From Mycolicibacterium sp. TY81 (GTDB lineage: Bacteria; Actinomycetota; Actinomycetes; Mycobacteriales; Mycobacteriaceae): 64,000 nt of DNA. Shown one piece after another: positions 1 to 64,000 of this stretch; position 1 is the stretch's first letter; each line of letters begins with the position of its first letter. The notes under the pieces are model-generated. The model searched no databases, was not told where the DNA came from, and saw nothing but the letters and a program-made list of their open reading frames with translations. Both the position numbers and the translations under genes were made by a program. The stretch lies in contig NZ_AP023362.1 in the NCBI RefSeq assembly GCF_018326285.1, forward strand, positions 3,968,001 to 4,032,000, read 5' to 3'.

Positions 1-318
1 CGGGTACAGCACCCCCAGCTCGGGCCGGTAGGTGACGCGGTCGGGCGTCACGAACTCGATGGTGGAGCGTCGCGGACCCGCCGAGAGCACCTCCGCGGCC
101 GCCGTGCCCATGTTGTGCTCGATCTGCTGGTCGTTGCGCCACGCGCCGAGCACCAGCAGCACCGACTGCAGGGTCACCAGGCAGCCCATGATCACGATCC
201 CGATCCGGATCCGGCGGATGACGCGCTGCGACCGGGTCTCCTTGCCGTCACCGAAGACCCGCAGAATCAGGTTGTCCCACAACGTGTTCAACCTGCAGCG
301 CAGGGGTTCGGGGATCAC
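1..318 (-). CDS. DUF3592-like membrane protein (Rv0556-like), 3' end outside window
   Basis: The reading frame is open to the window edge, giving about 106 N-terminal residues. A basic stretch (residues about 18-40) is followed by a hydrophobic segment ([20 protein letters not shown]) and a soluble part rich in Arg, Glu and Thr. This layout fits the one-to-two-helix membrane proteins placed directly after menD in mycobacteria (Rv0556 in M. tuberculosis, from memory). The GTG start at 318 overlaps the menD stop as GTGA, suggesting translational coupling. A TTG at 291 is an alternative start. Function is unknown. Confidence 0.7.
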
Positions 319-1964
319 GGCGCGGCCTTGATCGCCGCCCGTATCGATGCGTGCAGCGCCCGCAGGGTGGACCGGTCGGCCTTGACCTCCAGCACGCGCA
401 TCCCCTCGAACGGTTCGCGCAGCGCGGTGGCCAGCCCGTCGGCCTCCACCTGCCGGCACTCGACGTGGTACGCCCGGCACAGGGCCGCGACGTCGACGTC
501 GTGCGGGGTGCCGAAGATGCGCGACGACACGTCGGAGAAGCGGGGATCGCCCTGCTCCAGCAGCTCGAAGATGCCGCCGCCGTTGTCGTTGGAGACCACG
601 ATGGTCAGCGCCTTGGGCATCGGCTCGGTGGGGCCGATCAGCAGGCCCGAGCTGTCGTGGACGAAGGTCAGGTCACCGATGAGCGCGACGGTCCGGCCCG
701 ACGTGTGGGCGAGCGCGGCGCCGATCGCCGTCGACACCGTGCCGTCGATGCCGGCGACGCCGCGGTTGGACCGCACCGAGATGCCGTGCGAATTCAGCCC
801 GACGAGCGCGGCGTCACGCACCGGGTTGGAGGCGCCGAGCACCAGCTGGTCGCCGGACTGCAGCCCGTCGGCGACGGCGGCCGCGACGTGCAGGCCCGTG
901 GTCAGTTCGTAGGCCGCCAGCTGGTCCCGCACCGCGTGCTCGGCGCGGGTGTTGGCCTCGGCACACTTCGCGAGCCAGGCCGGATCGGGAGTGCCCGACG
1001 TGATGGCCCGCGTGCCGGTGGCCTGCGAATTGCCGGACACGTCGGGCCAGCGCGGGCCGGTGGTCAGGGCATAGACGGGCACCGACGGGTCGGCCAGCAG
1101 CGCCGACACCGGCCGGTGCAGTGTGGGCCGGCCCAGCATGATCACCTGCTGCGGCCGGACCAGTGACAACGCCAGCGGATGCAGTGGGTTGTCGGCCGGC
1201 GGCGCGGTCGGTTCGGCGACGGTCGGCAGGTGCGCGAGGTTCTCGTGCCGGCCCGCGCCGTGGCCGGCGATGACGACGGTGTCGGGCGTCAGGTCGATCT
1301 CGAGGGGCTGGTCGAACGTGACGGGCGGGGTGTAGGTCCACGGCCTGCCGTCGGGGCGCCCCTCCGGGCAATAAGAGGAGCCGTCGACCGTTCCCTCTTT
1401 GGCGTCCGGGACCAGCGGCTCCCGCAGCGGGATGTCGAACTGCACGGGGCCGGCGTTGGCCGAGCGAGAACCCTTGGCGGCCACCAGGACCCGGCACGTC
1501 GCCGACCGCCACTGCGCGTTGGCCGCGGCGACGTCGGCCGTCGGCTCGGCCAGGCCGAGGCTGATCGTGGCCCGCACCTGGTTGCCGAAGTAACCGAGCT
1601 GCTCCATGGTCTGGTTGGCGCCGGTGCCCAGCAGTTCATAGGGCCGGTTGGCGCTCAGCACGATCAGCGGCACGCGGGCGTAGTTGGCCTCGATCACCGC
1701 CGGACCGAGGTTCGCCACGGCGGTGCCCGACGTCATCGCGATGCACACAGGTGAGCCGGCCGACACCGCGAGGCCGACGGCCAGGTACCCGGCGGTGCGC
1801 TCGTCGATGCGGACATGCAGGCGCAAGCGGCCGGCGCGGTCGGCGTCTGCCAGCGCGAACGCCAGCGGCGCGTTACGCGAACCGGGGCACAGCACCACAT
1901 CGCGGACGCCGCCGCGAATCAGTTCGTCGACCACGACCCGCGCCTGAATCGTCGACGGGTTCAT
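315..1964 (-). CDS. menD: 2-succinyl-5-enolpyruvyl-6-hydroxy-3-cyclohexene-1-carboxylate synthase MenD
   Basis: ThDP-dependent enzyme that condenses 2-oxoglutarate-derived succinic semialdehyde with isochorismate to form SEPHCHC, the first committed step of menaquinone synthesis, in the cytosol. At 549 residues it has the family length. Visible landmarks are the N-terminal pyrimidine-binding [11 protein letters not shown] with its catalytic Glu, the central domain, and a C-terminal diphosphate/Mg-binding stretch running from [11 protein letters not shown] to NDNGGGIF. It lies 12 bp after bpoC on the same strand and overlaps the next gene by GTGA. The other men genes (C, B, E, A) are spread through this window. 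Confidence 0.97.
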
Positions 1965-1976
1965 TGCTACAGCGTG

Positions 1977-2762
1977 TCACACCGGGTTGGCAGCGAAGAA
2001 TTCCAACATCGCGGCGTTCACCGCATCGGGACGCTCGATGAAGCCGAGGTGCCCGGCGTCGGGGATTTCCAGGTAGCGGCCCAGCGGGATCGCGTCGGCG
2101 ACCTCTTTCGACAGGTGCGGCGGCAGCACGACGTCGTCGGCGAACCCGATCACCTGCACGGGCACCGCGATCTGCTGGTAGGCCGGCAGCCGGTTGGTCT
2201 CGGGCGCGACGGCCAGTTGCGCGCGCAGTCCCGGAGTGGGCTTCGTCGGCCACATGGTGAACATCTCGATCCAGTCCTGGACGGCGCGGTCGTCGTTCAG
2301 GGTCTTGGGTGAAAAGTTCTCGAGCAGACGGTTTTTCGCGTCCACCTCGGGGGGCAGCTCGATGCCGGCGGCGAGCAGCGCCCGCTCGGCCTCGCGGAAG
2401 AATTTGCGGGCCCGGTCCTCGCGGCCGCGCGTGGCCATCAGCACCGCGGAGGACACCAGCTCGGGCCGGGCGACCATGAGTTCCTGCGCGATGAACGACC
2501 CCATCGACACCCCGACGACACGCACCGGGCCGCCGACGACCTTGTTGATCAACGACGCCGTGTCCGCGACCGCCTGGTCGGTGGAGAAGCCGATGGCGTT
2601 CTCGGTGGCACCGATACCGCGGTTGTCGAACGTGATGCAGCGGAAGCCGGCCCGCTGGAACGCCGGTACCTGGTGCAGGTGCCACGTGCGGCCCGCGCCG
2701 CCGCGGCCCGCGATGAACAGCACCGGCTCGCCATTACCGCGCTCGTCATATGCCAGATTCAC
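1977..2762 (-). CDS. bpoC: alpha/beta hydrolase BpoC
   Basis: Alpha/beta-hydrolase related to the non-heme 'bromoperoxidase' BpoC (Rv0554), whose physiological substrate is not established. It has the nucleophile elbow GVSMGS, an oxyanion region around GRGGAGRTW, and a C-terminal catalytic His in DAGHLGF. The chosen GTG start at 2762 (VNLAYDERG) gives 261 residues, the known BpoC length. A longer frame from 2831 would begin inside the intergenic palindrome and is rejected. It sits next to menD, as in M. tuberculosis. The homologous position of MenH in other bacteria makes a menaquinone role imaginable but unproven. Confidence 0.9.
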   Translation of the reverse strand: MNLAYDERGNGEPVLFIAGRGGAGRTWHLHQVPAFQRAGFRCITFDNRGIGATENAIGFSTDQAVADTASLINKVVGGPVRVVGVSMGSFIAQELMVARPELVSSAVLMATRGREDRARKFFREAERALLAAGIELPPEVDAKNRLLENFSPKTLNDDRAVQDWIEMFTMWPTKPTPGLRAQLAVAPETNRLPAYQQIAVPVQVIGFADDVVLPPHLSKEVADAIPLGRYLEIPDAGHLGFIERPDAVNAAMLEFFAANPV

Positions 2763-2783
2763 CCGGCCGAGGTTACTGGACCC

Positions 2784-2836
2784 GGGATTTGTGCACGATT
2801 TTCCGCGGTCGGCGCGGAAAATCGTGCACAAATCCC
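2784..2836. terminator. perfect 24-bp inverted repeat, family A
   Basis: The left arm (2784-2807) and right arm (2813-2836) are perfect reverse complements around a 5-base loop. The arms contain the core TTTGTGCACGATTTTC. It lies 4 bp past the stop codon of the hydratase-like gene and upstream of bpoC, so a terminator or RNA-stabilising hairpin is likely. A near copy of the same palindrome is at 33352-33412. Confidence 0.75.
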
Positions 2837-2840
2837 TAGG

Positions 2841-3554
2841 TCAGCGGCGGGTTCGGACCTTTTTGAGGGCCTGGTCCCACAGCAGCGCCGTGGTGGCCTT
2901 GAGGGCCGTCGGCTTGAGCAGCTCGCGGGACATCAGGGCCGTCGCACTGGCCTTGGTGGCGGCCGAGGCCTTCGACATGTGGCCGGAGTCGAACGGGGGC
3001 TGCGGGTCGTACTCCATGGACAGCTGGATGGCCTTGGCCTTGTCCTCGCCGCCGATCTGCGCGGCCAGCCACAGACCGAGGTCGATGCCGGCCGAGACAC
3101 CCGCGCACGTGACGATGCGGTCGGCCGACTGCACGATGCGCTCGTCGGTGACGGGTTCGACGCCGAACGTGCGCAGCAGTTGCACGGCCGCCCAGTGCGA
3201 CGTCGCGCGCTTGCCCTTCAGCAGTCCGGAGGCGCCCAGGATCACCGAGCCCGAACACACCGACGCCGTCCACGTGGTGGTCTCGTGGGCGCGGCGCAGC
3301 CACTGCAGCAGCTTCTCGTCGCGCGCGTGCTCCATGGTGCTGAACCCGCCCGGGATCAGGATGATGTCGGGCGACGGGGTCTCGTCGAACGAGTGGGTGG
3401 CGCCCACCAGCAGCACCCCGGAGTCGGCGACGATCGGGCCCGGCTCGTGCCAGACGAAACGGACCTCGGTGTCGGGCAGCCAGCGCAACGACTCGTACGG
3501 CCCGATGAAGTCGAGGGCCGTGAACCCCGGGTACAGGACGATGGCAACTTGCAT
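2841..3554 (-). CDS. DJ-1/PfpI family protein, isonitrile hydratase-like
   Basis: A single DJ-1/PfpI domain of 237 residues. The nucleophile elbow TASVCSGS places a Cys at residue 100, followed by GLLKGKRATSHW. Further stretches resemble Pseudomonas isonitrile hydratase InhA as I recall it: WHEPGPIVADSG, the IPGG loop, AGIDLGL and EYDPQPPF. InhA hydrates isonitriles to N-substituted formamides through an equivalent Cys. The gene starts 9 bp after glxA-like and both follow the isonitrile lipopeptide operon on the same strand, which makes an isonitrile-degrading role plausible. Other DJ-1 subfamilies with different substrates share the fold, so the activity remains inference. Confidence 0.75.
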   Translation of the reverse strand: MQVAIVLYPGFTALDFIGPYESLRWLPDTEVRFVWHEPGPIVADSGVLLVGATHSFDETPSPDIILIPGGFSTMEHARDEKLLQWLRRAHETTTWTASVCSGSVILGASGLLKGKRATSHWAAVQLLRTFGVEPVTDERIVQSADRIVTCAGVSAGIDLGLWLAAQIGGEDKAKAIQLSMEYDPQPPFDSGHMSKASAATKASATALMSRELLKPTALKATTALLWDQALKKVRTRR

Positions 3555-3563
3555 TATTGCTCC

Positions 3564-4559
3564 CTAGCTCGCATTTTCTCTGGTCCTCGCGTGCGCGAAA
3601 GTCCTGCGGTACTGGTCGGGTGAAACCCCGACGCGCCGAATGAAACTGCGGCGCAACGTTTCTGCGCTGCCGAAGCCGCAGCGGGCGGCGATGGCGGTGA
3701 CGGTGTCGTCGGTCTCGGTGAGTTGCCGGCGGGCCGCGTCGGTGCGGACGCGCTCGACGTAGGCCGCAGGCGGCTCCCCCACTTCGGCGGTGAAGGTGCG
3801 GGTGAAGTGCCGGGGGCTCATCGCGGCGGCGCGCGCCAGCTCCGGGACACTGTGCGCGCCGCCGGGTTCGGCTTCGATGAGCTCCTGCACATCGCGGATC
3901 GGTTCGCGCTTGGCGCGCGGCATCCACACCGGTGGTGCGAACTGCGTCTGCCCACCGGGGCGGCGCAGGTACAGCACCAGCCACCGAGCGACGTCCTGGG
4001 CGACATCGGTGCCGTAGTCGTCCTCGACGAGGGCCAGCGCCAGGTCGATGCCCGCGGTGACGCCGGCCGCCGTCCACACCTGCTCGGAGCTGCGGACGAA
4101 GATCGGATCGGGATCGACGGTGATGCAGGGGAATTCACTGGCGAGCTTGTCCGCCGAGGCCCAGTGGGTGGTGGCCGAGCAGCCGTCGAGCAGGCCGGAC
4201 TCCGCCGCCAGGAAGGCACCGTTGCAGACGCTGACGATGCGGCGCGCGTGGGGTGCGGCGGTGCGAATCCAGTCGATGACGGCCGGGTTGGTCCGCGCCT
4301 CGTCGACGCCCATGCCGCCGGGCAGCACGATGGTGTCGATGGGCTCGTTGGGGTCAGGCGGCGGCTTGGCGACGAATTCGAGCCCGGTCAGCGTGGTGAC
4401 GGGACCGCCGTCGGCCGCGGCCAGGACCGGCGCGTAGCCCTCGTGACCGCGCCCCATCGCGGCCAGCTGCAGCGTGGCTCCCGTGAACACGTCGAAGGGG
4501 CCGACCACATCGAGGGCCTGCACCCCGCGGAAGCCGAGCAGCACCACAGATCGCGTCAC
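3564..4559 (-). CDS. GlxA family transcriptional regulator (DJ-1/PfpI domain plus AraC HTH)
   Basis: A 331-residue two-domain protein. Residues about 1-190 form a DJ-1/PfpI domain with VSVCNGAF (Cys112) and ATTHW. Residues about 220-325 form an AraC-type double helix-turn-helix, with the typical MSPRHFTRTF and the second-helix pattern around CGFGSAETLRRSF. Such proteins usually sense a small molecule through the DJ-1 domain and activate neighbouring genes. It stands between the HMA protein gene (74 bp away) and the isonitrile-hydratase-like gene (9 bp away), so it is a candidate regulator of one or both. The ligand is unknown. The shared elbow and ATxHW motif suggest a common origin with its downstream neighbour. 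Confidence 0.85.
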   Translation of the reverse strand: MTRSVVLLGFRGVQALDVVGPFDVFTGATLQLAAMGRGHEGYAPVLAAADGGPVTTLTGLEFVAKPPPDPNEPIDTIVLPGGMGVDEARTNPAVIDWIRTAAPHARRIVSVCNGAFLAAESGLLDGCSATTHWASADKLASEFPCITVDPDPIFVRSSEQVWTAAGVTAGIDLALALVEDDYGTDVAQDVARWLVLYLRRPGGQTQFAPPVWMPRAKREPIRDVQELIEAEPGGAHSVPELARAAAMSPRHFTRTFTAEVGEPPAAYVERVRTDAARRQLTETDDTVTAIAARCGFGSAETLRRSFIRRVGVSPDQYRRTFAHARTRENAS

Positions 4560-4633
4560 GCTTCTATCGTGCGACGCCGAGGTCCATGGCGTCTACGCCA
4601 TGGACCCCACAAATCAGGACATGCCGGCCGGCA

Positions 4634-4960
4634 TCACGCCCGGCCGAACAGGCCGCCGACGAGCCGCTGCAGCGGACCCGGGGCCGAGCTGTCCACCGCG
4701 GGCGCGTCAGCGCGCGGTGCGGCGCCGTAGCCCACTGCCACCACGGCGTCGCACAGATCGGCCGGGCTGATGTCACGGTCGGTCTCGACGGTGGCGGTCT
4801 TGGTGGCGAAGCTGACCGATGCGTGCACGCCGTCGATCTTGTTGAGGGCCTTCTGCACCCGCCGGGAACACATGCCGCACGACATTCCGGTGATGTCGAG
4901 ATAGATGGCACCGGTGGTCGGTGCCCCGGTCCGGGGTTCGGTCACATCCGTCAAGGTCAT
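4634..4960 (-). CDS. heavy-metal-associated (HMA) domain protein, copper-chaperone-like
   Basis: A 108-residue protein with one HMA domain (about residues 17-85). It shows the canonical metal site GMSCGMC (Cys28, Cys31) and a CopZ-like beta-alpha-beta pattern, followed by a short Ala/Pro-rich tail ending in VGGLFGRA. Proteins of this kind bind Cu(I). The ATG start overlaps the NRPS stop as ATGA, with a GAGGA ribosome site just upstream, so it is probably translated with the NRPS and belongs to the isonitrile operon. Linking a Cu(I)-binding protein to a copper-binding isonitrile peptide is a sensible role but is inferred. An in-frame extension to 5185 inside the NRPS is rejected. Confidence 0.85.
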   Translation of the reverse strand: MTLTDVTEPRTGAPTTGAIYLDITGMSCGMCSRRVQKALNKIDGVHASVSFATKTATVETDRDISPADLCDAVVAVGYGAAPRADAPAVDSSAPGPLQRLVGGLFGRA

Positions 4961-7900
4961 TTCCTCACAATCTGATCGGCGCCGAAGACAGCGTCGAGCG
5001 GCTGCGGCGTACTGGTGCACTCCGCGATGGATTCGAAATCGATGTCGACAGTGGGATATTCGGCGAGGTACTCGGCATACGTGCGGCCGCGCAACCTCGC
5101 CCCCAACCCGACCCACGCGTCGAGTACCGCCCAGCGCTGTGGATTTCGGGCGGCCCACACGCTGCGGTCCAGCCGGTCCTTCCACTCCGGGAGATCGATG
5201 GCCGGGAACCCGAGGCCGTTGAGAAACGCTGTATAGGGCAGCTTTTCACCGCGTAGCACGGTCATACCGTGGCCCAGCTCCACCGCCGGTGACAGCCCGG
5301 GAAGCAGCCCGAGAATGCTGTGCGCGGCGGCCACGCCGGTGGTGACCTCTTCCGTCACCGGCACCACGGGACACGCCCCCAGCGCGGCGCAGGCATCGAC
5401 CATCGCGACCAGGATGTCCGACGACCGCGCGACTTGACGAGCGTCACCGAGCACCCTGGGCAGGCGCACCACCGAGAAGTCCAGGCCCGCCGCGGCACGG
5501 GACACGACCATCTCCGCCAACGACTTCGACGCGGCATAGGGGTACGGCGCATGGCGCGGGTCGGTCACGCGGGACGCCGTCACGTCGGCGTTCACCACGA
5601 AGGTCGACAGGTGCACCAACCCGGCGCCGCGCCGCGCACACGCCGCGGCGATCGACGCCACCGCGGAAACGTTGGCCGCCCGCAGCCGGCGGTAGGGCAC
5701 CAACACATCGGTGTTGCCGATGCAGTTCACCACGGTGCCGGCGCCGACGCCGGCGAGAAGGTCATCGAGTGCTGCGGGGCTCAGGTGCTCGGGTACCCGC
5801 ACGATGTCGACGCCGTCCACGCGGCGCAGGCCCGTCCACGGATCACCTTCAGGCAGTGGCGATCTCGTGGCGAACACCACGTCGGGACAGTCGAGCCCGG
5901 CCCGGGCGCGGTCGAGGATCGCCTGCGCGAACCCGGTACCCAGGATGCCCGAGGCACCCAGGATCACGATGGCCGGTGCGCCGCGACCGGGCCCGCTGGT
6001 GGCCGGTAGGCAGTCCCTCCGTGCCGCCGCCAGGTCGTCTGCGATCTCGGCCGCGGTCTCCTCGTCCATCCAGGTGTCGACGTCAGGTCTGCGGCCGACG
6101 ATATTGATGGCGGAGTCCGCGCCGATCAGATCGAGAATCGACAGCTGCCAGTCCAGGAACCGTCGCGTCTCCGGCAGGATGCGGATCAGGTCCAGTGAAC
6201 CGATGCCCTCGTCCAGCAGGGACGCGTCCGGCCCGATCGGCCGGCCGAGCCGGCGACTCCACATCCCGGCGAGGACGGCTGCGCGCGGGTCCGCCTCGGT
6301 GCCGTCGCGCGGAACCTCCTTCTCCACAACCAGTTTCGCGCGGTCGACTTTTCCGTTGGGCCGGCGTGGGATGCTCGGGACGCCGACAACGTGAAATGCC
6401 GGTGCCCCATGCGCTCTCGCCAGGTCCTGAATCCTGGCGCGCGCGGCCGGGTCGTCGTTGCCGGTGCGGGTCTGCGGGGTTTGGAACCAGATACCCAGGC
6501 CATCGCCCGCCAGTTCCACTGCCGCGTCGGCTATCTCGGGTACCGACGACAACCGGCGCAGCAGTTCGGCGATGTCGAACCGCTTGCCGGCGATCTTGAC
6601 CACGGCGTCCCGTCGTCCGGCCAGCATGGGGTAGCCCGCGGCGTCTGTCGTCACGCGGTCGCCGGTGGCGAAGGCCCGATGCCGGGAGCCATCGGGCGCC
6701 TGGACCGTGCCGAAGCTCGGGCCGTCCAGCCCGAGGTAACCGGCCGACACCAGCTCCCCGACGACGACCACTTCCCCGAATCCGACGAACACCGAGCCCG
6801 GCACCAGCGGGCGGCCCAGCCTGGCCGTGGTCTGCGCGGGTTCACCCGCACCGATCGGCAGCTGCGTGACGACCACCGTCGTCTCGGTCGGGCCGTACGT
6901 CGAGACCAGGGAAATGCGCTCGGCGGCAAGCACATCCCACCACTTGTCGACCGCGGCGGGACGGACGGCCTCGCCGCCGATGATCACCTGGCGCAGCGCC
7001 GAGCCGCCCAGCGCTGCCAGTGCCGCGTCGTCCTCGCACAACAGATGCCAGACCGCGGTGGGCAGGTCGAGCACGGTGGCGAGGTGCGCCGCGACATCGC
7101 GCGTCAGCGCGGGCAGGTCACCGGCGCGCATCGCGACCGACCGGACGACCCGCGCGCCACACGACAGCGCGCCGAACACCTCCTCCACGCTGATGTCCGA
7201 CGTCAGCGGAGCGCACTGCAGGATGGTGTCGGCCGGCCCCCAGCCGTAGGCATCCCGCACCGCGGCGCAGAAGATAGCCAGCGAACCATGCGTCACCGGA
7301 ACAAGTTTGGGTTGCCCTGTCGAGCCCGACGTGGGCATCACATACGCGAGCCGGGAGCCCAGGCCCTGGTCGCGCATGACCTGGCCGATGCGGTCGTCCA
7401 CGAGTTGTCCTGTCGTGCCGTCCACCTCGGCAACCGGTGTGGTGAGGTCGACGGCGTGCGCACGGGTGCCGCAATGCTCGGCAATGACGCTGACCCGCGA
7501 CTCCACCTCGCCGGGTGTCGCGCAGACGCTGTAACCGCAGCCCGCCAGGTGGCACGCGATCAGCAGCTCCACCGCGCGCTGGGAATCGTCGTCGACGAAG
7601 ACCAGCACATCGCCGGGATCGACACCGCGGCGGATGATCTCGGCGATCCACTGGTCGACGCCCGGGCTGCGGCACTGGCCGGGATCGGCGTCCAGGAACC
7701 AGGCGCGCGCACCGGCGAGTGGCGGCGCGGGTACGCCGGAGCCCGCTTCGAGACGGCCATCGGCGTCGAGCGCCGACCAGTCACCGACGGTCAACGCCAT
7801 CGGCCGGTCCCAGTGCGCGTCCATCGATCGCAGTGCCGCGACGATGCGGCCGGCGACGGCGACAGGTTCAGGGTGATCGTGCCGGGTCCAGATGGCGAAG

Positions 7901-9075
7901 TCGATGGTGCGCCGCGCCTCGTCGTGGACGCAGGAGACCGTGATCCCTTCCACCGGGCCGATATCGGTGACCACCGGGGGTTCGGACAGGTACGGGCCGA
8001 GCTCCGGGGCGGACCGGCCGCGCATGTAGTTGATCGTCAGCGCGTCGACGGGTGCGCCGCTGGTGATCGCGAGATGCATGCGGCGGTACCGCTCTTCCCG
8101 AAACCACCGGCGCCGCAGCGCTTTGACATAGCCGCGGTCGATCGCGGTGACGACGTCCCGGACCGCGGCGAAGGGTGCGAACCGAACCGGGTGGGCGACC
8201 GAATTCACCAGACAGGTGGCGACATTCAGCTCCGGCGCACCGAAGCGGTTGTCCACCGGGTGCACCAGGAGGGCCTCGGTGCTCTGGCGCAGGCTCGCGC
8301 GTACCGCCGCCGCGGCGGCCGCGACCAGGATGTTCAGCGGCACCTGCCGGGCCTCGGCGAGCGCCACGATCTCGTCATAGGCCCGGTCGGCGACTCGGCA
8401 CGATTCCCGCAGCACGCCGCGGCCTGCGGTACCGAGGCCCGCTTCGACAGTGCCCGGCGCGGAACCGCCGCGCAGTGCGTCTTCGGTCAGTTCGCGGCGC
8501 ACCGCGGCAACGTGGCGTTCGGTCGCTTCCGCCACTTTCGCGCGTTCGCTGCGGTGTGCTGCGGCGAGTGCCGCCAAACCTGCTGTGGTGCTGGGCTTCT
8601 GGCCGGCGTCACCGAGATGCCGGGCCAGGTCGGCTTCGATGATTGCGGTCGCAGCGCCGTCGAGCAGGATGTGGTGGGTCTGCGCGTCCATGCCCACCAC
8701 CTGGCCGTCGACGTCGGTGTGCACGACGTAACGCACCAGCGGGGTTTCGAGAATGCCGTCCGCCCATGCCTTTTCCAACGTCTCGCCGACGGGGTCGGTC
8801 TGCGCTCGCACACTGACGACGTCCGCAACCTGGAGGCGGGCAACAAGAGCCGGGTAGCCGTCGCCGGCTGCCGGCGGCTCCAGGACACACAGCTGAATGG
8901 GGTTGTCCCGCACCGTCGCTTCCAGCGCGGACAGGAACCTCGCCGGCGCCAGCGGCCGGAATCGGTAGCGCTTGCCGATCAGATACAGCGCGGGATCGGG
9001 GTCCTGCAGCACCCCGTGGTAGATGTTCTGCTGAGAGATGCTCAGCGGAATCCGTCCGTGGTCAGACGCCGCCAC
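4957..9075 (-). CDS. isonitrile lipopeptide non-ribosomal peptide synthetase, C-A-T-R (ScoA/Rv0101-type)
   Basis: A 1372-residue single-module NRPS. The condensation domain has HHILLDG near residue 133. The adenylation domain has the phosphate loop PTSGSTGQPK near residue 580 and TYGPTETT near 728. The thiolation domain has GIGSLDLI near 958, with Ser as the phosphopantetheine site. The terminal reductase is Rossmann-type, with GASGILGTG near 1040 and YPYAASK near 1178, and should release an aldehyde or alcohol. In the characterised Sco/Rv0096-0101 pathways such enzymes acylate a lysine-type amino acid with beta-isonitrile acyl groups from the partner ACP. The GTG start at 9075 overlaps the ACP gene by 14 bp. 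The M. tuberculosis homologue is about twice as long, so product details should differ. Confidence 0.92.
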   Translation of the reverse strand: MAASDHGRIPLSISQQNIYHGVLQDPDPALYLIGKRYRFRPLAPARFLSALEATVRDNPIQLCVLEPPAAGDGYPALVARLQVADVVSVRAQTDPVGETLEKAWADGILETPLVRYVVHTDVDGQVVGMDAQTHHILLDGAATAIIEADLARHLGDAGQKPSTTAGLAALAAAHRSERAKVAEATERHVAAVRRELTEDALRGGSAPGTVEAGLGTAGRGVLRESCRVADRAYDEIVALAEARQVPLNILVAAAAAAVRASLRQSTEALLVHPVDNRFGAPELNVATCLVNSVAHPVRFAPFAAVRDVVTAIDRGYVKALRRRWFREERYRRMHLAITSGAPVDALTINYMRGRSAPELGPYLSEPPVVTDIGPVEGITVSCVHDEARRTIDFAIWTRHDHPEPVAVAGRIVAALRSMDAHWDRPMALTVGDWSALDADGRLEAGSGVPAPPLAGARAWFLDADPGQCRSPGVDQWIAEIIRRGVDPGDVLVFVDDDSQRAVELLIACHLAGCGYSVCATPGEVESRVSVIAEHCGTRAHAVDLTTPVAEVDGTTGQLVDDRIGQVMRDQGLGSRLAYVMPTSGSTGQPKLVPVTHGSLAIFCAAVRDAYGWGPADTILQCAPLTSDISVEEVFGALSCGARVVRSVAMRAGDLPALTRDVAAHLATVLDLPTAVWHLLCEDDAALAALGGSALRQVIIGGEAVRPAAVDKWWDVLAAERISLVSTYGPTETTVVVTQLPIGAGEPAQTTARLGRPLVPGSVFVGFGEVVVVGELVSAGYLGLDGPSFGTVQAPDGSRHRAFATGDRVTTDAAGYPMLAGRRDAVVKIAGKRFDIAELLRRLSSVPEIADAAVELAGDGLGIWFQTPQTRTGNDDPAARARIQDLARAHGAPAFHVVGVPSIPRRPNGKVDRAKLVVEKEVPRDGTEADPRAAVLAGMWSRRLGRPIGPDASLLDEGIGSLDLIRILPETRRFLDWQLSILDLIGADSAINIVGRRPDVDTWMDEETAAEIADDLAAARRDCLPATSGPGRGAPAIVILGASGILGTGFAQAILDRARAGLDCPDVVFATRSPLPEGDPWTGLRRVDGVDIVRVPEHLSPAALDDLLAGVGAGTVVNCIGNTDVLVPYRRLRAANVSAVASIAAACARRGAGLVHLSTFVVNADVTASRVTDPRHAPYPYAASKSLAEMVVSRAAAGLDFSVVRLPRVLGDARQVARSSDILVAMVDACAALGACPVVPVTEEVTTGVAAAHSILGLLPGLSPAVELGHGMTVLRGEKLPYTAFLNGLGFPAIDLPEWKDRLDRSVWAARNPQRWAVLDAWVGLGARLRGRTYAEYLAEYPTVDIDFESIAECTSTPQPLDAVFGADQIVRK

Positions 9076-9307
9076 GGATGCCCGCCAATTCCCGGACCCA
9101 GCCTTCGATCGTCAGCTCCTGCGCCAGCCGCTTCAGCAGGTCCGATTCCCGGTCCACCCCAAGGCGTTTCATGAGCAGGACGAACCGCACCGAGTCCAGC
9201 CCGAGTTCGCGCAGATCGGTGGCGTCGCCGTCGAACAGGTCGGATTCGTCGATGTAGAGCACGTCGGCGACGGCGGCCAGGACGCGTTCGCGGAGCCCGT
9301 CAGCCAT
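9062..9307 (-). CDS. acyl carrier protein of the isonitrile pathway (ScoB/Rv0100-like)
   Basis: An 81-residue carrier protein with the phosphopantetheine Ser in LRELGLDSVRF. It is expected to hold the acyl chain while the partner enzymes modify it and to donate it to the NRPS condensation domain. The ATG at 9307 overlaps the stop of the ligase gene by 8 bp, and its own end overlaps the NRPS start. Position and size match Rv0100 in M. tuberculosis. Apart from the carrier fold no other domain is visible. Confidence 0.88.
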   Translation of the reverse strand: MADGLRERVLAAVADVLYIDESDLFDGDATDLRELGLDSVRFVLLMKRLGVDRESDLLKRLAQELTIEGWVRELAGIRGGV

Positions 9308-10802
9308 GGACCGCCGCTGCCAGTGCGGCGCGAATGACCTTGCCGGACTGCGTCCTGGGTATCTCGGTCACCAGCGTGATGGTCGACGGCCTGGCCATCG
9401 ATTCCGACTCCGCCCGATAGCGCGCCGCGATGGCCCGCTTGAGCTTGCGGGCCTGACCTTCGTCGAGTTCGCCCGACGGGATCACCGCCAGACCGATCAG
9501 GGCACCGAATTCGGTATCGGGGATCTCGAAGCAGGCCGCCGCACCGACGCCGGGGACGCTCTCGGCGATGCGGTCCACCTCGTCGGGTGCGACGTTGACG
9601 CCGCCGGAGATGATCATCTCCGATGACCGGCCCTTGATGTAGAAGTACCCGTCCACACCGCGCTCGAAGATGTCGCCGGTGTTCACCCAGCCGTCGACCA
9701 GGATGTCAGCGGTGCGCTCGGGATTGTTCCAGTACCCCAGCATGTTTGCCGGTGATTTGATCCACAGGGTGCCCGACTCGGCGCCGTCGCCGTCTAGCCG
9801 GACCTCGACTCCCGGGTACGGCCGCCCCACGGCGCCCGCCTCGATCCGGGCGATCGATCCCTCCGATGTCGGCAGACACAGGGCGGTACAACCGGTTTCG
9901 CTCAGGCCGAAGACCTGGGCCGTGTGAACGCCTGCCGCTTCGACGAACTGCACATCGGCCGCGATGGCACGCGATCCGCCGTAGCCGATCATGCGCAGTG
10001 GCGGCAGCGCCGCCCCGGCCCTGACCTCCGACACCAGTCGCGTCAGCAGGGTGGGCACCAGACAGGTCGAGGCGATCTGGTTGACGTTGAGAATCTCGGC
10101 CAGCGAGGCGGAATTCTCACCGCCGGTGACACATTCACTGCCGTGCATCAGGCAGTTCAGGATCCACCACAGTCCGCCGATGTGGCTGGCGGGCAGCGGC
10201 GAGTAGGTGGCTTCGCCGGCAACCCAGCTGATCCAGGTCAGGTTCTCGCGCGCCAGGATGTCGGCGACGGCGAAGAACGTTCGGTTGGCCAGCAGCACGG
10301 CTTTCGGTTCACCAGTGGTCCCGCTGGTGAAGATCATCGCCAGCGGATCATCGGCGCCCAGTTCCGGCGGTGCGACGGCGGGCGCGGCGTCGCCGTGCCC
10401 GGCGACCTCGTTGGCGTCGACGGCGATCACCGGGATGGCGCTCAGCGTGTTTGGCAGCGCCGCCGGGTCGGCTCCCGGGGTCAGCAGCACCGCACCGGGG
10501 CCGGTGATCTCACCGAAGCGTGCGACCGTCGCGGCCGGGACAGCACGGTCCACCAGCACGGCGACGGCACCGAGCTGCGCGCAGGCCAGCACCGCGACAT
10601 AGGTCTCGGGACCGTTGTCGGACATCACGAATACCCGGTGGCCACGGCAAACCCCGCACTCCCGCAGCTCGCCCGCCAGCCGGTTCACCACGGCGGGGAG
10701 TTGGCCGTAGGTGACGGCGCTCGTCCCGTCGCAGCGCCGCAACGCGATGGCCTGCGGGTGCTGCCGCGCCTGCGCGAGCACCCGTCCCAGTACGGTGCTC
10801 AC
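9300..10802 (-). CDS. acyl-AMP ligase, FadD10/ScoC-like
   Basis: A 500-residue ANL-superfamily enzyme with the AMP-binding signature FTSGTTGEPKAVLL, GLSETGCTAL and the C-terminal hinge and lysine region PRTQSGKVIRAAL. FadD10 and ScoC load a medium-chain fatty acid onto the dedicated ACP via an acyl-adenylate rather than CoA. The same reaction is expected here because of the gene order thioesterase-ligase-ACP-NRPS. The GTG start overlaps the upstream stop as GTGA. Chain-length preference cannot be read from the sequence. Confidence 0.88.
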   Translation of the reverse strand: MSTVLGRVLAQARQHPQAIALRRCDGTSAVTYGQLPAVVNRLAGELRECGVCRGHRVFVMSDNGPETYVAVLACAQLGAVAVLVDRAVPAATVARFGEITGPGAVLLTPGADPAALPNTLSAIPVIAVDANEVAGHGDAAPAVAPPELGADDPLAMIFTSGTTGEPKAVLLANRTFFAVADILARENLTWISWVAGEATYSPLPASHIGGLWWILNCLMHGSECVTGGENSASLAEILNVNQIASTCLVPTLLTRLVSEVRAGAALPPLRMIGYGGSRAIAADVQFVEAAGVHTAQVFGLSETGCTALCLPTSEGSIARIEAGAVGRPYPGVEVRLDGDGAESGTLWIKSPANMLGYWNNPERTADILVDGWVNTGDIFERGVDGYFYIKGRSSEMIISGGVNVAPDEVDRIAESVPGVGAAACFEIPDTEFGALIGLAVIPSGELDEGQARKLKRAIAARYRAESESMARPSTITLVTEIPRTQSGKVIRAALAAAVHG

Positions 10803-11344
10803 GGGATGTTGAGGACCGCGAGTTCGAACTCGCCGAATGCCGATCCGCCGTGGTCATCGTGGAACTCGATGGCGCACGGGACTTTCAGATACCGCCAGGT
10901 CCGCTCGACGACCTCGATACCTTCGCACGTCAGCCGCGCGGAGAACTTGCGCGCATCGATCTGCCGCTTGTAGCGCGACGCCGTCGACCGGATCAGCATG
11001 CTGGACAACTGGTTCTCGAAATAGTCGTCGAGCGACCACCCCCGGAACCCGTCGATCTCGCCGTGGCGGACGGCCGGCGCGAACGCGGAGTAGGCGAGCT
11101 GGTTGAAGCACAGCACCAGTTCGACGGCGTTGAAATGCCCGGTGCTCCGGATGTAGACCGACTCCGGGATGCTGAAGTTCCCCGTCGCGAACATCGAGTC
11201 GCCGGTGGCCCGGTACGTCGCGTCGGTGAGATACCGGCAGCCCTTGTAGGAATAGGGCTCCAGGACTCTGGCCAGCAGCTCCTCCGGAATCTGCTCGGTA
11301 TCAACCCATTCGGCGACGGGCGCGGTCAACTCGGTGGCGCTCAT
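10799..11344 (-). CDS. FcoT-like thioesterase/dehydratase-fold protein (ScoD/Rv0098-like)
   Basis: A 181-residue protein that looks like Rv0098 (FcoT) in size, position and sequence style; landmarks are LEPYSYKGCRYLTDATY, VELVLCFNQLAYS and SMLIRSTASRY. Rv0098 has a hot-dog fold and was described as a fatty acyl-CoA thioesterase. In the Sco pathway the homologue adds glycine to the alpha,beta-unsaturated acyl-ACP, making the substrate for isonitrile formation. The ATG at 11344 overlaps the oxidase stop as ATGA, so translation is probably coupled. Confidence 0.87.
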   Translation of the reverse strand: MSATELTAPVAEWVDTEQIPEELLARVLEPYSYKGCRYLTDATYRATGDSMFATGNFSIPESVYIRSTGHFNAVELVLCFNQLAYSAFAPAVRHGEIDGFRGWSLDDYFENQLSSMLIRSTASRYKRQIDARKFSARLTCEGIEVVERTWRYLKVPCAIEFHDDHGGSAFGEFELAVLNIP

Positions 11345-12210
11345 GCCGCGAACCCCGGCGTCGCCAGGCCGTCGAGCATCGTCAGCCGATACGTCGTCAG
11401 CGTCCCTGTCGCGGTGCCGTGCTTCGCCCGGTGGATCAGGGCCCTGTTGTCCCACAGGATGATGTCGCCGACCTCGTAGTGCTGCGTATGGATGAACGGG
11501 GACGCGAAGTCGGCGTCGAGCTGGCCGGTGGCGGCGAGCAGTTCCTGCAGCACCGAGGGGTCCAGTACCTCGCCGTCGGCGTCTTCGATCTTGCTGGTGC
11601 CGGTGGAGCAGATGTAGAGGATTTCCTGGCCGGTGTGCGGGTGCCGGATCACCGTGGGCCACTTGATCGGTGGCGTGGCGCGGTTGATCTCGTCCCACAC
11701 CTCACCGATCGGCTTGTAGACGTCGCTGGGCCGAATCTTGATGTGGCGCCGCGGATCATGCGTGCTGAACGTCCCGCGTACCGGCTCTTGCTGCGCCGGC
11801 GGCAGGGAATCCCACACCTTGTTGAGATCGATGAAGTACGTGCCGCGGTCGGCGCCCGGCACCGTCAGCGGCATCACCATGGAGAACGCGAACGGCTCCG
11901 GCATGAACATGTAATCGATGTGCCAGAACGCACCCGTGCGCGGCACGCCCTGCCCCTCCTCCGTGGAAGAGACGAAGATCTCCGGGTGCTCGTTGTGGTG
12001 GTACACGGGCTCGTAGTACGTGACGATCTCACCGAGAATGCGGCCGAGCTCGATGAACTGCGCGGGCGAAGGTTTGACGCCCTTGAGGACGACAAGCTTG
12101 TTCTCGTAGACGATTTCGCGGAGCTCGTCGGTGGAGATGTTGCTCAGATTGTCCGGATCGATTCCGACGACCTGGGCTCCGAGCCCGTGTCCCTGCACAT
12201 TGAGCGTCAT
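11341..12210 (-). CDS. Fe(II)/2-oxoglutarate-dependent isonitrile-forming oxidase (ScoE/Rv0097-like)
   Basis: TauD/TfdA-family enzyme of 289 residues, the length of Rv0097 as I recall it. The metal site is visible as HxD in AFWHIDYMF and a distal His in DNRALIHRAKHG, with the 2-oxoglutarate-binding Arg expected in the TYRLTMLDG stretch. ScoE and Rv0097 oxidise and decarboxylate an N-carboxymethyl-beta-amino acyl substrate to leave the isonitrile, so this is the signature enzyme of the cluster. The ATG at 12210 has GGGAGG about 9 bp upstream and is preferred over a start at 12243. A predicted promoter lies about 100 bp upstream, so the enzyme genes may be transcribed separately from the PPE gene. 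Confidence 0.92.
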   Translation of the reverse strand: MTLNVQGHGLGAQVVGIDPDNLSNISTDELREIVYENKLVVLKGVKPSPAQFIELGRILGEIVTYYEPVYHHNEHPEIFVSSTEEGQGVPRTGAFWHIDYMFMPEPFAFSMVMPLTVPGADRGTYFIDLNKVWDSLPPAQQEPVRGTFSTHDPRRHIKIRPSDVYKPIGEVWDEINRATPPIKWPTVIRHPHTGQEILYICSTGTSKIEDADGEVLDPSVLQELLAATGQLDADFASPFIHTQHYEVGDIILWDNRALIHRAKHGTATGTLTTYRLTMLDGLATPGFAA

Positions 12211-12310
12211 CGACGCTGCCTCCCCAAGTTTGCTGCACCGCATCGCGGGGATGTCGAAATCCGTTGCTCCGCAATGCAGAAAGTCGTTCAGTTGTTGTCT
12301 TCAATTGATG

Positions 12311-12338
12311 TAGTCGTCGGAGCATCGAGAAAAGTTCC
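12311..12338 (-). promoter_or_regulatory. ECF-sigma-like promoter ahead of the oxidase gene
   Basis: On the minus strand GGAAC (12338-12334), a 17-base spacer and CGACTA (12316-12311) form an extracytoplasmic-function sigma promoter. The spacer shares the string CTCGATGCTCCG, with one difference, with a second copy before the PPE gene. The predicted start near 12304 gives a leader of about 95 bases. From memory, SigM of M. tuberculosis controls ppe1-nrp through GGAAC-type promoters, which fits. Confidence 0.6.
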
Positions 12339-12358
12339 GCGCCGCTTCACAATTCGCG

Positions 12359-13816
12359 TCAGCGCTGCGGAGACCCGTCCGCCGCGCCGGAAGCCCAGGT
12401 GCCCGGAAGCAGGGGCGCCGGCGGGTTCGCATCGGCCGGCATCCGCTCCACCATCCCGCTGGGTGCGGTGCTCGCTGTGGTCACCACACCGGTGAACCCG
12501 ACCGGCCCGGCACCGTGCGCATTGGCGGAGATGACGGCCGCACTCGGCGAATTGCCGCCGGCACCAGGCAGATCGGCTTTCAGCTCGGGAAGCTCATCGC
12601 GATAGCCACGTGCCCCGCGCCGGCTTCGACGCACTCGTTTGGCCCGGTCACGGGCGCCGGCCACGGCCCGGGCGGCCGCTGCCGCGCCGACGGTGTCGGT
12701 GGTGATATCGGGCGATTCGCTGCCGGGCTCCGGTCCCGGGCCCGACCCGGCGCGCGCCAGCCCGGGCACGGCGTAGACCAGGTTGGACACCGGGGCGGCA
12801 CCGCCGGCCCCGGCGGTCGTCGACGCCGGCGTGGACGGCCCGGAAGCCTGCGGCACACCGACCTGGATGCCGGGGACAACCGGGACGGCCTCAGCGCGTG
12901 GTGCAGCGGCCGCAGGCTGCCCGACAGCAGCCTCGGCAGGCACCGGTGTCATGTCCATCGCCGGTGGCAGTGGCGATTTCACCAGCGCCAGCGCCGCGAG
13001 CGCACTGAGTGCCGGCGCGAAGAACGGGGTCAGCAGCAGTCCATAGGAGGCGTAGTACGGGTACCAGAGCATGTCGTAGAGCGTCAACGCCACCAGAGCC
13101 AACACCGCGGACGTGGCGGGGTTGAAGCCCAGCTGCTCGAAGAAGCGTGTGAAGTTCTCGAGCATCTGGTCGATCTGACCGGGCGTACCCAGTTGCGAGA
13201 GGAATTGCCAGAGGTCGCGCAGCGGCTGGCTCGGCGCGGCGGACAGGTTCGACATCGGCTGCCGGGCTTCACCACCGGGCGCGACGATGGACGGCGCCGG
13301 CTGTGTGGGCGGGACCGCGGCCGTGGCCGATTCACTCACCGCCTGGTAGACGATCATGGTGTCGGCCGCCTGCACCCACATGCGCGCGTAGTCGGCTTCG
13401 TTGAGCGCGATGGGAATCGTGTTGATACCGAAGAAGTTCGTCGCCACCAGGGCGGCATTGGTCACATGGTTGGCAGCCAGTTCGACCAGTGTCGGCATGG
13501 TCGCGACAGCGGTGCCGTAGGCAGCGGCCACGGTCTCGTGCTGCGCCGCCGCGGCGGCCGAGGCCAGTGCGGACTCCTCCAACCAGGCCAGGTAGGGCAC
13601 GTGCGCTGCGACGTACTGGACGGCGCTCGGCCCCTCCCAACTACTCCCCTGCACGTCGGTCAAGATGGCCGACAGCTCGGCGGCCGCCTGCCCGTACGCC
13701 ACGCTCAGCTGTTGCCACTGCGCGGCGGCAGCCAGCAGCGAGCCTGGCCCCGGCCCGGCTGCCAGGAGCGCCGAATGCACTTCCGGCGGTAGCGCCAGCC
13801 AAATCGGTGCGGTCAC
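12359..13816 (-). CDS. PPE family protein heading the isonitrile operon (PPE1/Rv0096-like)
   Basis: A 485-residue PPE protein. Pro-Pro-Glu is at residues 10-12 and a WxG turn lies in SSWEG near residue 58, within a mainly helical N-terminal domain of about 180 residues. The C-terminal part has hydrophobic stretches (around LALVALTLYDMLWYPYYA and LSALAALALVKS) and a Pro/Ala/Gly-rich tail. PPE proteins are normally exported by ESX systems to the envelope. The orthologue position in M. tuberculosis is PPE1, first gene of Rv0096-Rv0101. A role in moving the isonitrile peptide or its copper complex is often suggested but unproven. The GTG start almost coincides with the predicted transcription start, so the mRNA may be leaderless. 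No PE partner gene is adjacent. Confidence 0.88.
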   Translation of the reverse strand: MTAPIWLALPPEVHSALLAAGPGPGSLLAAAAQWQQLSVAYGQAAAELSAILTDVQGSSWEGPSAVQYVAAHVPYLAWLEESALASAAAAAQHETVAAAYGTAVATMPTLVELAANHVTNAALVATNFFGINTIPIALNEADYARMWVQAADTMIVYQAVSESATAAVPPTQPAPSIVAPGGEARQPMSNLSAAPSQPLRDLWQFLSQLGTPGQIDQMLENFTRFFEQLGFNPATSAVLALVALTLYDMLWYPYYASYGLLLTPFFAPALSALAALALVKSPLPPAMDMTPVPAEAAVGQPAAAAPRAEAVPVVPGIQVGVPQASGPSTPASTTAGAGGAAPVSNLVYAVPGLARAGSGPGPEPGSESPDITTDTVGAAAAARAVAGARDRAKRVRRSRRGARGYRDELPELKADLPGAGGNSPSAAVISANAHGAGPVGFTGVVTTASTAPSGMVERMPADANPPAPLLPGTWASGAADGSPQR

Positions 13817-13823
13817 TGTCAGC

Positions 13824-13851
13824 TAGTCGGGCGGAGCGTCGAGAAAGTTCC
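13824..13851 (-). promoter_or_regulatory. ECF-sigma-like promoter ahead of the PPE gene
   Basis: On the minus strand GGAAC (13851-13847), a 17-base spacer and CGACTA (13829-13824). It shares its elements and most of its spacer with the promoter at 12311-12338. The start predicted 6-8 bases further falls at about 13817, next to the GTG of the PPE gene at 13816, suggesting a leaderless transcript. Confidence 0.6.
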
Positions 13852-13956
13852 CGGCCACCGAAAACTCCTATGCCGCAGCCGGATATCGCCACACGACGGA
13901 AATGCCGTTCCTGGGGCCGGTGCCACCGACGTGATCGGCAGACGTACGGTGGGCCC

Positions 13957-14766
13957 ATGTCAGTCCTCGACGCCCGCCATCTCGACGGGGTATCCGAAAC
14001 CGCGCTCCTCACCTTGCACCAGCGCGCCACCGAGGCCGCCCGGCCCGACGGCATCATCGACGACCCGATGGCGATCACGCTGCGGGACAGCCTCGATTAC
14101 GACTACCAGGATTTCGGCCGTACCCATCAGGCCACCGCCCTGCGGGCCCTGGTGTTCGACGCGGCCACCCGCGATTATCTGACCGTCCACCCGCGCGCGA
14201 CCGTCGTGGCGCTGGCAGAGGGTCTGCAGACCAGCTTCTGGCGCGTGGACAACAGCGAGATGACCTGGCTGTCAGTGGATTTGGCACCGATCATCGCGCT
14301 CCGGCAGCAGCTGCTCCCGACGTCCGGCCGGCTGGGGTATCGCGCGCAGTCCGCGCTCGACCACTCGTGGATGGACGCCGTCGACGCTGCCGACGGCGTG
14401 CTGATCACCGCCGAAGGCCTCTTCCAGTATCTGACCGAGGACGTCGTCTTCGCTCTCATCGCCGCCTGCGCCGACCGTTTTCCCCACGGGCAGTTGGTCT
14501 TTGACAGCGTGCCGCGGTTCCTGAGCGCCTATTCGCAGCGCCGCGGCTTCCGGCTCAGCGCGGACTACACCGTGCCCCCGATGCCGTTCTGGTTCACCGC
14601 CGACCAGTACCCGCGGTTGCAGGCCATCCCCGGCGTCCGTGCGGTGCGTGAACTGCGCTATCCGGCCGGCCGCGGCAAGCTCGTGCCGTGGGTCACCCGG
14701 CAGTCCTACCGCCGGCCGGCGTTGGCGCGCTTCCGCGCACCGGTGACGCTCGTCGAATTCAGTTGA
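13957..14766 (+). CDS. LCM/TcmP-type S-adenosylmethionine-dependent methyltransferase
   Basis: A 269-residue protein of the leucine carboxyl methyltransferase-like (LCM, TcmP/Ppm1) family that is abundant in mycobacteria. The N-terminus (SVLDARHLDGVSETALLTL) is typical of the polyketide O-methyltransferase-like subgroup. A modified SAM-binding region follows around VVALAEGLQTSFWRVDN, and ITAEGLFQYLTEDVV is the conserved core. It is divergent from the PPE gene with 140 bp between them, and its end overlaps menC by 8 bp on the opposite strand. The substrate is unknown. A role in tailoring the isonitrile product is possible from position but not supported otherwise. Confidence 0.8.
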   Translation: MSVLDARHLDGVSETALLTLHQRATEAARPDGIIDDPMAITLRDSLDYDYQDFGRTHQATALRALVFDAATRDYLTVHPRATVVALAEGLQTSFWRVDNSEMTWLSVDLAPIIALRQQLLPTSGRLGYRAQSALDHSWMDAVDAADGVLITAEGLFQYLTEDVVFALIAACADRFPHGQLVFDSVPRFLSAYSQRRGFRLSADYTVPPMPFWFTADQYPRLQAIPGVRAVRELRYPAGRGKLVPWVTRQSYRRPALARFRAPVTLVEFS

Positions 14767-15730
14767 CGGACAACGTCCCCAGCAGCGGATAGCACGCGCG
14801 GACACGCTCGATCCACCAGTCCCGGCGCGCCGGGTCGGCCGCCAGGGCCGTCAGCCGGGCCGGGTCCGGCGCCACCGGGCCGACGGGCAGGAACCCGTCG
14901 GCCGGCGGTGCCACGTCCGCGACATCGTGCACGAACAAACCGCCGGTGCCCAGGCCGCAGGCGTGGTGCAGCGTCGGCAGGCAGCCGGCCGCGAGGAGCC
15001 CGCGCGTCATCCCGACCGCGGAATCCAGCGCACTCGACACCACGATCGGGATGTCGATCTGTGCGGCCACGTCCAACAACCGAGCCACCCCGCCCAGCGG
15101 CGCGACCTTGACCACCGCGACGTCGGCCGCGCGCTCGCGGACGACACGCAGCGGGTCCGACGCCTTGCGGATGGACTCGTCGGCCGCCACCGGCACGTCG
15201 ACCAGCCGCCGCAGTGCGGCCAGTTCGGGCACCGTCGCGCACGGCTGTTCCAGGTACTCGAGGGGCCCCGACGCGGTCAGCGCCCGCGCCGCGGCCGCCG
15301 CCTCCGCGACGGTCCAGCCGCCGTTGGCGTCGACCCGCACCACCGGCACCAGGGCGCGGACGGCCTCGACGCGGGCCACGTCGTCGGCCAGCGTCTGTCC
15401 CGGTTCGGCCACCTTCACCTTGGCGGTGCGGGCACCCGGGAAGCGGGCCACTACCTCGGGCACCCGCGCCGCGTCGACGGCGGGCACGGTGGCATTGATG
15501 GGGATACGGTCACGCACCGGAGCCGGCGAGGGCCGGTAGGCCGCCTCGATGCCGGACGCGAGCCAGTGCGCCGCCTCGGCCGCGCCGTACTCGACGAACG
15601 CGCCGAATTCACCCCAGCCGCACGGTCCTTCGATCAGTGCGACTTCGCGAACGTCGATGCCACGGAACCGGACCCGCATCGGCAGCGAGACGACGTAAAG
15701 GCGCTCGAGCAGTTCGTCGAGTGTGGGCAT
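14759..15730 (-). CDS. menC: o-succinylbenzoate synthase MenC
   Basis: Enolase-superfamily enzyme of 323 residues that dehydrates SHCHC to o-succinylbenzoate in menaquinone synthesis. Visible are the KVKV lysine pair region (AKVKVAEPG), metal ligands in VRVDANGGW, LEQPC and ADES, and the second catalytic Lys in VVKVAPLGG. The ATG at 15730 (MPTLDELLERLYVV) is preferred; the frame continues upstream through the fadD gene but that part is shadow. It starts 26 bp after the upstream acyl-CoA ligase and converges on the methyltransferase with an 8-bp overlap. Confidence 0.95.
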   Translation of the reverse strand: MPTLDELLERLYVVSLPMRVRFRGIDVREVALIEGPCGWGEFGAFVEYGAAEAAHWLASGIEAAYRPSPAPVRDRIPINATVPAVDAARVPEVVARFPGARTAKVKVAEPGQTLADDVARVEAVRALVPVVRVDANGGWTVAEAAAAARALTASGPLEYLEQPCATVPELAALRRLVDVPVAADESIRKASDPLRVVRERAADVAVVKVAPLGGVARLLDVAAQIDIPIVVSSALDSAVGMTRGLLAAGCLPTLHHACGLGTGGLFVHDVADVAPPADGFLPVGPVAPDPARLTALAADPARRDWWIERVRACYPLLGTLSVN

Positions 15731-15756
15731 GGCGGGCGGCACCCCTCCATCGTGCC

Positions 15757-17331
15757 TCACACGGTGGCGCGGTCCCGACCCTCCCAGTACGGCTTGCGGA
15801 GCTCCTTCTTGAGGATCTTGCCGGTGGGGTTGCGCGGCATGTCGTCGACGAAGTCGATGGTCTTCGGACACTTGTAGGCGGCGAGGCGTTCCCGGGCAAA
15901 GGCGATGAGGTCGGCATCCGATACCCCTTCTCCCGAACCCTCGAGCGTCACAACGGCTTTCACCGACTCGCCCCACTTCTCGTCGGGCACGCCGATGATC
16001 GCGACCTCGGACACCGCCGGGTGCTCGGCGAGCACCCGCTCCACCTCGATGGAGTAGATGTTCTCGCCGCCGGAGATGATCATGTCCTTGAGCCGGTCCT
16101 CGACGAAGATGTAGCCGTCGGCGTCGACGCGGCCGATGTCGCCGGTGCGGAACCAGCCGTCGGAGGTGATCGCCTCGGCCGTGGCGTCCGGACGGTTCAG
16201 GTATTCCTTCATCAATGTCGGTGTGCGGAACCACAATTCGCCCTGTTCGCCGGCGGGCGCGTCTTCCAGGGTCTCCGGGTTGACCACACGGACCTCGGCT
16301 TGGGGAATCAGCACGCCGGCGCTGACCAGGCGCTCCTCGTTGTCGGCGCGGTGGTCCTCGGGCATCAGCCGGCTGACGACGCCGCAGACCTCGGTCAGGC
16401 CGTACACCTGGATGAACTCGGTGTCGGGCCACGCCGCCAGGGCCTGGCGCAGCAGCGGAAGCGGCATCGGTGAGGCGCCGTACGCGTACGTCTTCAGCGC
16501 GCTGAACAACTTCACCGCGTCCGGGCCGGACTCGAGCACCTTGGCCAGCACGGCCGGCACGAGGAACGTGCGGTTGGCACCGTTGAGGATGCCGCCGGCG
16601 AGCGACGCGCCGTCGGCGTCGCGCGTCATGTAGCTCGGCACCCCGTTGTGCAGCCCGTACTGCATGTACGACGAGCCACCGACGTGGAACAGCGGCATCG
16701 CCACCAGGTTCTTGTCACCGGCCTCGGCCGTCCAGCCCTCGAAGGCATTGATGGTGTGCGCGATCATGTTGGCCTGCGTGAGCGCGACGCCCTTCGGGCG
16801 GCCCGTCGTGCCGGAGGAGTACATGATGATGCAGACGTCGTCGGGCTGGACGTCGGGCGACCGATCCACCGGGGCCGCGCCGGCCAGCAGCGCCTCGTAC
16901 TCGTCGCCGTCACCACCCTCGGGCGTCACGCTGACGATGTGCTCGACGGCCGTCAGCTTGTCGGTGATGGCATCGACCGCCGGCCGCAGCTCGGCGCCCA
17001 CGATGAGAACCTTTGCGCCGCAGTCGTTCAGCACGAAATCCAGCTCGTCAGCGGCGAGCCGGAAATTGATGATGGCGTTGGCGGCGCCCAGCGACGCCGC
17101 GGCCAGCGTCAGCTCGACGCACGCCGGATGGTTCTTGTCCAGGAACGCCACGACGTCGCCGCGTTTGATGCCCCAGGCCTGCAGCGCACCGGCGAGGCGG
17201 CGGACCCGGTCGTTCCACTGCGACCACGTCCACGTCCGGCCGAGGTAGGTGATCGCTTCTTCGTCTGGCTTGGTCGCGGCCCAGTGGGCAACACGTTCAT
17301 CGAGGAATCGGGGTGCCGACAGTTCAGTCAT
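15757..17331 (-). CDS. long-chain fatty acid--CoA ligase (FadD)
   Basis: A 524-residue ANL enzyme with MYSSGTTGRPKGVALT, YGLTEVCG, the TGDIGRVDADGYIF core and a C-terminal NPTGKILKKELR with the adenylation Lys. It should activate a carboxylic acid to its CoA ester; the acid is not identifiable. It sits 26 bp upstream of menC and 29 bp after the amidohydrolase on the same strand, so the three may be one operon. M. tuberculosis has no ligase at this spot as I recall it, which suggests a lineage-specific insertion. It is only a distant relative of fadD8 at 19033. Confidence 0.9.
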   Translation of the reverse strand: MTELSAPRFLDERVAHWAATKPDEEAITYLGRTWTWSQWNDRVRRLAGALQAWGIKRGDVVAFLDKNHPACVELTLAAASLGAANAIINFRLAADELDFVLNDCGAKVLIVGAELRPAVDAITDKLTAVEHIVSVTPEGGDGDEYEALLAGAAPVDRSPDVQPDDVCIIMYSSGTTGRPKGVALTQANMIAHTINAFEGWTAEAGDKNLVAMPLFHVGGSSYMQYGLHNGVPSYMTRDADGASLAGGILNGANRTFLVPAVLAKVLESGPDAVKLFSALKTYAYGASPMPLPLLRQALAAWPDTEFIQVYGLTEVCGVVSRLMPEDHRADNEERLVSAGVLIPQAEVRVVNPETLEDAPAGEQGELWFRTPTLMKEYLNRPDATAEAITSDGWFRTGDIGRVDADGYIFVEDRLKDMIISGGENIYSIEVERVLAEHPAVSEVAIIGVPDEKWGESVKAVVTLEGSGEGVSDADLIAFARERLAAYKCPKTIDFVDDMPRNPTGKILKKELRKPYWEGRDRATV

Positions 17332-17360
17332 GTGCTGAGCCTGCCACGTCTGCCGCGCGC

Positions 17361-18971
17361 TCAGTCGGCTTTGGCGTGAACCTGTTGTCCTGCCAGGTAA
17401 GTCGCGAGGACTTCCAGGTCAGCGACGTCTTCCGGCGGCACCGTGTGCGGATCGGCGGACAGCACCACCAGATCGGCGTACTTGCCGACTTCCAGCGAAC
17501 CGATGACGTCGTCGGAGAACAACTGCCAGGCCGCGTCGATGGTCTGCGCCCGGATCGCCTGGTCGACGGTGAGCCGTTCCTGCGGCGCCAGCACGCGGCC
17601 GCTCGGGGCGGTCCGGGTGGCCGCGACACTGATGTTGCGCAGCGGCTCCTCGGGCGTCACGGGTGGGTCGTTGTGCAGCGAGATCCGCATGCCGGTCGCG
17701 ACGGCGGAGCCGGCCGGCATCCACACGTCGCCCTTCTCCGGGCCGAAGAGACCGTCGACGATGACGTCGCCCCAGTAATGGATGTGGTCGACGAACACGC
17801 TGCACGTGACGCCGAGATCGTGGGCGCGCTGCAGCTGCGCCGGCGTGATGGCGCCGACGTGCTCGAGCCGCAGCCGGTGATCGTCGCGCGGCCAGCGCTG
17901 CAGCGCTTCTTCATACACGTCGAGGATGGTGTCGACGCCGTGGTCGCCGTGCACGTGACAGGCCATCTGCCAGCCCTGCGGGAAGAAGGTGCCGACGATC
18001 TCGGCGAGCTGCTCGCGCGTGTAGTTGGCGTGGCCGCACGACCCGGGCACGACACCGATGGTGCGCGTGGCCTCGGTGTCCAGGTACGGGAACGTCAGGT
18101 CGATGTTGCCGACCCACGGGGAACCGTCGACCCAGATCTTGATGCCGGCCTGCCGGACCATGTCGTCGCCGTTGTCGGGCGACGCATCGGTGTGCAGCGC
18201 CGCGGTGGACATCTCATAGGTGCGCAGCCGCACCGTGAGCTTGTCGCGCATCTGCTCCAGGACCGGCCGGAACATCGGATCGAACGCCATCTCCGAGCAC
18301 GTCGTCAGACCGGCGCGGTTCAGCCGGGCACATTCGGCGAGCAGCAACGCCGGATAGTCGGCCGGCGACAGCACGCCCGTCACCAGCGGGAAGACGGCGG
18401 CGGTCTCCAGCGCGGTGCCGTCGAGTTCGCCGTCGGCGTCGCGGCCGTACTTGGCGCCGTGCGGGTCCGGGGTGTCGCGCGTCAGACCGGCGTTCGCCGC
18501 GGCCGCCGAGTTGAAGTACGCCTTGTGTCCCGAGTTGTGCACGATCACCAGCGGGGTGTCGGGCGCCGCCGCGTTCAGCCAGGCCAGCGTCAGCTCGGGC
18601 AGCCCTTTCTGCAGCAGCGGGTCCCAGCCGTTCAGGTAGGCGCCCTCGGCGCCGCGGGCGGCGACCTCGGCGTGGATCGCGGCGACGACGTCGGCCGCGT
18701 TCGGCATCGTGACCGGCCGGATGTCGACCATGCGGCCACCGAGCACCACGGCCTCCATCAGCGGGTGGCCGTGCGCCTCGACGAAGCCCGGCAGCACGCA
18801 GCCGTCGATCTCACGTACCTCGGTGTCGGCACCGATCCACGGCTGCACGTCGGCACGCGCTCCGACGGCGACGATCCGGCCATCGGTGACGGCGAGCGCC
18901 TCGGCGGTGGGCCGGCCGGGGTCGACGGTCAGGATGTTTCCGACGATGACGAGGTCCGCAGCGCTGGCCAT
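17361..18971 (-). CDS. YtcJ-like metal-dependent amidohydrolase (Rv0552-like)
   Basis: A 536-residue amidohydrolase-3 family protein. The metal site HxH lies in GFVEAHGHP, with further His ligands in CHVHGDHGVDT and LEHVGAI, and a beta-sandwich domain is formed by both ends. YtcJ-like proteins hydrolyse amides or esters of unknown physiological identity. The ATG at 18971 is 61 bp from the divergent fadD8, and the shared gap carries a KstR-like operator that could affect both genes. Confidence 0.88.
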   Translation of the reverse strand: MASAADLVIVGNILTVDPGRPTAEALAVTDGRIVAVGARADVQPWIGADTEVREIDGCVLPGFVEAHGHPLMEAVVLGGRMVDIRPVTMPNAADVVAAIHAEVAARGAEGAYLNGWDPLLQKGLPELTLAWLNAAAPDTPLVIVHNSGHKAYFNSAAAANAGLTRDTPDPHGAKYGRDADGELDGTALETAAVFPLVTGVLSPADYPALLLAECARLNRAGLTTCSEMAFDPMFRPVLEQMRDKLTVRLRTYEMSTAALHTDASPDNGDDMVRQAGIKIWVDGSPWVGNIDLTFPYLDTEATRTIGVVPGSCGHANYTREQLAEIVGTFFPQGWQMACHVHGDHGVDTILDVYEEALQRWPRDDHRLRLEHVGAITPAQLQRAHDLGVTCSVFVDHIHYWGDVIVDGLFGPEKGDVWMPAGSAVATGMRISLHNDPPVTPEEPLRNISVAATRTAPSGRVLAPQERLTVDQAIRAQTIDAAWQLFSDDVIGSLEVGKYADLVVLSADPHTVPPEDVADLEVLATYLAGQQVHAKAD

Positions 18972-19005
18972 GAGGTGGATGCTAGACCGCAGGGCTTGAC
19001 CTACG

Positions 19006-19025
19006 GACTAGAACACGTTCTAGTC
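19006..19025. promoter_or_regulatory. KstR-like operator palindrome
   Basis: GACTAGAACACGTTCTAGTC has 9-bp arms around a 2-base centre. The inner 14 bases TAGAACACGTTCTA (19009-19022) match the published KstR consensus TnnAACnnGTTnnA exactly. It ends 7 bp before the fadD8 ATG, where bound repressor would block transcription. KstR controls sterol catabolism genes in actinobacteria; another TetR-family regulator could use the same site. Confidence 0.7.
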
Positions 19026-19032
19026 TTAGGTC

Positions 19033-20634
19033 ATGAGTGACGAGCTGCTGCGCCATCCCCTGCATTCCGGGCACTTGACCGTCGGCGCCCTCAAGCGCAA
19101 CAAAGACAAGCCGGTCCTGTTCCTCGGCGACACCACGCTGACCGGCGGCCAGCTCGCCGACCGCATCAGCCAGTACATTCAGGCGTTCGAGGCGCTCGGC
19201 GCCGGTTCCGGCGCCAGCAGCGGCCTGCTGTCCCTCAACCGGCCCGAGGTGCTGATGATCATCGGCGCCAGCCAGACGCAGGGCTACCGCCGCACCGCAC
19301 TACACCCTCTCGGTTCTCTGGACGATCACGCCTACGTCCTGACCGACGCCGGCGTCACGACCCTGATCATCGACCCGACCGACGCCTTCGTGGAACGGGC
19401 CATCGGGCTGCTCGAGAAGGTCCCGTCGCTCCAGCAGATCCTGACCATCGGGCCGGTGCCGGACGCCCTGATCGGTTCAGCCATCGACCTGGCCGCCGAA
19501 GCCGCGAAGTACGAGCCGCAGCCGCTGAAGGCCGCCGACCTGGCACCTGACCACGTCGGCGGACTGACCTACACCGGCGGCACCACCGGCAAGCCGAAGG
19601 GCGTCATCGGCACGACGCAGTCCATCAGCACCATGACGACCATCCAGCTGGCCGAATGGGAGTGGCCCGAGCACCCCCGCTTCCTGATGTGCACGCCGCT
19701 GTCGCATGCCGGCGCCGCGTTCTTCACCCCGACCATCGTCAAGGGCGGCGAGCTGGTCGTGCTCAAGAAGTTCGACCCCGCCGAGGTGCTGCGGGTCATC
19801 GAGGAGCAGAAGATCACCGCGACCATGCTCGTGCCGTCGATGATCTACGCACTGATGGACCACCCCGACTCGCACACGCGGGACCTGTCGTCGCTCGAGA
19901 CCGTCTACTACGGCGCCTCCGCCATGAACCCGGTGCGCCTCGCCGAGGCCATCCGCCGGTTCGGCCCGATCTTCGCGCAGTACTACGGCCAGTCCGAGGC
20001 CCCGATGGTCATCACGTACCTGGCCAAGGGCGAGCACGACGAGAAGCGGCTGACGTCGTGCGGCCGGCCGACGCTGTTCGCGCGGACCGCGCTGCTCGGC
20101 GACGACGGCAAGCCCGTCAAGCAGGGCGAGGTCGGCGAGATCTGCGTGTCCGGGCCGCTGCTGTCGGGTGGCTACTGGAACCTGCCGGAGGCCACCGCCG
20201 ACACGTTCAAAGACGGCTGGATGCACACCGGCGACCTGGCCCGCGAGGACGAGGACGGGTTCTGGTTCATCGTCGACCGGACCAAGGACATGATCGTCAC
20301 CGGCGGCTTCAACGTGTTCCCGCGCGAGGTGGAAGACGTTGTCGCCGAACATCCTTCGATCGCCCAGGTCTGCGTCGTCGGCACCCCGGACGAGAAGTGG
20401 GGCGAGGCGGTGACGGCCGTCGTCGTGCTGCGTCCGGAGGCCGATCGTTCCGAGGATGCCATCGCGAAGATGACGGCCGAGATTCAGGCCGCGGTCAAGG
20501 ACCGCAAGGGCTCGGTGCAGTCGCCGAAGCAGGTCGTCATCGCCGACTCCGTGCCGGTGACGGCCCTCGGCAAGCCCGACAAGAAGGCCGTCCGGGCGCA
20601 GTTCTGGGCCGGCTCGGAGCGCTCCGTGGGCTGA
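19033..20634 (+). CDS. fadD8: acyl-CoA ligase FadD8
   Basis: A 533-residue fatty acid--CoA ligase with YTGGTTGKPKGVIGT, YYGQSEAPMV, GWMHTGDLARED and C-terminal VTALGKPDKKAVR. Position matches Rv0551c (fadD8), divergent from the Rv0552-like amidohydrolase. The ATG lies directly behind a KstR-like operator, so expression during sterol or fatty acid use is likely. The substrate is not certain. It is followed by a strong palindrome shared with the convergent GntR gene. Confidence 0.9.
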   Translation: MSDELLRHPLHSGHLTVGALKRNKDKPVLFLGDTTLTGGQLADRISQYIQAFEALGAGSGASSGLLSLNRPEVLMIIGASQTQGYRRTALHPLGSLDDHAYVLTDAGVTTLIIDPTDAFVERAIGLLEKVPSLQQILTIGPVPDALIGSAIDLAAEAAKYEPQPLKAADLAPDHVGGLTYTGGTTGKPKGVIGTTQSISTMTTIQLAEWEWPEHPRFLMCTPLSHAGAAFFTPTIVKGGELVVLKKFDPAEVLRVIEEQKITATMLVPSMIYALMDHPDSHTRDLSSLETVYYGASAMNPVRLAEAIRRFGPIFAQYYGQSEAPMVITYLAKGEHDEKRLTSCGRPTLFARTALLGDDGKPVKQGEVGEICVSGPLLSGGYWNLPEATADTFKDGWMHTGDLAREDEDGFWFIVDRTKDMIVTGGFNVFPREVEDVVAEHPSIAQVCVVGTPDEKWGEAVTAVVVLRPEADRSEDAIAKMTAEIQAAVKDRKGSVQSPKQVVIADSVPVTALGKPDKKAVRAQFWAGSERSVG

Positions 20635-20642
20635 GGCCTTTC

Positions 20643-20703
20643 CGCGAGCAGACGCAAAACTGTCGTTTTCGGCCTGAAAACGACAGTTTTACGTCTGCTC
20701 GCG
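20643..20703. terminator. 28-bp inverted repeat between convergent fadD8 and GntR gene
   Basis: The left arm 20643-20670 and right arm 20676-20703 match at 27 of 28 positions around a 5-base loop. It follows the fadD8 stop by 8 bp and overlaps the last codons and TAA stop of the GntR gene. A bidirectional terminator is the simplest reading. Confidence 0.75.
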
Positions 20704-21375
20704 AGTGGATCGCAACCCGGCGAGCAGGCGGTCGAAGAGCACGGCTGCCGCGGCGGCCGCGCCGTCCGGGTCGGCTGCCACGATGCGGTCGAGCAACCGG
20801 TGATGGTCTTCGAACTCGGTCTCGACGGGCGTCTCGTTCATGACCGACACGCTCGCGGTGATGACCTCGATGAGACCGAGGTAGAGGTCGATCAACATCG
20901 CGTTGCCCGATGCCCGCACGACGGCGCAGTGGAATTCGGTGTCGGCGTGGACGAATTCGTCGTGATGCCCGGCGCGCTGTTCGTCGTCGCGGCCGTCCAG
21001 GAGCCGGCGCAGGGTGACGATGTCGTCGTCGGTCCGGTTGGTGGCGGCCAGGCGCGCGCCCTCCACTTCCAGCCCGCGGCGCACCTGCAGCACATCACGC
21101 AGCTCGTCGCTGCACAGCCGGCGCAGCGCGCCGGACACCTCACTGGTGGCGCGGACGTACGTGCCGTCGCCCTGCCGCACCTCGAACAGCCCGGCGTGCG
21201 CCAGGGCGCGCACGGCCTCGCGCACGGTGTTGCGGCCGACCCCGAGGGCTTCGACTAGATCGGTCTCGTTCGGGATGCGGTGCCCGACGGGCCATTCCCC
21301 GTCTGCGACCGAGCCCCGGAGCTGTTCGATGACCTGCTCGACCAAGCCGGTCCGGCGGGCTGTGTTCAGCGCCAC
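20689..21375 (-). CDS. GntR/FadR-subfamily transcriptional regulator
   Basis: A 228-residue protein. The N-terminal winged helix-turn-helix (residues about 8-75) has IPNETDLVEALGVGRNTVREA, and the C-terminal all-helical FCD ligand domain shows conserved His/Asp positions (DTEFH, EDHHRLL). It is divergent from an MFS transporter gene across 47 bp containing a palindrome that is probably its operator. It most likely represses the transporter until a ligand binds. The last codons and the TAA stop lie inside the terminator palindrome shared with fadD8. Confidence 0.88.
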   Translation of the reverse strand: MALNTARRTGLVEQVIEQLRGSVADGEWPVGHRIPNETDLVEALGVGRNTVREAVRALAHAGLFEVRQGDGTYVRATSEVSGALRRLCSDELRDVLQVRRGLEVEGARLAATNRTDDDIVTLRRLLDGRDDEQRAGHHDEFVHADTEFHCAVVRASGNAMLIDLYLGLIEVITASVSVMNETPVETEFEDHHRLLDRIVAADPDGAAAAAAVLFDRLLAGLRSTREQT

Positions 21376-21398
21376 GCAATCATCCTTTCAACCAATCA

Positions 21399-21417
21399 TA
21401 GGATGTATGGCATCCTA
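21399..21417. promoter_or_regulatory. candidate GntR operator
   Basis: TAGGATG-TATGG-CATCCTA is a perfect 7-bp inverted repeat in the GntR/MFS divergent gap. Extra half-sites CATCCT at 21381 and AGGATG at 21420 flank it, the latter overlapping the transporter start codon. The repeated half-site suggests cooperative binding by the adjacent GntR protein. Confidence 0.55.
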
Positions 21418-21422
21418 GCAGG

Positions 21423-22691
21423 ATGAGTGCTGCCGTGAACGGAACCCCACACGCCCGTTACGAAGATGAATTGGCACTCGAGCTCGACGGCGCCATCGAG
21501 ATCACCGACATCCCGGCGAGCCCGAACACGCGCCTCGCCAGCGGCATCCTGCTGGCCCTCGCCGTCGTCGTCACCGCGCTGAACCTGCGGCCGTCGGTCA
21601 CCAGCGTCGCTCCCCTGCTCGGCGAGATGCGCACCGCTCTCGGGGTGTCATCGGTCTGGGCCGGCATCCTGACCACCCTGCCCGTGCTGTGCTTCTCGGC
21701 CGCCGGCGCCACCGCGCCATTGCTGTCCAAACGACTCGGCCTGGGCCGGACCGTCACGCTCGCACTGCTGGCGCTGGCCGTCGGGCTGATCGTGCGGCCG
21801 TACGGCGACGGCGGCCTCATGCTCGGCGCCACCCTGCTCGCCTCGTCGGGCATCGCGCTGGCGAACGTGCTGATCCCGGTGGTCATCAAGAGCTCGTTCC
21901 CCGCCCGCGTCGGCCTGATGACGGGCATCTACACCAGCGCGCTGCAGGCCGGCGGCGCGTTCGGTGCCGCGGTCACCCCGGCCGTGGAACAGAGCGTCGG
22001 CGGCTGGCGTCCGTCACTGGCCATCTGGGCCGCCCTCGCGCTGGCCGCGCTACTCCTCTGGGTCCCCGCGGCCCGGCGCCACCGCACCGACTGGGCCGCC
22101 ACCGCGGCCCAGGCCACCAAGCGCCGCTCGCTGTTGCGCAACCCGCTCGCGTGGACCGTGACGGTCTACATGGGCAGCCAGTCGTTCCTGGCCTACGTCA
22201 TGATGGGTTGGCTCCCACAGATTTTCATCGACAACGGCATGGATAAGACCAGTGCCGGCGTAATGTCCGGGGTGATGTCCCTGATCGGCGTCCCGATCGC
22301 GCTGCTGATCTCGCCGCTGGCCGCCCGCACGACACACCAGAGCCTGTGGAACGTCGGCCTCGGTGTGCTGGGCGTGTCCGGCACCATCGGCCTGCTGATC
22401 GCGCCGATGGCGGCGCCGGTGCTGTGGAGCACGATGATCGGCATCGGGTTGAGCGCGTTCTCGCTGGCGCTGACCATCATTGCGCTGCGCGCCCGCAACG
22501 CCGAGGACACCGCACAGCTCTCCGGCATGGCGCAGGGCTTCGGCTACCTGTTCGCCAGCACCGGCCCGTTCCTGTTCGGGCTGCTGCACGACATGTCCGG
22601 CGACTGGCACGTCCCGTTCGTGTTGTTCTTCACCGTCTACGCGGTGCAGTTGACGGCCGGCTGGTTCGCCGGACGCAACCGCTACGTCTAG
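21423..22691 (+). CDS. CynX/NimT-family MFS transporter
   Basis: A 422-residue major facilitator protein with about 12 membrane segments after a soluble 35-residue N-terminus. The motif ALNLRPSVTSVAPLL in the first helix is characteristic of the CynX/NimT (cyanate and 2-nitroimidazole transporter) family. Substrate is unknown; family members export or import small anions and aromatic compounds. It is divergent from a GntR regulator, and its stop codon overlaps the end of the next gene by 4 bp on the other strand. Confidence 0.87.
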   Translation: MSAAVNGTPHARYEDELALELDGAIEITDIPASPNTRLASGILLALAVVVTALNLRPSVTSVAPLLGEMRTALGVSSVWAGILTTLPVLCFSAAGATAPLLSKRLGLGRTVTLALLALAVGLIVRPYGDGGLMLGATLLASSGIALANVLIPVVIKSSFPARVGLMTGIYTSALQAGGAFGAAVTPAVEQSVGGWRPSLAIWAALALAALLLWVPAARRHRTDWAATAAQATKRRSLLRNPLAWTVTVYMGSQSFLAYVMMGWLPQIFIDNGMDKTSAGVMSGVMSLIGVPIALLISPLAARTTHQSLWNVGLGVLGVSGTIGLLIAPMAAPVLWSTMIGIGLSAFSLALTIIALRARNAEDTAQLSGMAQGFGYLFASTGPFLFGLLHDMSGDWHVPFVLFFTVYAVQLTAGWFAGRNRYV

Positions 22692-23416
22692 TACTGCGGC
22701 GGATAACCCGGATAGCCGACGGGAGCGGCGGGCGCCGCCTGCCCGCTCTTCCACCGGCACCACTGCTGCGTCGAATTCAGCGCGGCCAGCACGCCGGTGG
22801 CGAGCGCGAACACGATCGGCACCGCGGCGGACATCACCGACAGGCCCGCCATGCTCTGCATGCCGTCGTAGCTGCCGCCGAGCGTGCTGTCGAGCCGCTT
22901 GAGGATGGTGAGCGAGGCGAACAGCCCGATCACGTTCGCCAGCACCACGGCGGTGCAGCCGCCGATGACGACCCAGCGGCCCACCCCGCGCCCGAGCACC
23001 AGCAATACGCCACCGACGAGAAGGGCGATCGCCACGACCGTCTGCACGACGGCCATGCCGCTGCTCAGACCCATCAGGCTGGATTTGGTGTCACTCGCGT
23101 AGGAACTGGTCAACGCGCCGATCGTGGCGACCGCGTACCAGCTGGAGAACGCCTGGAATGCCGTCGACAGGGCGCCGAGAATGCTGAGCACCGCGGCGAT
23201 GATCGCCGTCACGCCCGACGGTCCCGCCGGCCCGGGCGGTGTGGGCACGCCGTAACCCGCGGGCTGCGGGTACTGCGGCTGCGGGTACTGCGGATAGGGC
23301 ACGTTCGGCGGCATACCGGGTGCGCCGTACGGGTTGGGCCCATACGGTTGACCCGGTGGTTGACCGGGTCCGAACTGCCCAGGCCCGAATTGCCCGGGGG
23401 GCCACTGATTCGACAT
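22688..23416 (-). CDS. proline-rich membrane protein, four predicted helices
   Basis: A 242-residue protein. Residues 1-66 are rich in Pro, Gly, Tyr and Gln with repeated PGQFGPGQ and YPQPQYPQP units and are likely cytoplasmic and disordered. They are followed by about four hydrophobic segments and a short Pro-rich tail ending in YPGYPPQY. This tail-plus-helices design is common in mycobacterial envelope proteins, but the function is unknown. It converges on the MFS transporter gene (4-bp overlap at CTAG) and is divergent from a Ddn-like gene. Confidence 0.75.
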   Translation of the reverse strand: MSNQWPPGQFGPGQFGPGQPPGQPYGPNPYGAPGMPPNVPYPQYPQPQYPQPAGYGVPTPPGPAGPSGVTAIIAAVLSILGALSTAFQAFSSWYAVATIGALTSSYASDTKSSLMGLSSGMAVVQTVVAIALLVGGVLLVLGRGVGRWVVIGGCTAVVLANVIGLFASLTILKRLDSTLGGSYDGMQSMAGLSVMSAAVPIVFALATGVLAALNSTQQWCRWKSGQAAPAAPVGYPGYPPQY

Positions 23417-23487
23417 CGAAACCCCACTTTCAGCTGGGCGAACATAGCACGCCAGCGCGGTTTCGGCGCCTCGTCTAGCCTCGGGTC

Positions 23488-23940
23488 ATGGCCTCGGACA
23501 GCGACGCGAATCTCAAGCCACCCTGGTGGCTCAAGCCCATGAACAAGGTGATGATGGCGGTCATGCGCGTGGTGCCGATCAAGGGCCCCGTGGTGCTGAC
23601 CGTGCCCGGCCGCAAGTCCGGTGAACCGCGGTCGACGCCCATCACCCCGTTCGAGGTCGACGGCCACCGCTACGTGGTGGGCGGGTTCCCGAATGCCGAC
23701 TGGGTGCGCAACGCGCGCGCCGCGGCCACTGCCACCGTCACGCAGGGGCGTCATCGCGAAGAGGTCCGGCTGTTCGAGGTACCCGCCGACGAGGCCCGGC
23801 CGCTGTTGCGGCAGTTCCCGATCCTGGTGCCGACGGGCGTCGGCTTCATGAAGAACGCGGGCCTGGTGACCGGACCCAACCCCGACGAATTCGAAGCACT
23901 CGCCGGCCGGTGCGCGGTGTTCCGGTTCGACCCCGTCTAG
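23488..23940 (+). CDS. deazaflavin (F420)-dependent nitroreductase family protein
   Basis: A 150-residue Ddn-like split-beta-barrel protein. It has an N-terminal amphipathic stretch (PPWWLKPMNKVMMAVMRVV) and the family landmarks TVPGRKSGEPRSTPI and WVRNARAA, where F420 phosphates and substrate are bound in relatives. Likely an F420H2-dependent quinone or ene reductase at the membrane face. It is one of three such genes in the window (also 44324 and 46183), not closely alike. Confidence 0.85.
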   Translation: MASDSDANLKPPWWLKPMNKVMMAVMRVVPIKGPVVLTVPGRKSGEPRSTPITPFEVDGHRYVVGGFPNADWVRNARAAATATVTQGRHREEVRLFEVPADEARPLLRQFPILVPTGVGFMKNAGLVTGPNPDEFEALAGRCAVFRFDPV

Positions 23941-23948
23941 ACACCGAC

Positions 23949-24004
23949 GAGCGTGGGGGCTGACGAGAAATCCGGTCCGGATTTCCGCGTCAACCCCCAC
24001 GCTC
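23949..24004. terminator. imperfect palindrome between convergent genes
   Basis: The arms carry GAGCGTGGGGGCTGACG and its near reverse complement CGTCAACCCCCACGCTC, meeting at TCCGGTCCGGA. It lies between the stop of the Ddn-like gene (23940) and the lipoprotein gene stop (24014). It probably terminates transcription in both directions. Confidence 0.6.
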
Positions 24005-24013
24005 GGTAGTCGG

Positions 24014-24292
24014 CTAGATGTGCGGCGCGTTCTTGATCGGGGCGTCCTGCTGGCCGACGGTCTGACACCACGCGAGTGCCGACGCGCGCGTCCCCGACAC
24101 CTCGAGGGACGACGGATCGGCGCCCTTGCGGTCCTTGATCATCTTGTTGACCGCTTCGTTCTGCGTCTTCTCGTCGGCGCCGACGAAGTCCTTGCACTTG
24201 GTGTCGCCGCCCTGCACGGCCGGCGAGCATCCGACCAGCATCAGTCCGGCAATGACACTCGACACCACCACGCCTGCTGACCGCTTCATCAA
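24014..24292 (-). CDS. small lipoprotein with two conserved-looking cysteines
   Basis: A 92-residue protein with a signal peptide ending in the lipobox LVGC (residues about 19-22), so it should be lipid-anchored outside the membrane. The mature part is short and helical, with Cys in TKCKDF and in LAWCQTV. The KDF...AWC layout faintly recalls HdeA-like acid-stress chaperones with their single disulfide; this is a weak resemblance. It is divergent from menB across 98 bp. Confidence 0.75.
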   Translation of the reverse strand: MMKRSAGVVVSSVIAGLMLVGCSPAVQGGDTKCKDFVGADEKTQNEAVNKMIKDRKGADPSSLEVSGTRASALAWCQTVGQQDAPIKNAPHI

Positions 24293-24390
24293 GGTCCTCC
24301 TGTATTCGGGCCGCGAACGGCCGCTGATTGTGTCCGATCTAGTACCCCTGGGTGGCGCGGACCAAACACCGTCGGCTCTAAGGTCGAGGC

Positions 24391-25308
<918 letters not shown>

Positions 25309-25397
25309 GGTTCGGCGGGGCCCTGTCCGTCATCTGGACGACAGCCCGCTGTGTGCTTTCCCATGAGTGCGCTGTGTATCCGCTTAGGCGCGCGCCG

Positions 25398-25895
25398 ATG
25401 GTGGACACCTCGCGTCACACTTGGCACGTGGACGTCGGGACGCGAGCGCGAATCGGCCAGTGGGCGCTGGGGGCCGAGGGTTTCGCGCTGGGCGTCTTCG
25501 GCGGCACCGGCCTGGCGTGGTCCATGGCGAACCCGCATTTCGGCGCCGCCGGGGCGCCCCTCATGTGGCTGCGGGTCACGCCGCTGCACTGCGCGCTGCT
25601 GCTCGTGGTCGGCGTGGTGACCGTCTTCGCCGCGTTCGGCCGCGGCGCGGCGCGGTTCAACCGCGTCGCCGCCGTCGGCTGGTTCATCGTGACGGCGGTG
25701 TGCGTGGCGGCAACCTCGAGTCACAGCCCGGGACCTCTGGGTTTCGACTCGCGTGACACCGTCCTGTACGCGATCCTCACCGGCTACAACGTGACCCTGG
25801 CAGCGTGGTTCGCCTTCCCCCACCGGACCACGCCCGCAGGGCAGCCAACCCGCCGTTTCCACCGGCGTCACTCAGACGCGATCGGATCCCGCTGA
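25398..25895 (+). CDS. small integral membrane protein of unknown function
   Basis: The frame from the ATG at 25398 encodes about 165 residues with roughly four hydrophobic segments (around WALGAEGFALGVFGGTGLAW, HCALLLVVGVVTVFAAF, VAAVGWFIVTAVCVAA and VLYAILTGYNVTLAAWF). It ends in a basic tail. No family is recognised with confidence. It lies between menB and bluB on the same strand, with 89 bp before it and 20 bp after it. The ATG could be replaced by an upstream in-frame GTG. Confidence 0.6.
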   Translation: MVDTSRHTWHVDVGTRARIGQWALGAEGFALGVFGGTGLAWSMANPHFGAAGAPLMWLRVTPLHCALLLVVGVVTVFAAFGRGAARFNRVAAVGWFIVTAVCVAATSSHSPGPLGFDSRDTVLYAILTGYNVTLAAWFAFPHRTTPAGQPTRRFHRRHSDAIGSR

Positions 25896-25915
25896 TCCCT
25901 GTTAGCCTCCCTCCG

Positions 25916-26575
25916 GTGAGCGAGCCGAGTTACTCCGACGCCGAACGCGCAGCCGTCTACCGCGTCATGTCCGAGCGTCGGGACATGCGGCACTTCACGC
26001 CGAATTCCACGGTGCCCGAAGAGGTTCTGCGCCGCATCCTGGAGGCCGCGCACATGGCGCCGAGTGTCGGGCTGATGCAGCCCTGGCGCTTCCTGCGCAT
26101 CACCGACCCGGCCGTCCGGACGGCGATCAAGAAGCTCGTCGACGCCGAGCGCATCCAGACGGGCGAGGCCCTCGGGCCGCGCGAGGCGGAGTTCCTGGCG
26201 CTGAAGGTCGAAGGCATCGGCGACTGCGCCGAGCTGTTCGTGGTGGCCCTCGGTGACGATCGCGAGCGTCACATCTTCGGCCGCCGGACCATGCCCCACA
26301 TGGACCTGGCGTCGGTGTCGTGCGCCATCCAGAACATGTGGCTGGCCGCCCGCGCGGAAGGCCTTGGGCTGGGCTGGGTTTCGCTGTTCGACCCGGCCGA
26401 GCTGGCCGCCCTCCTCGGCATGCCCGAGGGCGCCGAACCGATCGCGGTGCTGTGTGTCGGCCCGGTACCGGAGTTCCCGGACCGCCCCGAACTCGAGATC
26501 GTCGGCTGGACGACGGCGCGCCCGCTCGACGAACTCGTGTACACCAACGTCTGGCCTGTCACCGGAGCGAGCTGA
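25916..26575 (+). CDS. bluB: 5,6-dimethylbenzimidazole synthase BluB
   Basis: A 219-residue flavin destructase of the nitroreductase fold that breaks down FMNH2 with oxygen to give DMB, the lower ligand of vitamin B12. The N-terminal RRDMRHF, then AHMAPSVGLMQPWRF, and the later SCAIQNMWLAARAEGLGLGWVSLFDP and ELVYTNVWP are typical of BluB. The GTG at 25916 is chosen; a longer frame runs through the upstream membrane gene. No other cobalamin gene is nearby. In M. tuberculosis the homologue is elsewhere, so this is a different location. Confidence 0.9.
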   Translation: MSEPSYSDAERAAVYRVMSERRDMRHFTPNSTVPEEVLRRILEAAHMAPSVGLMQPWRFLRITDPAVRTAIKKLVDAERIQTGEALGPREAEFLALKVEGIGDCAELFVVALGDDRERHIFGRRTMPHMDLASVSCAIQNMWLAARAEGLGLGWVSLFDPAELAALLGMPEGAEPIAVLCVGPVPEFPDRPELEIVGWTTARPLDELVYTNVWPVTGAS

Positions 26576-26598
26576 CGCCGCGGCCCTAAGCTCAGGGG

Positions 26599-27471
26599 GT
26601 GAGCAAGAGTCCCCTACGGCGCGTCTCCGAGAGCCTGCTGCTCGCCGGCATGCGACCGCCCCTGATCGAACGGTTGTCGGGCCACGGCGAGGTCGACCTG
26701 GCCGGCAAACGCATCGTGCTGACGGGAGCGTCGTCGGGCATCGGCGAGGCGGCCGCCGCCAAGTTCGCGCACCTCGGGGCGACCGTCGTCATCGTCGCCC
26801 GCCGGGCCGAACTACTGGACAAGGTGGCCGCCCGGATCACCCACAGCGGCGGTGACGCCATCGCGCGGCCGTGCGACCTGTCCGACATGGACGCCATCGA
26901 CAAGCTGGTGGCGGACGTGGAAGCCGAGCTGGGCGGCGTCGACATCCTGATCAACAACGCCGGCCGGTCCATCCGCCGGCCGCTGGCCGAGTCCCTGGAC
27001 CGCTGGCACGACCTCGAACGCACCATGACGCTGAACTACTATTCGCCGCTGCGCCTGGTGCGCGGCTTCGCCCCCGGCATGCTCGAGCGCGGCGACGGGC
27101 ACATCATCAACGTGTCGACGTGGGGTGTGATGAACGAGTCGTCGCCGCTGTTCTCGGTGTACAACGCGTCCAAGTCGGCACTGACCGCGGTGAGCCGGGT
27201 CATCGAAACCGAGTGGGGCGCAAGCGGAGTGCACTCCTCGACACTGTTCTATCCGCTGGTGAAGACGCCGATGATCGCGCCGACCCGCGCCTTCGACGGT
27301 ATGCCCGGCCTGTCGGCCGACGAAGCCGCCGACTGGATGGTCACCGCGGCCAAGACCCGCCCGGTGCGCATCGCGCCCCGGATCGCGGTGACGTCGCACG
27401 CGCTCAACAGTTTCGTGCCCGGCCTGGTCGACCAGATGATGAAACGCCGACGCGCGCAGTCGATCGGGTGA
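26599..27471 (+). CDS. short-chain dehydrogenase/reductase (Rv0547c-like)
   Basis: A 290-residue classical SDR with the NAD(P)-binding VLTGASSGIGEAAA, NNAGRS, a catalytic Ser in NVSTWG and YNASK as Tyr-Lys. A basic N-terminal region of about 30 residues precedes the Rossmann fold, and the C-terminus is Arg/Lys-rich, which may associate it with the membrane. Substrate unknown. It starts with GTG at 26599, 23 bp after bluB, and is followed after 4 bp by a glyoxalase-fold gene. Confidence 0.88.
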   Translation: MSKSPLRRVSESLLLAGMRPPLIERLSGHGEVDLAGKRIVLTGASSGIGEAAAAKFAHLGATVVIVARRAELLDKVAARITHSGGDAIARPCDLSDMDAIDKLVADVEAELGGVDILINNAGRSIRRPLAESLDRWHDLERTMTLNYYSPLRLVRGFAPGMLERGDGHIINVSTWGVMNESSPLFSVYNASKSALTAVSRVIETEWGASGVHSSTLFYPLVKTPMIAPTRAFDGMPGLSADEAADWMVTAAKTRPVRIAPRIAVTSHALNSFVPGLVDQMMKRRRAQSIG

Positions 27472-27475
27472 CGCG

Positions 27476-27865
27476 ATGGAGATCCTCGCCAGCCGCATCC
27501 TGATCCGGCCCGTCGACTACGCGAAGTCGGTGGCGTTCTACCGCGACGCCATCGGCCTGGCCATCGCCCGCGAATACGGTGCCGGCACAGTGTTTTACGC
27601 CGGGCAGTCGCTCATCGAACTCGCCGGCCACGGCCGTGACGACGACGGCCCGACGGTTCCGTTCCCGGGCGCGCTGTGGCTGCAGGTGCGCGACGTCTAC
27701 CAGACCCAGGCCGAGCTCGAGGCCCGCGGGGTGGCGATCTCCCGTGCGGCGCGGCAGGAACCGTGGGGCCTGCACGAACTGCACGTCACCGATCCTGATC
27801 AGGTCACCTTGATCTTCGTCCAGGTGCCCGACACCCACCCACTACGACGCGACACCCGGAGTTAG
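27476..27865 (+). CDS. glyoxalase/bleomycin-resistance-fold protein (Rv0546c-like)
   Basis: A 129-residue vicinal-oxygen-chelate protein with two beta-alpha-beta-beta-beta halves (RPVDYAKSVAFYRDAIGLAI and LHELHVTDPDQVTLIFVQ). Possible metal ligands include Glu in SLIELAGHG and His/Glu in LHELHVTDPD. The family includes glyoxalase I, dioxygenases and antibiotic-binding proteins, so the activity is open. It is the last gene of a bluB-SDR-glyoxalase run; its TAG stop falls in the loop of the terminator hairpin. Confidence 0.85.
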   Translation: MEILASRILIRPVDYAKSVAFYRDAIGLAIAREYGAGTVFYAGQSLIELAGHGRDDDGPTVPFPGALWLQVRDVYQTQAELEARGVAISRAARQEPWGLHELHVTDPDQVTLIFVQVPDTHPLRRDTRS

Positions 27866-27880
27866 CACTCCGGGTGTCGC
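27849..27880 (+). terminator. perfect 14-bp hairpin containing the stop codon
   Basis: GCGACACCCGGAGT (27849-27862) pairs with ACTCCGGGTGTCGC (27867-27880) around a 4-base loop. The loop includes the TAG stop of the glyoxalase gene. It separates this gene from the convergent DUF3349 gene and can act in both directions. Confidence 0.75.
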
Positions 27881-27902
27881 GGGTGGTGAGTTCTGCGGCG
27901 CG

Positions 27903-28211
27903 TCAGCGAGCCGGCGTCGCCAGCGGCCAGCCGACCGAGGCCAGTCGCGCCGACACCTGGTGGATGTCGTCGGGGCTGGGCTCCTGGTTGGTGACGGCCG
28001 CGATCGCGGCGTGAATCTCGGCCTCGGTGACGGGGCTCTCGCCGTCGTTGGTGCGCAGGATGGACCGCGCCGCCTCGACGACCTCGTCCTCCGTGAGCGA
28101 ACGCTTCAGCAGCGCCAGCACCGGGTAGTAATCCTTCGGCGGCACACCGTCGGGGTATCCCGCCCGCAGCCACTTCAGGACATTCTCGAACAATCCATTG
28201 GATTCAGTCAT
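27903..28211 (-). CDS. DUF3349 family protein
   Basis: A 102-residue all-helical protein with LKWLRAGYPDGVPPKDYYPVLAL at the N-terminus, SLTEDEVVEAA, and VSARLASVGWPLA near the end. It is a paralogue of the protein at 30058; the shared pattern is WL.AGYPDG.P..D..P.LALL. A structure exists for the M. tuberculosis relative but no function is known. It follows the small membrane protein gene and pitA on the same strand, so it may be co-expressed with the phosphate transporter. Confidence 0.85.
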   Translation of the reverse strand: MTESNGLFENVLKWLRAGYPDGVPPKDYYPVLALLKRSLTEDEVVEAARSILRTNDGESPVTEAEIHAAIAAVTNQEPSPDDIHQVSARLASVGWPLATPAR

Positions 28212-28222
28212 TGTCCGTCAGC

Positions 28223-28504
28223 TCACTTCTTCAGAAAGGGGAACAGGTCGACGCCGGTGTGGTGGATGATCGTGGACCGGGTGATCCACAGGATCGCGAG
28301 CAGGACGACAGCTCCGACCAGCACGAACAGCGCCAGACCCAGGTACTTGAGGATCGGGTTGGGGGCCGTGACCGTCCCATCGGAGTGCTCGCCGCCGGCG
28401 CCGTTGGAGTAGGCGACGAGGCCGCCCGCGAACACCGCGGGGAGTCCGGCACCGAGGATCAAGCCCACGACGAGGACCTTGAGGATGGCTTCCAAGTAAT
28501 GCAT
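28223..28504 (-). CDS. small two-helix membrane protein (Rv0544c-like)
   Basis: A 93-residue protein with hydrophobic segments at about residues 5-30 and 53-75, separated by a polar loop (NGAGGEHSDGTVTAP). The ATG at 28504 follows an AGAAGGAA ribosome site; an upstream extension to 28660 is rejected. It lies between pitA (31 bp) and a DUF3349 gene (11 bp), the same order as Rv0545c-Rv0544c in M. tuberculosis, so it may assist or modulate the phosphate transporter. No direct evidence. Confidence 0.8.
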   Translation of the reverse strand: MHYLEAILKVLVVGLILGAGLPAVFAGGLVAYSNGAGGEHSDGTVTAPNPILKYLGLALFVLVGAVVLLAILWITRSTIIHHTGVDLFPFLKK

Positions 28505-28535
28505 CAGTGATTCCTTCTGGTTCGGTTCGCGGGAA

Positions 28536-29792
28536 TCAGACGCCGGCGGATTCGGGCGACTTGGCGGCAGCCTCACGGACGTCGGCGGGCACCACGGAGT
28601 TGGTGGACGCGTCCCATTCAGCGTTGACGTTGTTGTGGTCGACCTTCTGCTGCTGCGCACGCCAGTACATGAAGCCCGACAGCGCGACCAGGATGACGAA
28701 GATCGTGCCGTCGCCGACCAGCGCGGAACCGGTGGCGGACTTCAGGCCGTAGGACAGCCAGTACGACAGGGCACCGACCAGCGCCGCGGCCGGCAGCGTG
28801 ATCAGCCAGGCCATGGCCATCCGTCCGGCGACGGCCCAGCGGACCGAAGCGCCGGGCTTGCCGACGCCACTGCCCAGGATCGAACCCGTGGCGACGTGGG
28901 TGGTCGAGAGCGCCATGCCGGCGGCGCTGGAGCTCAGGATGATCGCGGCCGAGGACGCCTCCGCGGCCAGGCCCTGCGGGGACTCGATCTCGACGAGGCC
29001 CTTGCCCAGGGTGCGGATGACGCGCCAGCCGCCGATGTAGGTGCCCAGGCCGATGGCCAGGGCGCACGACGCGATGATCCAGAACGGCAGGCCGTCCTTC
29101 TTCACGTCGCCGGTCAGGTGGCCGGTGGTGATGAGGGCCAGGGCGATGACGCCCATGGTCTTCTGCGCGTCGTTGGTGCCGTGGGACAGCGCGACCAGCG
29201 ATGCAGTGGCGATCTGGCCCCAGCGGAAGCCTTCCTCACGGCGCTTCTTGATGACGTTGCGCGTGATCCGGTAGACCAGCCAGGTGCCTACGGCGGCCAC
29301 GAGGCCCGCGATGAACGGTGCCGCGACAGCCGGGATCAGCACCTTCTGGATGACACCGCTCCAGTTGATGCCCGCGGTGCCGAGCGCGGCCAGGCCGGCA
29401 CCGATCAGTCCGCCGAAGAGCGCGTGCGACGAGCTGGAAGGGATGCCGAACAGCCAGGTGAGGAGGTTCCACAGGATGCCGCCGATGAGGCCGGCGAAGA
29501 TGATGGTGAGTCCGGTCGACGCGTCGATGGACTTCAGGAGGTGCCCGGACTTACTGTCCTGAATCTTCAGCACCGAGGTGGTGACGGTGACGGCGACCTC
29601 GACTGACAGGAACGCGCCGACCAAGTTCAGGACGCCGGCCAGCAGCACGGCGGTCTTCGGCTTCAGCGCGCCTGTGGCGATCGAGGTCGCCATGGCATTA
29701 CCGGTATCGTGAAATCCATTCGTGAAGTCAAATGCCAGTGCTGTTGCGATCAACAGCACCAGGATGACCAACTCTGCGCTCATGGCGCTCAT
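28536..29792 (-). CDS. pitA: low-affinity inorganic phosphate transporter PitA
   Basis: A 418-residue PHO4/Pit-family permease with about ten membrane segments. The signature ALAFDFTNGFHDTGNAMATSIATG is at the N-terminus and its inverted repeat is near the middle (SLVALSHGTNDAQKTMGVIAL). It imports metal-phosphate with protons. The MSAMSAEL start offers two ATGs at 29792 and 29783; neither has a clear ribosome site. A Pho-box-like repeat lies about 90 bp upstream. Downstream genes for a small membrane protein and a DUF3349 protein probably share its transcript. Confidence 0.92.
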   Translation of the reverse strand: MSAMSAELVILVLLIATALAFDFTNGFHDTGNAMATSIATGALKPKTAVLLAGVLNLVGAFLSVEVAVTVTTSVLKIQDSKSGHLLKSIDASTGLTIIFAGLIGGILWNLLTWLFGIPSSSSHALFGGLIGAGLAALGTAGINWSGVIQKVLIPAVAAPFIAGLVAAVGTWLVYRITRNVIKKRREEGFRWGQIATASLVALSHGTNDAQKTMGVIALALITTGHLTGDVKKDGLPFWIIASCALAIGLGTYIGGWRVIRTLGKGLVEIESPQGLAAEASSAAIILSSSAAGMALSTTHVATGSILGSGVGKPGASVRWAVAGRMAMAWLITLPAAALVGALSYWLSYGLKSATGSALVGDGTIFVILVALSGFMYWRAQQQKVDHNNVNAEWDASTNSVVPADVREAAAKSPESAGV

Positions 29793-29877
29793 TCTGGTGT
29801 AACGGCGCCGTTTTTGACCAGTTACAGAAGTCCTCAATCCGGACCGCGACCTGGGTGTTTGCCCGACCCGAAGAGGT

Positions 29878-29899
29878 GTTCATGGAGTGTTCACCTGTT
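29878..29899 (+). promoter_or_regulatory. Pho-box-like direct repeat upstream of pitA
   Basis: Two tandem 11-base units, GTTCATGGAGT and GTTCACCTGTT, match the 11-nt direct-repeat style of actinobacterial PhoP/RegX3 sites (GTTCAYC core). The site is about 90 bp before pitA and about 160 bp before the divergent DUF3349 gene. It could control either; the rest of the 29793-30057 gap shows no other clear signal. Confidence 0.45.
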
Positions 29900-30057
29900 A
29901 GCTTCGTCTAATTAGTCTGGCAAAGTGCTGTCGGCGATGCCGAGGGTTACGGTGGCGATATGCCCACGTCACAGGCTGGGCATAGGATTCGGTGCGCAAT
30001 TTCGGGGCACACAGCGCACAGCTGGGCCGCCCCTCCCCGAGATCAGGAGGTGACGCC

Positions 30058-30381
30058 ATGAACTCGTTTCTCACCAAGATCGTGGCGTGGCTGCAAGCCG
30101 GGTATCCCGACGGCATCCCCGCCACCGACCGGGTGCCGCTGTTGGCGCTGCTGTCCCGGCGCCTGACCAACGACGAGGTCAAGTCCGTCGCCCGCGGGCT
30201 GATGAATCGTGGTGAATTCGATGACATCGACATCGGCGTACTCATCACGCGGATCACCGACGAACTCCCCCGCGCCGAGGATGTGGAGCGGGTGCGGGCG
30301 CGGCTGGCCGCCAAGGGCTGGCCGCTCGACGATCCCCGCGACCCGATCGACGGCGAGCCCGGCGACGGAGGCGTGGCATAG
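30058..30381 (+). CDS. DUF3349 family protein (Rv0543c-like)
   Basis: A 107-residue paralogue of the protein at 27903, with IVAWLQAGYPDGIPATDRVPLLALL, RLTNDEVKSVAR and RARLAAKGWPLDDP, and an acidic Gly-rich tail. A strong ribosome site AGGAGGTGA stands 7-8 bases before the ATG. It is divergent from pitA and overlaps or abuts menE, as Rv0543c does. Function unknown; co-occurrence with menE and pitA is conserved in mycobacteria as I recall it. Confidence 0.87.
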   Translation: MNSFLTKIVAWLQAGYPDGIPATDRVPLLALLSRRLTNDEVKSVARGLMNRGEFDDIDIGVLITRITDELPRAEDVERVRARLAAKGWPLDDPRDPIDGEPGDGGVA

Positions 30382-30440
30382 CTGTTCTGCATCCGGTCGC
30401 CGTCGGATCCGGCGGCGCGGCCCTCGCCCTGATCCCGACG

Positions 30441-31526
30441 TTGGCGCAGGCCCTGGACGGCCGCGGCGCACTCCTGCCGGTGCCGGCCGACGATGACCGC
30501 CAGGCCGCGCTGCTGACGGAGACGCTGCGCGCCGGCGAAGCCGTCGACGACGACGTGGCCCTGGTGGTCTCGACGTCGGGTTCCACCGGAATCCCCAAGG
30601 GCGCCTTGCTTTCCGCCGCGGCATTGCACGCCAGCGCCGACGCCACGCATGACCGGCTCGGCGGGCCCGGCCGGTGGCTGCTGGCACTGCCCGCCTACCA
30701 CGTCGCCGGAGTGCAGGTTCTGGTGCGGAGCCTGCGGGCCGGCACCACGCCCGTCGCGCTGGACCCGGGTTTCGACGTCAGTGAACTGCCTTCTGCGGTA
30801 AGGGCTTTGGGTTCGGGACGGCGCTACACGTCACTGGTCTCGGTGCAGCTGGCCAAGATCCTGGCCGATCCCGCCGCGACCGCGGCGCTCGCCGAACTGG
30901 ACGCCGTCCTGATCGGCGGCGGCCCCATGCCGCCGGGACTCGGCGAAAAGGCCGCGGCCGCAGGCATTTCCGTGGTCCGCACCTACGGGATGAGCGAGAC
31001 CTGCGGCGGCTGCGTCTACGACGGACGACCGCTGAGCGGCGTCCGGCTGCGCATCGACGACACCGGCCGAATTTCGTTGGGCGGCCCCACGCTGGCGTCG
31101 GGTTACCGAAATCCCGTCGACCCGTCGCCGTTCGTGGCGGGCTGGTTCGTCACCGATGACATTGGCGCCGTGGATGATTCGGGCGTGCTGCGGGTACTGG
31201 GCCGCATCGACGACGCCATCGCCACCGGCGGTCTCAAGGTGCTGCCCGCGCTCGTCGAGTCGGCCCTGGCGGGCCATCCGGCCATCGCCGAATGCGCCGT
31301 GTTCGGCGTGCCCGACGAACGGCTGGGCCAACGGGTGGCCGTGGCCGTCGTGCTTCACCCGGGCGCGGCCACACCCACCGTGGCTGACCTGCGGGAATAC
31401 GTCAGCGCCACACTGGCCGCCACCGCCGCCCCACGTGAGGTGCACGTGGTCGCCGAACTCCCCCGCCGCGGGATCGGCAAGCTCGACCGGCGGGCCCTGA
31501 CGCTGCAGTACCAGAAAAACGCCTGA
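30441..31526 (+). CDS. menE: o-succinylbenzoate--CoA ligase MenE, start uncertain
   Basis: An ANL-superfamily ligase that makes o-succinylbenzoyl-CoA for MenB. It has VSTSGSTGIPKGALLS, RTYGMSETCGGCVYDG, the short FVAGWFVTDDIG core and PRRGIGKLDRRAL with the C-terminal Lys. The compact size (about 360-380 residues) is normal for mycobacterial MenE. The first ordinary start in frame is TTG at 30441, but the frame stays open upstream and residues coded from about 30384 look like genuine MenE N-terminus. The true start may be an unusual codon overlapping the DUF3349 stop. Confidence 0.88.
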   Translation: MAQALDGRGALLPVPADDDRQAALLTETLRAGEAVDDDVALVVSTSGSTGIPKGALLSAAALHASADATHDRLGGPGRWLLALPAYHVAGVQVLVRSLRAGTTPVALDPGFDVSELPSAVRALGSGRRYTSLVSVQLAKILADPAATAALAELDAVLIGGGPMPPGLGEKAAAAGISVVRTYGMSETCGGCVYDGRPLSGVRLRIDDTGRISLGGPTLASGYRNPVDPSPFVAGWFVTDDIGAVDDSGVLRVLGRIDDAIATGGLKVLPALVESALAGHPAIAECAVFGVPDERLGQRVAVAVVLHPGAATPTVADLREYVSATLAATAAPREVHVVAELPRRGIGKLDRRALTLQYQKNA

Positions 31527-31623
31527 TCGGCCCGTGATGCCGGTCACAGCACCGGCGCTTGATTCGGTGACGGGCCCGGCTCTCTGGGACCCTGGAACGC
31601 GGACCGGAAGAGTTGGAGTTTCC

Positions 31624-33351
31624 ATGCCTGCCCACAGACAGCCTGACAACCATCCTGCGGTGACCGCCCTGACCTGGTCGGGAGGCATGCTGGCCTGGGC
31701 CGTGGCCGCCGCCGTCGCCACCCCGTCCACCGGTCTGCCACTGGCCGTCGTGCTGCCCGTGACCCTGATTTTCGGTGCGCTGGTGGTCGTGGCCATCCGC
31801 AGCACCGTCGCCAGCGCCCGCGGCACCGCCGGCCGGGCGGCCCTGGCCGTCGCGATCGGCCTGCTGGTCGGTGAACTGGCCGCGATGACGCTGTTCAGCA
31901 ATGCCATCACCCAGCGTCTGGACGCCGAGGCCGCGGCCCGCGCCGCGACCACGCCGGCCGTGGCCACCGCGCAGGGCCAGTTGGATGCGCTGCGCGCGAG
32001 CCGCGGTGCGCTCGACGCCGCCGTCGACTCCGCCCGGCAGCGTCGTGACGATGCTCAGGTCGTGGCCCGCTGCGAATACCACCCGACGCCGTCGTGCGCC
32101 CAGCAGCCCGTCACCGGTGTGCCCGGTGACGGCCAGATCACCCAGAACACGCAGGACATCCTCGAGCACGATCAGCGCGAGCTCGATGCCGCACTGGCGG
32201 CCCGGGGCGAGCAGGCCCCGACCCTCGACGCGCGGATCGCCGGTGCCGAGCACGCGGTCACGGCCGCGCGCGACGCGGCCGGCGCCGGCGCGGACCGTGG
32301 TTTCGGCGCGCGCTGGGTCGCGATGAACGGCTACACCATCGACACGCCCGCCGCGCTGGTGGCGCGCATCGCCGTGGTCGGCGTCTGCGTCCTGCTGTAC
32401 CTGCTGCCGATGCTGCTGCACGCCCGGCAGGACCGCACCCTGCGCGAGCGCCACGACGAGTCCCGGCTCCGGGCCGAGCTGCGTGCCGAGACCGCCATCG
32501 CGGTCAAGCAGGCCGAGGTGCGGGCCGAAGCCGAGATTCTGAAGGCCGAACACCAGCTGGCCGCCATGAAGCTCGCGCTCGAGACCGACGCCGAGATCAA
32601 CCGCGAATATCACCGCCAGCGCGTCGCCGAAGCCCTCACCGGCGAGCCGGCGCAGCCCGCGCTCGCGGCCCCCACCGCCGAGGTGCTGCGGCCCGATTCG
32701 CCGCCGCAGCCCATGTACTCCGACTGGGACGAACTCATGGCGTTCCCGGACCCGCAGCGGCGTTCGTTGAGCGCCGCACCAGCGCCGGAGCCCGAACCGG
32801 CCGACGCACCGGCCGAACCGACCGCCACGGCCGAACTCGTCCCGATCGGCGACCAGCCGGCCGAGAACCTGCCGGTGCAGGCGACCAGCCAGCCCGCGGG
32901 CGGCCTGACACTGCCGCAATTGCCCGACCTCACCAAAGTTGCGGCTCGCCTGCTGCGTCCGCTGGTGGCGCCCGTCGCGCCCGTGGTGGACCGCGTCATC
33001 GACACGTCGGTGCAGCAGCTGCGCTCGGCGCAGAAGGTCATCGAGGAGTTCGAGGAGATCACGTTCACGCTGCGCCGGACGTCGCGGACGACGGTGACCG
33101 AGAACGAGCACGAGCAGTCGTCGGGCCCGCGCGCCGCGGACCACGGCCAGGCGCTCGGCGCGGGCCAGGGCATCCACCCGCGCGTCGAACCCCAGTGGGC
33201 CGCACCGCAGATGAACGCGACGTTCGCACCGACGACGCCGCTGCGGGGCGCCGACCCGTACACCGCACTCGACGGCACCGACACCACGATCATCGACGCC
33301 GCCGACGAACGCCGTCAGCTCAAGGAAGGCCGCCGCGCCATCGAGCCGTAA
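31624..33351 (+). CDS. DUF4407 domain-containing membrane protein
   Basis: A 575-residue protein with an N-terminal domain carrying three to four hydrophobic segments (TWSGGMLAWAVAAAVA, LPLAVVLPVTLIFGALVVVA, VAIGLLVGELAAMTLF and a later ARIAVVGVCVLLYLLPMLLH). A long Ala/Arg/Glu-rich helical, probably coiled-coil region follows (about residues 270-360), then a Pro/Ala-rich linker and a basic C-terminus. The loop between the third and fourth segments contains two Cys (ARCEYHPTPSCAQQ) and may be extracytoplasmic. DUF4407 proteins are uncharacterised. The ATG at 31624 is chosen over a frame start at 31534. It ends directly against a palindrome. Confidence 0.82.
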   Translation: MPAHRQPDNHPAVTALTWSGGMLAWAVAAAVATPSTGLPLAVVLPVTLIFGALVVVAIRSTVASARGTAGRAALAVAIGLLVGELAAMTLFSNAITQRLDAEAAARAATTPAVATAQGQLDALRASRGALDAAVDSARQRRDDAQVVARCEYHPTPSCAQQPVTGVPGDGQITQNTQDILEHDQRELDAALAARGEQAPTLDARIAGAEHAVTAARDAAGAGADRGFGARWVAMNGYTIDTPAALVARIAVVGVCVLLYLLPMLLHARQDRTLRERHDESRLRAELRAETAIAVKQAEVRAEAEILKAEHQLAAMKLALETDAEINREYHRQRVAEALTGEPAQPALAAPTAEVLRPDSPPQPMYSDWDELMAFPDPQRRSLSAAPAPEPEPADAPAEPTATAELVPIGDQPAENLPVQATSQPAGGLTLPQLPDLTKVAARLLRPLVAPVAPVVDRVIDTSVQQLRSAQKVIEEFEEITFTLRRTSRTTVTENEHEQSSGPRAADHGQALGAGQGIHPRVEPQWAAPQMNATFAPTTPLRGADPYTALDGTDTTIIDAADERRQLKEGRRAIEP

Positions 33352-33412
33352 CCTAGGGATTTGTGCACGATTTTTCGCGCCTCGCGCGGAAAATCGTGCA
33401 CAAAACCCTAGG
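33352..33412. terminator. second copy of palindrome family A
   Basis: The arms begin and end with CCTAGG and contain TTTGTGCACGATTTTTCGCG with its near-perfect reverse complement. It starts directly after the DUF4407 stop codon and includes the TAG stop of the convergent nitronate monooxygenase gene. Its sequence is nearly the same as the palindrome at 2784-2836. Confidence 0.75.
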
Positions 33413-34523
33413 GCAGCGAGCGGTTCAGGCGCTCGGTGGCGGCCAGGTAGTCCTCGATGAACTCGCGGACGACCTCGCGGGCGGGCTTGACCTTGTTCAT
33501 CAGGCCGACGCCCTGGCCGACGAAGTAGGTCGCCAACTGCTGGGCGCCCGGATGGCCCTGGGCGGCCAGGCGGTCGATGCGCCGGATCACCGGCTCGCTC
33601 AGCATGTTCTGCAGCGGCAGCGGAAGTGGCTTGCGGCCACCGTCGTTCGGCGCCCAGGCATCCGTCCAGTCCGAAACCAGTTGGCGTGCGGGCTTTCCGG
33701 TGCGCCCCGCCGACCGCACGGTGTCGCGTGACGAGGCGGCCAGCATCTTCTGCTTGGTGGCCGGCGCGGTCTCGGCCTCCTCGGTGGTCAACCACACCGA
33801 ACCGGTCCAGGCCCCGGCGGCGCCCAGCGCGACCGCCGCAGCCATCTGCCGGCCGGTGACGATGCCGCCCGCCGCCAGCACGGGGACCGAATCATCAATC
33901 GCCTCAATCACTTCCGGGACCACGACGAGTGTGGACACCTCACCGCAGTGGCCGCCGGCCTCGGTGCCCTGCGCGACGATGAGGTCCACCCCGGCCGCCA
34001 CCTGCTTGACGGCGTGCTCCTTGGCGCCGACCAGCGCGGCCACCGGAATCCCCCGCTCGCGGCCCGCCTCGATCATGTAATCCGGCGGCACGCCAAGGGC
34101 ATTGGCGATCAGCTTGATGGGATGGCTCAACGCCACATCGAGCAGGTCGTGCCCGGTGTTGCCGGACAGCACCGACCCGCCGGTGCGGACCTTTTCCTCC
34201 GGCTCGATACCGTGGTCGATGAGCAGTTGGGTGACGAATTCCCGGTATTCCGAAGGGATTCGGTCGGCCAGCTGGCCGTCCGACAGGTTCTCGCCCTTGC
34301 CCTCGAATTTCGCCGGCACGATGATGTCCGCGCCGTAGGGCCGGCCACCGACGTGATCGTCGATCCAGGCGAGTTCCCGGTCGAGCTGCTCGGGGGTGTA
34401 CGCCGTCGCGCCCAGCACGCCGAAGCCGCCGGCGTTGGTGACCGCGGCGACTACGTCGCGGCAATGGCTGAAGGCGAAGAGCGGGAAGTCGATGCCGAGC
34501 TGTTCGCAGATGCGGGAAGTCAC
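33408..34523 (-). CDS. nitronate monooxygenase family flavoprotein
   Basis: A 371-residue TIM-barrel FMN protein of the nitronate monooxygenase/2-nitropropane dioxygenase family. Visible are NAGGFGVLGA at the N-terminus, VAQGTEAGGHCGEVST and VLAAGGIVTGRQMAAAVALGA, where FMN phosphate binds, and WLTTEEA. Relatives oxidise alkyl nitronates or act as enoyl reductases or quinone reductases. The stop codon lies in the palindrome shared with the DUF4407 gene. A short inverted repeat CTTGAC-gggt-GTCAAG at 34546-34561 precedes the start. Confidence 0.88.
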   Translation of the reverse strand: MTSRICEQLGIDFPLFAFSHCRDVVAAVTNAGGFGVLGATAYTPEQLDRELAWIDDHVGGRPYGADIIVPAKFEGKGENLSDGQLADRIPSEYREFVTQLLIDHGIEPEEKVRTGGSVLSGNTGHDLLDVALSHPIKLIANALGVPPDYMIEAGRERGIPVAALVGAKEHAVKQVAAGVDLIVAQGTEAGGHCGEVSTLVVVPEVIEAIDDSVPVLAAGGIVTGRQMAAAVALGAAGAWTGSVWLTTEEAETAPATKQKMLAASSRDTVRSAGRTGKPARQLVSDWTDAWAPNDGGRKPLPLPLQNMLSEPVIRRIDRLAAQGHPGAQQLATYFVGQGVGLMNKVKPAREVVREFIEDYLAATERLNRSLP

Positions 34524-34572
34524 CCCGTCAGTTTTGCCACCCCGACTTGACGGGTGTCAAGAGCCGCCCCGG

Positions 34573-35349
34573 TCAGGGCAGTTCAAACGGCAGCTTCACC
34601 CCGGCGTGGGCCAGGCAGTGGGTGCAGGTCCGTTCGACCGGGACGGTCGCCAGGGCCTGCTGCACCAGCGCCTTGAACATGGGGGTGTTGCGCTCGAACT
34701 CCGCGAAGACGTCGACGGTGGTGACACCGGCGCCGGCCTCGATGCCCGCGTCCAGGTCGGTCACCAAAGCGATTGCCGCATAACACATCTCGAGTTCACG
34801 GGCCAGCACGGCCTCGGGGTAGCCGGTCATGTTCACCAACGTGAACCCCTGGGCCGCGAACCACTGGCTCTCGGCGCGGGTGGAGAACCGGGGCCCCTGG
34901 ATGACCACCATGGTGCCGCCGTCGATGACGCCCGGCTGCTCGGCGGCCACGGCGCGCAGCGTCGGACAGTACGGATCGGCGAAGCCGACGTGGATACCGC
35001 CGGCGTCGAAGTAGGTGTCCTCGCGGCTGCGGGTGCGGTCCACCAGCTGGTCGGGCACGATCACGGCGCCGGGGCCGAGATCCGCGGTCAGGCTGCCGAC
35101 GGCGCACGGGGCGAAAATCCGCCGCACCCCGAGCTTGCGCAGCGCCCACATGTTGGCGCGGTACGGCACCGTGTGCGGCGAGTACTCATGCTTGAGCCCG
35201 TGCCGTGGCAGGAACGCCACCTCGTGCCCGCCGACGGCCCCGATGGTGACCGGCGCGCTCGGCGTGCCGTAGGGCGTGTCGACGGTGACGGTGCGCGCGT
35301 CGTCCCCGAAGAACGTGTAGAAACCGCTACCGCCGATGACTCCCAGCAT
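34573..35349 (-). CDS. mtnP: S-methyl-5'-thioadenosine phosphorylase
   Basis: A 258-residue member of the PNP/MTAP phosphorylase family (Rv0535-like). GVIGGSGFY is the phosphate-binding N-terminus, LPRHGLKHEYSPHTVPYRAN is the family signature, and NMTGYPEAVLARELEMCYA contributes the sugar/base site. It salvages methylthioadenosine, producing adenine and methylthioribose-1-phosphate. The TEGYPE-like region reads TGYPE, favouring MTA over plain inosine. It stands 49 bp after the flavoprotein gene start and 3 bp downstream of the small acidic protein gene, so the latter may be in one transcript with it. Confidence 0.92.
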   Translation of the reverse strand: MLGVIGGSGFYTFFGDDARTVTVDTPYGTPSAPVTIGAVGGHEVAFLPRHGLKHEYSPHTVPYRANMWALRKLGVRRIFAPCAVGSLTADLGPGAVIVPDQLVDRTRSREDTYFDAGGIHVGFADPYCPTLRAVAAEQPGVIDGGTMVVIQGPRFSTRAESQWFAAQGFTLVNMTGYPEAVLARELEMCYAAIALVTDLDAGIEAGAGVTTVDVFAEFERNTPMFKALVQQALATVPVERTCTHCLAHAGVKLPFELP

Positions 35350-35352
35350 CCG

Positions 35353-35661
35353 TTATTCGGCGTCGGTCTTGGGGGTATCCACGGTCTCCGGCGTCACGGC
35401 CGTGACGGGCGTCGGCGCGGGCGCCGCCACGTCGTCGTCCTCGATATCCTCGGCCTCGTCCTGTTCCAGCTGCGCGCGGGCCCGCCGGGCGCCGTCGCGG
35501 ATCTCGAATGCGTCGGTGGCCAGGGCGCCGATGGAGCTCGCCACGTCCTTGACGGCGGTGACGACGATGTTCATGACCTCGCCGACGGTGCCTGCGACGG
35601 CTTCGACGGATTCCTGCACGACATCTTTGCGAATCTCGTTCTTGCTGAGCCGATCCTTCAT
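35353..35661 (-). CDS. small acidic-tailed protein of unknown function
   Basis: A 102-residue protein with a helical N-terminal half (IRKDVVQESVEAVAGTVGEV, then VKDVASSIGALATDAFEIRDG) resembling amphipathic helices. An acidic segment EQDEAEDIEDDD and a Thr/Pro tail follow. No signal peptide or membrane helix is clear. It is 3 bp from mtnP and 35 bp from the divergent menA. No family recognised. Confidence 0.7.
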   Translation of the reverse strand: MKDRLSKNEIRKDVVQESVEAVAGTVGEVMNIVVTAVKDVASSIGALATDAFEIRDGARRARAQLEQDEAEDIEDDDVAAPAPTPVTAVTPETVDTPKTDAE

Positions 35662-35696
35662 GCCGATAAGTGTAGGGGCGTGGGACGATTGCGCGC

Positions 35697-36572
35697 GTGG
35701 CCAGTCTTTCGCAGTGGATAGAGGGCGCCCGACCGCGGACCCTCCCGAATGCCGTCGCTCCCGTGCTGGCAGGTACCGGTGCCGCCGCCTGGGTCGGCGG
35801 TGAGGTGTGGTGGAAAGCGGCTCTGGCCCTTGTGGTTTCGATATCGCTGATCATCGGGGTCAACTACGCCAACGACTACTCCGACGGCATCCGCGGCACC
35901 GATGACGACCGGTCCGGGCCGGTGCGCCTGGTCGGGGCCAGGTTGGCCTCCCCGCAGGCGGTGCTCGCGGCGGCCGTGATCAGCCTGTCCATCGGCGCCG
36001 GTGCCGGCCTGGCGCTCGCGCTGGTCAGTCAGCCGTGGCTGATCGCCGTCGGCGCGGCGTGCATCGCCGGCGCCTGGCTGTACACCGGCGGCACCAACCC
36101 GTACGGCTATCGCGGGCTCGGCGAGGTCGCGGTGTTCGTGTTCTTCGGGCTGGTCGCCGTGCTCGGCACGCAGTACACGCAGGCCCTGCGGGTCGACTGG
36201 GTGGGACTCGTGCTCGCCATCGCGGTCGGGTCCTTGTCGTCGGCGGTGCTGGTGGCCAACAACCTTCGCGACATCCCCACCGATCAGGTCTCGGGCAAGA
36301 TCACGCTCGCGGTGCGGCTCGGCGACGCCCGCACCCGCCAGCTGTTCCAGGTGCTGACGCTGCTGCCGTTCGTGCTGACCGCGGTCCTGACGTTCGCGAC
36401 CCCCTGGTGCCTCATCGGCTTCGCGGCGGCACCGCTGGCGGTCCGCGCGGCCAAGCCCGTGCGCTCAGGCCTCGGCGGTCGCGAGCTGATCCCCGTGCTC
36501 AAGGACACCGGGCTGACGATGCTGGTGTGGGCCGCCCTGATCACCGCGGTGCTGGTGGCGGTCAAGCCCTAG
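35697..36572 (+). CDS. menA: 1,4-dihydroxy-2-naphthoate polyprenyltransferase MenA
   Basis: A 291-residue UbiA-family membrane prenyltransferase with about eight to nine helices that joins the naphthoate ring to the isoprenoid tail, giving demethylmenaquinone. The first Asp-rich motif is [20 protein letters not shown] and the second appears as [37 protein letters not shown] at the N-terminus is typical of MenA. The start is GTG at 35697. It is separated from the other men genes here, as in M. tuberculosis, and converges on a DUF4229 gene. Confidence 0.95.
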
Positions 36573-36583
36573 CCCGAGCGGCG

Positions 36584-36901
36584 TCAGTCGCCGGCGGAAT
36601 CCTCGCCGTGCAACCGGGCCTGCAGCTGCTCGCGCTCGGCGCGGCGACGCTCGTCGACGGCGGCGATCCCGGCGGTGGCCCGGCGGCGCAGCGGAGCGAA
36701 CAGCCAGATGCCCAGCGGCATGCCGAGAACCAGCGCGAACAGCAGCGCCACCATGGCCGGGAAATCACGGATACCCAGCAACGCGACGACACCGAAGATC
36801 GCGCCGGCAATCACCGCTACCAGCAGCAGGCGGGCGAGCGCGTAGAGAAAAACGTCGAGCAGCAAACGTGGCATGGACGGGGTGGCGGGCGCATCAGACA
36901 C
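36584..36901 (-). CDS. DUF4229 small membrane protein (Rv0531-like)
   Basis: A 105-residue protein with two hydrophobic segments (LLLVAVIAGAIFGVVALLGI and MVALLFALVLGMPLGIWLF) and a charged, Arg/Glu-rich C-terminal helix. This fits DUF4229. No function is known. It converges on menA (11-bp gap) and is divergent from a 47-residue membrane protein gene. Confidence 0.8.
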   Translation of the reverse strand: MSDAPATPSMPRLLLDVFLYALARLLLVAVIAGAIFGVVALLGIRDFPAMVALLFALVLGMPLGIWLFAPLRRRATAGIAAVDERRRAEREQLQARLHGEDSAGD

Positions 36902-36950
36902 CGCACGAGTTTACCGACGGACGCGTATATTCGAATAAAGGAGGTTTTAC

Positions 36951-37094
36951 GTGCAGTTCCTGCTCCTGATCACGCTGCTGGCGCTGTTGGCCTACGTGGG
37001 CTGGCGCGCCACTCGCGCCACGGCCGCGCGGCCGACCACGCGCGTCATCGGCCCGGATGACGATCCGGAATTCCTGCGCCGGCTCGGTTCGTAG
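36951..37094 (+). CDS. 47-residue single-pass membrane protein
   Basis: A short frame starting with GTG at 36951, preceded by a near-perfect ribosome site AAAGGAGG 7 bases upstream. It encodes one hydrophobic helix (QFLLLITLLALLAYVGWRA), then a basic and acidic tail ending in PEFLRRLGS. Strong initiation signals and good codon usage argue for a real gene, probably like Rv0530A in M. tuberculosis. It ends 7 bp before the end of the convergent MinD-like gene and next to the cytochrome c maturation genes, but its role is unknown. Confidence 0.75.
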   Translation: MQFLLLITLLALLAYVGWRATRATAARPTTRVIGPDDDPEFLRRLGS

Positions 37095-37101
37095 CGACTC
37101 T

Positions 37102-38178
37102 CTACAGCGACAGCGGAAATCCGTCGGCGACGGCCACGGCCAGTTCCAGCAACGCATCCCTGGTGTCCGGCCGAAGCCGGTCCAGACTGACCTCGGCACC
37201 CTCCTCCAGGTGCGGGTCGAACGGCACCACCTGCACCGCCCGGCACCGGCGGCCGAAATGGTCGACCACCTTGCGCAGATCGACCTTGCCGGAGCGCGGA
37301 CGCACGGCATTGACCACCGCGACGGCGTTGCGCACCAGTTCCTGATGACCATGGGCGTCGAGCCAGTCGAGCGTCGCCGCGGCACTACGGGCGCCGTCGA
37401 CCGAGCCTGAGCTGATCACGACGAGCACGTCGGCGTGCGCGAGCACCGCACCCATGGCCGAATGCAGCATGCCGGTGCCACAGTCCGTCAGCACCAGCCG
37501 GTAGTACGGCTCCAGTACCGCCAGCGTGCGGGCGTAATCCTCGGAGCTGAACGCCTCCGACACCGCCGGGTCGCTCTCCGAGGCCAGCACCTCGAGCTGG
37601 CTCTCACCGCGCGAGGTGTAGTTGCGGACATCGCTGTAGCTGGAGATGCCCTCGGCATCGCGCAGGAGATGACGGACCGTCGCCGGCGTCTCCAGCGGCA
37701 CCTTCTGGCTGAGGGTGCCGCGGTCGGGGTTCGCGTCCACCGCGATGACGCGGTCCCCACGGATCGACGCGAACGTCGCCCCCAGCGTCGCGGTGATGGT
37801 CGTCTTCCCGACGCCGCCCTTGAGGGACAGCACCGCGATCCGGTAGCAGTCTCGCAGCGGGCGGTTGATCTGCGCGGTCAACCGGGCGCGGTGCAGGGTC
37901 TTGGGGCTGTCACCGGGATTGAGCAGCGTGCCGGTCGCGTAGTAGAGCGCCTTGCGCCAGCCGGTCGACGGTGCGCGGCTCGGCCGGCTCAGCAGCGCGA
38001 CCGTGGCGGGGTCCAGGCTCCGCGGCTTCGCGGGTGTCGGCGCCAGGACCGGTGTCACGGCATGCGCGATGACGATGCGGGCCTCCGGCGCCGCGGTTGG
38101 CGTGGCGGCAGCGACGGGATCGGCCGGGTCCTTGAACCGGCCCTGGGCGCGGAATGAAGGCACGATCAGCCCCGACAT
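37102..38178 (-). CDS. MinD/ParA-like ATPase (Rv0530-like)
   Basis: A 358-residue P-loop ATPase of the MinD/ParA class. A Pro/Ala-rich N-terminus of about 130 residues precedes the deviant Walker A LKGGVGKTT, and a VIAVDANPDRGTLS switch region and LVLTDCGTGMLHSAM follow. Similar proteins in mycobacteria are found in ESX loci and as Rv0530. Partner and role are not known. The ATG at 38178 lies 8 bp downstream of ccsA, so it is the tail of the cytochrome maturation operon. A longer frame into ccsA is a shadow. Confidence 0.85.
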   Translation of the reverse strand: MSGLIVPSFRAQGRFKDPADPVAAATPTAAPEARIVIAHAVTPVLAPTPAKPRSLDPATVALLSRPSRAPSTGWRKALYYATGTLLNPGDSPKTLHRARLTAQINRPLRDCYRIAVLSLKGGVGKTTITATLGATFASIRGDRVIAVDANPDRGTLSQKVPLETPATVRHLLRDAEGISSYSDVRNYTSRGESQLEVLASESDPAVSEAFSSEDYARTLAVLEPYYRLVLTDCGTGMLHSAMGAVLAHADVLVVISSGSVDGARSAAATLDWLDAHGHQELVRNAVAVVNAVRPRSGKVDLRKVVDHFGRRCRAVQVVPFDPHLEEGAEVSLDRLRPDTRDALLELAVAVADGFPLSL

Positions 38179-38186
38179 CTGGTGGC

Positions 38187-39155
38187 TCAGCCGACGCCGG
38201 CGTACGAGTGCAGGCCGACGGTCACCAGGTTGATGAAGAACAGGTTGAACACCATCGCGACGAAGCCGACGACGTTGATCCACGCGGCCTTCTTGTCGCG
38301 CCAGCCCGCGGTCGACCGGGCGTGCAGATAGGCGGCGTAGACGACCCAGGCGACGAACGACACCGTCTCCTTGGGGTCCCAGCCCCAGTAGCGACCCCAG
38401 GCCTCCTCGGCCCAGATGGCCCCGAAGATGACGCCGAACCCGAAGATCGGGAACGCGAAGATGGTGGTCCGGTAGGCGATGCGGTCCAGGGTCTGGGCAT
38501 CCGGCAGGCGCTGGATCATCCGGCCGAACCCGTTGTCCTGATGTGCCAGCGGCGACATCTTGAGCAGGAACAGGATGCTGGCGACGCCGGCGACCAGGAA
38601 GACGCCGGAGCCGAGGCTGACGACCGAGACGTGGATGGGCAACCAGTACGACTGCAGCGCGGGCATCACCGGCGCGGCGTTGGTGTACAGGTACTTGACC
38701 GACACCGCCAGCAGGATCAGCTCGGGCACCAGGACGAAGACCCACAGCGCCCGGTACTGCGGCTTGCGCATCACGATCGACGCTGCGACCAGCCCACAGA
38801 AGCTGGTCAGGTTGATGAACTCGTACATGTTGCCCCACGGCACGCGCATGGTGGCCAGACCGCGCAACACGATGCAGACGAACAACATGGCGATGCCGAC
38901 GTACACCAGCGCGAGCCCGACACGGCCGATGCGCTCGTCAACAGAGCGGGTGGGTGCGTCGACGATGACGCCTGGGATGGTGCTGTTCGCGCCTACGCCC
39001 GCACCGACCAGCTCTCGGGTCTCTACCTTCCGGCCACGGCTCGACGCCAGCTCGACGGCCAGCAAGACGAAAGCCAGGCACAGCACCGTCCAGGAACTGA
39101 AGAATGCCCAGTCCGAGTACCGGGCCAGGTCGATGTCGATGTGCTCTGTGTTCAT
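38187..39155 (-). CDS. ccsA: cytochrome c biogenesis protein CcsA (ResC type)
   Basis: A 322-residue membrane protein with about eight helices and the WWD-type heme-handling motif in EEAWGRYWGWDPKETVSF. Flanking His residues include one in YLHARST, and WGNMYEFINL is typical of the family. With ResB it forms the System II synthase that attaches heme to apocytochrome c outside the membrane. The ATG overlaps the resB stop as ATGA. It is called ccsB in some annotations. Confidence 0.93.
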   Translation of the reverse strand: MNTEHIDIDLARYSDWAFFSSWTVLCLAFVLLAVELASSRGRKVETRELVGAGVGANSTIPGVIVDAPTRSVDERIGRVGLALVYVGIAMLFVCIVLRGLATMRVPWGNMYEFINLTSFCGLVAASIVMRKPQYRALWVFVLVPELILLAVSVKYLYTNAAPVMPALQSYWLPIHVSVVSLGSGVFLVAGVASILFLLKMSPLAHQDNGFGRMIQRLPDAQTLDRIAYRTTIFAFPIFGFGVIFGAIWAEEAWGRYWGWDPKETVSFVAWVVYAAYLHARSTAGWRDKKAAWINVVGFVAMVFNLFFINLVTVGLHSYAGVG

Positions 39156-40759
39156 CGCTTGTCCTCAATCAACCGCTCTGTGAGCTTTTCGAACTCGTCG
39201 CCCCACCCCGAGTTGTCCGTGCGGGCCAGGCCGCCGAGCTCGACGTTGACGGTACCCGGCCCGGCCGACACGATCCGAATCCAAACCCGGCGGCGGCGCA
39301 CCACCAACGACACCAGCAGCCCGGCCATCATGGTCAGCGCGAACACGAGCACCCACACCTGCGCCGGGTCGTGCGACACCTGCACGTTGATGAACGGCAC
39401 CGCGCCGTCGAACTTGATGACGGTGCCGTCGTCCAGCTTGGTCTGCTCGCCGGCCTTGAGGTTGACGCGCGCCTGCTTGGTGAGCCGCTTCTGGTCGATC
39501 AGCCGGGGGTCGAGCGAGAACAGCGACTGCGGGCGGCCGCTGTCGAGCCCGGTGTCGCCGCGGTAGATGTCGATGGCCACCGCGGGCGCGTTCATCGCCG
39601 GGAAGCTCGAGGACAGCAGCTTGCCGTCGAGTTCGGCGGTCGGGGCGAACAGGCCCTGGATGGCGATCTGGTGCTTGCGCCGCTCGCGGTCGTCGGGATA
39701 ACTGCCGCCCGGCGGGTCGATGCGCGCGACACCCGAGGACAGCAGCGTCAGCGCGTTCTCGGGCTTCCACTGCACCGTCGACGTGCGGGTCTGGCCGTTC
39801 GGGAACGTGACGGTGAACGTCGGCGCGTAGCCGTGGCCCTGCAGGTAGATGCGCTCGCCGCCGATCCGCAGCGGGTGGTTGACCTCCAGCCGGTACGGCC
39901 GCCAGGTGCCGCTGACCAGGTCGGCGCCGTCCTGGTAGTCGATGTTCGCCGCGAATGCCGTGGCCTGCCCGCTCGGCAGGTACCGGGCGTCGAAGTCGTG
40001 GACCCGCAGGCAGCTGGGGTGCAGTGAGGTGCCGTCGACGACGTTGCCGGCGCGGAACGAGTCGAACGCGGCCGGGGAGGCCGAGCAGAATCCGGGCCCG
40101 CCGTCGGCGATGACGATGACGTTGCCCTCGTAACCGAACATCTTGCCGAACGCGATGGCCACCAGCAGGCCCAGCAGCGAGAAGTGGAAGACGATGTTGC
40201 CGAACTCGCGCAGATAGCCCTTCTCCGCCGAAATCTCGCGCGCGCCGTCGTCCAGCGTGCGGGTGGTCTGGCGCCAGCCCCTGAGGCGGGAGGCCATCCG
40301 GTCGGCGACGGCGTCTGGCTCACCGGGAACGGTGGCTTCGGCGTGCTTGGGCAGCCGTGCCAGGTTCCGCGGCGCGGGTACCGGGACGGCGCGCAGGCTG
40401 CGGACGTGCTCGATCATGCGGGGCGTCAGGCAGCCCACGAGCGAGATGAACAGCAGCACGTAGATCGAGGTGAACCAGAAGCTCGAGAACACCGAGAAGG
40501 CCTGCACCTTGTCGAGCCACGGCCCGATCGTCGGATGCTGCGCCAGGTATTCGTCGACCTTGCCGGCGTTGAGCGAACGCTGCGGCAGCAGCGCACCCGG
40601 GATGGCGCCGAGCGCCAGCAGGAACAACAGCACCAGGGCAGTGCCCATCGACGTCAGCGTCCGCCAGGTGTTGCGGAACAGTGCGACCACCCGGGAGAGC
40701 GGGCCGGGGCGGCGGGTCTCGCCGCCCGACACGGCGTCGGGCGCGGAAACGTCGGTCAT
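39152..40759 (-). CDS. resB: cytochrome c biogenesis protein ResB
   Basis: A 535-residue partner of CcsA. Three N-terminal hydrophobic helices (around [20 protein letters not shown] and [18 protein letters not shown], then [20 protein letters not shown]) are followed by a large external domain and a last helix near [14 protein letters not shown]. It holds and passes heme and reduced apocytochrome. The ATG at 40759 overlaps the ccdA stop (ATGA). An extension to 40819 is rejected. Confidence 0.93.
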
Positions 40760-41526
40760 ATCGGGAGCCTCACGTTGCTGACGAAGGCGTCGCGCACCCA
40801 GGACGTGAAGTCGTTCCACACGCCGGTGACCAGCGCGGTGCCGACGACGATCAGCAGCAGGCCGCCGAAGATCTGGATGGCGCGGGTGTGCCGGCGCAGC
40901 CAGCCCAGGCCCTGCACGGCGCGGGCCGACCCGAAGGCCAACAGCACGAACGGAATGCCGAGACCCAGGCAGTACGCGATCACCAGCGCGATGCCCCGGG
41001 CGACGCTGGCGCCGTCACTGGCCGAGGCCACCGCGATGACGCCGGTGAGCGTCGGGCCCAGGCACGGGGTCCAGCCCAGCCCGAACACCGCGCCCAGCAA
41101 GGGGGCGCCGACGACCGTCGACACCTGGCGCGGCGTGAACCGCACCTGACGCTGCAGCGCCGGCACGAGCCCGATGAACACGAGGCCCATCAGCACCGTG
41201 ACGACGCCGCCGATGCGTTGCAGCAGAAGCTGATTGGCGATGAGGGTCGTGGTCAGTCCGAGCACGGCGACCGCGCCCATGAGGAACACCGCGGTGAAGC
41301 CCGCGACGAACAACGCCGCCGCGCCGGCCACGCGCCAGCGGGCGGTACGCACTTTCGTCGTGCCCTCGGTGTCGTCCACCCCGACCACCGCGGCCAGATA
41401 CGACAGGTACCCGGGCACCAGTGGCACCACGCACGGCGACGCGAACGACACCAGCCCGGCGAGCACGCTCACCCCGAGGGCCACCAAAAGCGGTCCGGCT
41501 GCGGCGGTTTCGGCGAAGGAGGTCAT
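40756..41526 (-). CDS. ccdA: cytochrome c biogenesis thiol transporter CcdA
   Basis: A 256-residue membrane protein with six helices and the redox Cys pair, one in [20 protein letters not shown] and the other in [12 protein letters not shown]. It carries reducing power across the membrane to the TlpA/ResA-like thioredoxin encoded just upstream. The ATG overlaps the stop of that gene, so the pair is translated together. Confidence 0.94.
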
Positions 41527-42134
41527 GCCTTGCCCTCTTTGGCGAGCCGCTCGACGACGGGCTTGAGGTCGTCGGCCAGCAGCTCCCGCAGGAACACCGC
41601 GGCCACCCGGTGCTGACGGTCCAGCACCAGCGTCGACGGGATGACCGTCGTCGGGTACTTGCCGCCGAACGCGATCATGGTGCGCATCGCCGGGTCATAG
41701 ATGGACGGGAACGTCACCTTGTGGTCGACGATGAAGTCGACGGCGGCCTGCCGGTTGTTGTCGCGCACGTCGATGCCCAGGAACGCGACGCCCTGCGCCT
41801 TGGTCTGCTCGTACACCCTCTCCAGCTCGGCGATCTCCGAGCGGCACGGGCCACACCACTGCCCCCACACGTTGATCACCACGACCTGGCCGGAAAAGTC
41901 GTCCAGGGACAGGGTTTTCGACGGGTCGGTGAGCGACGGCCCGCGCACCGCGCCCGGCTTGCCGCGGCTCGCCGGCGGGTCGTAGAAGATGTCGGTCTTG
42001 CCGCCGGGCGCCACGAATTCGAAGGTGCCGCCCTGCGCGACGGCGTCGTCACCGGTGGAGCAGCCGACGAGCAGCACGGCCGTCGTCAGGACGGCCGCCA
42101 TCACTGCCCCGGCGCGGGCCACCAGCGAAGTCAC
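41523..42134 (-). CDS. TlpA/ResA-like thioredoxin lipoprotein (Rv0526-like)
   Basis: A 203-residue lipid-anchored thioredoxin with a signal peptide ending in lipobox LVGC. The active site is WGQWCGPC, and a cis-Pro is expected near VIPST. It should reduce the CXXCH cysteines of apocytochrome c, receiving electrons from CcdA. The GTG at 42134 overlaps the phosphatase stop (GTGA). The 42386 frame start is rejected because it runs over the phosphatase gene. Confidence 0.92.
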
Positions 42135-42739
42135 TGTCCGGCCAGCTCCGAGTATCCCCAGCCGACCATCTGGTCGCCATGGAAGTAGAACGACGTCACC
42201 GACGCCAGGTTGCACATCCGCTTGGTCGGGAAGTGGTGCAGGTTCTTGCCGAGCATGGCGCGACGCAGCGTCTCCACCGGCAGCTGATGGCTGACGCACA
42301 CCGCCTCGTGCCCCATGCCCTTGACCCGCGCCCGGTCCACGGCGGCCGTCATGCGCGCCGCGATGTGCTTGTACGGCTCGCCCCACGACGGGGTCTTCGG
42401 GTCACGCAGGTGCCACCAGTTCCGCGGGTCGCGCAGCGCGCCGTCACCCGGCGAGACCCGCTGTCCCTCAAACACATTCGTCGACTCGATGAGCTCGGGA
42501 TCGGTGTCGATCGGCAGGCCGTGGCGGGCCGCGATGGGCGTCGCGGTCTCCTGCGCGCGCTCCAGCGGCGAGGCCACGACGTAGACGATGTCGCGCTCGG
42601 CCAGCCACCCGGCGACCGCCTCGGCCTGCGCCTGCCCACGCTCGGAGAGATGGAAATTGGGCTTGCGGCCGTACAGGATCTTGTCCGGGTTGTGCACCTC
42701 GCCGTGCCGCATCACGTGCACGATCGTCTTGTCGGTCAT
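42131..42739 (-). CDS. histidine phosphatase / phosphoglycerate mutase-like protein (Rv0525-like)
   Basis: A 202-residue histidine-phosphatase-superfamily protein. The catalytic VMRHGEVHN motif is near the N-terminus, [10 protein letters not shown] follows, and the second His is in [10 protein letters not shown]. It may dephosphorylate a small phosphate ester; the mutase name is only generic. It overlaps hemL (ATGA) and the thioredoxin gene (GTGA), linking heme synthesis and cytochrome c maturation in one operon. Confidence 0.9.
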
Positions 42740-44040
42740 GCGGGCTCCTGAGCTTGGGCGGCGGCCTGCGCGGCGGCGGGCAGCGCGGCGGCGATCCGGT
42801 CGAACGCAGCGTCGTCGAGTGCGGCCGAGACGAACCAGGTTTCGAAGGCGCTGCACGGCGGGTAGACCCCGGCGTCCAGCAGGGCGTGGAAGAACGCCGG
42901 GTAGCGCCAGGTCTCGGTGGCCTTCGCGGTTTTGAAGTCGACGACGTCCCCGTCACCGAAGAACACCGTCAGGAAGTTTCCGGCGCGCGAAATCCGGTGC
43001 GCCACAGACGCTTCGGTGAGCGCGTCGGTCAGCAGTCCGGACAACCGGTCGGCGTTGACGTCGAGGGCGCGGTAGACGGCGTCGTCCGCGGCGCGCAGCG
43101 TGGCCAGGCCCGCGGCCATCGCCACCGGGTTCCCGGACAGCGTCCCGGCCTGGTACACCGGGCCGAGCGGCGCCAGCCGTTCCATCACCTCGGCGCGCCC
43201 ACCGAACGCGGCGGCGGGCAGGCCGCCGCTCATCACCTTGCCGAAGGTGAACAGGTCGGCCGCGACCGGGTCGAGGCCGTACCAGCCGCCACGGCTGACG
43301 CGGAAGCCCGTCATCACCTCGTCGATGATGAGCAGCGCGCCGTGCTCGGCGGTGATCTGCCGCAGCGCGGCGTTGTAGCCCGCGGCCGGCGGGACGGTGC
43401 CCATGTTGCCGGGGCTGGCCTCGGTGATGACGCAGGCGATCTGGTCGCCGGCTGCGGCGAACGCCTCTCGGACCGCGTCGAGGTCGTTGTACGGCAGCAC
43501 GATGGTGTCGGCGGCGGCAGCCCCGGTGACGCCCGGCGACGACGGCAGCCCCAGCGTCGCGACGCCGGAGCCGGCGTCGGCCAGCAGCGCGTCGCTGTGG
43601 CCGTGGTAGCAGCCGGAGAACTTGATGATCTTGGGCCGGCCGGTGAAGCCGCGGGCCAGCCGGATGGCGCTCATGGTGGCTTCGGTGCCGGAGTTCACGA
43701 AGCGGATGCGCTCGACGGGAGCGACGCGGTCGATGATCTCGCGCGCCAGCTCCGTCTCGGCGGGTGTCGGGGCGCCGAACGACAAGCCGTTGACGGCGGT
43801 GGTCTGCACGGCCTCCACCACGGCGGGGTGGGCGTGGCCCAGGATCATCGGGCCCCACGAGCACACCAGGTCGACGTACCGGTTGCCGTCGGCGTCGGTG
43901 AGCCAGTAACCGTTGGCCGAGGTGATGAAGCGAGGGGTGCCGCCGACCGAGCTGAAGGCCCGCACTGGCGAGTTGACCCCGCCGGGGATCACGGTCGACG
44001 CGTCGGCGAACAGTTTCGCGGAGACGTCGGTAGAGCGCAT
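42736..44040 (-). CDS. hemL: glutamate-1-semialdehyde 2,1-aminomutase HemL
   Basis: A 434-residue class III PLP enzyme that converts GSA to 5-aminolevulinate for heme synthesis. Landmarks are [30 protein letters not shown], the PLP-phosphate region and the Schiff-base Lys in [18 protein letters not shown]. The ATG at 44040 is preferred; an upstream extension to 44076 is optional. It heads the hemL-phosphatase-tlpA-ccdA-resB-ccsA-minD cluster, consistent with coordinated heme supply and cytochrome c assembly. Confidence 0.95.
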
Positions 44041-44194
44041 GACGACCAGTGTCCCAGCCGCGCGCGAATGGACCAACTACAGGGTGTAGGAGCTGGCTCA
44101 CGCTGCGGCGGGAGATCGCGCCGATTCCGGCGGTCGCGAGGCGAGGCCCAGGTACGCATCAGGCCCGGTCAAAGTCTGCGACCGACGACCTCGA

Positions 44195-44262
44195 TGTCGC
44201 CGAATGTGCAGTCAGCGCTTCGTTTTCACGATTCTCGCGCGCTGGTTGCACATTCGGCGGCA
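44195..44262. repeat. long imperfect palindrome in an otherwise empty gap
   Basis: TGTCGCCGAATGTGCA (44195-44210) and TGCACATTCGGCGGCA (44247-44262) pair with one mismatch. The inner bases pair partly around a loop near TTCGTTTTCACG. It sits between the Ddn-like gene end (44324) and hemL start (44040), both minus strand, so it could terminate the Ddn-like transcript. Nothing else is visible in 44041-44323. Confidence 0.5.
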
Positions 44263-44323
44263 ACGGCTGACACCGGAGTGGTGCGTGGGTCTGACGCGAC
44301 GGGTGTGACCCGCGGGCCAGCCC

Positions 44324-44710
44324 TTAGTTCTGCGGCGTCAGCTTGAAGACCGGGTGGTCGGCGTCATCGGGCAGCTCGCGCCAGTACTGGTCGACGACCT
44401 TGCCGGCCAGCGGCCGGTACGCCGCGATGATCGGCGCCCGGTCCGCGACCGGAATCTCGCTGGCCAGGTAGTTCGCCTTGCCCAGCGCGACCACCGGGTT
44501 CTCCCGGACGTTCTTCACCCACGCCGACTCACCCCGCGTCGACACCAGGTACTTCACCCCGTCCACCTCCGGCACCACGACCGGGATGCGCTGCGGCACG
44601 TGGTTGGAGCTGCGGGTGACCGTCAGGGTCTGGCTCCCGCCGATGCCGGTCAGCCGCGCGATGGGGTTGAAGACATGGACGACGAACCACGGCGGCTTGA
44701 GGTAGGCCAT
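44324..44710 (-). CDS. deazaflavin (F420)-dependent nitroreductase family protein
   Basis: A 128-residue Ddn-like protein with FNPIARLTGIGGSQTLTVTRS, RIPVVVPEVDGVKYLVSTRG and SAWVKNVRENPVVAL, where F420 phosphates bind in relatives. Unlike the copy at 23488, it lacks a PGRKSG loop and has SSNHVPQRIP at the equivalent position. Probably an F420-binding reductase of unknown substrate. It lies 16 bp after the aminotransferase gene on the same strand. Confidence 0.8.
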   Translation of the reverse strand: MAYLKPPWFVVHVFNPIARLTGIGGSQTLTVTRSSNHVPQRIPVVVPEVDGVKYLVSTRGESAWVKNVRENPVVALGKANYLASEIPVADRAPIIAAYRPLAGKVVDQYWRELPDDADHPVFKLTPQN

Positions 44711-44726
44711 GAGCCAAAGCGTATGG

Positions 44727-46055
44727 CTATACGGCGCTCAGCGCATCGTCCAGAATGTCCAGCCCGCGCTTGGCGTCGTCGATGCTGATGTTGCACGGCG
44801 GCACCAGGTGGAAGCGGTTGTAGTTCATGAACAGCAGCAGGCCGTTCTGCTTGGCCCGCGCGTTGATGGCGCCCATCTCGGGCGACGACCCGCCGTACGG
44901 CGCCAGCGGCTCCTTGGTGGCGCGGTCCTTGACCAGTTCGACCGCCCAGAACACACCCAGACCACGGACGTCGCCGATGATGTCGTGCTTCTCGGCCAGC
45001 GCCGCCAGGCCCGGTCCGAAGACGTCGGTGCCGATCAGTTCGGCGTTCTCGACGATCTTCTCGTCGTGCATCGCGGTGATGGTCGCGACCGACGCCGCAC
45101 ACGCCAGCGGGTGGCCCGAGTAGGTGAGCCCGCCGCCGTACGGCTGCTCCAGGAAGCGCTCGAGGATCTTGTCGCTGACGATGACGCCGCCGAGCGGCAC
45201 GTAGCCGGAGTTGACGCCCTTGGCGAACGTGATGAGGTCGGGGGTGACGCCGTAGTTGTCCAGCGCGAACCACTTGCCGGTGCGGCCGAAGCCGGCCATG
45301 ACCTCGTCGAGGATCATCACGATGCCGTACTGGTCGCACAGCTCGCGCACGCCCTGCAGGTATCCGGGCGGCGGCGGCATGATGCCGACGGTGCCGGGCA
45401 CCGACTCGAGGATGATCGCGGCGAACGCCGACGGGCCCTCGAACTCGATGACCGAGCGCAGGTGCGCCAGGGCGCGCTCGGACTCTTCCTCCTGCGTCAG
45501 CGAATTGAACTGGCTGCGGTACAGGAAGGGCCCGAAGAAGTGCGTGGTGCCCTCGGTGCCGTAGTCGTTGCCCCAGCGGCGGACGTCGCCGGTGAGGTTG
45601 ACCGTCAGCGCGGTGCCGCCGTGGTAACTGCGGTAGGTCGACAGCGTCTTGTAGCGGCCGGTGAACACGCGCGCCATGCGGATGGCGTGCTCGACGGCGT
45701 CGGCGCCACCGTTGGTGAAGAACACCCGGTTGAAGCCCTCGGGGGCGACCTGGCAGATCAGGTCGGCGGCCGTGGCGCGGGCCTCGTTGGCGTGCTGCGG
45801 CGCGATGGTGCACAGCTTGGCGGCCTGCTCGGCGATGGCGGCGACGACCTTCGGGTGCTGGTGGCCGATGTTGGTGTAGACGAGCTGGCTCGAGAAATCG
45901 AGGAGACGGTTGCCGTCACCGTCGATGAGGTAGCTGCCCTCGGCACCGGTGAAGACCATCGGATCGAGCTTCCCCTGGGCCGACCACGAGTGGAATACGC
46001 GGCTGCGCTCCAGGTCATAGATCCGGCGGGCGTCAGCGTTGGCGGGCGCAGGCAT
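44727..46055 (-). CDS. class III PLP aminotransferase
   Basis: A 442-residue subgroup II aminotransferase with FFTNGGADAVEHAIRMARV, the Asp motif in VMILDEVMAGFGRTG, and the PLP Lys in ITFAKGVNSGYVPLGG. Similar enzymes act on taurine, beta-alanine, 4-aminobutyrate and diamines; the specific amine donor cannot be told. It is followed by a Ddn-like gene (16 bp) and is 127 bp from the divergent Ddn-like gene at 46183. Confidence 0.88.
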   Translation of the reverse strand: MPAPANADARRIYDLERSRVFHSWSAQGKLDPMVFTGAEGSYLIDGDGNRLLDFSSQLVYTNIGHQHPKVVAAIAEQAAKLCTIAPQHANEARATAADLICQVAPEGFNRVFFTNGGADAVEHAIRMARVFTGRYKTLSTYRSYHGGTALTVNLTGDVRRWGNDYGTEGTTHFFGPFLYRSQFNSLTQEEESERALAHLRSVIEFEGPSAFAAIILESVPGTVGIMPPPPGYLQGVRELCDQYGIVMILDEVMAGFGRTGKWFALDNYGVTPDLITFAKGVNSGYVPLGGVIVSDKILERFLEQPYGGGLTYSGHPLACAASVATITAMHDEKIVENAELIGTDVFGPGLAALAEKHDIIGDVRGLGVFWAVELVKDRATKEPLAPYGGSSPEMGAINARAKQNGLLLFMNYNRFHLVPPCNISIDDAKRGLDILDDALSAV

Positions 46056-46182
46056 GCATTCCTCCTCGAAGATGAATCAGCGGGTTACGGGCTGGTGTGC
46101 GACACCGCGTCGTCGCCGCTACCGGTCGGTAACTTTACTCGCTCCCCTGGCCGCCCCAACCACGATGGCGCACGATGGGGAC

Positions 46183-46563
46183 ATGCAGATTCCGCAGTCG
46201 GTCGCACGCTTCAACCGTCGGGTCACCAACCCCATCCAGCGGCTGTGGGCGGGCCGCGCGCCGACGTTCGGCATCCTCGAGCACGTCGGGCGCAAGTCCG
46301 GCAAGACGTTCCGCACCCCGCTGACGGTGTTCACCACCGCCGACGGTTTCGCCATCCTGCTGACCTACGGCCCCGACCGTGACTGGCTCAAGAACATCAC
46401 CAAGGCCGGCGGCGGCAAACTGACCCGGCGCGGCCAGACGTACGACGTCGTCGACCCGCGCGTGGTGAGCAAGGAGGACGCCGCCCCGCTCATCACCGGA
46501 TCGCTGCGTAAGGTGTTCCCGCGCTTGCCTTTTGAGCAGGCCGTGCTGTTGCGCCGGGCCTAG
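46183..46563 (+). CDS. deazaflavin (F420)-dependent nitroreductase family protein
   Basis: A 126-residue Ddn-like protein with HVGRKSGKTFRTPLTVF and DWLKNITKAGGGKL. The VGRKSGK motif marks the phosphate-binding part of this family. The ATG at 46183 is preferred over an upstream start at 46039. Its end overlaps the carboxymuconolactone-decarboxylase-like gene by 4 bp. Substrate unknown. Confidence 0.82.
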   Translation: MQIPQSVARFNRRVTNPIQRLWAGRAPTFGILEHVGRKSGKTFRTPLTVFTTADGFAILLTYGPDRDWLKNITKAGGGKLTRRGQTYDVVDPRVVSKEDAAPLITGSLRKVFPRLPFEQAVLLRRA

Positions 46564-46952
46564 TCGCCGCGCGTCTCGTCGAGCACCTGCTGCACCACGC
46601 GCATCGCGCTCAGTGCCGCGGGCGCGCCGCAGTAGCCGGTGGCGTGGATGATCGCCTCGACGATCTCGTCGCGGGTGAGGCCGTTGTTGAGTCCGCCCCG
46701 GACGTGGCCGGCGAGTTCTTCGTGGGCCCGCAGCGCCGTCAGCATGCCGAGGTTCAGCAGGCTGCGGTCGCGGCGGCTCAGGCCCGGCCGGTTCCACACC
46801 GCGTCCCACACGTGCTCGGTGACGAAGCGCTGGATGGGTTCCGATTCCGTGCCGCTCGTGCGGGCCAGTGCGCGGTCGACGAACTCGTCGCCCATCACCT
46901 GACGGCGGGTGGCGATTCCGGCGTCGAACGCCGAAGCTGGCTCGCTGGTCAT
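46560..46952 (-). CDS. carboxymuconolactone decarboxylase family protein
   Basis: A 130-residue PcaC/AhpD-like protein with FVTEHVWDAVWNRPGLSRR, DRSLLNLGMLTALRAHEELAGHVRGG, and TRDEIVEAIIHATGYCGAPAA. The layout matches 4-carboxymuconolactone decarboxylase proper, and the His in the ELAGHV region is the conserved site. The ATG at 46952 is close to a GGCCCAGAG region. It is divergent from the DUF485/ActP pair; the 156-bp gap contains a 12-bp palindrome ACCGAATTCGGT at 47007. Confidence 0.86.
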   Translation of the reverse strand: MTSEPASAFDAGIATRRQVMGDEFVDRALARTSGTESEPIQRFVTEHVWDAVWNRPGLSRRDRSLLNLGMLTALRAHEELAGHVRGGLNNGLTRDEIVEAIIHATGYCGAPAALSAMRVVQQVLDETRGD

Positions 46953-47108
46953 CTCTGGGCCTTTCTCTCGGGTGGCTGCGGCAGACCGTAGCGCAGCGCG
47001 ACCGGAACCGAATTCGGTGAACAGAACGCGATACCGGTCGCGAGTGACCCAGCTCTCAATTAGGTTCATGCCCGATCCACCCTCACAGCCAACTGTCAGG
47101 AGCCCTCG

Positions 47109-47450
47109 GTGCCCGAAACCGACCGTCCCGAGAGGGTTGCCCCCACCGGGGAGCAGTTCCTCGCCATGCAGGCCAGCCCCGAGTTCCAGGAGTTGCGAAC
47201 CAGGCTGCGCCGCTTCGTGTTTCCGATGACCGCGTTCTTCCTGCTGTGGTACGGCCTCTACGTCGCGCTCGGCGCCTTCGCCCATGACTTCATGGCCATC
47301 CGGGTGTTCGGCAACATCAATGTCGGGCTGCTGATCGGACTGGGTCAGTTCCTGACGACGTTCGTGATCACCGGGCTGTACGTGCGCTTCGCCAACCGCG
47401 AGCTCGACCCGCGGGCTGCCGCCATCCGTGAAGAACTCGAGGGCGCCTGA
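47109..47450 (+). CDS. DUF485 membrane protein (YjcH-like)
   Basis: A 113-residue protein with two hydrophobic helices (FPMTAFFLLWYGLYVALGAF and GLLIGLGQFLTTFVITGLYV), which is the DUF485 pattern. This family pairs with ActP-type symporters. The GTG at 47109 follows an AGGAG site. The TGA stop overlaps the actP ATG (TGATG), so the two are translationally linked. Confidence 0.9.
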   Translation: MPETDRPERVAPTGEQFLAMQASPEFQELRTRLRRFVFPMTAFFLLWYGLYVALGAFAHDFMAIRVFGNINVGLLIGLGQFLTTFVITGLYVRFANRELDPRAAAIREELEGA

Positions 47451-49081
47451 TGACCACCACCGTGCTGGCCGCCGCCACCGTCGGCAACCCCGTCGCCAAC
47501 ATCGGCATCTTCAGTGTGTTCGTCGTCGTCACGATGGTCGTGGTCATCAAGGCCAGCAAGCGCAATGCCACCGCCGACGAGTTCTTCACCGGCGGCCGCG
47601 GTTTCTCCGGCCCGCAGAACGGCATCGCCATCGCCGGCGACTACCTGTCGGCCGCGAGCTTCCTCGGCATCGCCGGCGCCATCGCCGTCTACGGCTATGA
47701 CGGCTTCCTGTACTCCATCGGCTTCCTCGTCGCCTGGCTCGTGGCGCTGCTGCTGGTCGCCGAATTGCTGCGCAACACAGGCAGATTCACCATGGCCGAC
47801 GTGCTGAGCTTCCGGCTCAAGCAGCGCCCGGTCCGGCTGGCCGCGGCCACCTCGACGCTGACGGTGTCGCTGTTCTACCTGCTGGCCCAGATGGCCGGGG
47901 CGGGTGGTCTGGTCGCGCTGCTGCTCGACGTGAAGAGCCGGGGCGGCCAATCGATCGTGATCGCCGTCGTCGGCGTCCTGATGATCGTCTACGTGCTGGT
48001 CGGCGGCATGAAGGGCACCACGTGGGTGCAGATCATCAAGGCCGTGCTGCTGATCACCGGCGCCGCCCTGATGACGGTCATGGTGCTCGGCAAGTTCGGG
48101 TTCAACTTCTCCGACATCCTCGGTTCGGCCCAGTCGGCCATCTCGCACGCCACCACCAAGGGCGTCTCCAGCCGCGACGTCCTGGCGCCCGGCGCGCAGT
48201 ACGGCGGTTCGCTCACCTCGAAGATCAACTTCGTCTCGCTGGCACTGGCGCTGGTGCTGGGCACCGCGGGCCTGCCGCACGTGCTGATGCGCTTCTACAC
48301 CGTGCCGACCGCGAAAGAGGCACGGCGGTCGGTGGTTTGGGCCATCGCGCTGATCGGTGCCTTCTACCTGTTCACGTTGGTGCTCGGATATGGCGCCGCC
48401 GCCCTGGTGGGACCGGACCGCATCCTCAAGGCCGCCGGCGGCGTGAACTCCGCGGCCCCGCTGCTGGCGTTCGAACTCGGCGGCGTGATCCTGCTCGGCG
48501 TCATCTCGGCGGTGGCGTTCGCGACGATCCTCGCGGTCGTGGCGGGCCTGACCATCACCGCGTCGGCGTCCTTCGCGCATGACATCTATGCCTCGGTTCT
48601 CAAGTCCCACAAGGTGACCGAGGACGAGCAGGTGCGGGTCTCGCGGATCACGGCGGTCGTGCTGGGCGTGTTCGCGATCGGGCTCGGCATCCTCGCCAAC
48701 GGTCAGAACGTGGCATTCCTGGTGGCCCTGGCGTTCGCCGTGGCGGCCGCGGCCAACCTGCCGACGATCCTGTACTCGCTGTACTGGAAGCGGTTCAACA
48801 CCCGCGGCGCGCTGTGGAGCATGTACGGCGGCCTGATCTCGACCATCGTGCTGATCGTCTTCTCCCCCGCGGTATCGGGCAGCAAGACGGCGATGATCCC
48901 GGGTGCGGACTTCGCGTATTTCCCGCTGGCCAACCCGGGCATCGTGTCCATCCCACTGGCATTCGTGCTCGGCATCATCGGCACGCTGACGTCGTCGGAC
49001 GCCGGAGATCCCGAACTGGCCGCCGAGATGGAGGTGCGGTCACTGACCGGGGTGGGCGCCGAGAAGCCCGTCGCGCACTAG
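47450..49081 (+). CDS. sodium:solute (acetate/monocarboxylate) symporter, ActP/MctC-like
   Basis: A 543-residue SSS-family permease with about 13 membrane helices. Typical landmarks are GGRGFSGPQNGIAIAGDYLSAASFLG, GYDGFLYSIGFLVAWL and VAGLTITASASFAHD. With its DUF485 partner it most likely imports acetate, pyruvate or propionate. The TAG stop codon is part of the CTAG duplicated by the IS insertion, and the gene is intact. Confidence 0.9.
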   Translation: MTTTVLAAATVGNPVANIGIFSVFVVVTMVVVIKASKRNATADEFFTGGRGFSGPQNGIAIAGDYLSAASFLGIAGAIAVYGYDGFLYSIGFLVAWLVALLLVAELLRNTGRFTMADVLSFRLKQRPVRLAAATSTLTVSLFYLLAQMAGAGGLVALLLDVKSRGGQSIVIAVVGVLMIVYVLVGGMKGTTWVQIIKAVLLITGAALMTVMVLGKFGFNFSDILGSAQSAISHATTKGVSSRDVLAPGAQYGGSLTSKINFVSLALALVLGTAGLPHVLMRFYTVPTAKEARRSVVWAIALIGAFYLFTLVLGYGAAALVGPDRILKAAGGVNSAAPLLAFELGGVILLGVISAVAFATILAVVAGLTITASASFAHDIYASVLKSHKVTEDEQVRVSRITAVVLGVFAIGLGILANGQNVAFLVALAFAVAAAANLPTILYSLYWKRFNTRGALWSMYGGLISTIVLIVFSPAVSGSKTAMIPGADFAYFPLANPGIVSIPLAFVLGIIGTLTSSDAGDPELAAEMEVRSLTGVGAEKPVAH

Positions 49082-50852
49082 GAGCCTGCTGAATAAGGCG
49101 GTTTTGGGGCGGGGTGCCTCAAGGCGCTCTGTGGCGCGTGTGTGTTGTGAGTCAGACCCGAGGGTCGACAATTCGAGGGTCACCCCGCCGCATTGAGCGT
49201 GGCATCTGGTGCCGCGGGTGGCAATGCCCGGTCGTGTCAGGCGATGGCCCAGTGGGTGCCGGTGTGGGTCAGGCCGAGGGTGATCAGCCGGCGCAAGTTG
49301 AGGGCGGCGGCGCGGTGGTGCAGCCAGTGGTCGTTTTTGATGGCGCCGCGGTAGCGGACTTTGCGGTTGCCGCGGGTCAGCCAGGCGATGGAGCGTTCCA
49401 CCATGGGCCGGTGTTGGCGGTACTCGTCCCGCCACCGGGGAGTGCGCGCTGCTGCGCGGGCGGCACGTAGCAGCGGTTCATGCTCGCTGATAGTGAGGTT
49501 GCGTCCCCGTGACGCGGTGGTGCACTGGGCCCGTAATGGGCAAGTGCGGCAATGCTTCTCAAATCTCGCGCCACCTTTAGGTGCGATATTGACGGTGTGC
49601 CCAGCCGGGCAGGTCACGGTGCGGGCATCGAAATCGATAGCGAAGTCATCGCTGGTGAACCCGCCGGGCACCGGGGCCCGCAACGGCAGCGGTTTGATCA
49701 CCGCGACATGCTTGAGTTCGGCGAGGGTGGCGCGGGCCGCGCCGGTGCCGTAGGCCGAATCACCGAGCACCCGCACCCCCGGCCGGCTCCTCCTGCAGCA
49801 GGGCCAGCCCGACGACGGCTTCGTGGTTATCCGGGCCACTGGCTTTGGTCAGAGCGCAGTCGGTGATGATCCCGGTATCGGGTTCGATCGCGATATGGGC
49901 CTTGAAGCCGTCCTGCCGCCGGTGCACCGTCTTATGGGCGTGGCGGGCATCAGGATCCACGGTCGAGACGACCCGATCCGGAGCAACGTTCTGGGCGATG
50001 CGCCACTGCCCGTCGGTGCCATCAGAGCCTTCGACCGGTTCGACATCCTGCCCGGCGATCAACGCCAACAGCGCCACCGCCTCAGCGGCCCGCGGTCCCA
50101 GCTCCTGCTCGGGCAGATGCCCCAGGACCCGATGCGCGTCAGTAACCAGGGCGTCGATGAGCTGATCGCGGGCAGCCTTGTCGTTCCAGGCGATCGCCGG
50201 CTTACCCGGGTCGTGGTAATTGTGTGCCGTGCAATGAGTCTCGATCACCTCGGCGGCGCCGGGGACGTCGCGGCCCACGCGGCGGATCGCGGCGATCAAC
50301 TGGGTCACGGTGTCCTGGGTGGCCACCGCGTCATCGAGGACCGTGGAATCCAATGCCCGCCGAGTCTTGCCCGCCAGTACCGCGGTCTGCGCGACCACCG
50401 TTCTGACCGCCTCGAAGATCCGGTTAGGGCGATCAGAGGCCGCCAGCCCGGCGCCGCCAGTACGTCAGCGTGGTGGAGTGAAACGCCGGCGCGGTGACCG
50501 GCAGCCCGCACGCGGCTTTCCACCGCAGATCGAAGGTGACCGCATCCACCGTCTCGTTGTCGGAGAGCCCGTGCAGGGCCTGCAGCGTGATCACCGAGGC
50601 CATCACCTCGGCCGGGCACGCTGGGTCGCCCCCCGCCGTGACGGGAACAGATCAGCGAACATCTCCTCCGGGAACAGCTCGTGGCGATGAGCGGCCAGGA
50701 ACGCAAACACGCTGTCGGGCTTCAGAAGATGCCCGGCAACCGATTCGGCATCCAACAACTCACGCTGATCATCAGAGCGACCCTGCACCCACCAATTATC
50801 AGCGAAATCCCAGGTCAACCCCGGCCGCCACACCGATTAATTCAGCAGACTC
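49082..50852. mobile_element. degenerate IS1182-type insertion sequence
   Basis: The element is 1771 bp long with imperfect terminal inverted repeats: GAGCCTGCTGAAT at the left and, read inward, GAGTCTGCTGAAT at the right. It is flanked by direct CTAG duplications at 49078-49081 and 50853-50856. The left copy supplies the stop of the symporter gene and the right copy the stop of the TetR gene. The transposase inside is broken by frameshifts, so the element is unlikely to move on its own. The 155 bp between the left end and the transposase stop appear non-coding. Confidence 0.85.
49237..50833 (-). pseudogene. IS1182-family transposase, frameshifted
   Basis: Fragments in different frames reassemble into one DDE transposase. 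The N-terminal part starts near 50833 (TWDFADNWWVQGRSDDQREL), the middle covers 49760-50560 (LDSTVLDDAVATQDTVTQLI and VDPDARHAHKT) and the C-terminal part is 49237-49800 (LGDSAYGTGAARATL, RYRGAIKNDHWLHHRAAALN). At least four breaks are visible: about 50625-50630, about 50610, about 50445 and about 49785. Each is explained by one extra G in the coding strand. The C-terminal part carries a Cys-rich segment (CRTCPLRAQC) common in the family. Confidence 0.88.
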
Positions 50853-51455
50853 CTAGCCCCGTACGGGCGAGTTCGTCCGCAACGCCGCGGGCAGGCTCGG
50901 CACGAAATGCCGTGCGGCGAAAGCCCGGATCTCCTCGGCACTGTCGAGCGCCTCGACGCTGGGCAGCAGCAGCACCATCGCCGCGTAGCGCAGGATGGTG
51001 TCGGCCAGGTCGTTGACGGCCTGTTCGCCGATGCGGTCGGCGAAACCGTCCGGGAAGATGACGCGCAGCGCCGCCGCCATCCGGCCGACCGCGGCACCGT
51101 AATGCCGCTGCATGAGTTCGATGACGAGCGCGGGCTCGTCGATCATCATCCGGTTGAGCACGCGGTGCCGCCGGAACCGCAGGATCGACAGGGTGAACGC
51201 CTCGACGTACAGATCCGATTGGGGCCCGGCGTTTTTCAGCTCGCGGGCGATGTCGTCGAACAGCACGACGTTCTCGCGTTCGACGACGGCGGCCACCAGC
51301 TCGTCGCGGTTGGCGAACCGCCGGTAGATGGTGGTGCGGCTGACACCGGCGCGGCGCGCCACGTCATCGAGGGCGACGCGGCGGAAGCCGTGCTGCTCGA
51401 ACTCGACGAGCGCGGCGTCGAGGATCGCGGCCGTCGCGTCAGCGGGCACGCGCAT
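50853..51455 (-). CDS. TetR-family transcriptional regulator
   Basis: A 200-residue TetR/AcrR protein with the N-terminal helix-turn-helix [30 protein letters not shown] and a helical ligand domain. The ATG at 51455 overlaps the end of the MpaB-like gene, so the two form an operon. The site at 52336-52361 is the likely operator for autoregulation. The TAG stop is in the CTAG target duplicated by the neighbouring IS element. Confidence 0.86.
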
Positions 51456-52326
51456 AGCCCTTCTGCGCAAAGCTGTTGTACCGCACCGACATCGGCAACC
51501 GGTCCCACACCCAGTTCACCGGCTTGCTGCGCCAGGCCGCGGCGAACAACTGGTAGGCGCGTTCCTGCCGGTCGGACCAGGGCAGCTCCAGCAGGTCCCG
51601 CGCCCGCGGCGGGAGGCCACCGGTGGTCAGGAACGCCGCGACGGGGTTGAACACCACCGCGATGACGCGCCACACCGCCGGGTTGACGGCCTTGGGCGCC
51701 GGAAAGCCTTTGGTCACATAGCCGACGCCGTACCGCGCCGTCTTGTGCGGCACCGCGACCTCGTTGATCATCCGGTCCCAGTACTCCTCGAACTCGGCGT
51801 AGGTGGCCGGCATGGGCCGGTCGCTGACGCCGTAGCGGCGGTACCAGGTCTTGGACTCGAGGTAGATCTGTTCCTTCTCGGCGTCGGTCAGCCGCTTGAC
51901 GAAGGTGTCCGCGAAATACAGCACCTGCTCGACGAATGTCGCGTGCGCCCAGTAGTACGTCTCCGGGTCGAGTGCGTGGTAGCGGCTGCCGTCGGGCATG
52001 TCGCCCTTGATCTCGCGATGGAAGTCGCGGACCTGCGCGCCGGTGTTGTCATCGTCGGTGCCGTAGACGGTGCGGAAGATCGGCGGCAGCGACCGCTTGA
52101 TGCGCGCCGAGGTGTCCGCGAAGAACACCGAATGGTCCAGCACGCCCTGGCCCAGCTGGGCGAGCATGTTCTGCAGGACCGCCGGCCGCGGGCCGATCAG
52201 GTACATCCGGTTGTCGCCGAAGTACTTCCACACCAGCGAATCCGGCCCCAGTGGCAGGGCGTCGACTTTCCCCGTCGCTCCGCTCGCCCCGGCGACGAGC
52301 TCAGACTGCTCCGCAAGTTCGGTCAT
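51439..52326 (-). CDS. oxygenase MpaB/DUF2236 family protein
   Basis: A 295-residue protein of the MpaB/latex-clearing-protein-like heme oxygenase family. Landmarks are [28 protein letters not shown]-like [10 protein letters not shown] with the expected proximal His, and [20 protein letters not shown]. Family members bind b-type heme and oxidise unsaturated lipids or similar substrates. The ATG at 52326 gives the best start; a longer frame to 52428 is rejected. It shares an operon with the TetR gene. Confidence 0.82.
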
Positions 52327-52335
52327 GCGGAACAG

Positions 52336-52361
52336 TGTTACAAATTTTGCACTCTGTAACA
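52336..52361. promoter_or_regulatory. candidate TetR operator
   Basis: TGTTACA (52336-52342) and TGTAACA (52355-52361) are perfect inverted repeats around a 12-base centre. It lies 10 bp before the MpaB-like start codon and 5' of the TetR gene's transcript, where autoregulating TetR proteins commonly bind. Confidence 0.6.
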
Positions 52362-52381
52362 ACCCCTGCTCCCGCCATTTC

Positions 52382-52412
52382 CCGCGAGCGTCCGTGTCTG
52401 CGGACGACACGC
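52382..52412. repeat. half copy of repeat family B
   Basis: This 31-base unit starts CCGCGAGCGTCCGTGTCTG and ends CGACACGC. It agrees closely with units at 54951-54982 (reverse orientation) and at both arms of the 62501-62631 palindrome. It lies in the gap downstream of the acyl-CoA dehydrogenase gene next to a terminator hairpin. Confidence 0.6.
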
Positions 52413-52422
52413 CGTCACCTGC

Positions 52423-52469
52423 GTACAAAAACGTCCCGCTCAGACCTGCCGAGCGGGACGTTCTTGTAC
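52423..52469 (-). terminator. hairpin downstream of the acyl-CoA dehydrogenase
   Basis: GTACAAAAACGTCCCGCT (52423-52440) pairs with AGCGGGACGTTCTTGTAC (52452-52469) with one mismatch and an 11-base loop. It follows the stop at 52504 by about 35 bp on the minus strand. Confidence 0.65.
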
Positions 52470-52503
52470 ATGCGCCGTGCCACAGCCGGCACCGTCGCGG
52501 ACG

Positions 52504-53715
52504 TTATTTGAGCGGCAACCCCGTGATCGCGCGCGACATCACGAGCCGCTGAATCTCGCTGGTGCCCTCGAAGATCGTGAAGATCTTGGCGTCGCGGTGC
52601 CACCGCTCCACCGGGTAGTCCCGCGTGTAGCCGTTGCCGCCCAGAATCTGGATGGCCTCGTCGGTCACGTAGACCGCGGTCTCGCTGGCGACGAGCTTGG
52701 CCATCGAGCCCTCGGCGTTCTCGAACGGCATGTTGTTGCGCGCCATCCAGCCGGCGCGCCACACCAGCAGCCGCGCCGCGTCGATCCGGGACTTCATGTC
52801 GGCCAGCTTGAACGCGACGGCCTGGAAGTCCCCGATCTTGCGGCCGAACTGCTCGCGCTCCTGCGCGTATCCCAGCGCGTACTCGTACGCCGCGCGGGAC
52901 ACCCCGAGCGCCATGGCCCCGACGGTCGGCCGCGTCCGCTCGAACGTCTTCATCGCCACCTGACCGGCCGAGCTCTTGCCCTCGCGGGTACGGGCCACCC
53001 GCTCCTCGAACTTCTCCCGGCCACCGACGATCAGGCGGCCCGGCAGCCGGACGTCGTCGAGTACGACCTCGGCGGTGTGCGACGCCCGGATGCCGTGCTT
53101 CTTGAACTTCTGGCCCTGACTGAAACCCTTGGTGCCCGGCGGGATGATGAAGCTGGCCTGGCCGCGCGAGCCCAATTCCGGGTACACCGAGGCAACGACG
53201 ATGTGCACGTTGGCGATGCCGCCGTTGGAAGCCCACGTCTTGGTGCCGTTGAGCACCCATTCATCGGTCGCCTCGTCGTACCGCGCCCGGGTGATGATCG
53301 ACGAAACATCCGATCCCGCACCGGGTTCCGACGAACAGAACGCGGCCAGCTTGGGCTCGTTGATGTCGCCGTACATCTGGGGCAGCCACTCGCCCAGCTG
53401 TTCCATGGTGCCGTTGGCCGCCAGCGACGCGGCGGCCAGACCGGTTCCCATGATCGACATCGAAATTCCGGCGTCACCCCAGAACAATTCTTCGACGGCG
53501 ACAGGCATACCGAGCCCGGTCTCCTCGGCCGTCTGGGCAGCAAAGAACTCCATGGAGTACAGGCCGACCTTGGCCGCCTCCTGCAGGATCGGCCACGGCG
53601 TCTCTTCGCGCTCGTCCCACTCCTCCGCGGCCGGACGGATCACATCAGCAGCGAACTCGTGAACCCAGTCCCGGACCTGGCAGACGTCAGCAGACAGTTC
53701 TAGCGAAAAAGACAT
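52504..53715 (-). CDS. acyl-CoA dehydrogenase
   Basis: A 403-residue flavoenzyme of the ACAD family with CSSEPGAGSDVSSI and LNGTKTWASNGGIAN as FAD-binding loops. AQEREQFGRKIGDFQAV is the second signature, and QILGGNGYTRDYPVERWHRDAK the family C-terminal region. It dehydrogenates an acyl-CoA in beta-oxidation. A catalytic base near IFEGTSEIQRL fits the short-chain class. The ATG at 53715 is preferred over a GTG at 53724. Which acyl chain it uses is unknown. Confidence 0.92.
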   Translation of the reverse strand: MSFSLELSADVCQVRDWVHEFAADVIRPAAEEWDEREETPWPILQEAAKVGLYSMEFFAAQTAEETGLGMPVAVEELFWGDAGISMSIMGTGLAAASLAANGTMEQLGEWLPQMYGDINEPKLAAFCSSEPGAGSDVSSIITRARYDEATDEWVLNGTKTWASNGGIANVHIVVASVYPELGSRGQASFIIPPGTKGFSQGQKFKKHGIRASHTAEVVLDDVRLPGRLIVGGREKFEERVARTREGKSSAGQVAMKTFERTRPTVGAMALGVSRAAYEYALGYAQEREQFGRKIGDFQAVAFKLADMKSRIDAARLLVWRAGWMARNNMPFENAEGSMAKLVASETAVYVTDEAIQILGGNGYTRDYPVERWHRDAKIFTIFEGTSEIQRLVMSRAITGLPLK

Positions 53716-53725
53716 GCGCGACACA

Positions 53726-53968
53726 CTACTTGGCGCGCCGCCACCTCGCCGTACCCACCACGGCGAGCACCCCGGCCAGGGTCGCCAGCAACAACGACAA
53801 CGAGATGAACGACGGGTCGTAGAGCACCGATGTCTTCACCGGCTCGCCGGGGATCACCGGCGCGACGTCGGCGATCGACGACGCGGCCAGCCAACTCACC
53901 ACCGAGCCGACGGCGGCCAGCACCGCCGCGACCAGCGCGCCGGCCGCCACGATCTTGTCGCGGCTCAT
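53726..53968 (-). CDS. small two-helix membrane protein
   Basis: An 80-residue protein with hydrophobic segments around AAGALVAAVLAAVGSVVSWL and LSLLLATLAGVLAVVGT and a basic end (RWRRAK). The start overlaps the stop of the upstream gene (ATGA), so it belongs to a run of small membrane protein genes at 53726-54867. No family is recognised. Confidence 0.75.
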   Translation of the reverse strand: MSRDKIVAAGALVAAVLAAVGSVVSWLAASSIADVAPVIPGEPVKTSVLYDPSFISLSLLLATLAGVLAVVGTARWRRAK

Positions 53969-54465
53969 TCGTCGTCGTCCTCACCGAGTTCGCGCACACC
54001 CAACGCCTCCAGCTGGGCCCGCAACCCGCGATGACGCCGTGCCCACGCCTGCCCGCTGCGCTCACCGGTCAGCTTGACGCCGATCCCCGTGCGGCCGCGC
54101 GGAACGCCCGTCAGCTCCCCGAACGCCCGGTACGACTGCCAGCGGGGCACGTCGGCACCTCGCGCCTCCGGGAACATCCCGACCATGTCCGCGACGCGGA
54201 CGGACTCGGTGCCCTGCCGCAGGTACTCGGGCGTCAGCTCGACCGACGTGTGCAGCCGCGCCGCCTTGACCTGTAACGCCAGGAACCCGGTGACCAGGAC
54301 GAGGAACACCACCGGCACGAGCGGATCCACCCGGTGCGCCGACCACAACTGCATCGCCGCGATGGAGGCACCGGAGAACGGGCCCAGCGCCAACCACCAC
54401 CAGCTGGCACCGACCTCGTGGAAGAGAACCTGCTCGGCGTCGGTGTCAGTCGGCGCGTCCGTCAT
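53965..54465 (-). CDS. DUF3093-like membrane protein
   Basis: A 166-residue protein with two membrane helices (WWWLALGPFSGASIAAMQLW and VPVVFLVLVTGFLALQVKAA) and a soluble C-terminal part (VELTPEYLRQG, YRAFGELTGVPRGRTGIGVK). The layout resembles DUF3093. The start ATG at 54465 overlaps the stop of the upstream gene. Function unknown. Confidence 0.72.
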   Translation of the reverse strand: MTDAPTDTDAEQVLFHEVGASWWWLALGPFSGASIAAMQLWSAHRVDPLVPVVFLVLVTGFLALQVKAARLHTSVELTPEYLRQGTESVRVADMVGMFPEARGADVPRWQSYRAFGELTGVPRGRTGIGVKLTGERSGQAWARRHRGLRAQLEALGVRELGEDDDE

Positions 54466-54867
54466 GCGTTGGCCTTTCCGTCGAACCAGGTCTGCGCCTG
54501 CGGCCGGGTGATCGTGACCGCCCCGGCGATCAACGGCAGCAGCGCCACCAACGACAACAGCTGTGCCACTCCCAGCAGCGCGAGGAGGCCGACGACGATG
54601 ACGATCGCCATGGACAACGCGACCGCGGCCCGACGAAACCGGTTGTCCCCCGCGCGGGCACGGCCGGCGGAAAAGGCCATGGCGGCGCCGGCGAGGGCGG
54701 TGATGGCGCCGAAGCCCACCACCAGAGTCCGGTATGCGGAGGGCACCTCCGCGGTGGCGGTCAACATGCCGCCGACCATCAAGGAGCACGGCGGCCACCA
54801 GCCAGCACCAGAAAGCGACGGTCACGGCCTGTGGTCGGACCGGCGAAGAGGGCGTGGGCTCAGTCAT
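54462..54867 (-). pseudogene. membrane protein gene split by a frameshift (Rv0513-like)
   Basis: An ATG at 54867 opens a frame (MTEPTPSSPVRPQAVTVAFW to WLVAAVLL) that breaks into stop-prone sequence. The adjacent frame continues the same kind of protein (MVGGMLTATAEVPSAYRTLV and so on) to the stop at 54462. One extra T in CTCCTTGATGG near 54780 explains the shift. Together they would be about 134 residues with three to four helices. It may be a true mutation, a sequencing error, or two overlapping genes, since a TTG start at 54782 allows the second part to be made alone. Confidence 0.65.
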
Positions 54868-54950
54868 ATCCGGGCCAGCCTAGCGGGCCACGTGTGCGTT
54901 CACGTCGACCTGGGCGCCCGCGAGCGGCCCGGAAATGTACGCGTTGCGCG

Positions 54951-54982
54951 GCGTGTCGCCGTACAGACACGGCCGCTCGCGG
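54951..54982. repeat. half copy of repeat family B, reverse orientation
   Basis: Read on the minus strand it starts CCGCGAGCGGCCGTGTCTGT and ends CGACACGC, the best match to the family consensus in this window. Part of the same unit also occurs from 54918 on the plus strand, forming an imperfect palindrome. It lies between the stop of a membrane protein gene (55000) and the membrane gene run ending at 54867. Confidence 0.6.
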
Positions 54983-54999
54983 AGGTTGGGGGCGGGAAG

Positions 55000-55503
55000 T
55001 CAGCGGACGAAGAAGGCGTTCGAGTCGGGGCGGTGCAGGAGATACACGCCGCCGCCGATCAGCACGGTGCCTCCGATGCCGCACACCGCGTAGCCCAGGG
55101 CCGCGGCCGCGCCGTGGTAATTGGCGAACAGATTGGTGGTCAGATACAGGATCGTGGCCGCGGACCCGCCGGTGAGGATGCTGCGGGCCCAGCGGTAGCC
55201 CTGCCGCAGCAGCACCAGGAACGTGGCCACCAGGACCGCGATGATGAACAACATCAGACCGGACACCGCGTACGCGTAGCCCGACACCTCCCGCTCGGGC
55301 GTCGTCAGCAGGTTGATGACGTAGCCGATCAGCGACAGCGGCAGCGCGGCCGTCCACAGCCAGAACCCGGTGACGACGTCCTGCGGCATCTCGCGCGGCT
55401 CAGGTGCGGGTCCGTCCGGCCCCTGACCGTGCCCCGGGCCCGGATAGGGCGGGTACTGCGGGTTGTAGGGGTGTTGCGGGTCGTGCGGGTTGTGTGGGTT
55501 CAC
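55000..55503 (-). CDS. proline/histidine-rich membrane protein coupled to hemB
   Basis: A 167-residue protein whose first 40 residues are rich in Pro, His, Tyr and Gly (NPHNPHDPQHPYNPQYPPYP) and likely cytoplasmic. About four hydrophobic segments follow. The GTG start overlaps the hemB stop (GTGA), so it is translated behind hemB. The His-rich head could bind metal but this is only a possibility. Resembles the design of the protein at 22688. Confidence 0.75.
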   Translation of the reverse strand: MNPHNPHDPQHPYNPQYPPYPGPGHGQGPDGPAPEPREMPQDVVTGFWLWTAALPLSLIGYVINLLTTPEREVSGYAYAVSGLMLFIIAVLVATFLVLLRQGYRWARSILTGGSAATILYLTTNLFANYHGAAAALGYAVCGIGGTVLIGGGVYLLHRPDSNAFFVR

Positions 55504-56480
55504 CGCAGCCAGCCCGCGACGTCCGTCGCCCAGTACGTGAGGACGATGTCGGCACCGGCGCGCCGAATGCTGAGGAGCGACTCCAGAACCGAGGCCCGCA
55601 GGTCGATCCAGCCGTTGGCCGCGGCGGCGCTGATCATCGCGTACTCGCCCGAAATCTGGTACGCCGCAACGGGTACCGGTGACATCTCGGCAGCGGCGCG
55701 GACCACGTCCAGGTAGCTCATCGCCGGCTTGACCATCACCATGTCGGCACCTTCGGCGAGGTCGAGTTCGATCTCGCGCACCGCTTCGCGGGCGTTACCC
55801 GGATCCTGCTGGTAGGTACGGCGATCGCCCTGCAGGCTCGAGCCCACGGCCTCGCGGAACGGGCCGTAGAACGCCGACGCGAACTTGGCGGCGTAGGCCA
55901 GGATCGCGACGTCGATGTGCCCGGCGTGGTCCAGCCCGTCGCGGATGGCCGCCACCTGCCCGTCCATCATGCCGCTCGGGCTGACCACATGCGCACCCGA
56001 ATGCGCTTGCGCGACAGCGAGTTTGATGTATTGCTCGTTGGTCGCATCGTTGTCGACCCGGCCGTGCGCGTCCAGGACGCCACAGTGCCCGTGATCGGTG
56101 AATTCGTCCAGGCAGGTGTCGGCCATCAGCACGGTCGAATCGCCGAGGTCCGAATTCAGGTCGCGCAGTGCCACATTCAGGATGCCCTCGGGGTTGACGC
56201 CCTCGGACCCGGTGCCGTCCTTGTCACTGTCGCACGGGACGCCGAACAGCATCAGCCCGCCGACACCGGCCTCGACGGCTTCCGCCGCCGCGCGGCGCGC
56301 CGAATCCCGGGTGTGCTGCACGACGCCGGGCATCGAGCTGATGGGACGCGGCTCGGCGAGCCCATCCGCGACGAACATGGGCAGCACCAGATGCCGTGGC
56401 TCCAGCGAGGTTTCGGACACCAGACGCCGCAGCGCCGGGGTGGTACGCAGACGCCGCGGCCGCTGTCGTGGGAAAGCCAT
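55500..56480 (-). CDS. hemB: delta-aminolevulinic acid dehydratase HemB
   Basis: A 326-residue porphobilinogen synthase. Both substrate lysines are visible: one in AYAAKFASAFYGPFR and the Schiff-base Lys in DMVMVKPAMSYLD. The metal region contains DTCLDEFTDHGHCGVLD, with only two of the three zinc Cys. It joins two aminolevulinate molecules into porphobilinogen. It is the last of the hemA-C-D-B series, 9 bp after hemD, and overlaps the next membrane gene. Confidence 0.96.
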   Translation of the reverse strand: MAFPRQRPRRLRTTPALRRLVSETSLEPRHLVLPMFVADGLAEPRPISSMPGVVQHTRDSARRAAAEAVEAGVGGLMLFGVPCDSDKDGTGSEGVNPEGILNVALRDLNSDLGDSTVLMADTCLDEFTDHGHCGVLDAHGRVDNDATNEQYIKLAVAQAHSGAHVVSPSGMMDGQVAAIRDGLDHAGHIDVAILAYAAKFASAFYGPFREAVGSSLQGDRRTYQQDPGNAREAVREIELDLAEGADMVMVKPAMSYLDVVRAAAEMSPVPVAAYQISGEYAMISAAAANGWIDLRASVLESLLSIRRAGADIVLTYWATDVAGWLR

Positions 56481-56489
56481 ACGCCGAGT

Positions 56490-58175
56490 TTAGCGGCGCC
56501 GGCTCTTCTTACGCGGCGGCGGCAACGCACCCTCGGCCCGGAGCCGAGCGGCGTGCTCGGCCAGCGCCTCGACCAGCGGGCCGACTGCGGCGGTCTCCGG
56601 CTGCACGTCCACGCGCAGGCCGAATTCGGCTGCGGTTTCAGCGGTTTTCGGGCCGATGCAGGCGACGATGGTCCGGGCGTGCGGTTTGCCGGCGATGCCG
56701 ACCAGGTTGCGCACCGTGGAGCTCGAGGTGAAGCAGACGGCGTCGAAACCACCGGTCTTGATCATCTCGCGGGTGTGCGCCGGCGGCGGTGCCGCCCGGA
56801 CGGTCCGGTAGGCCGTGACGTCCTCGATCTCCCAGCCACGCTCGCGCAGGCCCTCGGCCAGCGTCTCGGTGGCGATGTCGGCGCGCGGCAGCAGCACCCG
56901 GTTCACCGGGTCGAAAATCTCGTCGTAGTCCGGGAATTCGTCCAGCAGGCCCAGCGACGACTGCTCACCGGCAGGCACCAGCTCGGGGTTGATGCCGAAC
57001 GCGCGCACCTTGTCCGCGGTGGCCTGACCGACGCACGCGATCTTCACACCGGAGAACGCGCGGGCGTCCAGACCGAACTCGTTGAACTTCTCCCACACCG
57101 CACGCACCGCGTTGGTGGAGGTGAACACGACCCACTGGAAGCGGCCGTCGACCAGACCCTTGACCGCGCGCTCCATCTGGGCGGGGCTGCGCGGCGGCTC
57201 GACCGCGATGGTCGGCACCTCGATCGGCAGGGCGCCGTGGCCCACGAGACGATCGCTCATCTCGCCGGCCTGGTCCTTGGTCCGCGGCACCAGCACGGTC
57301 CAGCCGTACAGCGAGCGGCTCTCCCACCAGTTCAGCTTGGCCCGGTGCGCCACGGTCTTGCCGATGGTCACGACCAGCGGGCCCGCCAGCGGACCGACCG
57401 GCTCGGGGCCGACCGGCTTCTCCAGCACGGCCTTGTCCAGCAGCCCGGCCAGCGTGGTCTCGATCGACCGCTGCTGGCAGGTGGTGCCGTTGGCCGTCAC
57501 GACACACGGGGTGTTGTCGGTGAGGCCGTATTCGATCAGGGTGCGGGCGGCGTCCGGCAGGTGCGACACCGTCGCGTGCAGGATCAGCGGCCCGGGGGCG
57601 GCGGCCAGCGCGGCCCAGTCGACGTCACCGCGGACGTCGGCCACGGTGTGCGACGAGCCGACGGGCAGGCCCGCGTAGGTGGGCACCGCCGTCGACGACG
57701 GCAGGCCCGGCACCAGCTCGAAGTGCGCGGCGGTCTTGGCCAGGGCGTTCACCTCGGTGATGACCGAATCGACCGACAGCGGGTCGCCGGCGACCAGACG
57801 CACGACGTCGACACCGGTCTTCGCCTCGGCGATGAGCAGCTTCGCCACCTCGGTGGGGTCGCCCAGCGCGGGGCGGACGTCGACACCGTGCGGGAACGTC
57901 ATGGTGGGCGCGGCGGCCGGAGCCGGCGCGGCAGCGTCGTCGGCCTTGGCGTCGGCAGCCGGCTCGGCGTCGGCCGGGTGCGGCCCGGACGTCGGCGGCA
58001 GGTCGGTGCCGATCAGCGCCAGCACCGCCTCGGGCACATCAGGATCGGTGAAGACCAATGCCGCATGCGCCAAAACGTTCCGCGCACGCGTCGTCAACAG
58101 GCCCGGGTCACCGGGGCCGGAACCGACAAAGGTGATGCGGCCGGGCTTGTGCTGCTTACGCACTCGGGTCGTCAT
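56490..58175 (-). CDS. hemD: bifunctional uroporphyrin-III methyltransferase-like / uroporphyrinogen-III synthase
   Basis: A 561-residue fusion. The N-terminal part looks like a tetrapyrrole methylase (ITFVGSGPGDPGLLTTRA, VVRLVAGDPLSVDSVITE, HATVSHLPDAARTL). A diverged linker rich in Ala and Asp occupies about residues 65-90. The C-terminal part is the HemD fold (TVLVPRTKDQAGEMSDRL, VVFTSTNAVRAVWEKFNEFG, VCFTSSSTVRNLVG). It closes hydroxymethylbilane into uroporphyrinogen III. The methylase half resembles CysG/CobA and may be a SUMT or a degenerate relative. Confidence 0.93.
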   Translation of the reverse strand: MTTRVRKQHKPGRITFVGSGPGDPGLLTTRARNVLAHAALVFTDPDVPEAVLALIGTDLPPTSGPHPADAEPAADAKADDAAAPAPAAAPTMTFPHGVDVRPALGDPTEVAKLLIAEAKTGVDVVRLVAGDPLSVDSVITEVNALAKTAAHFELVPGLPSSTAVPTYAGLPVGSSHTVADVRGDVDWAALAAAPGPLILHATVSHLPDAARTLIEYGLTDNTPCVVTANGTTCQQRSIETTLAGLLDKAVLEKPVGPEPVGPLAGPLVVTIGKTVAHRAKLNWWESRSLYGWTVLVPRTKDQAGEMSDRLVGHGALPIEVPTIAVEPPRSPAQMERAVKGLVDGRFQWVVFTSTNAVRAVWEKFNEFGLDARAFSGVKIACVGQATADKVRAFGINPELVPAGEQSSLGLLDEFPDYDEIFDPVNRVLLPRADIATETLAEGLRERGWEIEDVTAYRTVRAAPPPAHTREMIKTGGFDAVCFTSSSTVRNLVGIAGKPHARTIVACIGPKTAETAAEFGLRVDVQPETAAVGPLVEALAEHAARLRAEGALPPPRKKSRRR

Positions 58176-58178
58176 CTC

Positions 58179-59138
58179 TCACTCCCGCTCTACAGTCCGC
58201 TGATCCAACACGTCACGCGCACCCAGGTCGAACAACTCCGCGGCCAACGAGAGCCCCAGCTCCCGTGCCCGTTCGGGGGTCCCGATCCCGGACGCCCGGA
58301 TCACGTCGGATCCGTCCAGCGCCGCCACGCAACCGCGCAACGACAGCTCTTCGAAGACTCGGCCGTCCTCGTCGATGGACTCGACCACTTCAGCGATCGC
58401 ACCCACCGGCGCGGAACAACCCGCCTCCAGTTCGGCCAACAGGACTCGTTCGGCAGTGATCGCGGCGCGCGTGTCGGGATCGTCGAGCTTTCCCAGCAGC
58501 GTCGCCAGCTCGGTGTCACCCACTCGGCACTCGACCGCGAGGGCGCCCTGCGCCGGCGCTGGCAACATCTGCACCGGCTCGAGGCTCTCGGTGACGGCGT
58601 CGAGTCGTCCGATCCGGGCCAGACCCGCTCGGGCGACGACAACAGCGTCGAGATCACCACTACTTACCCTGTTCAACCTGGTATCTAGGTTGCCTCGTAG
58701 GGGGCGGATTTCCAAACCGAGACCCAGTGCTCTAAGCTGTGCCGCCCGTCGCGGGCTCGACGTGCCGATCACGGAGCCGGCCGGCAACTCGCCGAGGACC
58801 AATCCGTCGCGCGCCACGAGAGCGTCCCGCGGGTCTTCGCGCGGCGGCACGGCGGCGATGACGAAACGCTCGTCGGGCGCCGTCGGCAAATCCTTGTACG
58901 AGTGCACCGCGACGTCGATGCGGCCGTCGGCCATGGCGTGCCGCAGCTCGGCGGTGAACACACCGATGCCGATGTCCGCGACGGGCGCCTGCGACCGGTC
59001 GCCTTCGGTGCTGATGATGACCAGCTCCGCGGGCTGCCCCAGAGCTACCAGAGCGTCACGGACGGTGCCGGCCTGCGTGGTCGCCAGAAGGCTGCCCCTG
59101 GTGCCGATCCGGACAACGTTTTCGAGGGTGGATACCAA
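58179..59138 (-). CDS. hemC: porphobilinogen deaminase HemC
   Basis: A 319-residue hydroxymethylbilane synthase with [23 protein letters not shown] and the dipyrromethane cofactor Cys in [22 protein letters not shown] is also conserved. It polymerises four porphobilinogens. It lies 5 bp after hemA and 3 bp before hemD on the same strand, in one operon. Confidence 0.96.
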
Positions 59139-59143
59139 CCGGG

Positions 59144-60514
59144 TTACTCAGCCTTGTCGTGGTGGGGATGCGGCTCGCCGGCCGCCAAATCTGGTGCCAC
59201 CAAAGGCAGTTCGCCGGCGGACACCGCGTCGATGGCCTGCGGGTCGAGCTCGAACAGCTCCCGCAGCGCCTCGGCGTAGCTGTCACCGCCGGGTGCGCTG
59301 GCCAGCTGCTTGACCCGCACCGTCGGCGCGTGCAGCAACTTGTCCACCACCCGGCGAACGGTCTTCGCGACCTCGTCGCGATGCGCGGCATCGAGGCCAG
59401 GAACGCGGTTGTCGAGCCGCAACAACTCCGCCTCGACCACGTCCGCGGCCCGCTGGCGCAGGGCGGTGACGGTCGGGGTGACCTCGGCCATCCGCTGGCC
59501 GGCCAGGTAGCTGGCGACCTCCGCGGCGACGATCGAACGGGCCGCCTCGGCGTCCGAGGCGGCGGCCCGCGCCGACGGCTCCCGCTGGATGCGGTCCATG
59601 TCGATCATGTGCACGCCGGGCAGGCCGGCAATCGCGCCGTCGACGTCGCGGGGCATGCCCAGGTCGCAGATCACCAGCTGGCGGTGCTCCGGCCGGTTCA
59701 TCAGCCCGCGGTGCGCGTCGGCCAACGACACCACCGGACGCACCGCGCCGGTACACGCGACGACGACGTCGGCATTACCCAGCGCGACGGCGATGTCGTC
59801 CAGGGTGTGCGCGGCCGCCTCGACGCCCTGGGCCTTCAAGTTCTCGACCATGCGCTCGGCCCGCGGCAGCGAGCGGTTCACCACCTCGACGCGGGCGATC
59901 CCGGCGCGCGTCAGATGCGCGGCGGCCAGGGCACCCATGGAGCCGGCGCCGATCACGGCGGCCGTCAGCCCGGTCAGCGACGTCAGCTTGGCCTTGGCCA
60001 TGTCGAGCGCCACCGACACCACCGAGGCGCCGGCGGCGTCGATGCCGGTCTCGGAATGCACCCGCTTACCGACCGACAGCGCCCGCTGCGACAGCTCGTG
60101 CAGGGTCCGGCCGACGGTCTGGTGGGCCTCGGCCGAGGTGTAGGCGCGGCGCACCTGCCCCAGCACCTGCGCCTCGCCGATGACAGCCGAGTCCAGGCCA
60201 CTGGCGACGGCGAACAGATGCTCGACGGCCGCCTCGGCGTACCGCACGTAGGCGTATTTGGTGAGGTCCTGCAGGGACATGCCGGACCGCTCGGAGAGCA
60301 CCGAGCCGATCACCGAGAGCCCGCCGTGGAAGGCGTCGACCACCGCGTACACCTCGACCCGGTTACAGGTGGAGAGCACCATGGCCTCGGTGACCAGAGA
60401 GGACTGCAGCAGCAGCTCGATGATCTTGGCCTGTTCGGCCTCGTCGGTGCTGAGCTGCTCGATCACGGAAACCGGCGCGCTGCGGTGTGAAACCCCGAAC
60501 AGCAGGACGCTCAC
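59144..60514 (-). CDS. hemA: glutamyl-tRNA reductase HemA
   Basis: A 456-residue enzyme that reduces glutamyl-tRNA to glutamate-1-semialdehyde, the entry to heme in bacteria using the C5 pathway. Cys50 in [12 protein letters not shown] is the catalytic residue, and the NADPH fold shows [15 protein letters not shown]. The GTG at 60514, with GAGGTGATGAGG upstream, is preferred over a longer frame from 60535. It heads hemA-hemC-hemD-hemB. Confidence 0.95.
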
Positions 60515-60678
60515 GGCCTCATCACCTCGTAGCACCTCCGTTGGGCAAGAAGGTTTCCCGGGCCTCTTCTGGCCGCAGGAACGCCTTCAAAGCTAGCCGC
60601 TCACCAGCCCGCCGACCAAATTTGCTATACGCACGCCGGGCCCCGGGGCACCCGCGCTGACCGGCCCGCTTCGCCCGG

Positions 60679-60948
60679 TCAACCTGCCAGGTCGGCCCGC
60701 AACTGCTCCTCGTCGACCTCCCAGTAGCTGTGCTCAACGTCATCGAGGAGCACCACGGGCAGGCGATCGCCGAATTCCGCGCGCAAGGCCGTGTCGCCCG
60801 CCGCCGCCAGGACATCGACGTCCGTGCTCGTCAGGACGAATCCGAGCTCGTCGCACAGCTCCGCCAGCTGAGCCGCCGCGCGCTCGCACATGCTGCAGCC
60901 GGCCCGGGTGAGCAACGTCACGCGGTGGCTGTTCCCTGATCGATCCAC
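60679..60948 (-). CDS. glutaredoxin-like protein (Rv0508-like)
   Basis: An 89-residue protein with the redox pair in TRAGCSMCERAA and FGDRLPVVLLDD carrying the cis-Pro. Such proteins are small thiol-disulfide exchange proteins. The GTG at 60948 is chosen, though a TTG at 60954 is possible. It is upstream of hemA on the same strand (164-bp gap) and divergent from serB1. It is much shorter than the frame to 61956, whose remainder is shadow. Confidence 0.85.
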   Translation of the reverse strand: MDRSGNSHRVTLLTRAGCSMCERAAAQLAELCDELGFVLTSTDVDVLAAAGDTALRAEFGDRLPVVLLDDVEHSYWEVDEEQLRADLAG

Positions 60949-60981
60949 GCGCAACAGTATGGCGTGACCTAGTGTTGAACC

Positions 60982-61890
60982 GTGTCCGAATCCAGCCCCG
61001 TGACTGCCGACGAGCCCACGGGCACGCCCGTGCCCTCCGGAGCTGATGACGCCGCTGAACTCGATGCCGCCGAGCGTGATTCCGGAGCCGACGAACCGGC
61101 TGCCCCGGTGCTCCCACCGCCGCCCGACCTCACCGCGGCGGCGTTCTTCGACGTCGACAACACCCTGGTGCACGGCTCGTCGCTGGTGCACTTCGCCCGC
61201 GGCCTGGCCGCCCGCGACTACTTCAAATACTCGGACCTGGCCCGTTTCGCCTACGCGCAGGCCAAGTTTCAGGTCACCGGCAAGGAGAACAGCGACGACG
61301 TCGCCGCCGGCCGGCGCAAGGCGCTGTCCTTCATCGAGGGCCGGCAGACGGCGGAACTGGAAGCGCTCGGCGACGAAATCTACGACGAGATCATCGCCGA
61401 CAAGATCTGGCAGGGCACCCGGGCGCTGGCACAGATGCACCTCGACGCCGGCCAGCAGGTCTGGCTGGTCACCGCGACGCCCATGGAGCTGGCGCAGACC
61501 ATCGCCCGCAAGCTGGGGCTGACGGGCGCGCTCGGCACCGTCGCCGAGTCGGTCGACGGCGTCTTCACCGGCCGGCTGGTCGGCGAGATCCTGCATGGGG
61601 TCGGCAAGGCGCACGCGGTCCGTCAGCTGGCCATCAGGGAGGGCCTGAACCTGCGCCGCTGCACGGCCTACTCGGACAGCTTCAACGACGTGCCGATGCT
61701 GTCGCTGGTCGGCACGGCCGTCGCGATCAATCCCGATGCCGCGCTGCGCGACGTCGCACGCGAACGGGGCTGGGAAATCCGGGATTTCCGGACCGCCCGC
61801 AAGGCCGCCCGCATCGGCGTGCCCTCGGCGCTGGCCCTGGGCGCGGTCGGCGGGGCGCTGGCGGCCATGGCGTCGCGCAAGGGCAACTAG
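60982..61890 (+). CDS. serB1: HAD-superfamily phosphatase SerB1
   Basis: A 302-residue HAD hydrolase with a disordered acidic head (residues about 1-45) and motif [14 protein letters not shown]. Motif II is in LVTATPMEL and motifs III/IV in the Lys of GVGKAHAV and the acidic [12 protein letters not shown] hydrophobic C-terminal segment ([15 protein letters not shown]) suggests a membrane tail. It is annotated SerB1 in M. tuberculosis (Rv0505c) but phosphoserine activity is not certain. The start is GTG at 60982, divergent from the glutaredoxin gene. Confidence 0.88.
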
Positions 61891-61961
61891 GGACGCGCGG
61901 CCACCGCACCACGGGCGCAGCGCGCAGGTCAGCCACTCGAACGCTGATAGGCTCACGCGCC

Positions 61962-62492
61962 ATGGGCATTGCGGACGACATCATCGGAACCCACTTCCGG
62001 TACCCGGATTACTTCGAGGTCGGCCGCGAGAAGGTCAAGGAATTCGCGCAGGCGGTCCAGGACGATCACCCGGCCCATTTCTCCGAGGAAGCGGCCGCCG
62101 AGTGCGGCTCGGACACCCTGATCGCGTCGCTGACGTTCATCGCCGTCGCGGGCCGGCGGGTCCAGCTCGAGCTGTTCAACCAGTTCGACGTGCCGATCAA
62201 CCTGGAGCGCGTGCTGCACCGCGACCAGAAGCTGATCTTCCACCGCCCGATCAAGGTCGGCGACCGGCTGTGGTTCGACTCGTACCTGGACTCGGTGATC
62301 GAGTCGCACGGCACGGTGATCGCCGAGATTCGCGCCGAGGTCACCGACGACTCCGGTGAGCCGATCATGACGAGCATCGTCACGATGCTGGGCGAGGCCC
62401 AGAACGACGACGAAGCCGGCGAGGTCAGCGCGCAGATCGCCGCGGCCCGCGACGCCGCCATCGCGAAAATGGTTGCCGCGCAAAAGGGTTGA
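61962..62492 (+). CDS. hadD: HadD-like (3R)-hydroxyacyl dehydratase subunit, MaoC-like N domain
   Basis: A 176-residue hot-dog-fold protein of the UPF0336/FAS-II dehydratase group (Rv0504c-like). Landmarks are [22 protein letters not shown] at the N-terminus, [33 protein letters not shown] and a charged tail. The catalytic His/Asp of active subunits are not obvious, as expected for a non-catalytic or modified partner. HadD is described as a FAS-II component for mycolic acid synthesis in M. smegmatis; assignment by resemblance and order. It follows serB1 on the same strand. Confidence 0.85.
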
Positions 62493-62500
62493 GCCCCTTA

Positions 62501-62631
62501 CCGCGAGCGGCCGTGTTTGTACGGCGACACGCGGTGAACGCCGGGCAGTAGCGTGCCCCTCGCGCGCGACGAGCGGCCGCAAAATGCACGCGCAATGCGG
62601 CGTGTCTGCGTACAAACACGGCCGCTCGCGG
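62501..62631. repeat. long inverted repeat, family B (both arms)
   Basis: Arms of 32 bp (62501-62532 and 62600-62631) agree at 30 positions with a 67-base loop. Each arm starts (read inward) CCGCGAGCGGCCGTGTTTGT and ends with CGACACGC or GACACGC. It fills the gap between convergent hadD and the acyltransferase gene. The same 32-bp unit appears at 54951 and 52382. Confidence 0.65.
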
Positions 62632-62635
62632 TGAA

Positions 62636-63715
62636 CTACAGGAACGTGCCGCGGCGGTTGGCCAGCAGCTGGTACAGCGTCTGCTGGATGGTGGCGCGCA
62701 CCTGGTCGGTCAGCTCGAAGGTGATCATCGGGTCGTCGGCGGCGGACTCGTCGTAGTCGGCCGTCGAGATGGGCTCGCCGAACTGGATGTACCACTTCGA
62801 CGGCAGCGGCAGCAGGCCGATGGGCCCGGCGAGCGGGAACAGCGGCGTCAGCGGGAAGTACGGCAGCCCGAGCAGGCGGGCCAGCAGCTTCACGTCGCCG
62901 ATCTTGGGGTAGATCTCCTCGGAGCCGACGATCGAGCACGGCACGATGGGCGCGCCCGAGCGCAGCGCCGCCGAGACGAAGCCGCCGCGGCCGAACCGCT
63001 GCAGCTTGTACCGGTCCTTGAACGGCTTGCCGAGCCCCTTGTATCCCTCGGGGAACACGGCGGTCAGCTCGCCGGCCTCGAGCAGCCGGTGCGCGTCGGC
63101 GGTGCAGGCCATGGTGTGGCCGGCCTTGCGCGCCGCCTGTCCCACCACGGGCAGATCGAAGACGAGGTCGGCGGCCAGCAGCCGCAGATCCCGGTGCTTC
63201 GGGTGTTTGTCGTGCACGGCGACCGACGTCATCAATCCGTCGAACGGCAATACGCCCGCATGGTTTGCCACCACCAATGCGGCGCCGTCATCGGGCAAAT
63301 TCTCGATGCCGGATACCTCGACGCGGAACCACGAATTGAAAAGTGTTCGCAGCAACGGAAGAAAGACCGCATTGTTGAGATGCTGGTCGAAACCGAATTC
63401 GTCGACGCGGTAGTCGCCGGTCAGTCGCTTGCGGATGAAATCCGAAGCGGCACTTATGCGTTGGGCCAGTTCGTTGGGCCCCTCGTCGGCCGCAGGGCCG
63501 GCCGCGGCAAACCGGTGCTGGTCGATCTCACGGACCACGGCAGCAATCTGCTCGGCCGATGCGCGGGTCCCGGGGTCGGTCAACAGCGAAGGATGTCGCA
63601 GCGTTGCATCCCGTTTCGACGCCCGACGTTGCGCAGCAGCGCGTGTCGAATTCGAATGGAGCGGAATGACTTTGGCTTTAGATTCGCCCGCCACGTCAAT
63701 ATCTCCCACCATCAA
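62636..63715 (-). CDS. lysophospholipid acyltransferase-like protein (Rv0502-like)
   Basis: A 359-residue PlsC-type acyltransferase with the catalytic NHAGVLPFDGLM box and VFPEGYKGLGK as substrate loop. A long N-terminal tail (residues about 1-130) is less conserved and partly polar. It should acylate a glycerophospholipid or similar acceptor in the membrane. An ATG at 63712 is also possible. It is 12 bp after the galE2-like gene on the same strand. Confidence 0.87.
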   Translation of the reverse strand: MMVGDIDVAGESKAKVIPLHSNSTRAAAQRRASKRDATLRHPSLLTDPGTRASAEQIAAVVREIDQHRFAAAGPAADEGPNELAQRISAASDFIRKRLTGDYRVDEFGFDQHLNNAVFLPLLRTLFNSWFRVEVSGIENLPDDGAALVVANHAGVLPFDGLMTSVAVHDKHPKHRDLRLLAADLVFDLPVVGQAARKAGHTMACTADAHRLLEAGELTAVFPEGYKGLGKPFKDRYKLQRFGRGGFVSAALRSGAPIVPCSIVGSEEIYPKIGDVKLLARLLGLPYFPLTPLFPLAGPIGLLPLPSKWYIQFGEPISTADYDESAADDPMITFELTDQVRATIQQTLYQLLANRRGTFL

Positions 63716-63727
63716 AAACTTGCGAAA

Positions 63728-64000
63728 TCAGCGTCCCCACCGCTGCGCTGCGGCCACTGCACGACGCTCCACTGAGCCTACCCACCCCGGGTCGATAATG
63801 GGCGTCAGCGCGCGGCCTGAAACGTAATCGTCAAAAGCCTCCATGGTCGTCCACTTTGGGGTATAGCCGAGTTCCCTCGTCATCCGTGTGGTGTCCATGA
63901 CCCGGCCGTAGCGCATGTAGTCGGACTGCTCGCGGTCCAGTTCGACGCCCGCGGTCGCCCGTCGCCACGCGTCGAGCACCCACATGGTGGGGCCGGCGAG
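63728..64000 (-). CDS. NAD-dependent epimerase (GalE2-like), C-terminal part only
   Basis: The frame is open to the window edge and gives about 90 C-terminal residues (MWVLDAWRRATAGVELDREQ, YGRVMDTTRMTRELGYTPKW, MEAFDDYV). MDTTRMTRELGYTPKW is the usual end of a nucleotide-sugar epimerase-like SDR and matches the Rv0501 position. The Rossmann part lies outside the window. Substrate unknown. Confidence 0.75.
   Translation of the reverse strand, partial: LAGPTMWVLDAWRRATAGVELDREQSDYMRYGRVMDTTRMTRELGYTPKWTTMEAFDDYVSGRALTPIIDPGWVGSVERRAVAAAQRWGR

Follow-up and report, generated by a model that had tools for sequence, protein, structure and literature searches.

Within the stretch of Mycolicibacterium sp. 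TY81 DNA analysed here (64,000 nucleotides, the window), a set of genes predicted to make a chalkophore, an isonitrile lipopeptide that would bind copper, lies inserted between men genes. The best account of this locus, which we consider probable, is that of a mobile copper-starvation chalkophore cassette under SigC-family control, whose small HMA protein would receive Cu(I) for a Cu-ATPase/oxidase-assembly route. Gene content and order, the insertion site, the promoter-like motifs, and the co-occurrence of HMA, methyltransferase (MT) and SigC-family genes with such clusters were observed directly, and the small HMA and the MT appear to travel with a chalkophore gene set of an otherwise known type.

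Gene content and arrangement of the chalkophore cluster

The following features were identified in the window (position, strand, description):

315..1964, minus: menD, host locus (TIGR00173, 345.8 bits, cut-off 244.2)
1977..2831, minus: bpoC-like alpha/beta hydrolase, host locus (PF12697; position kept in cluster-free relatives; name presumed from gene order)
2841..3554, minus: isonitrile-hydratase-like DJ-1 protein, 237 aa (best PDB match InhA 6ni5, 167 bits)
3564..4559, minus: GlxA/FtrA-type AraC regulator with a DJ-1 domain (PF12833 and PF01965)
4581..4606, minus: inverted repeat upstream of GlxA, 11-bp arms, 4-base loop, no T-run
about 4623..14778, no strand: inserted cassette, without counterpart between menC and GlxA in cluster-free relatives (empty-site comparison)
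4634..4960, minus: small HMA protein, 108 aa, with GMSCGMC (PF00403, 46 bits)
4957..9075, minus: single-module NRPS (C-A-T-R), 1372 aa (A, T and R domains by Pfam, C by motif)
9062..9307, minus: acyl carrier protein (ACP), 81 aa (PF00550, 30.7 bits)
9300..10802, minus: FadD10-type fatty acyl ligase, 500 aa (NF004515, 836 bits, cut-off 726)
10799..11344, minus: FcoT-like protein (ScoD-like glycine-adding step), 181 aa (PF10862, 198 bits)
11341..12243, minus: ScoE-type Fe/2OG oxidase/decarboxylase (isonitrile former), 300 aa (NF049937, 485.6 bits, cut-off 400)
12311..12338, minus: second SigC-type promoter-like motif, GGAACTT-N15-CGACTA, before ScoE (also in loci L031–L034 and L080)
12359..13816, minus: PPE protein (PPE1 counterpart), 485 aa (PF00823, 200 bits)
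13824..13851, minus: SigC-type promoter-like motif, GGAACTT-N15-CGACTA, before PPE (conserved pattern)
13957..14766, plus: LCM-type SAM methyltransferase (MT), 269 aa, divergent from PPE (PF04072, 31.7 bits, cut-off 22.3)
14759..15739, minus: menC, host locus (NF002782, 483 bits, cut-off 288)

From 13816 to 4634, the minus strand carries the overlapping run PPE–ScoE–FcoT–FadD10–ACP–NRPS–HMA, in which each gene from ScoE to the NRPS shares 4 to 14 bases with the one that follows (starts as called). Since the order of the biosynthetic genes recurs in the named cluster loci that we compared, the run goes beyond chance. All genes named in a preliminary description of this DNA were recovered in place on the minus strand, and its reading of the run as a chalkophore cluster is supported by ScoE and FadD10, both of which exceed curated cut-offs. 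The divergent MT, the flanking men genes (menC above, the bpoC-like gene and menD below) and the two SigC-type motifs had escaped that description.

The run unites a ScoE-type oxidase, an FcoT-like protein, FadD10, an ACP and a reductase-ending NRPS, the set by which a mycobacterial chalkophore cluster is recognised, and it is headed by a PPE gene, as expected of such a cluster and as found in 52 of 57 named loci. The FcoT-like protein scored under the cut-off of the ScoD equivalog NF049938 (131 vs 250 bits). Pfam made no call for the C domain of the NRPS at 1e-3; its N-terminal part contains HHILLDG at residue 134, which we take to be the condensation motif. Judged by its gene content, the run from PPE to HMA is a mycobacterial chalkophore cluster, with an isonitrile lipopeptide as the predicted product.

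Comparison with known isonitrile lipopeptide clusters

The oxidase, FcoT-like protein, ligase, ACP and NRPS are likewise the content of Streptomyces Sco/SF2768-type clusters, which have a ScoE-type oxidase. With a PPE gene added, the same content is shared with the nrp cluster (ppe1–Rv0101) of M. tuberculosis and M. marinum, whose gene order in M. tuberculosis we take to be PPE–oxidase–FcoT–FadD10–ACP–NRPS. The window differs from the nrp cluster in its terminal HMA gene, its adjacent MT, the second promoter-like motif before the oxidase and its site in the men locus. According to the available text of PMC9600254, PPE1 is a mycobacterial gene and SfaE an extra gene of S. thioluteus; the extra Phe module is reported there for Rv0101 only, and the window NRPS has one module.

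The chalkophore cluster is present in the genomes of many fast growers. This corrects a statement in the accessible part of PMC7924339, where the ppe1-nrp operon is said not to be conserved in fast growers; isonitrile lipopeptide genes have already been reported in M. abscessus (PMC8586431, excerpt).

The small HMA gene belongs to the cluster

The ATG of the HMA gene overlaps the NRPS stop as ATGA in the window, an overlap that is absent from some relatives. Among the 57 named loci, 32 have a small HMA gene, in two alternative positions of the cassette: directly after the NRPS (30 of the 54 loci in which the NRPS end was found) or beside the MT (two further loci, L040 and L076). Across 198 genomes of the genus, 46 of which have a strong ScoE match, the small HMA (as a short open frame) was found among the matches listed in 25 of the 46 ScoE-positive and in 1 of the 152 ScoE-negative genomes (Fisher p 5e-18 on the matches listed). 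In all 25 ScoE-positive matches listed it lies on the ScoE contig, less than 8 kb from ScoE, and the sole ScoE-negative genome among the matches listed, G165, retains remnants of NRPS and MT, that is, a decayed cluster. The HMA gene is thus a member of the chalkophore cluster. The preliminary description had proposed the coupling of HMA to the NRPS; the coupling holds and is wider than was thought there.

In 21 of the 46 ScoE-positive genomes (20 if a longer frame in G022 counts) the small HMA was not among the matches listed; chalkophore use does not in itself require this gene. At the 25 named loci without it, a Cu-ATPase was in view at 15 and a CtaG-type gene at 12. No small HMA was seen in 20-kb stretches of eight ScoE loci outside the genus.

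In the known families that the window protein matches, HMA domains with CxxC serve to carry Cu(I). The protein possesses such a domain, one of the marks of the CopZ family, and an AF2 model gives a beta-alpha-beta-beta-alpha-beta fold at residues 17–83 with a C-terminal tail beyond. Fold and CxxC are common to CopZ-type chaperones and Cu-ATPase metal-binding domains; the latter were the best matches in a PDB search, ahead of CopZ. The protein differs from CopZ-type chaperones in its 108 aa with linker and tail, and in scores under all CopZ cut-offs (NF047957, 55.1 vs 85; NF033794, 42.3 vs 95; NF033795, 37.5 vs 91).

Two other roles were weighed for this protein. It might be a Cu buffer or sensor partner that shields the iron enzyme of the biosynthesis, or the cell as a whole, from Cu or from the cell's own isonitrile, rather than an acceptor in import; the tail and a synthesis in step with the NRPS, as the ATGA overlap suggests for the window and not for every relative, are consistent with this, but the carriage of Cu(I) by CxxC domains of the matched families and the absence of HMA from nearly half of the clusters speak against it, and we find this role rather doubtful. 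That the gene is a mere passenger, a cut-off ATPase metal-binding domain hitch-hiking with the cassette, draws on a tree of 58 rows and 68 columns in which small HMAs adjoin ATPase domains. Such a passenger would hardly be free of variation at the two motif cysteines and at nine further columns in an alignment of 29 sequences, nor occupy two cassette positions and survive in the decayed cluster of G165, which makes this origin highly improbable. We retain HMA as the probable Cu(I) acceptor. How Cu leaves a very tight chalkophore inside the mycobacterial cell found no answer in the chalkophore literature searched, within the text available from it; the small HMA is a concrete candidate for the Cu-receiving end, and every relative of it among the matches listed from the 198 genomes lies at a cluster, whether intact or decayed.

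A methyltransferase as cassette member

MT orthologs (at least 65% identity) are present in 42 of the 46 ScoE-positive genomes of the genus vs none of the 152 others, and an MT gene occurs in 49 of the 57 named loci (the L080 copy is partial). The MT thus appears to be a cassette member, and its distribution implies that a step of the pathway, or of the pathway's regulation, is still missing. The main text of PMC9600254, in the portion available, contains no mention of heavy metal, HMA, chaperone or methyltransferase; the corresponding portion of PMC7924339 contains none of heavy metal, HMA or chaperone, and methyltransferase once, for an rRNA enzyme.

Promoter-like motifs and a SigC-family gene

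The pattern before PPE, at the place expected of a SigC promoter, recurs in 38 of 49 MT–PPE intergenic regions, a count that includes the window and in which one contig appears twice. In the 6.47 Mb genome the exact pattern occurs twice, both times at the chalkophore locus, and a reversed control matched once. At least one match was found in 90 of the 198 genus genomes, cluster-free ones included, and the pattern also precedes type VII secretion genes. For the nrp cluster, control of ppe1-nrp by SigC is published, and both ppe1-nrp and ctpB of M. tuberculosis are raised by SigC (PMC7924339, text as available).

A SigC-family gene over the NF007231 cut-off is present in all 46 ScoE-positive genomes vs 74 of the 152 others. 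The scores fall into two classes, 57 genomes at 319–374 bits and the others over the cut-off at 222–269. The window genome has one such gene, at about 251–253.7 bits (cut-off 219), and this places it in the lower class, so it may be a SigC paralog rather than the published SigC; the account proposed for the cassette becomes slightly less probable for this reason. Beside this gene lie those for a Cu-ATPase and a membrane protein of the CtaG type.

Proposed function of the cassette

We propose that a mobile cassette, with MT divergent from PPE–ScoE–FcoT–FadD10–ACP–NRPS–HMA, landed between menC and an older GlxA–DJ-1–bpoC–menD group. Its transcription would start at two promoters, directed by an ECF sigma factor of the SigC family when cells are starved of Cu. 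FadD10, ACP, FcoT and ScoE would build a beta-isocyano fatty acyl chain. The single-module NRPS would then attach this chain to a diamino acid and, by reductive release, deliver a diisonitrile lipopeptide that binds Cu(I). PPE may aid uptake at the outer membrane. HMA, whose synthesis would be coupled to that of the NRPS, would accept Cu(I) in the cytosol from the chalkophore complex once this is imported. The next carrier would be the metal-binding domain of the Cu-ATPase encoded beside the SigC-family gene, through which the Cu would serve oxidase assembly.

The nrp genes are induced by copper starvation and required for growth in low copper, as given in the accessible sections of PMC9600254.

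A separate observation concerns the metal. Zinc rather than copper was reportedly argued for the M. tuberculosis product by Mehdiratta et al. in 2022, which counts against a copper reading.

Insertion into the men locus and the older GlxA–DJ-1 neighbours

Five relatives without the chalkophore cluster have the order menC–GlxA–DJ-1–bpoC–menD, and alignment to one of them places the cassette edges closely: L093 base 3304 corresponds to window position 4622 and base 3307 to 14779. Homologs of DJ-1 (E <= 1e-30) and of GlxA (E <= 1e-60) were found in 187 and 175 of the 198 genus genomes, respectively, and a DJ-1 gene was in view at 6 of the 57 named cluster loci. Upstream of GlxA, a similar element was seen by eye with or without the cluster (L138 and L143 were left out of this comparison for a broken gene call and a locus edge). 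DJ-1 and GlxA were therefore rejected as cassette members for this window by the empty-site and upstream-element comparisons. Because cluster-free relatives have the order menC–GlxA–DJ-1–bpoC–menD, DJ-1 is read as an older neighbour of the cassette: the gene was most likely there before the cassette arrived, and GlxA–DJ-1 is, on this comparison of gene orders, an independent, older unit. This corrects the earlier placement of DJ-1 in the cluster to that of a neighbour by insertion. Occurrence without the NRPS cluster in most relatives, named in the preliminary description as evidence against its reading, was found for DJ-1 and not for HMA.

Consensus search found no terminator between HMA and GlxA. 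The hairpin there has a folding z of -2.3, with 4 of 200 shuffles equally good; it was rejected as a terminator, having no T-run and sitting in the old upstream region of GlxA, and is a possible operator.

The DJ-1 protein has InhA as its nearest solved structure and keeps the catalytic residues, the Asp of ALD and the Cys of SVCSGS, which together mark an isonitrile hydratase; the roles of this Cys and Asp are known from the enzyme (ICH). It shares the DJ-1 fold family and the aligned Cys and Asp with InhA/ICH, presumably of Pseudomonas, and differs in having Ser, where InhA/ICH has Thr, after the Cys. The InhA-like DJ-1 gene is widespread in mycobacteria without the chalkophore cluster. Because of this resemblance the protein can be called isonitrile-hydratase-like, and a biochemical link to the chalkophore is possible. 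Rv0052 has similarly been annotated as isonitrile hydratase from structure similarity (PMC8562490, available part).

Some relatives contain a second, NRPS-free isonitrile set, beside which a separate DJ-1 gene (DJ1p) lies in five of six cases. The single DJ1p compared, that of L090, likewise has InhA as its nearest solved structure (136 bits). A divergent protein of this set had no Pfam match over the cut-off, and a PDB search with its L096 copy gave nothing up to E 1.

These likenesses favour the earlier model in which DJ-1 is, like HMA, part of the locus, with DJ-1 hydrating the isonitrile to a formamide and so releasing Cu and detoxifying or recycling the chalkophore. The co-directional position of DJ-1, 1.1 kb behind HMA with no consensus terminator between, fits the model too, and so does DJ1p beside the second set. 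Against it stand the mostly cluster-free distribution of DJ-1 homologs, the intact order in the five relatives, the similar GlxA upstream element and the few cluster loci with DJ-1 in view, and we judge the model quite improbable. We also think it unlikely, if a little less so, that rapid-growing mycobacteria run an acquire-and-release cycle of the chalkophore, in which an HMA encoded by the cluster, with a membrane-seeking tail, would take Cu(I) from the imported complex and hydratase-like DJ-1 proteins would destroy the isonitrile, freeing the metal. If such a cycle were true, the repeated meetings of the cluster with GlxA/DJ-1, among them the NRPS-free second set and its DJ1p, would reflect selection rather than coincidence.

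One insertion event for all loci with men genes was considered and is opposed by an NRPS tree of 34 chosen loci and the window, from which L040 and L050 were omitted because no NRPS was called in them. In this tree (33 rows, quick method), placement in the men locus needs three changes, two of which are forced by starred branches. The cluster may have met the men genes twice, or once with losses.

Composition and insertion of the chalkophore cassette

The 6.47 Mb genome around the window belongs to Mycobacterium, the genus being taken from named matches, and the closest of these in a scan of named loci, which may omit near-identical records, were Mycobacterium sp. ST-F2, Mycolicibacterium sp. 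lyk4-40-TYG-92 and M. llatzerense. The 57 named loci come from one scan, and genus counts cover 198 genomes (L-numbers denote fetched loci of relatives, G-numbers genomes). The accessory and flanking genes considered are as follows.

13957..14766, plus strand: MT, LCM-type methyltransferase, divergent from PPE
4634..4960, minus strand: HMA, small protein
3564..4559, minus strand: GlxA
2841..3554, minus strand: DJ-1

The cluster on the minus strand runs PPE, ScoE-type oxidase, FcoT-like protein, FadD10, ACP, NRPS (1372 aa) and HMA (108 aa), and with the starts as called every neighbouring pair from ScoE to HMA overlaps. ScoE and FadD10 passed their equivalog cut-offs, and FcoT matched PF10862 and scored below the ScoD equivalog cut-off. 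Pfam recognised the A, T and R domains of the NRPS, the condensation domain being visible by motif only. Since NRPS frames span 1367-1492 codons in 54 named relatives (the exception, in L072, is broken, with 546 codons), the enzyme is a single module. Strong ScoE matches were found in 46 of 198 genus genomes (hereafter ScoE+, the others ScoE-). The cluster core is an ordinary one, of a known kind.

The order menC-GlxA-DJ-1-bpoC-menD is found in five genomes lacking a strong ScoE match (L088, L091-L094). When these were aligned to the window, homology reached 4621-4630 and resumed from 14779-14781. The two homology ends are 3 bases apart in L093 (3304 and 3307) and within 16 bases in L094 and L091; in L092 and L088 other sequence separates them, about 400 and 750 bases, respectively. 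Given this break in cluster-free relatives, a block of about 4623-14778, comprising MT, PPE to NRPS and HMA, was inserted; it ends just behind the HMA stop, and GlxA and DJ-1 lie outside it. As the block sits between menC and bpoC-menD (window 315-2831, 14759-15739), what is probably a copper-starvation operon now has menaquinone genes downstream.

GlxA and DJ-1 as a probable older unit

The preliminary description had counted both HMA and the isonitrile-hydratase-like DJ-1 gene as parts of the chalkophore locus. For DJ-1 a neighbour was misassigned: the gene is outside the inserted block, and its homologs occur in 187/198 genus genomes (E <= 1e-30) versus 46/198 with strong ScoE. GlxA homologs are present in 175/198 (E <= 1e-60). 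GlxA directly precedes DJ-1 in all nine fetched stretches having the pair without an adjoining cluster (L088, L091-L095, L144-L146; L146 is counted as cluster-free, its genome G022 having a cluster elsewhere), with bpoC-menD next in six and other locations in three. By eye, and leaving out L138 and L143, a similar element, approximately GTCCTRATYTGTGGG then CATGGCGTAGACGMCA, with variants, lies upstream of GlxA both in loci that have the cluster and in loci that lack it; L067 and L139, in which GlxA directly follows HMA, showed no such element. Because the pair is widespread, stays together without the cluster and keeps this element either way, GlxA-DJ-1 of the window is most plausibly an older unit under its own control. 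The closest solved structure to the DJ-1 protein is the isonitrile hydratase InhA (167 bits), whose Cys and Asp align with Cys 100 and Asp 15 of DJ-1; the Thr behind that Cys is replaced by Ser.

HMA and MT as cluster accessories

The assignment of HMA to the cluster is borne out by its position inside the block and by its distribution. A small HMA gene starts at most 100 bases from the NRPS stop in 30/54 named loci and adjoins MT at the opposite side of the cluster in L040 and L076, giving 32/57 named loci in total. In the genus search, with matches listed down to E ~3e-15, the short frame was found among the matches listed in 25/46 ScoE+ genomes, always on the same contig and less than 8 kb from ScoE (26/46 if G022, with a longer frame, is counted), versus 1/152 ScoE- genomes. 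In this one, G165, HMA lies within a decayed chalkophore cluster (L134 6635-11097): next to it, NRPS is reduced to a 219-aa remnant and MT to an 81-aa one, and HMA itself, a SigC-family gene and a Cu-ATPase appear intact.

Across 29 aligned sequences, neither HMA motif cysteine varies and a third Cys is almost invariant; by eye, each tail finishes with a short stretch that is hydrophobic or amphipathic. AF2 models residues 17-83 as an HMA fold, mostly at pLDDT ~90; confidence is low for the linker that follows and for a helix at 96-102. A tree of the short domains places 36 of 37 small HMAs in one group, with modest support (84/79), separate from ATPase domains. HMA scores below the CopZ cut-offs and is therefore not classed as CopZ, though its function may be CopZ-like. 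The window's genome has a second, different small HMA gene, a 94-aa frame at C1:462323 beside a Cu-ATPase, which gave no match to the cassette HMA family at E 1e-6.

MT matches of at least 65% identity occur in 42/46 ScoE+ genomes (all except G026, G075, G115 and G175) versus 0/152 others, setting aside the G165 remnant (p 9e-39); MT and ScoE are on different contigs in G141, G147, G169 and G190. More distant paralogs are found in 174/198 genomes (E <= 1e-60). We infer a role for MT in the cassette. No earlier description of the HMA and MT accessories was found.

Regulation and working model

The nrp genes are copper-starvation induced and required for low-copper growth (PMC9600254), and SigC raises ppe1-nrp and ctpB (PMC7924339). 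The simplest and most likely model is a copper-starvation cassette with HMA as Cu(I) receiver: copper starvation would switch on the cassette, and HMA would receive the Cu(I) that the chalkophore brings back, presumably handing it to a Cu-ATPase.

A SigC-family gene above the NF007231 cut-off is present in 46/46 ScoE+ versus 74/152 other genomes (p 2e-12). Scores fall into two classes, 319-374 bits in 57 genomes (13 ScoE+) and 222-269 bits in the rest over the cut-off; since the window genome's gene scores 253.7 bits, in the lower class, its sigma factor may be a SigC paralog. This gene lies 2.7 Mb from the window, with genes for a Cu-ATPase and a membrane protein of the CtaG type beside it, and such a sigma gene is inside the locus itself in 26/57 named loci. 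Outside the genus, a SigC-like gene is near ScoE in 2/8 loci (L153, L154) and a Cu-ATPase in 2/8; L153 has the latter together with an apparent ABC transporter, recognised by eye.

The pattern GGAACTT-N14/15-CGACTA occurs in 38/49 MT-PPE intergenic regions, and its exact form twice in the window's whole genome, both inside the cassette (reversed control, 1). The exact pattern is also found somewhere in 90/198 genus genomes, which counts against the SigC reading. In three fetched stretches its surroundings are a PPE gene and genes for type VII secretion: pairs of GGAACTT-N-CGACTA lie about 1.6 kb apart in L130, L131 and L132, around a PPE gene and eccA-like genes that we take to be ESX-3 (EccA and EccB confirmed for L130). 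These pairs hint that a regulator is shared or that another sigma factor is at work.

The cluster itself sits beside type VII secretion genes, presumably ESX-3, in L139-L140, L142, L147 and L149 and, by gene sizes, in L049, L051, L067 and L148; EccA, EccB, EccD or EccE was confirmed in L140, L142, L147 and L149, and an MmpL gene mostly lies in between. The 48-69% local identity of the cluster PPE to PPE genes of L130-L132 suggests that it is exported by that type VII system.

A second, NRPS-free isonitrile-type set

Six genomes (G157, G018, G172, G184, G143, G416) carry a ScoE2-FcoT2-FadD2 set with a divergent ~440-500-aa protein and no NRPS of its own.

Locations of the second isonitrile set
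L090 2770-8066
L096 58-4701
L138 8470-13568
L139 15249-19822 with L141 19-609
L143 943-6114
L158 16939-19882 with L159 209-2166

The divergent protein had no Pfam match over cut-off, and its L096 copy no PDB match. Among the 198 sampled genomes, 5/46 with the cluster and 0/152 others carry the second FcoT. Five of the six sets include a convergent DJ-1 gene with a 4-base overlap with the divergent gene; the closest solved structure to the L090 copy is InhA (136 bits), and the other copies share about 79% identity or more with it. A search for an isonitrile pathway that has a hydratase of its own is better directed at this second set.
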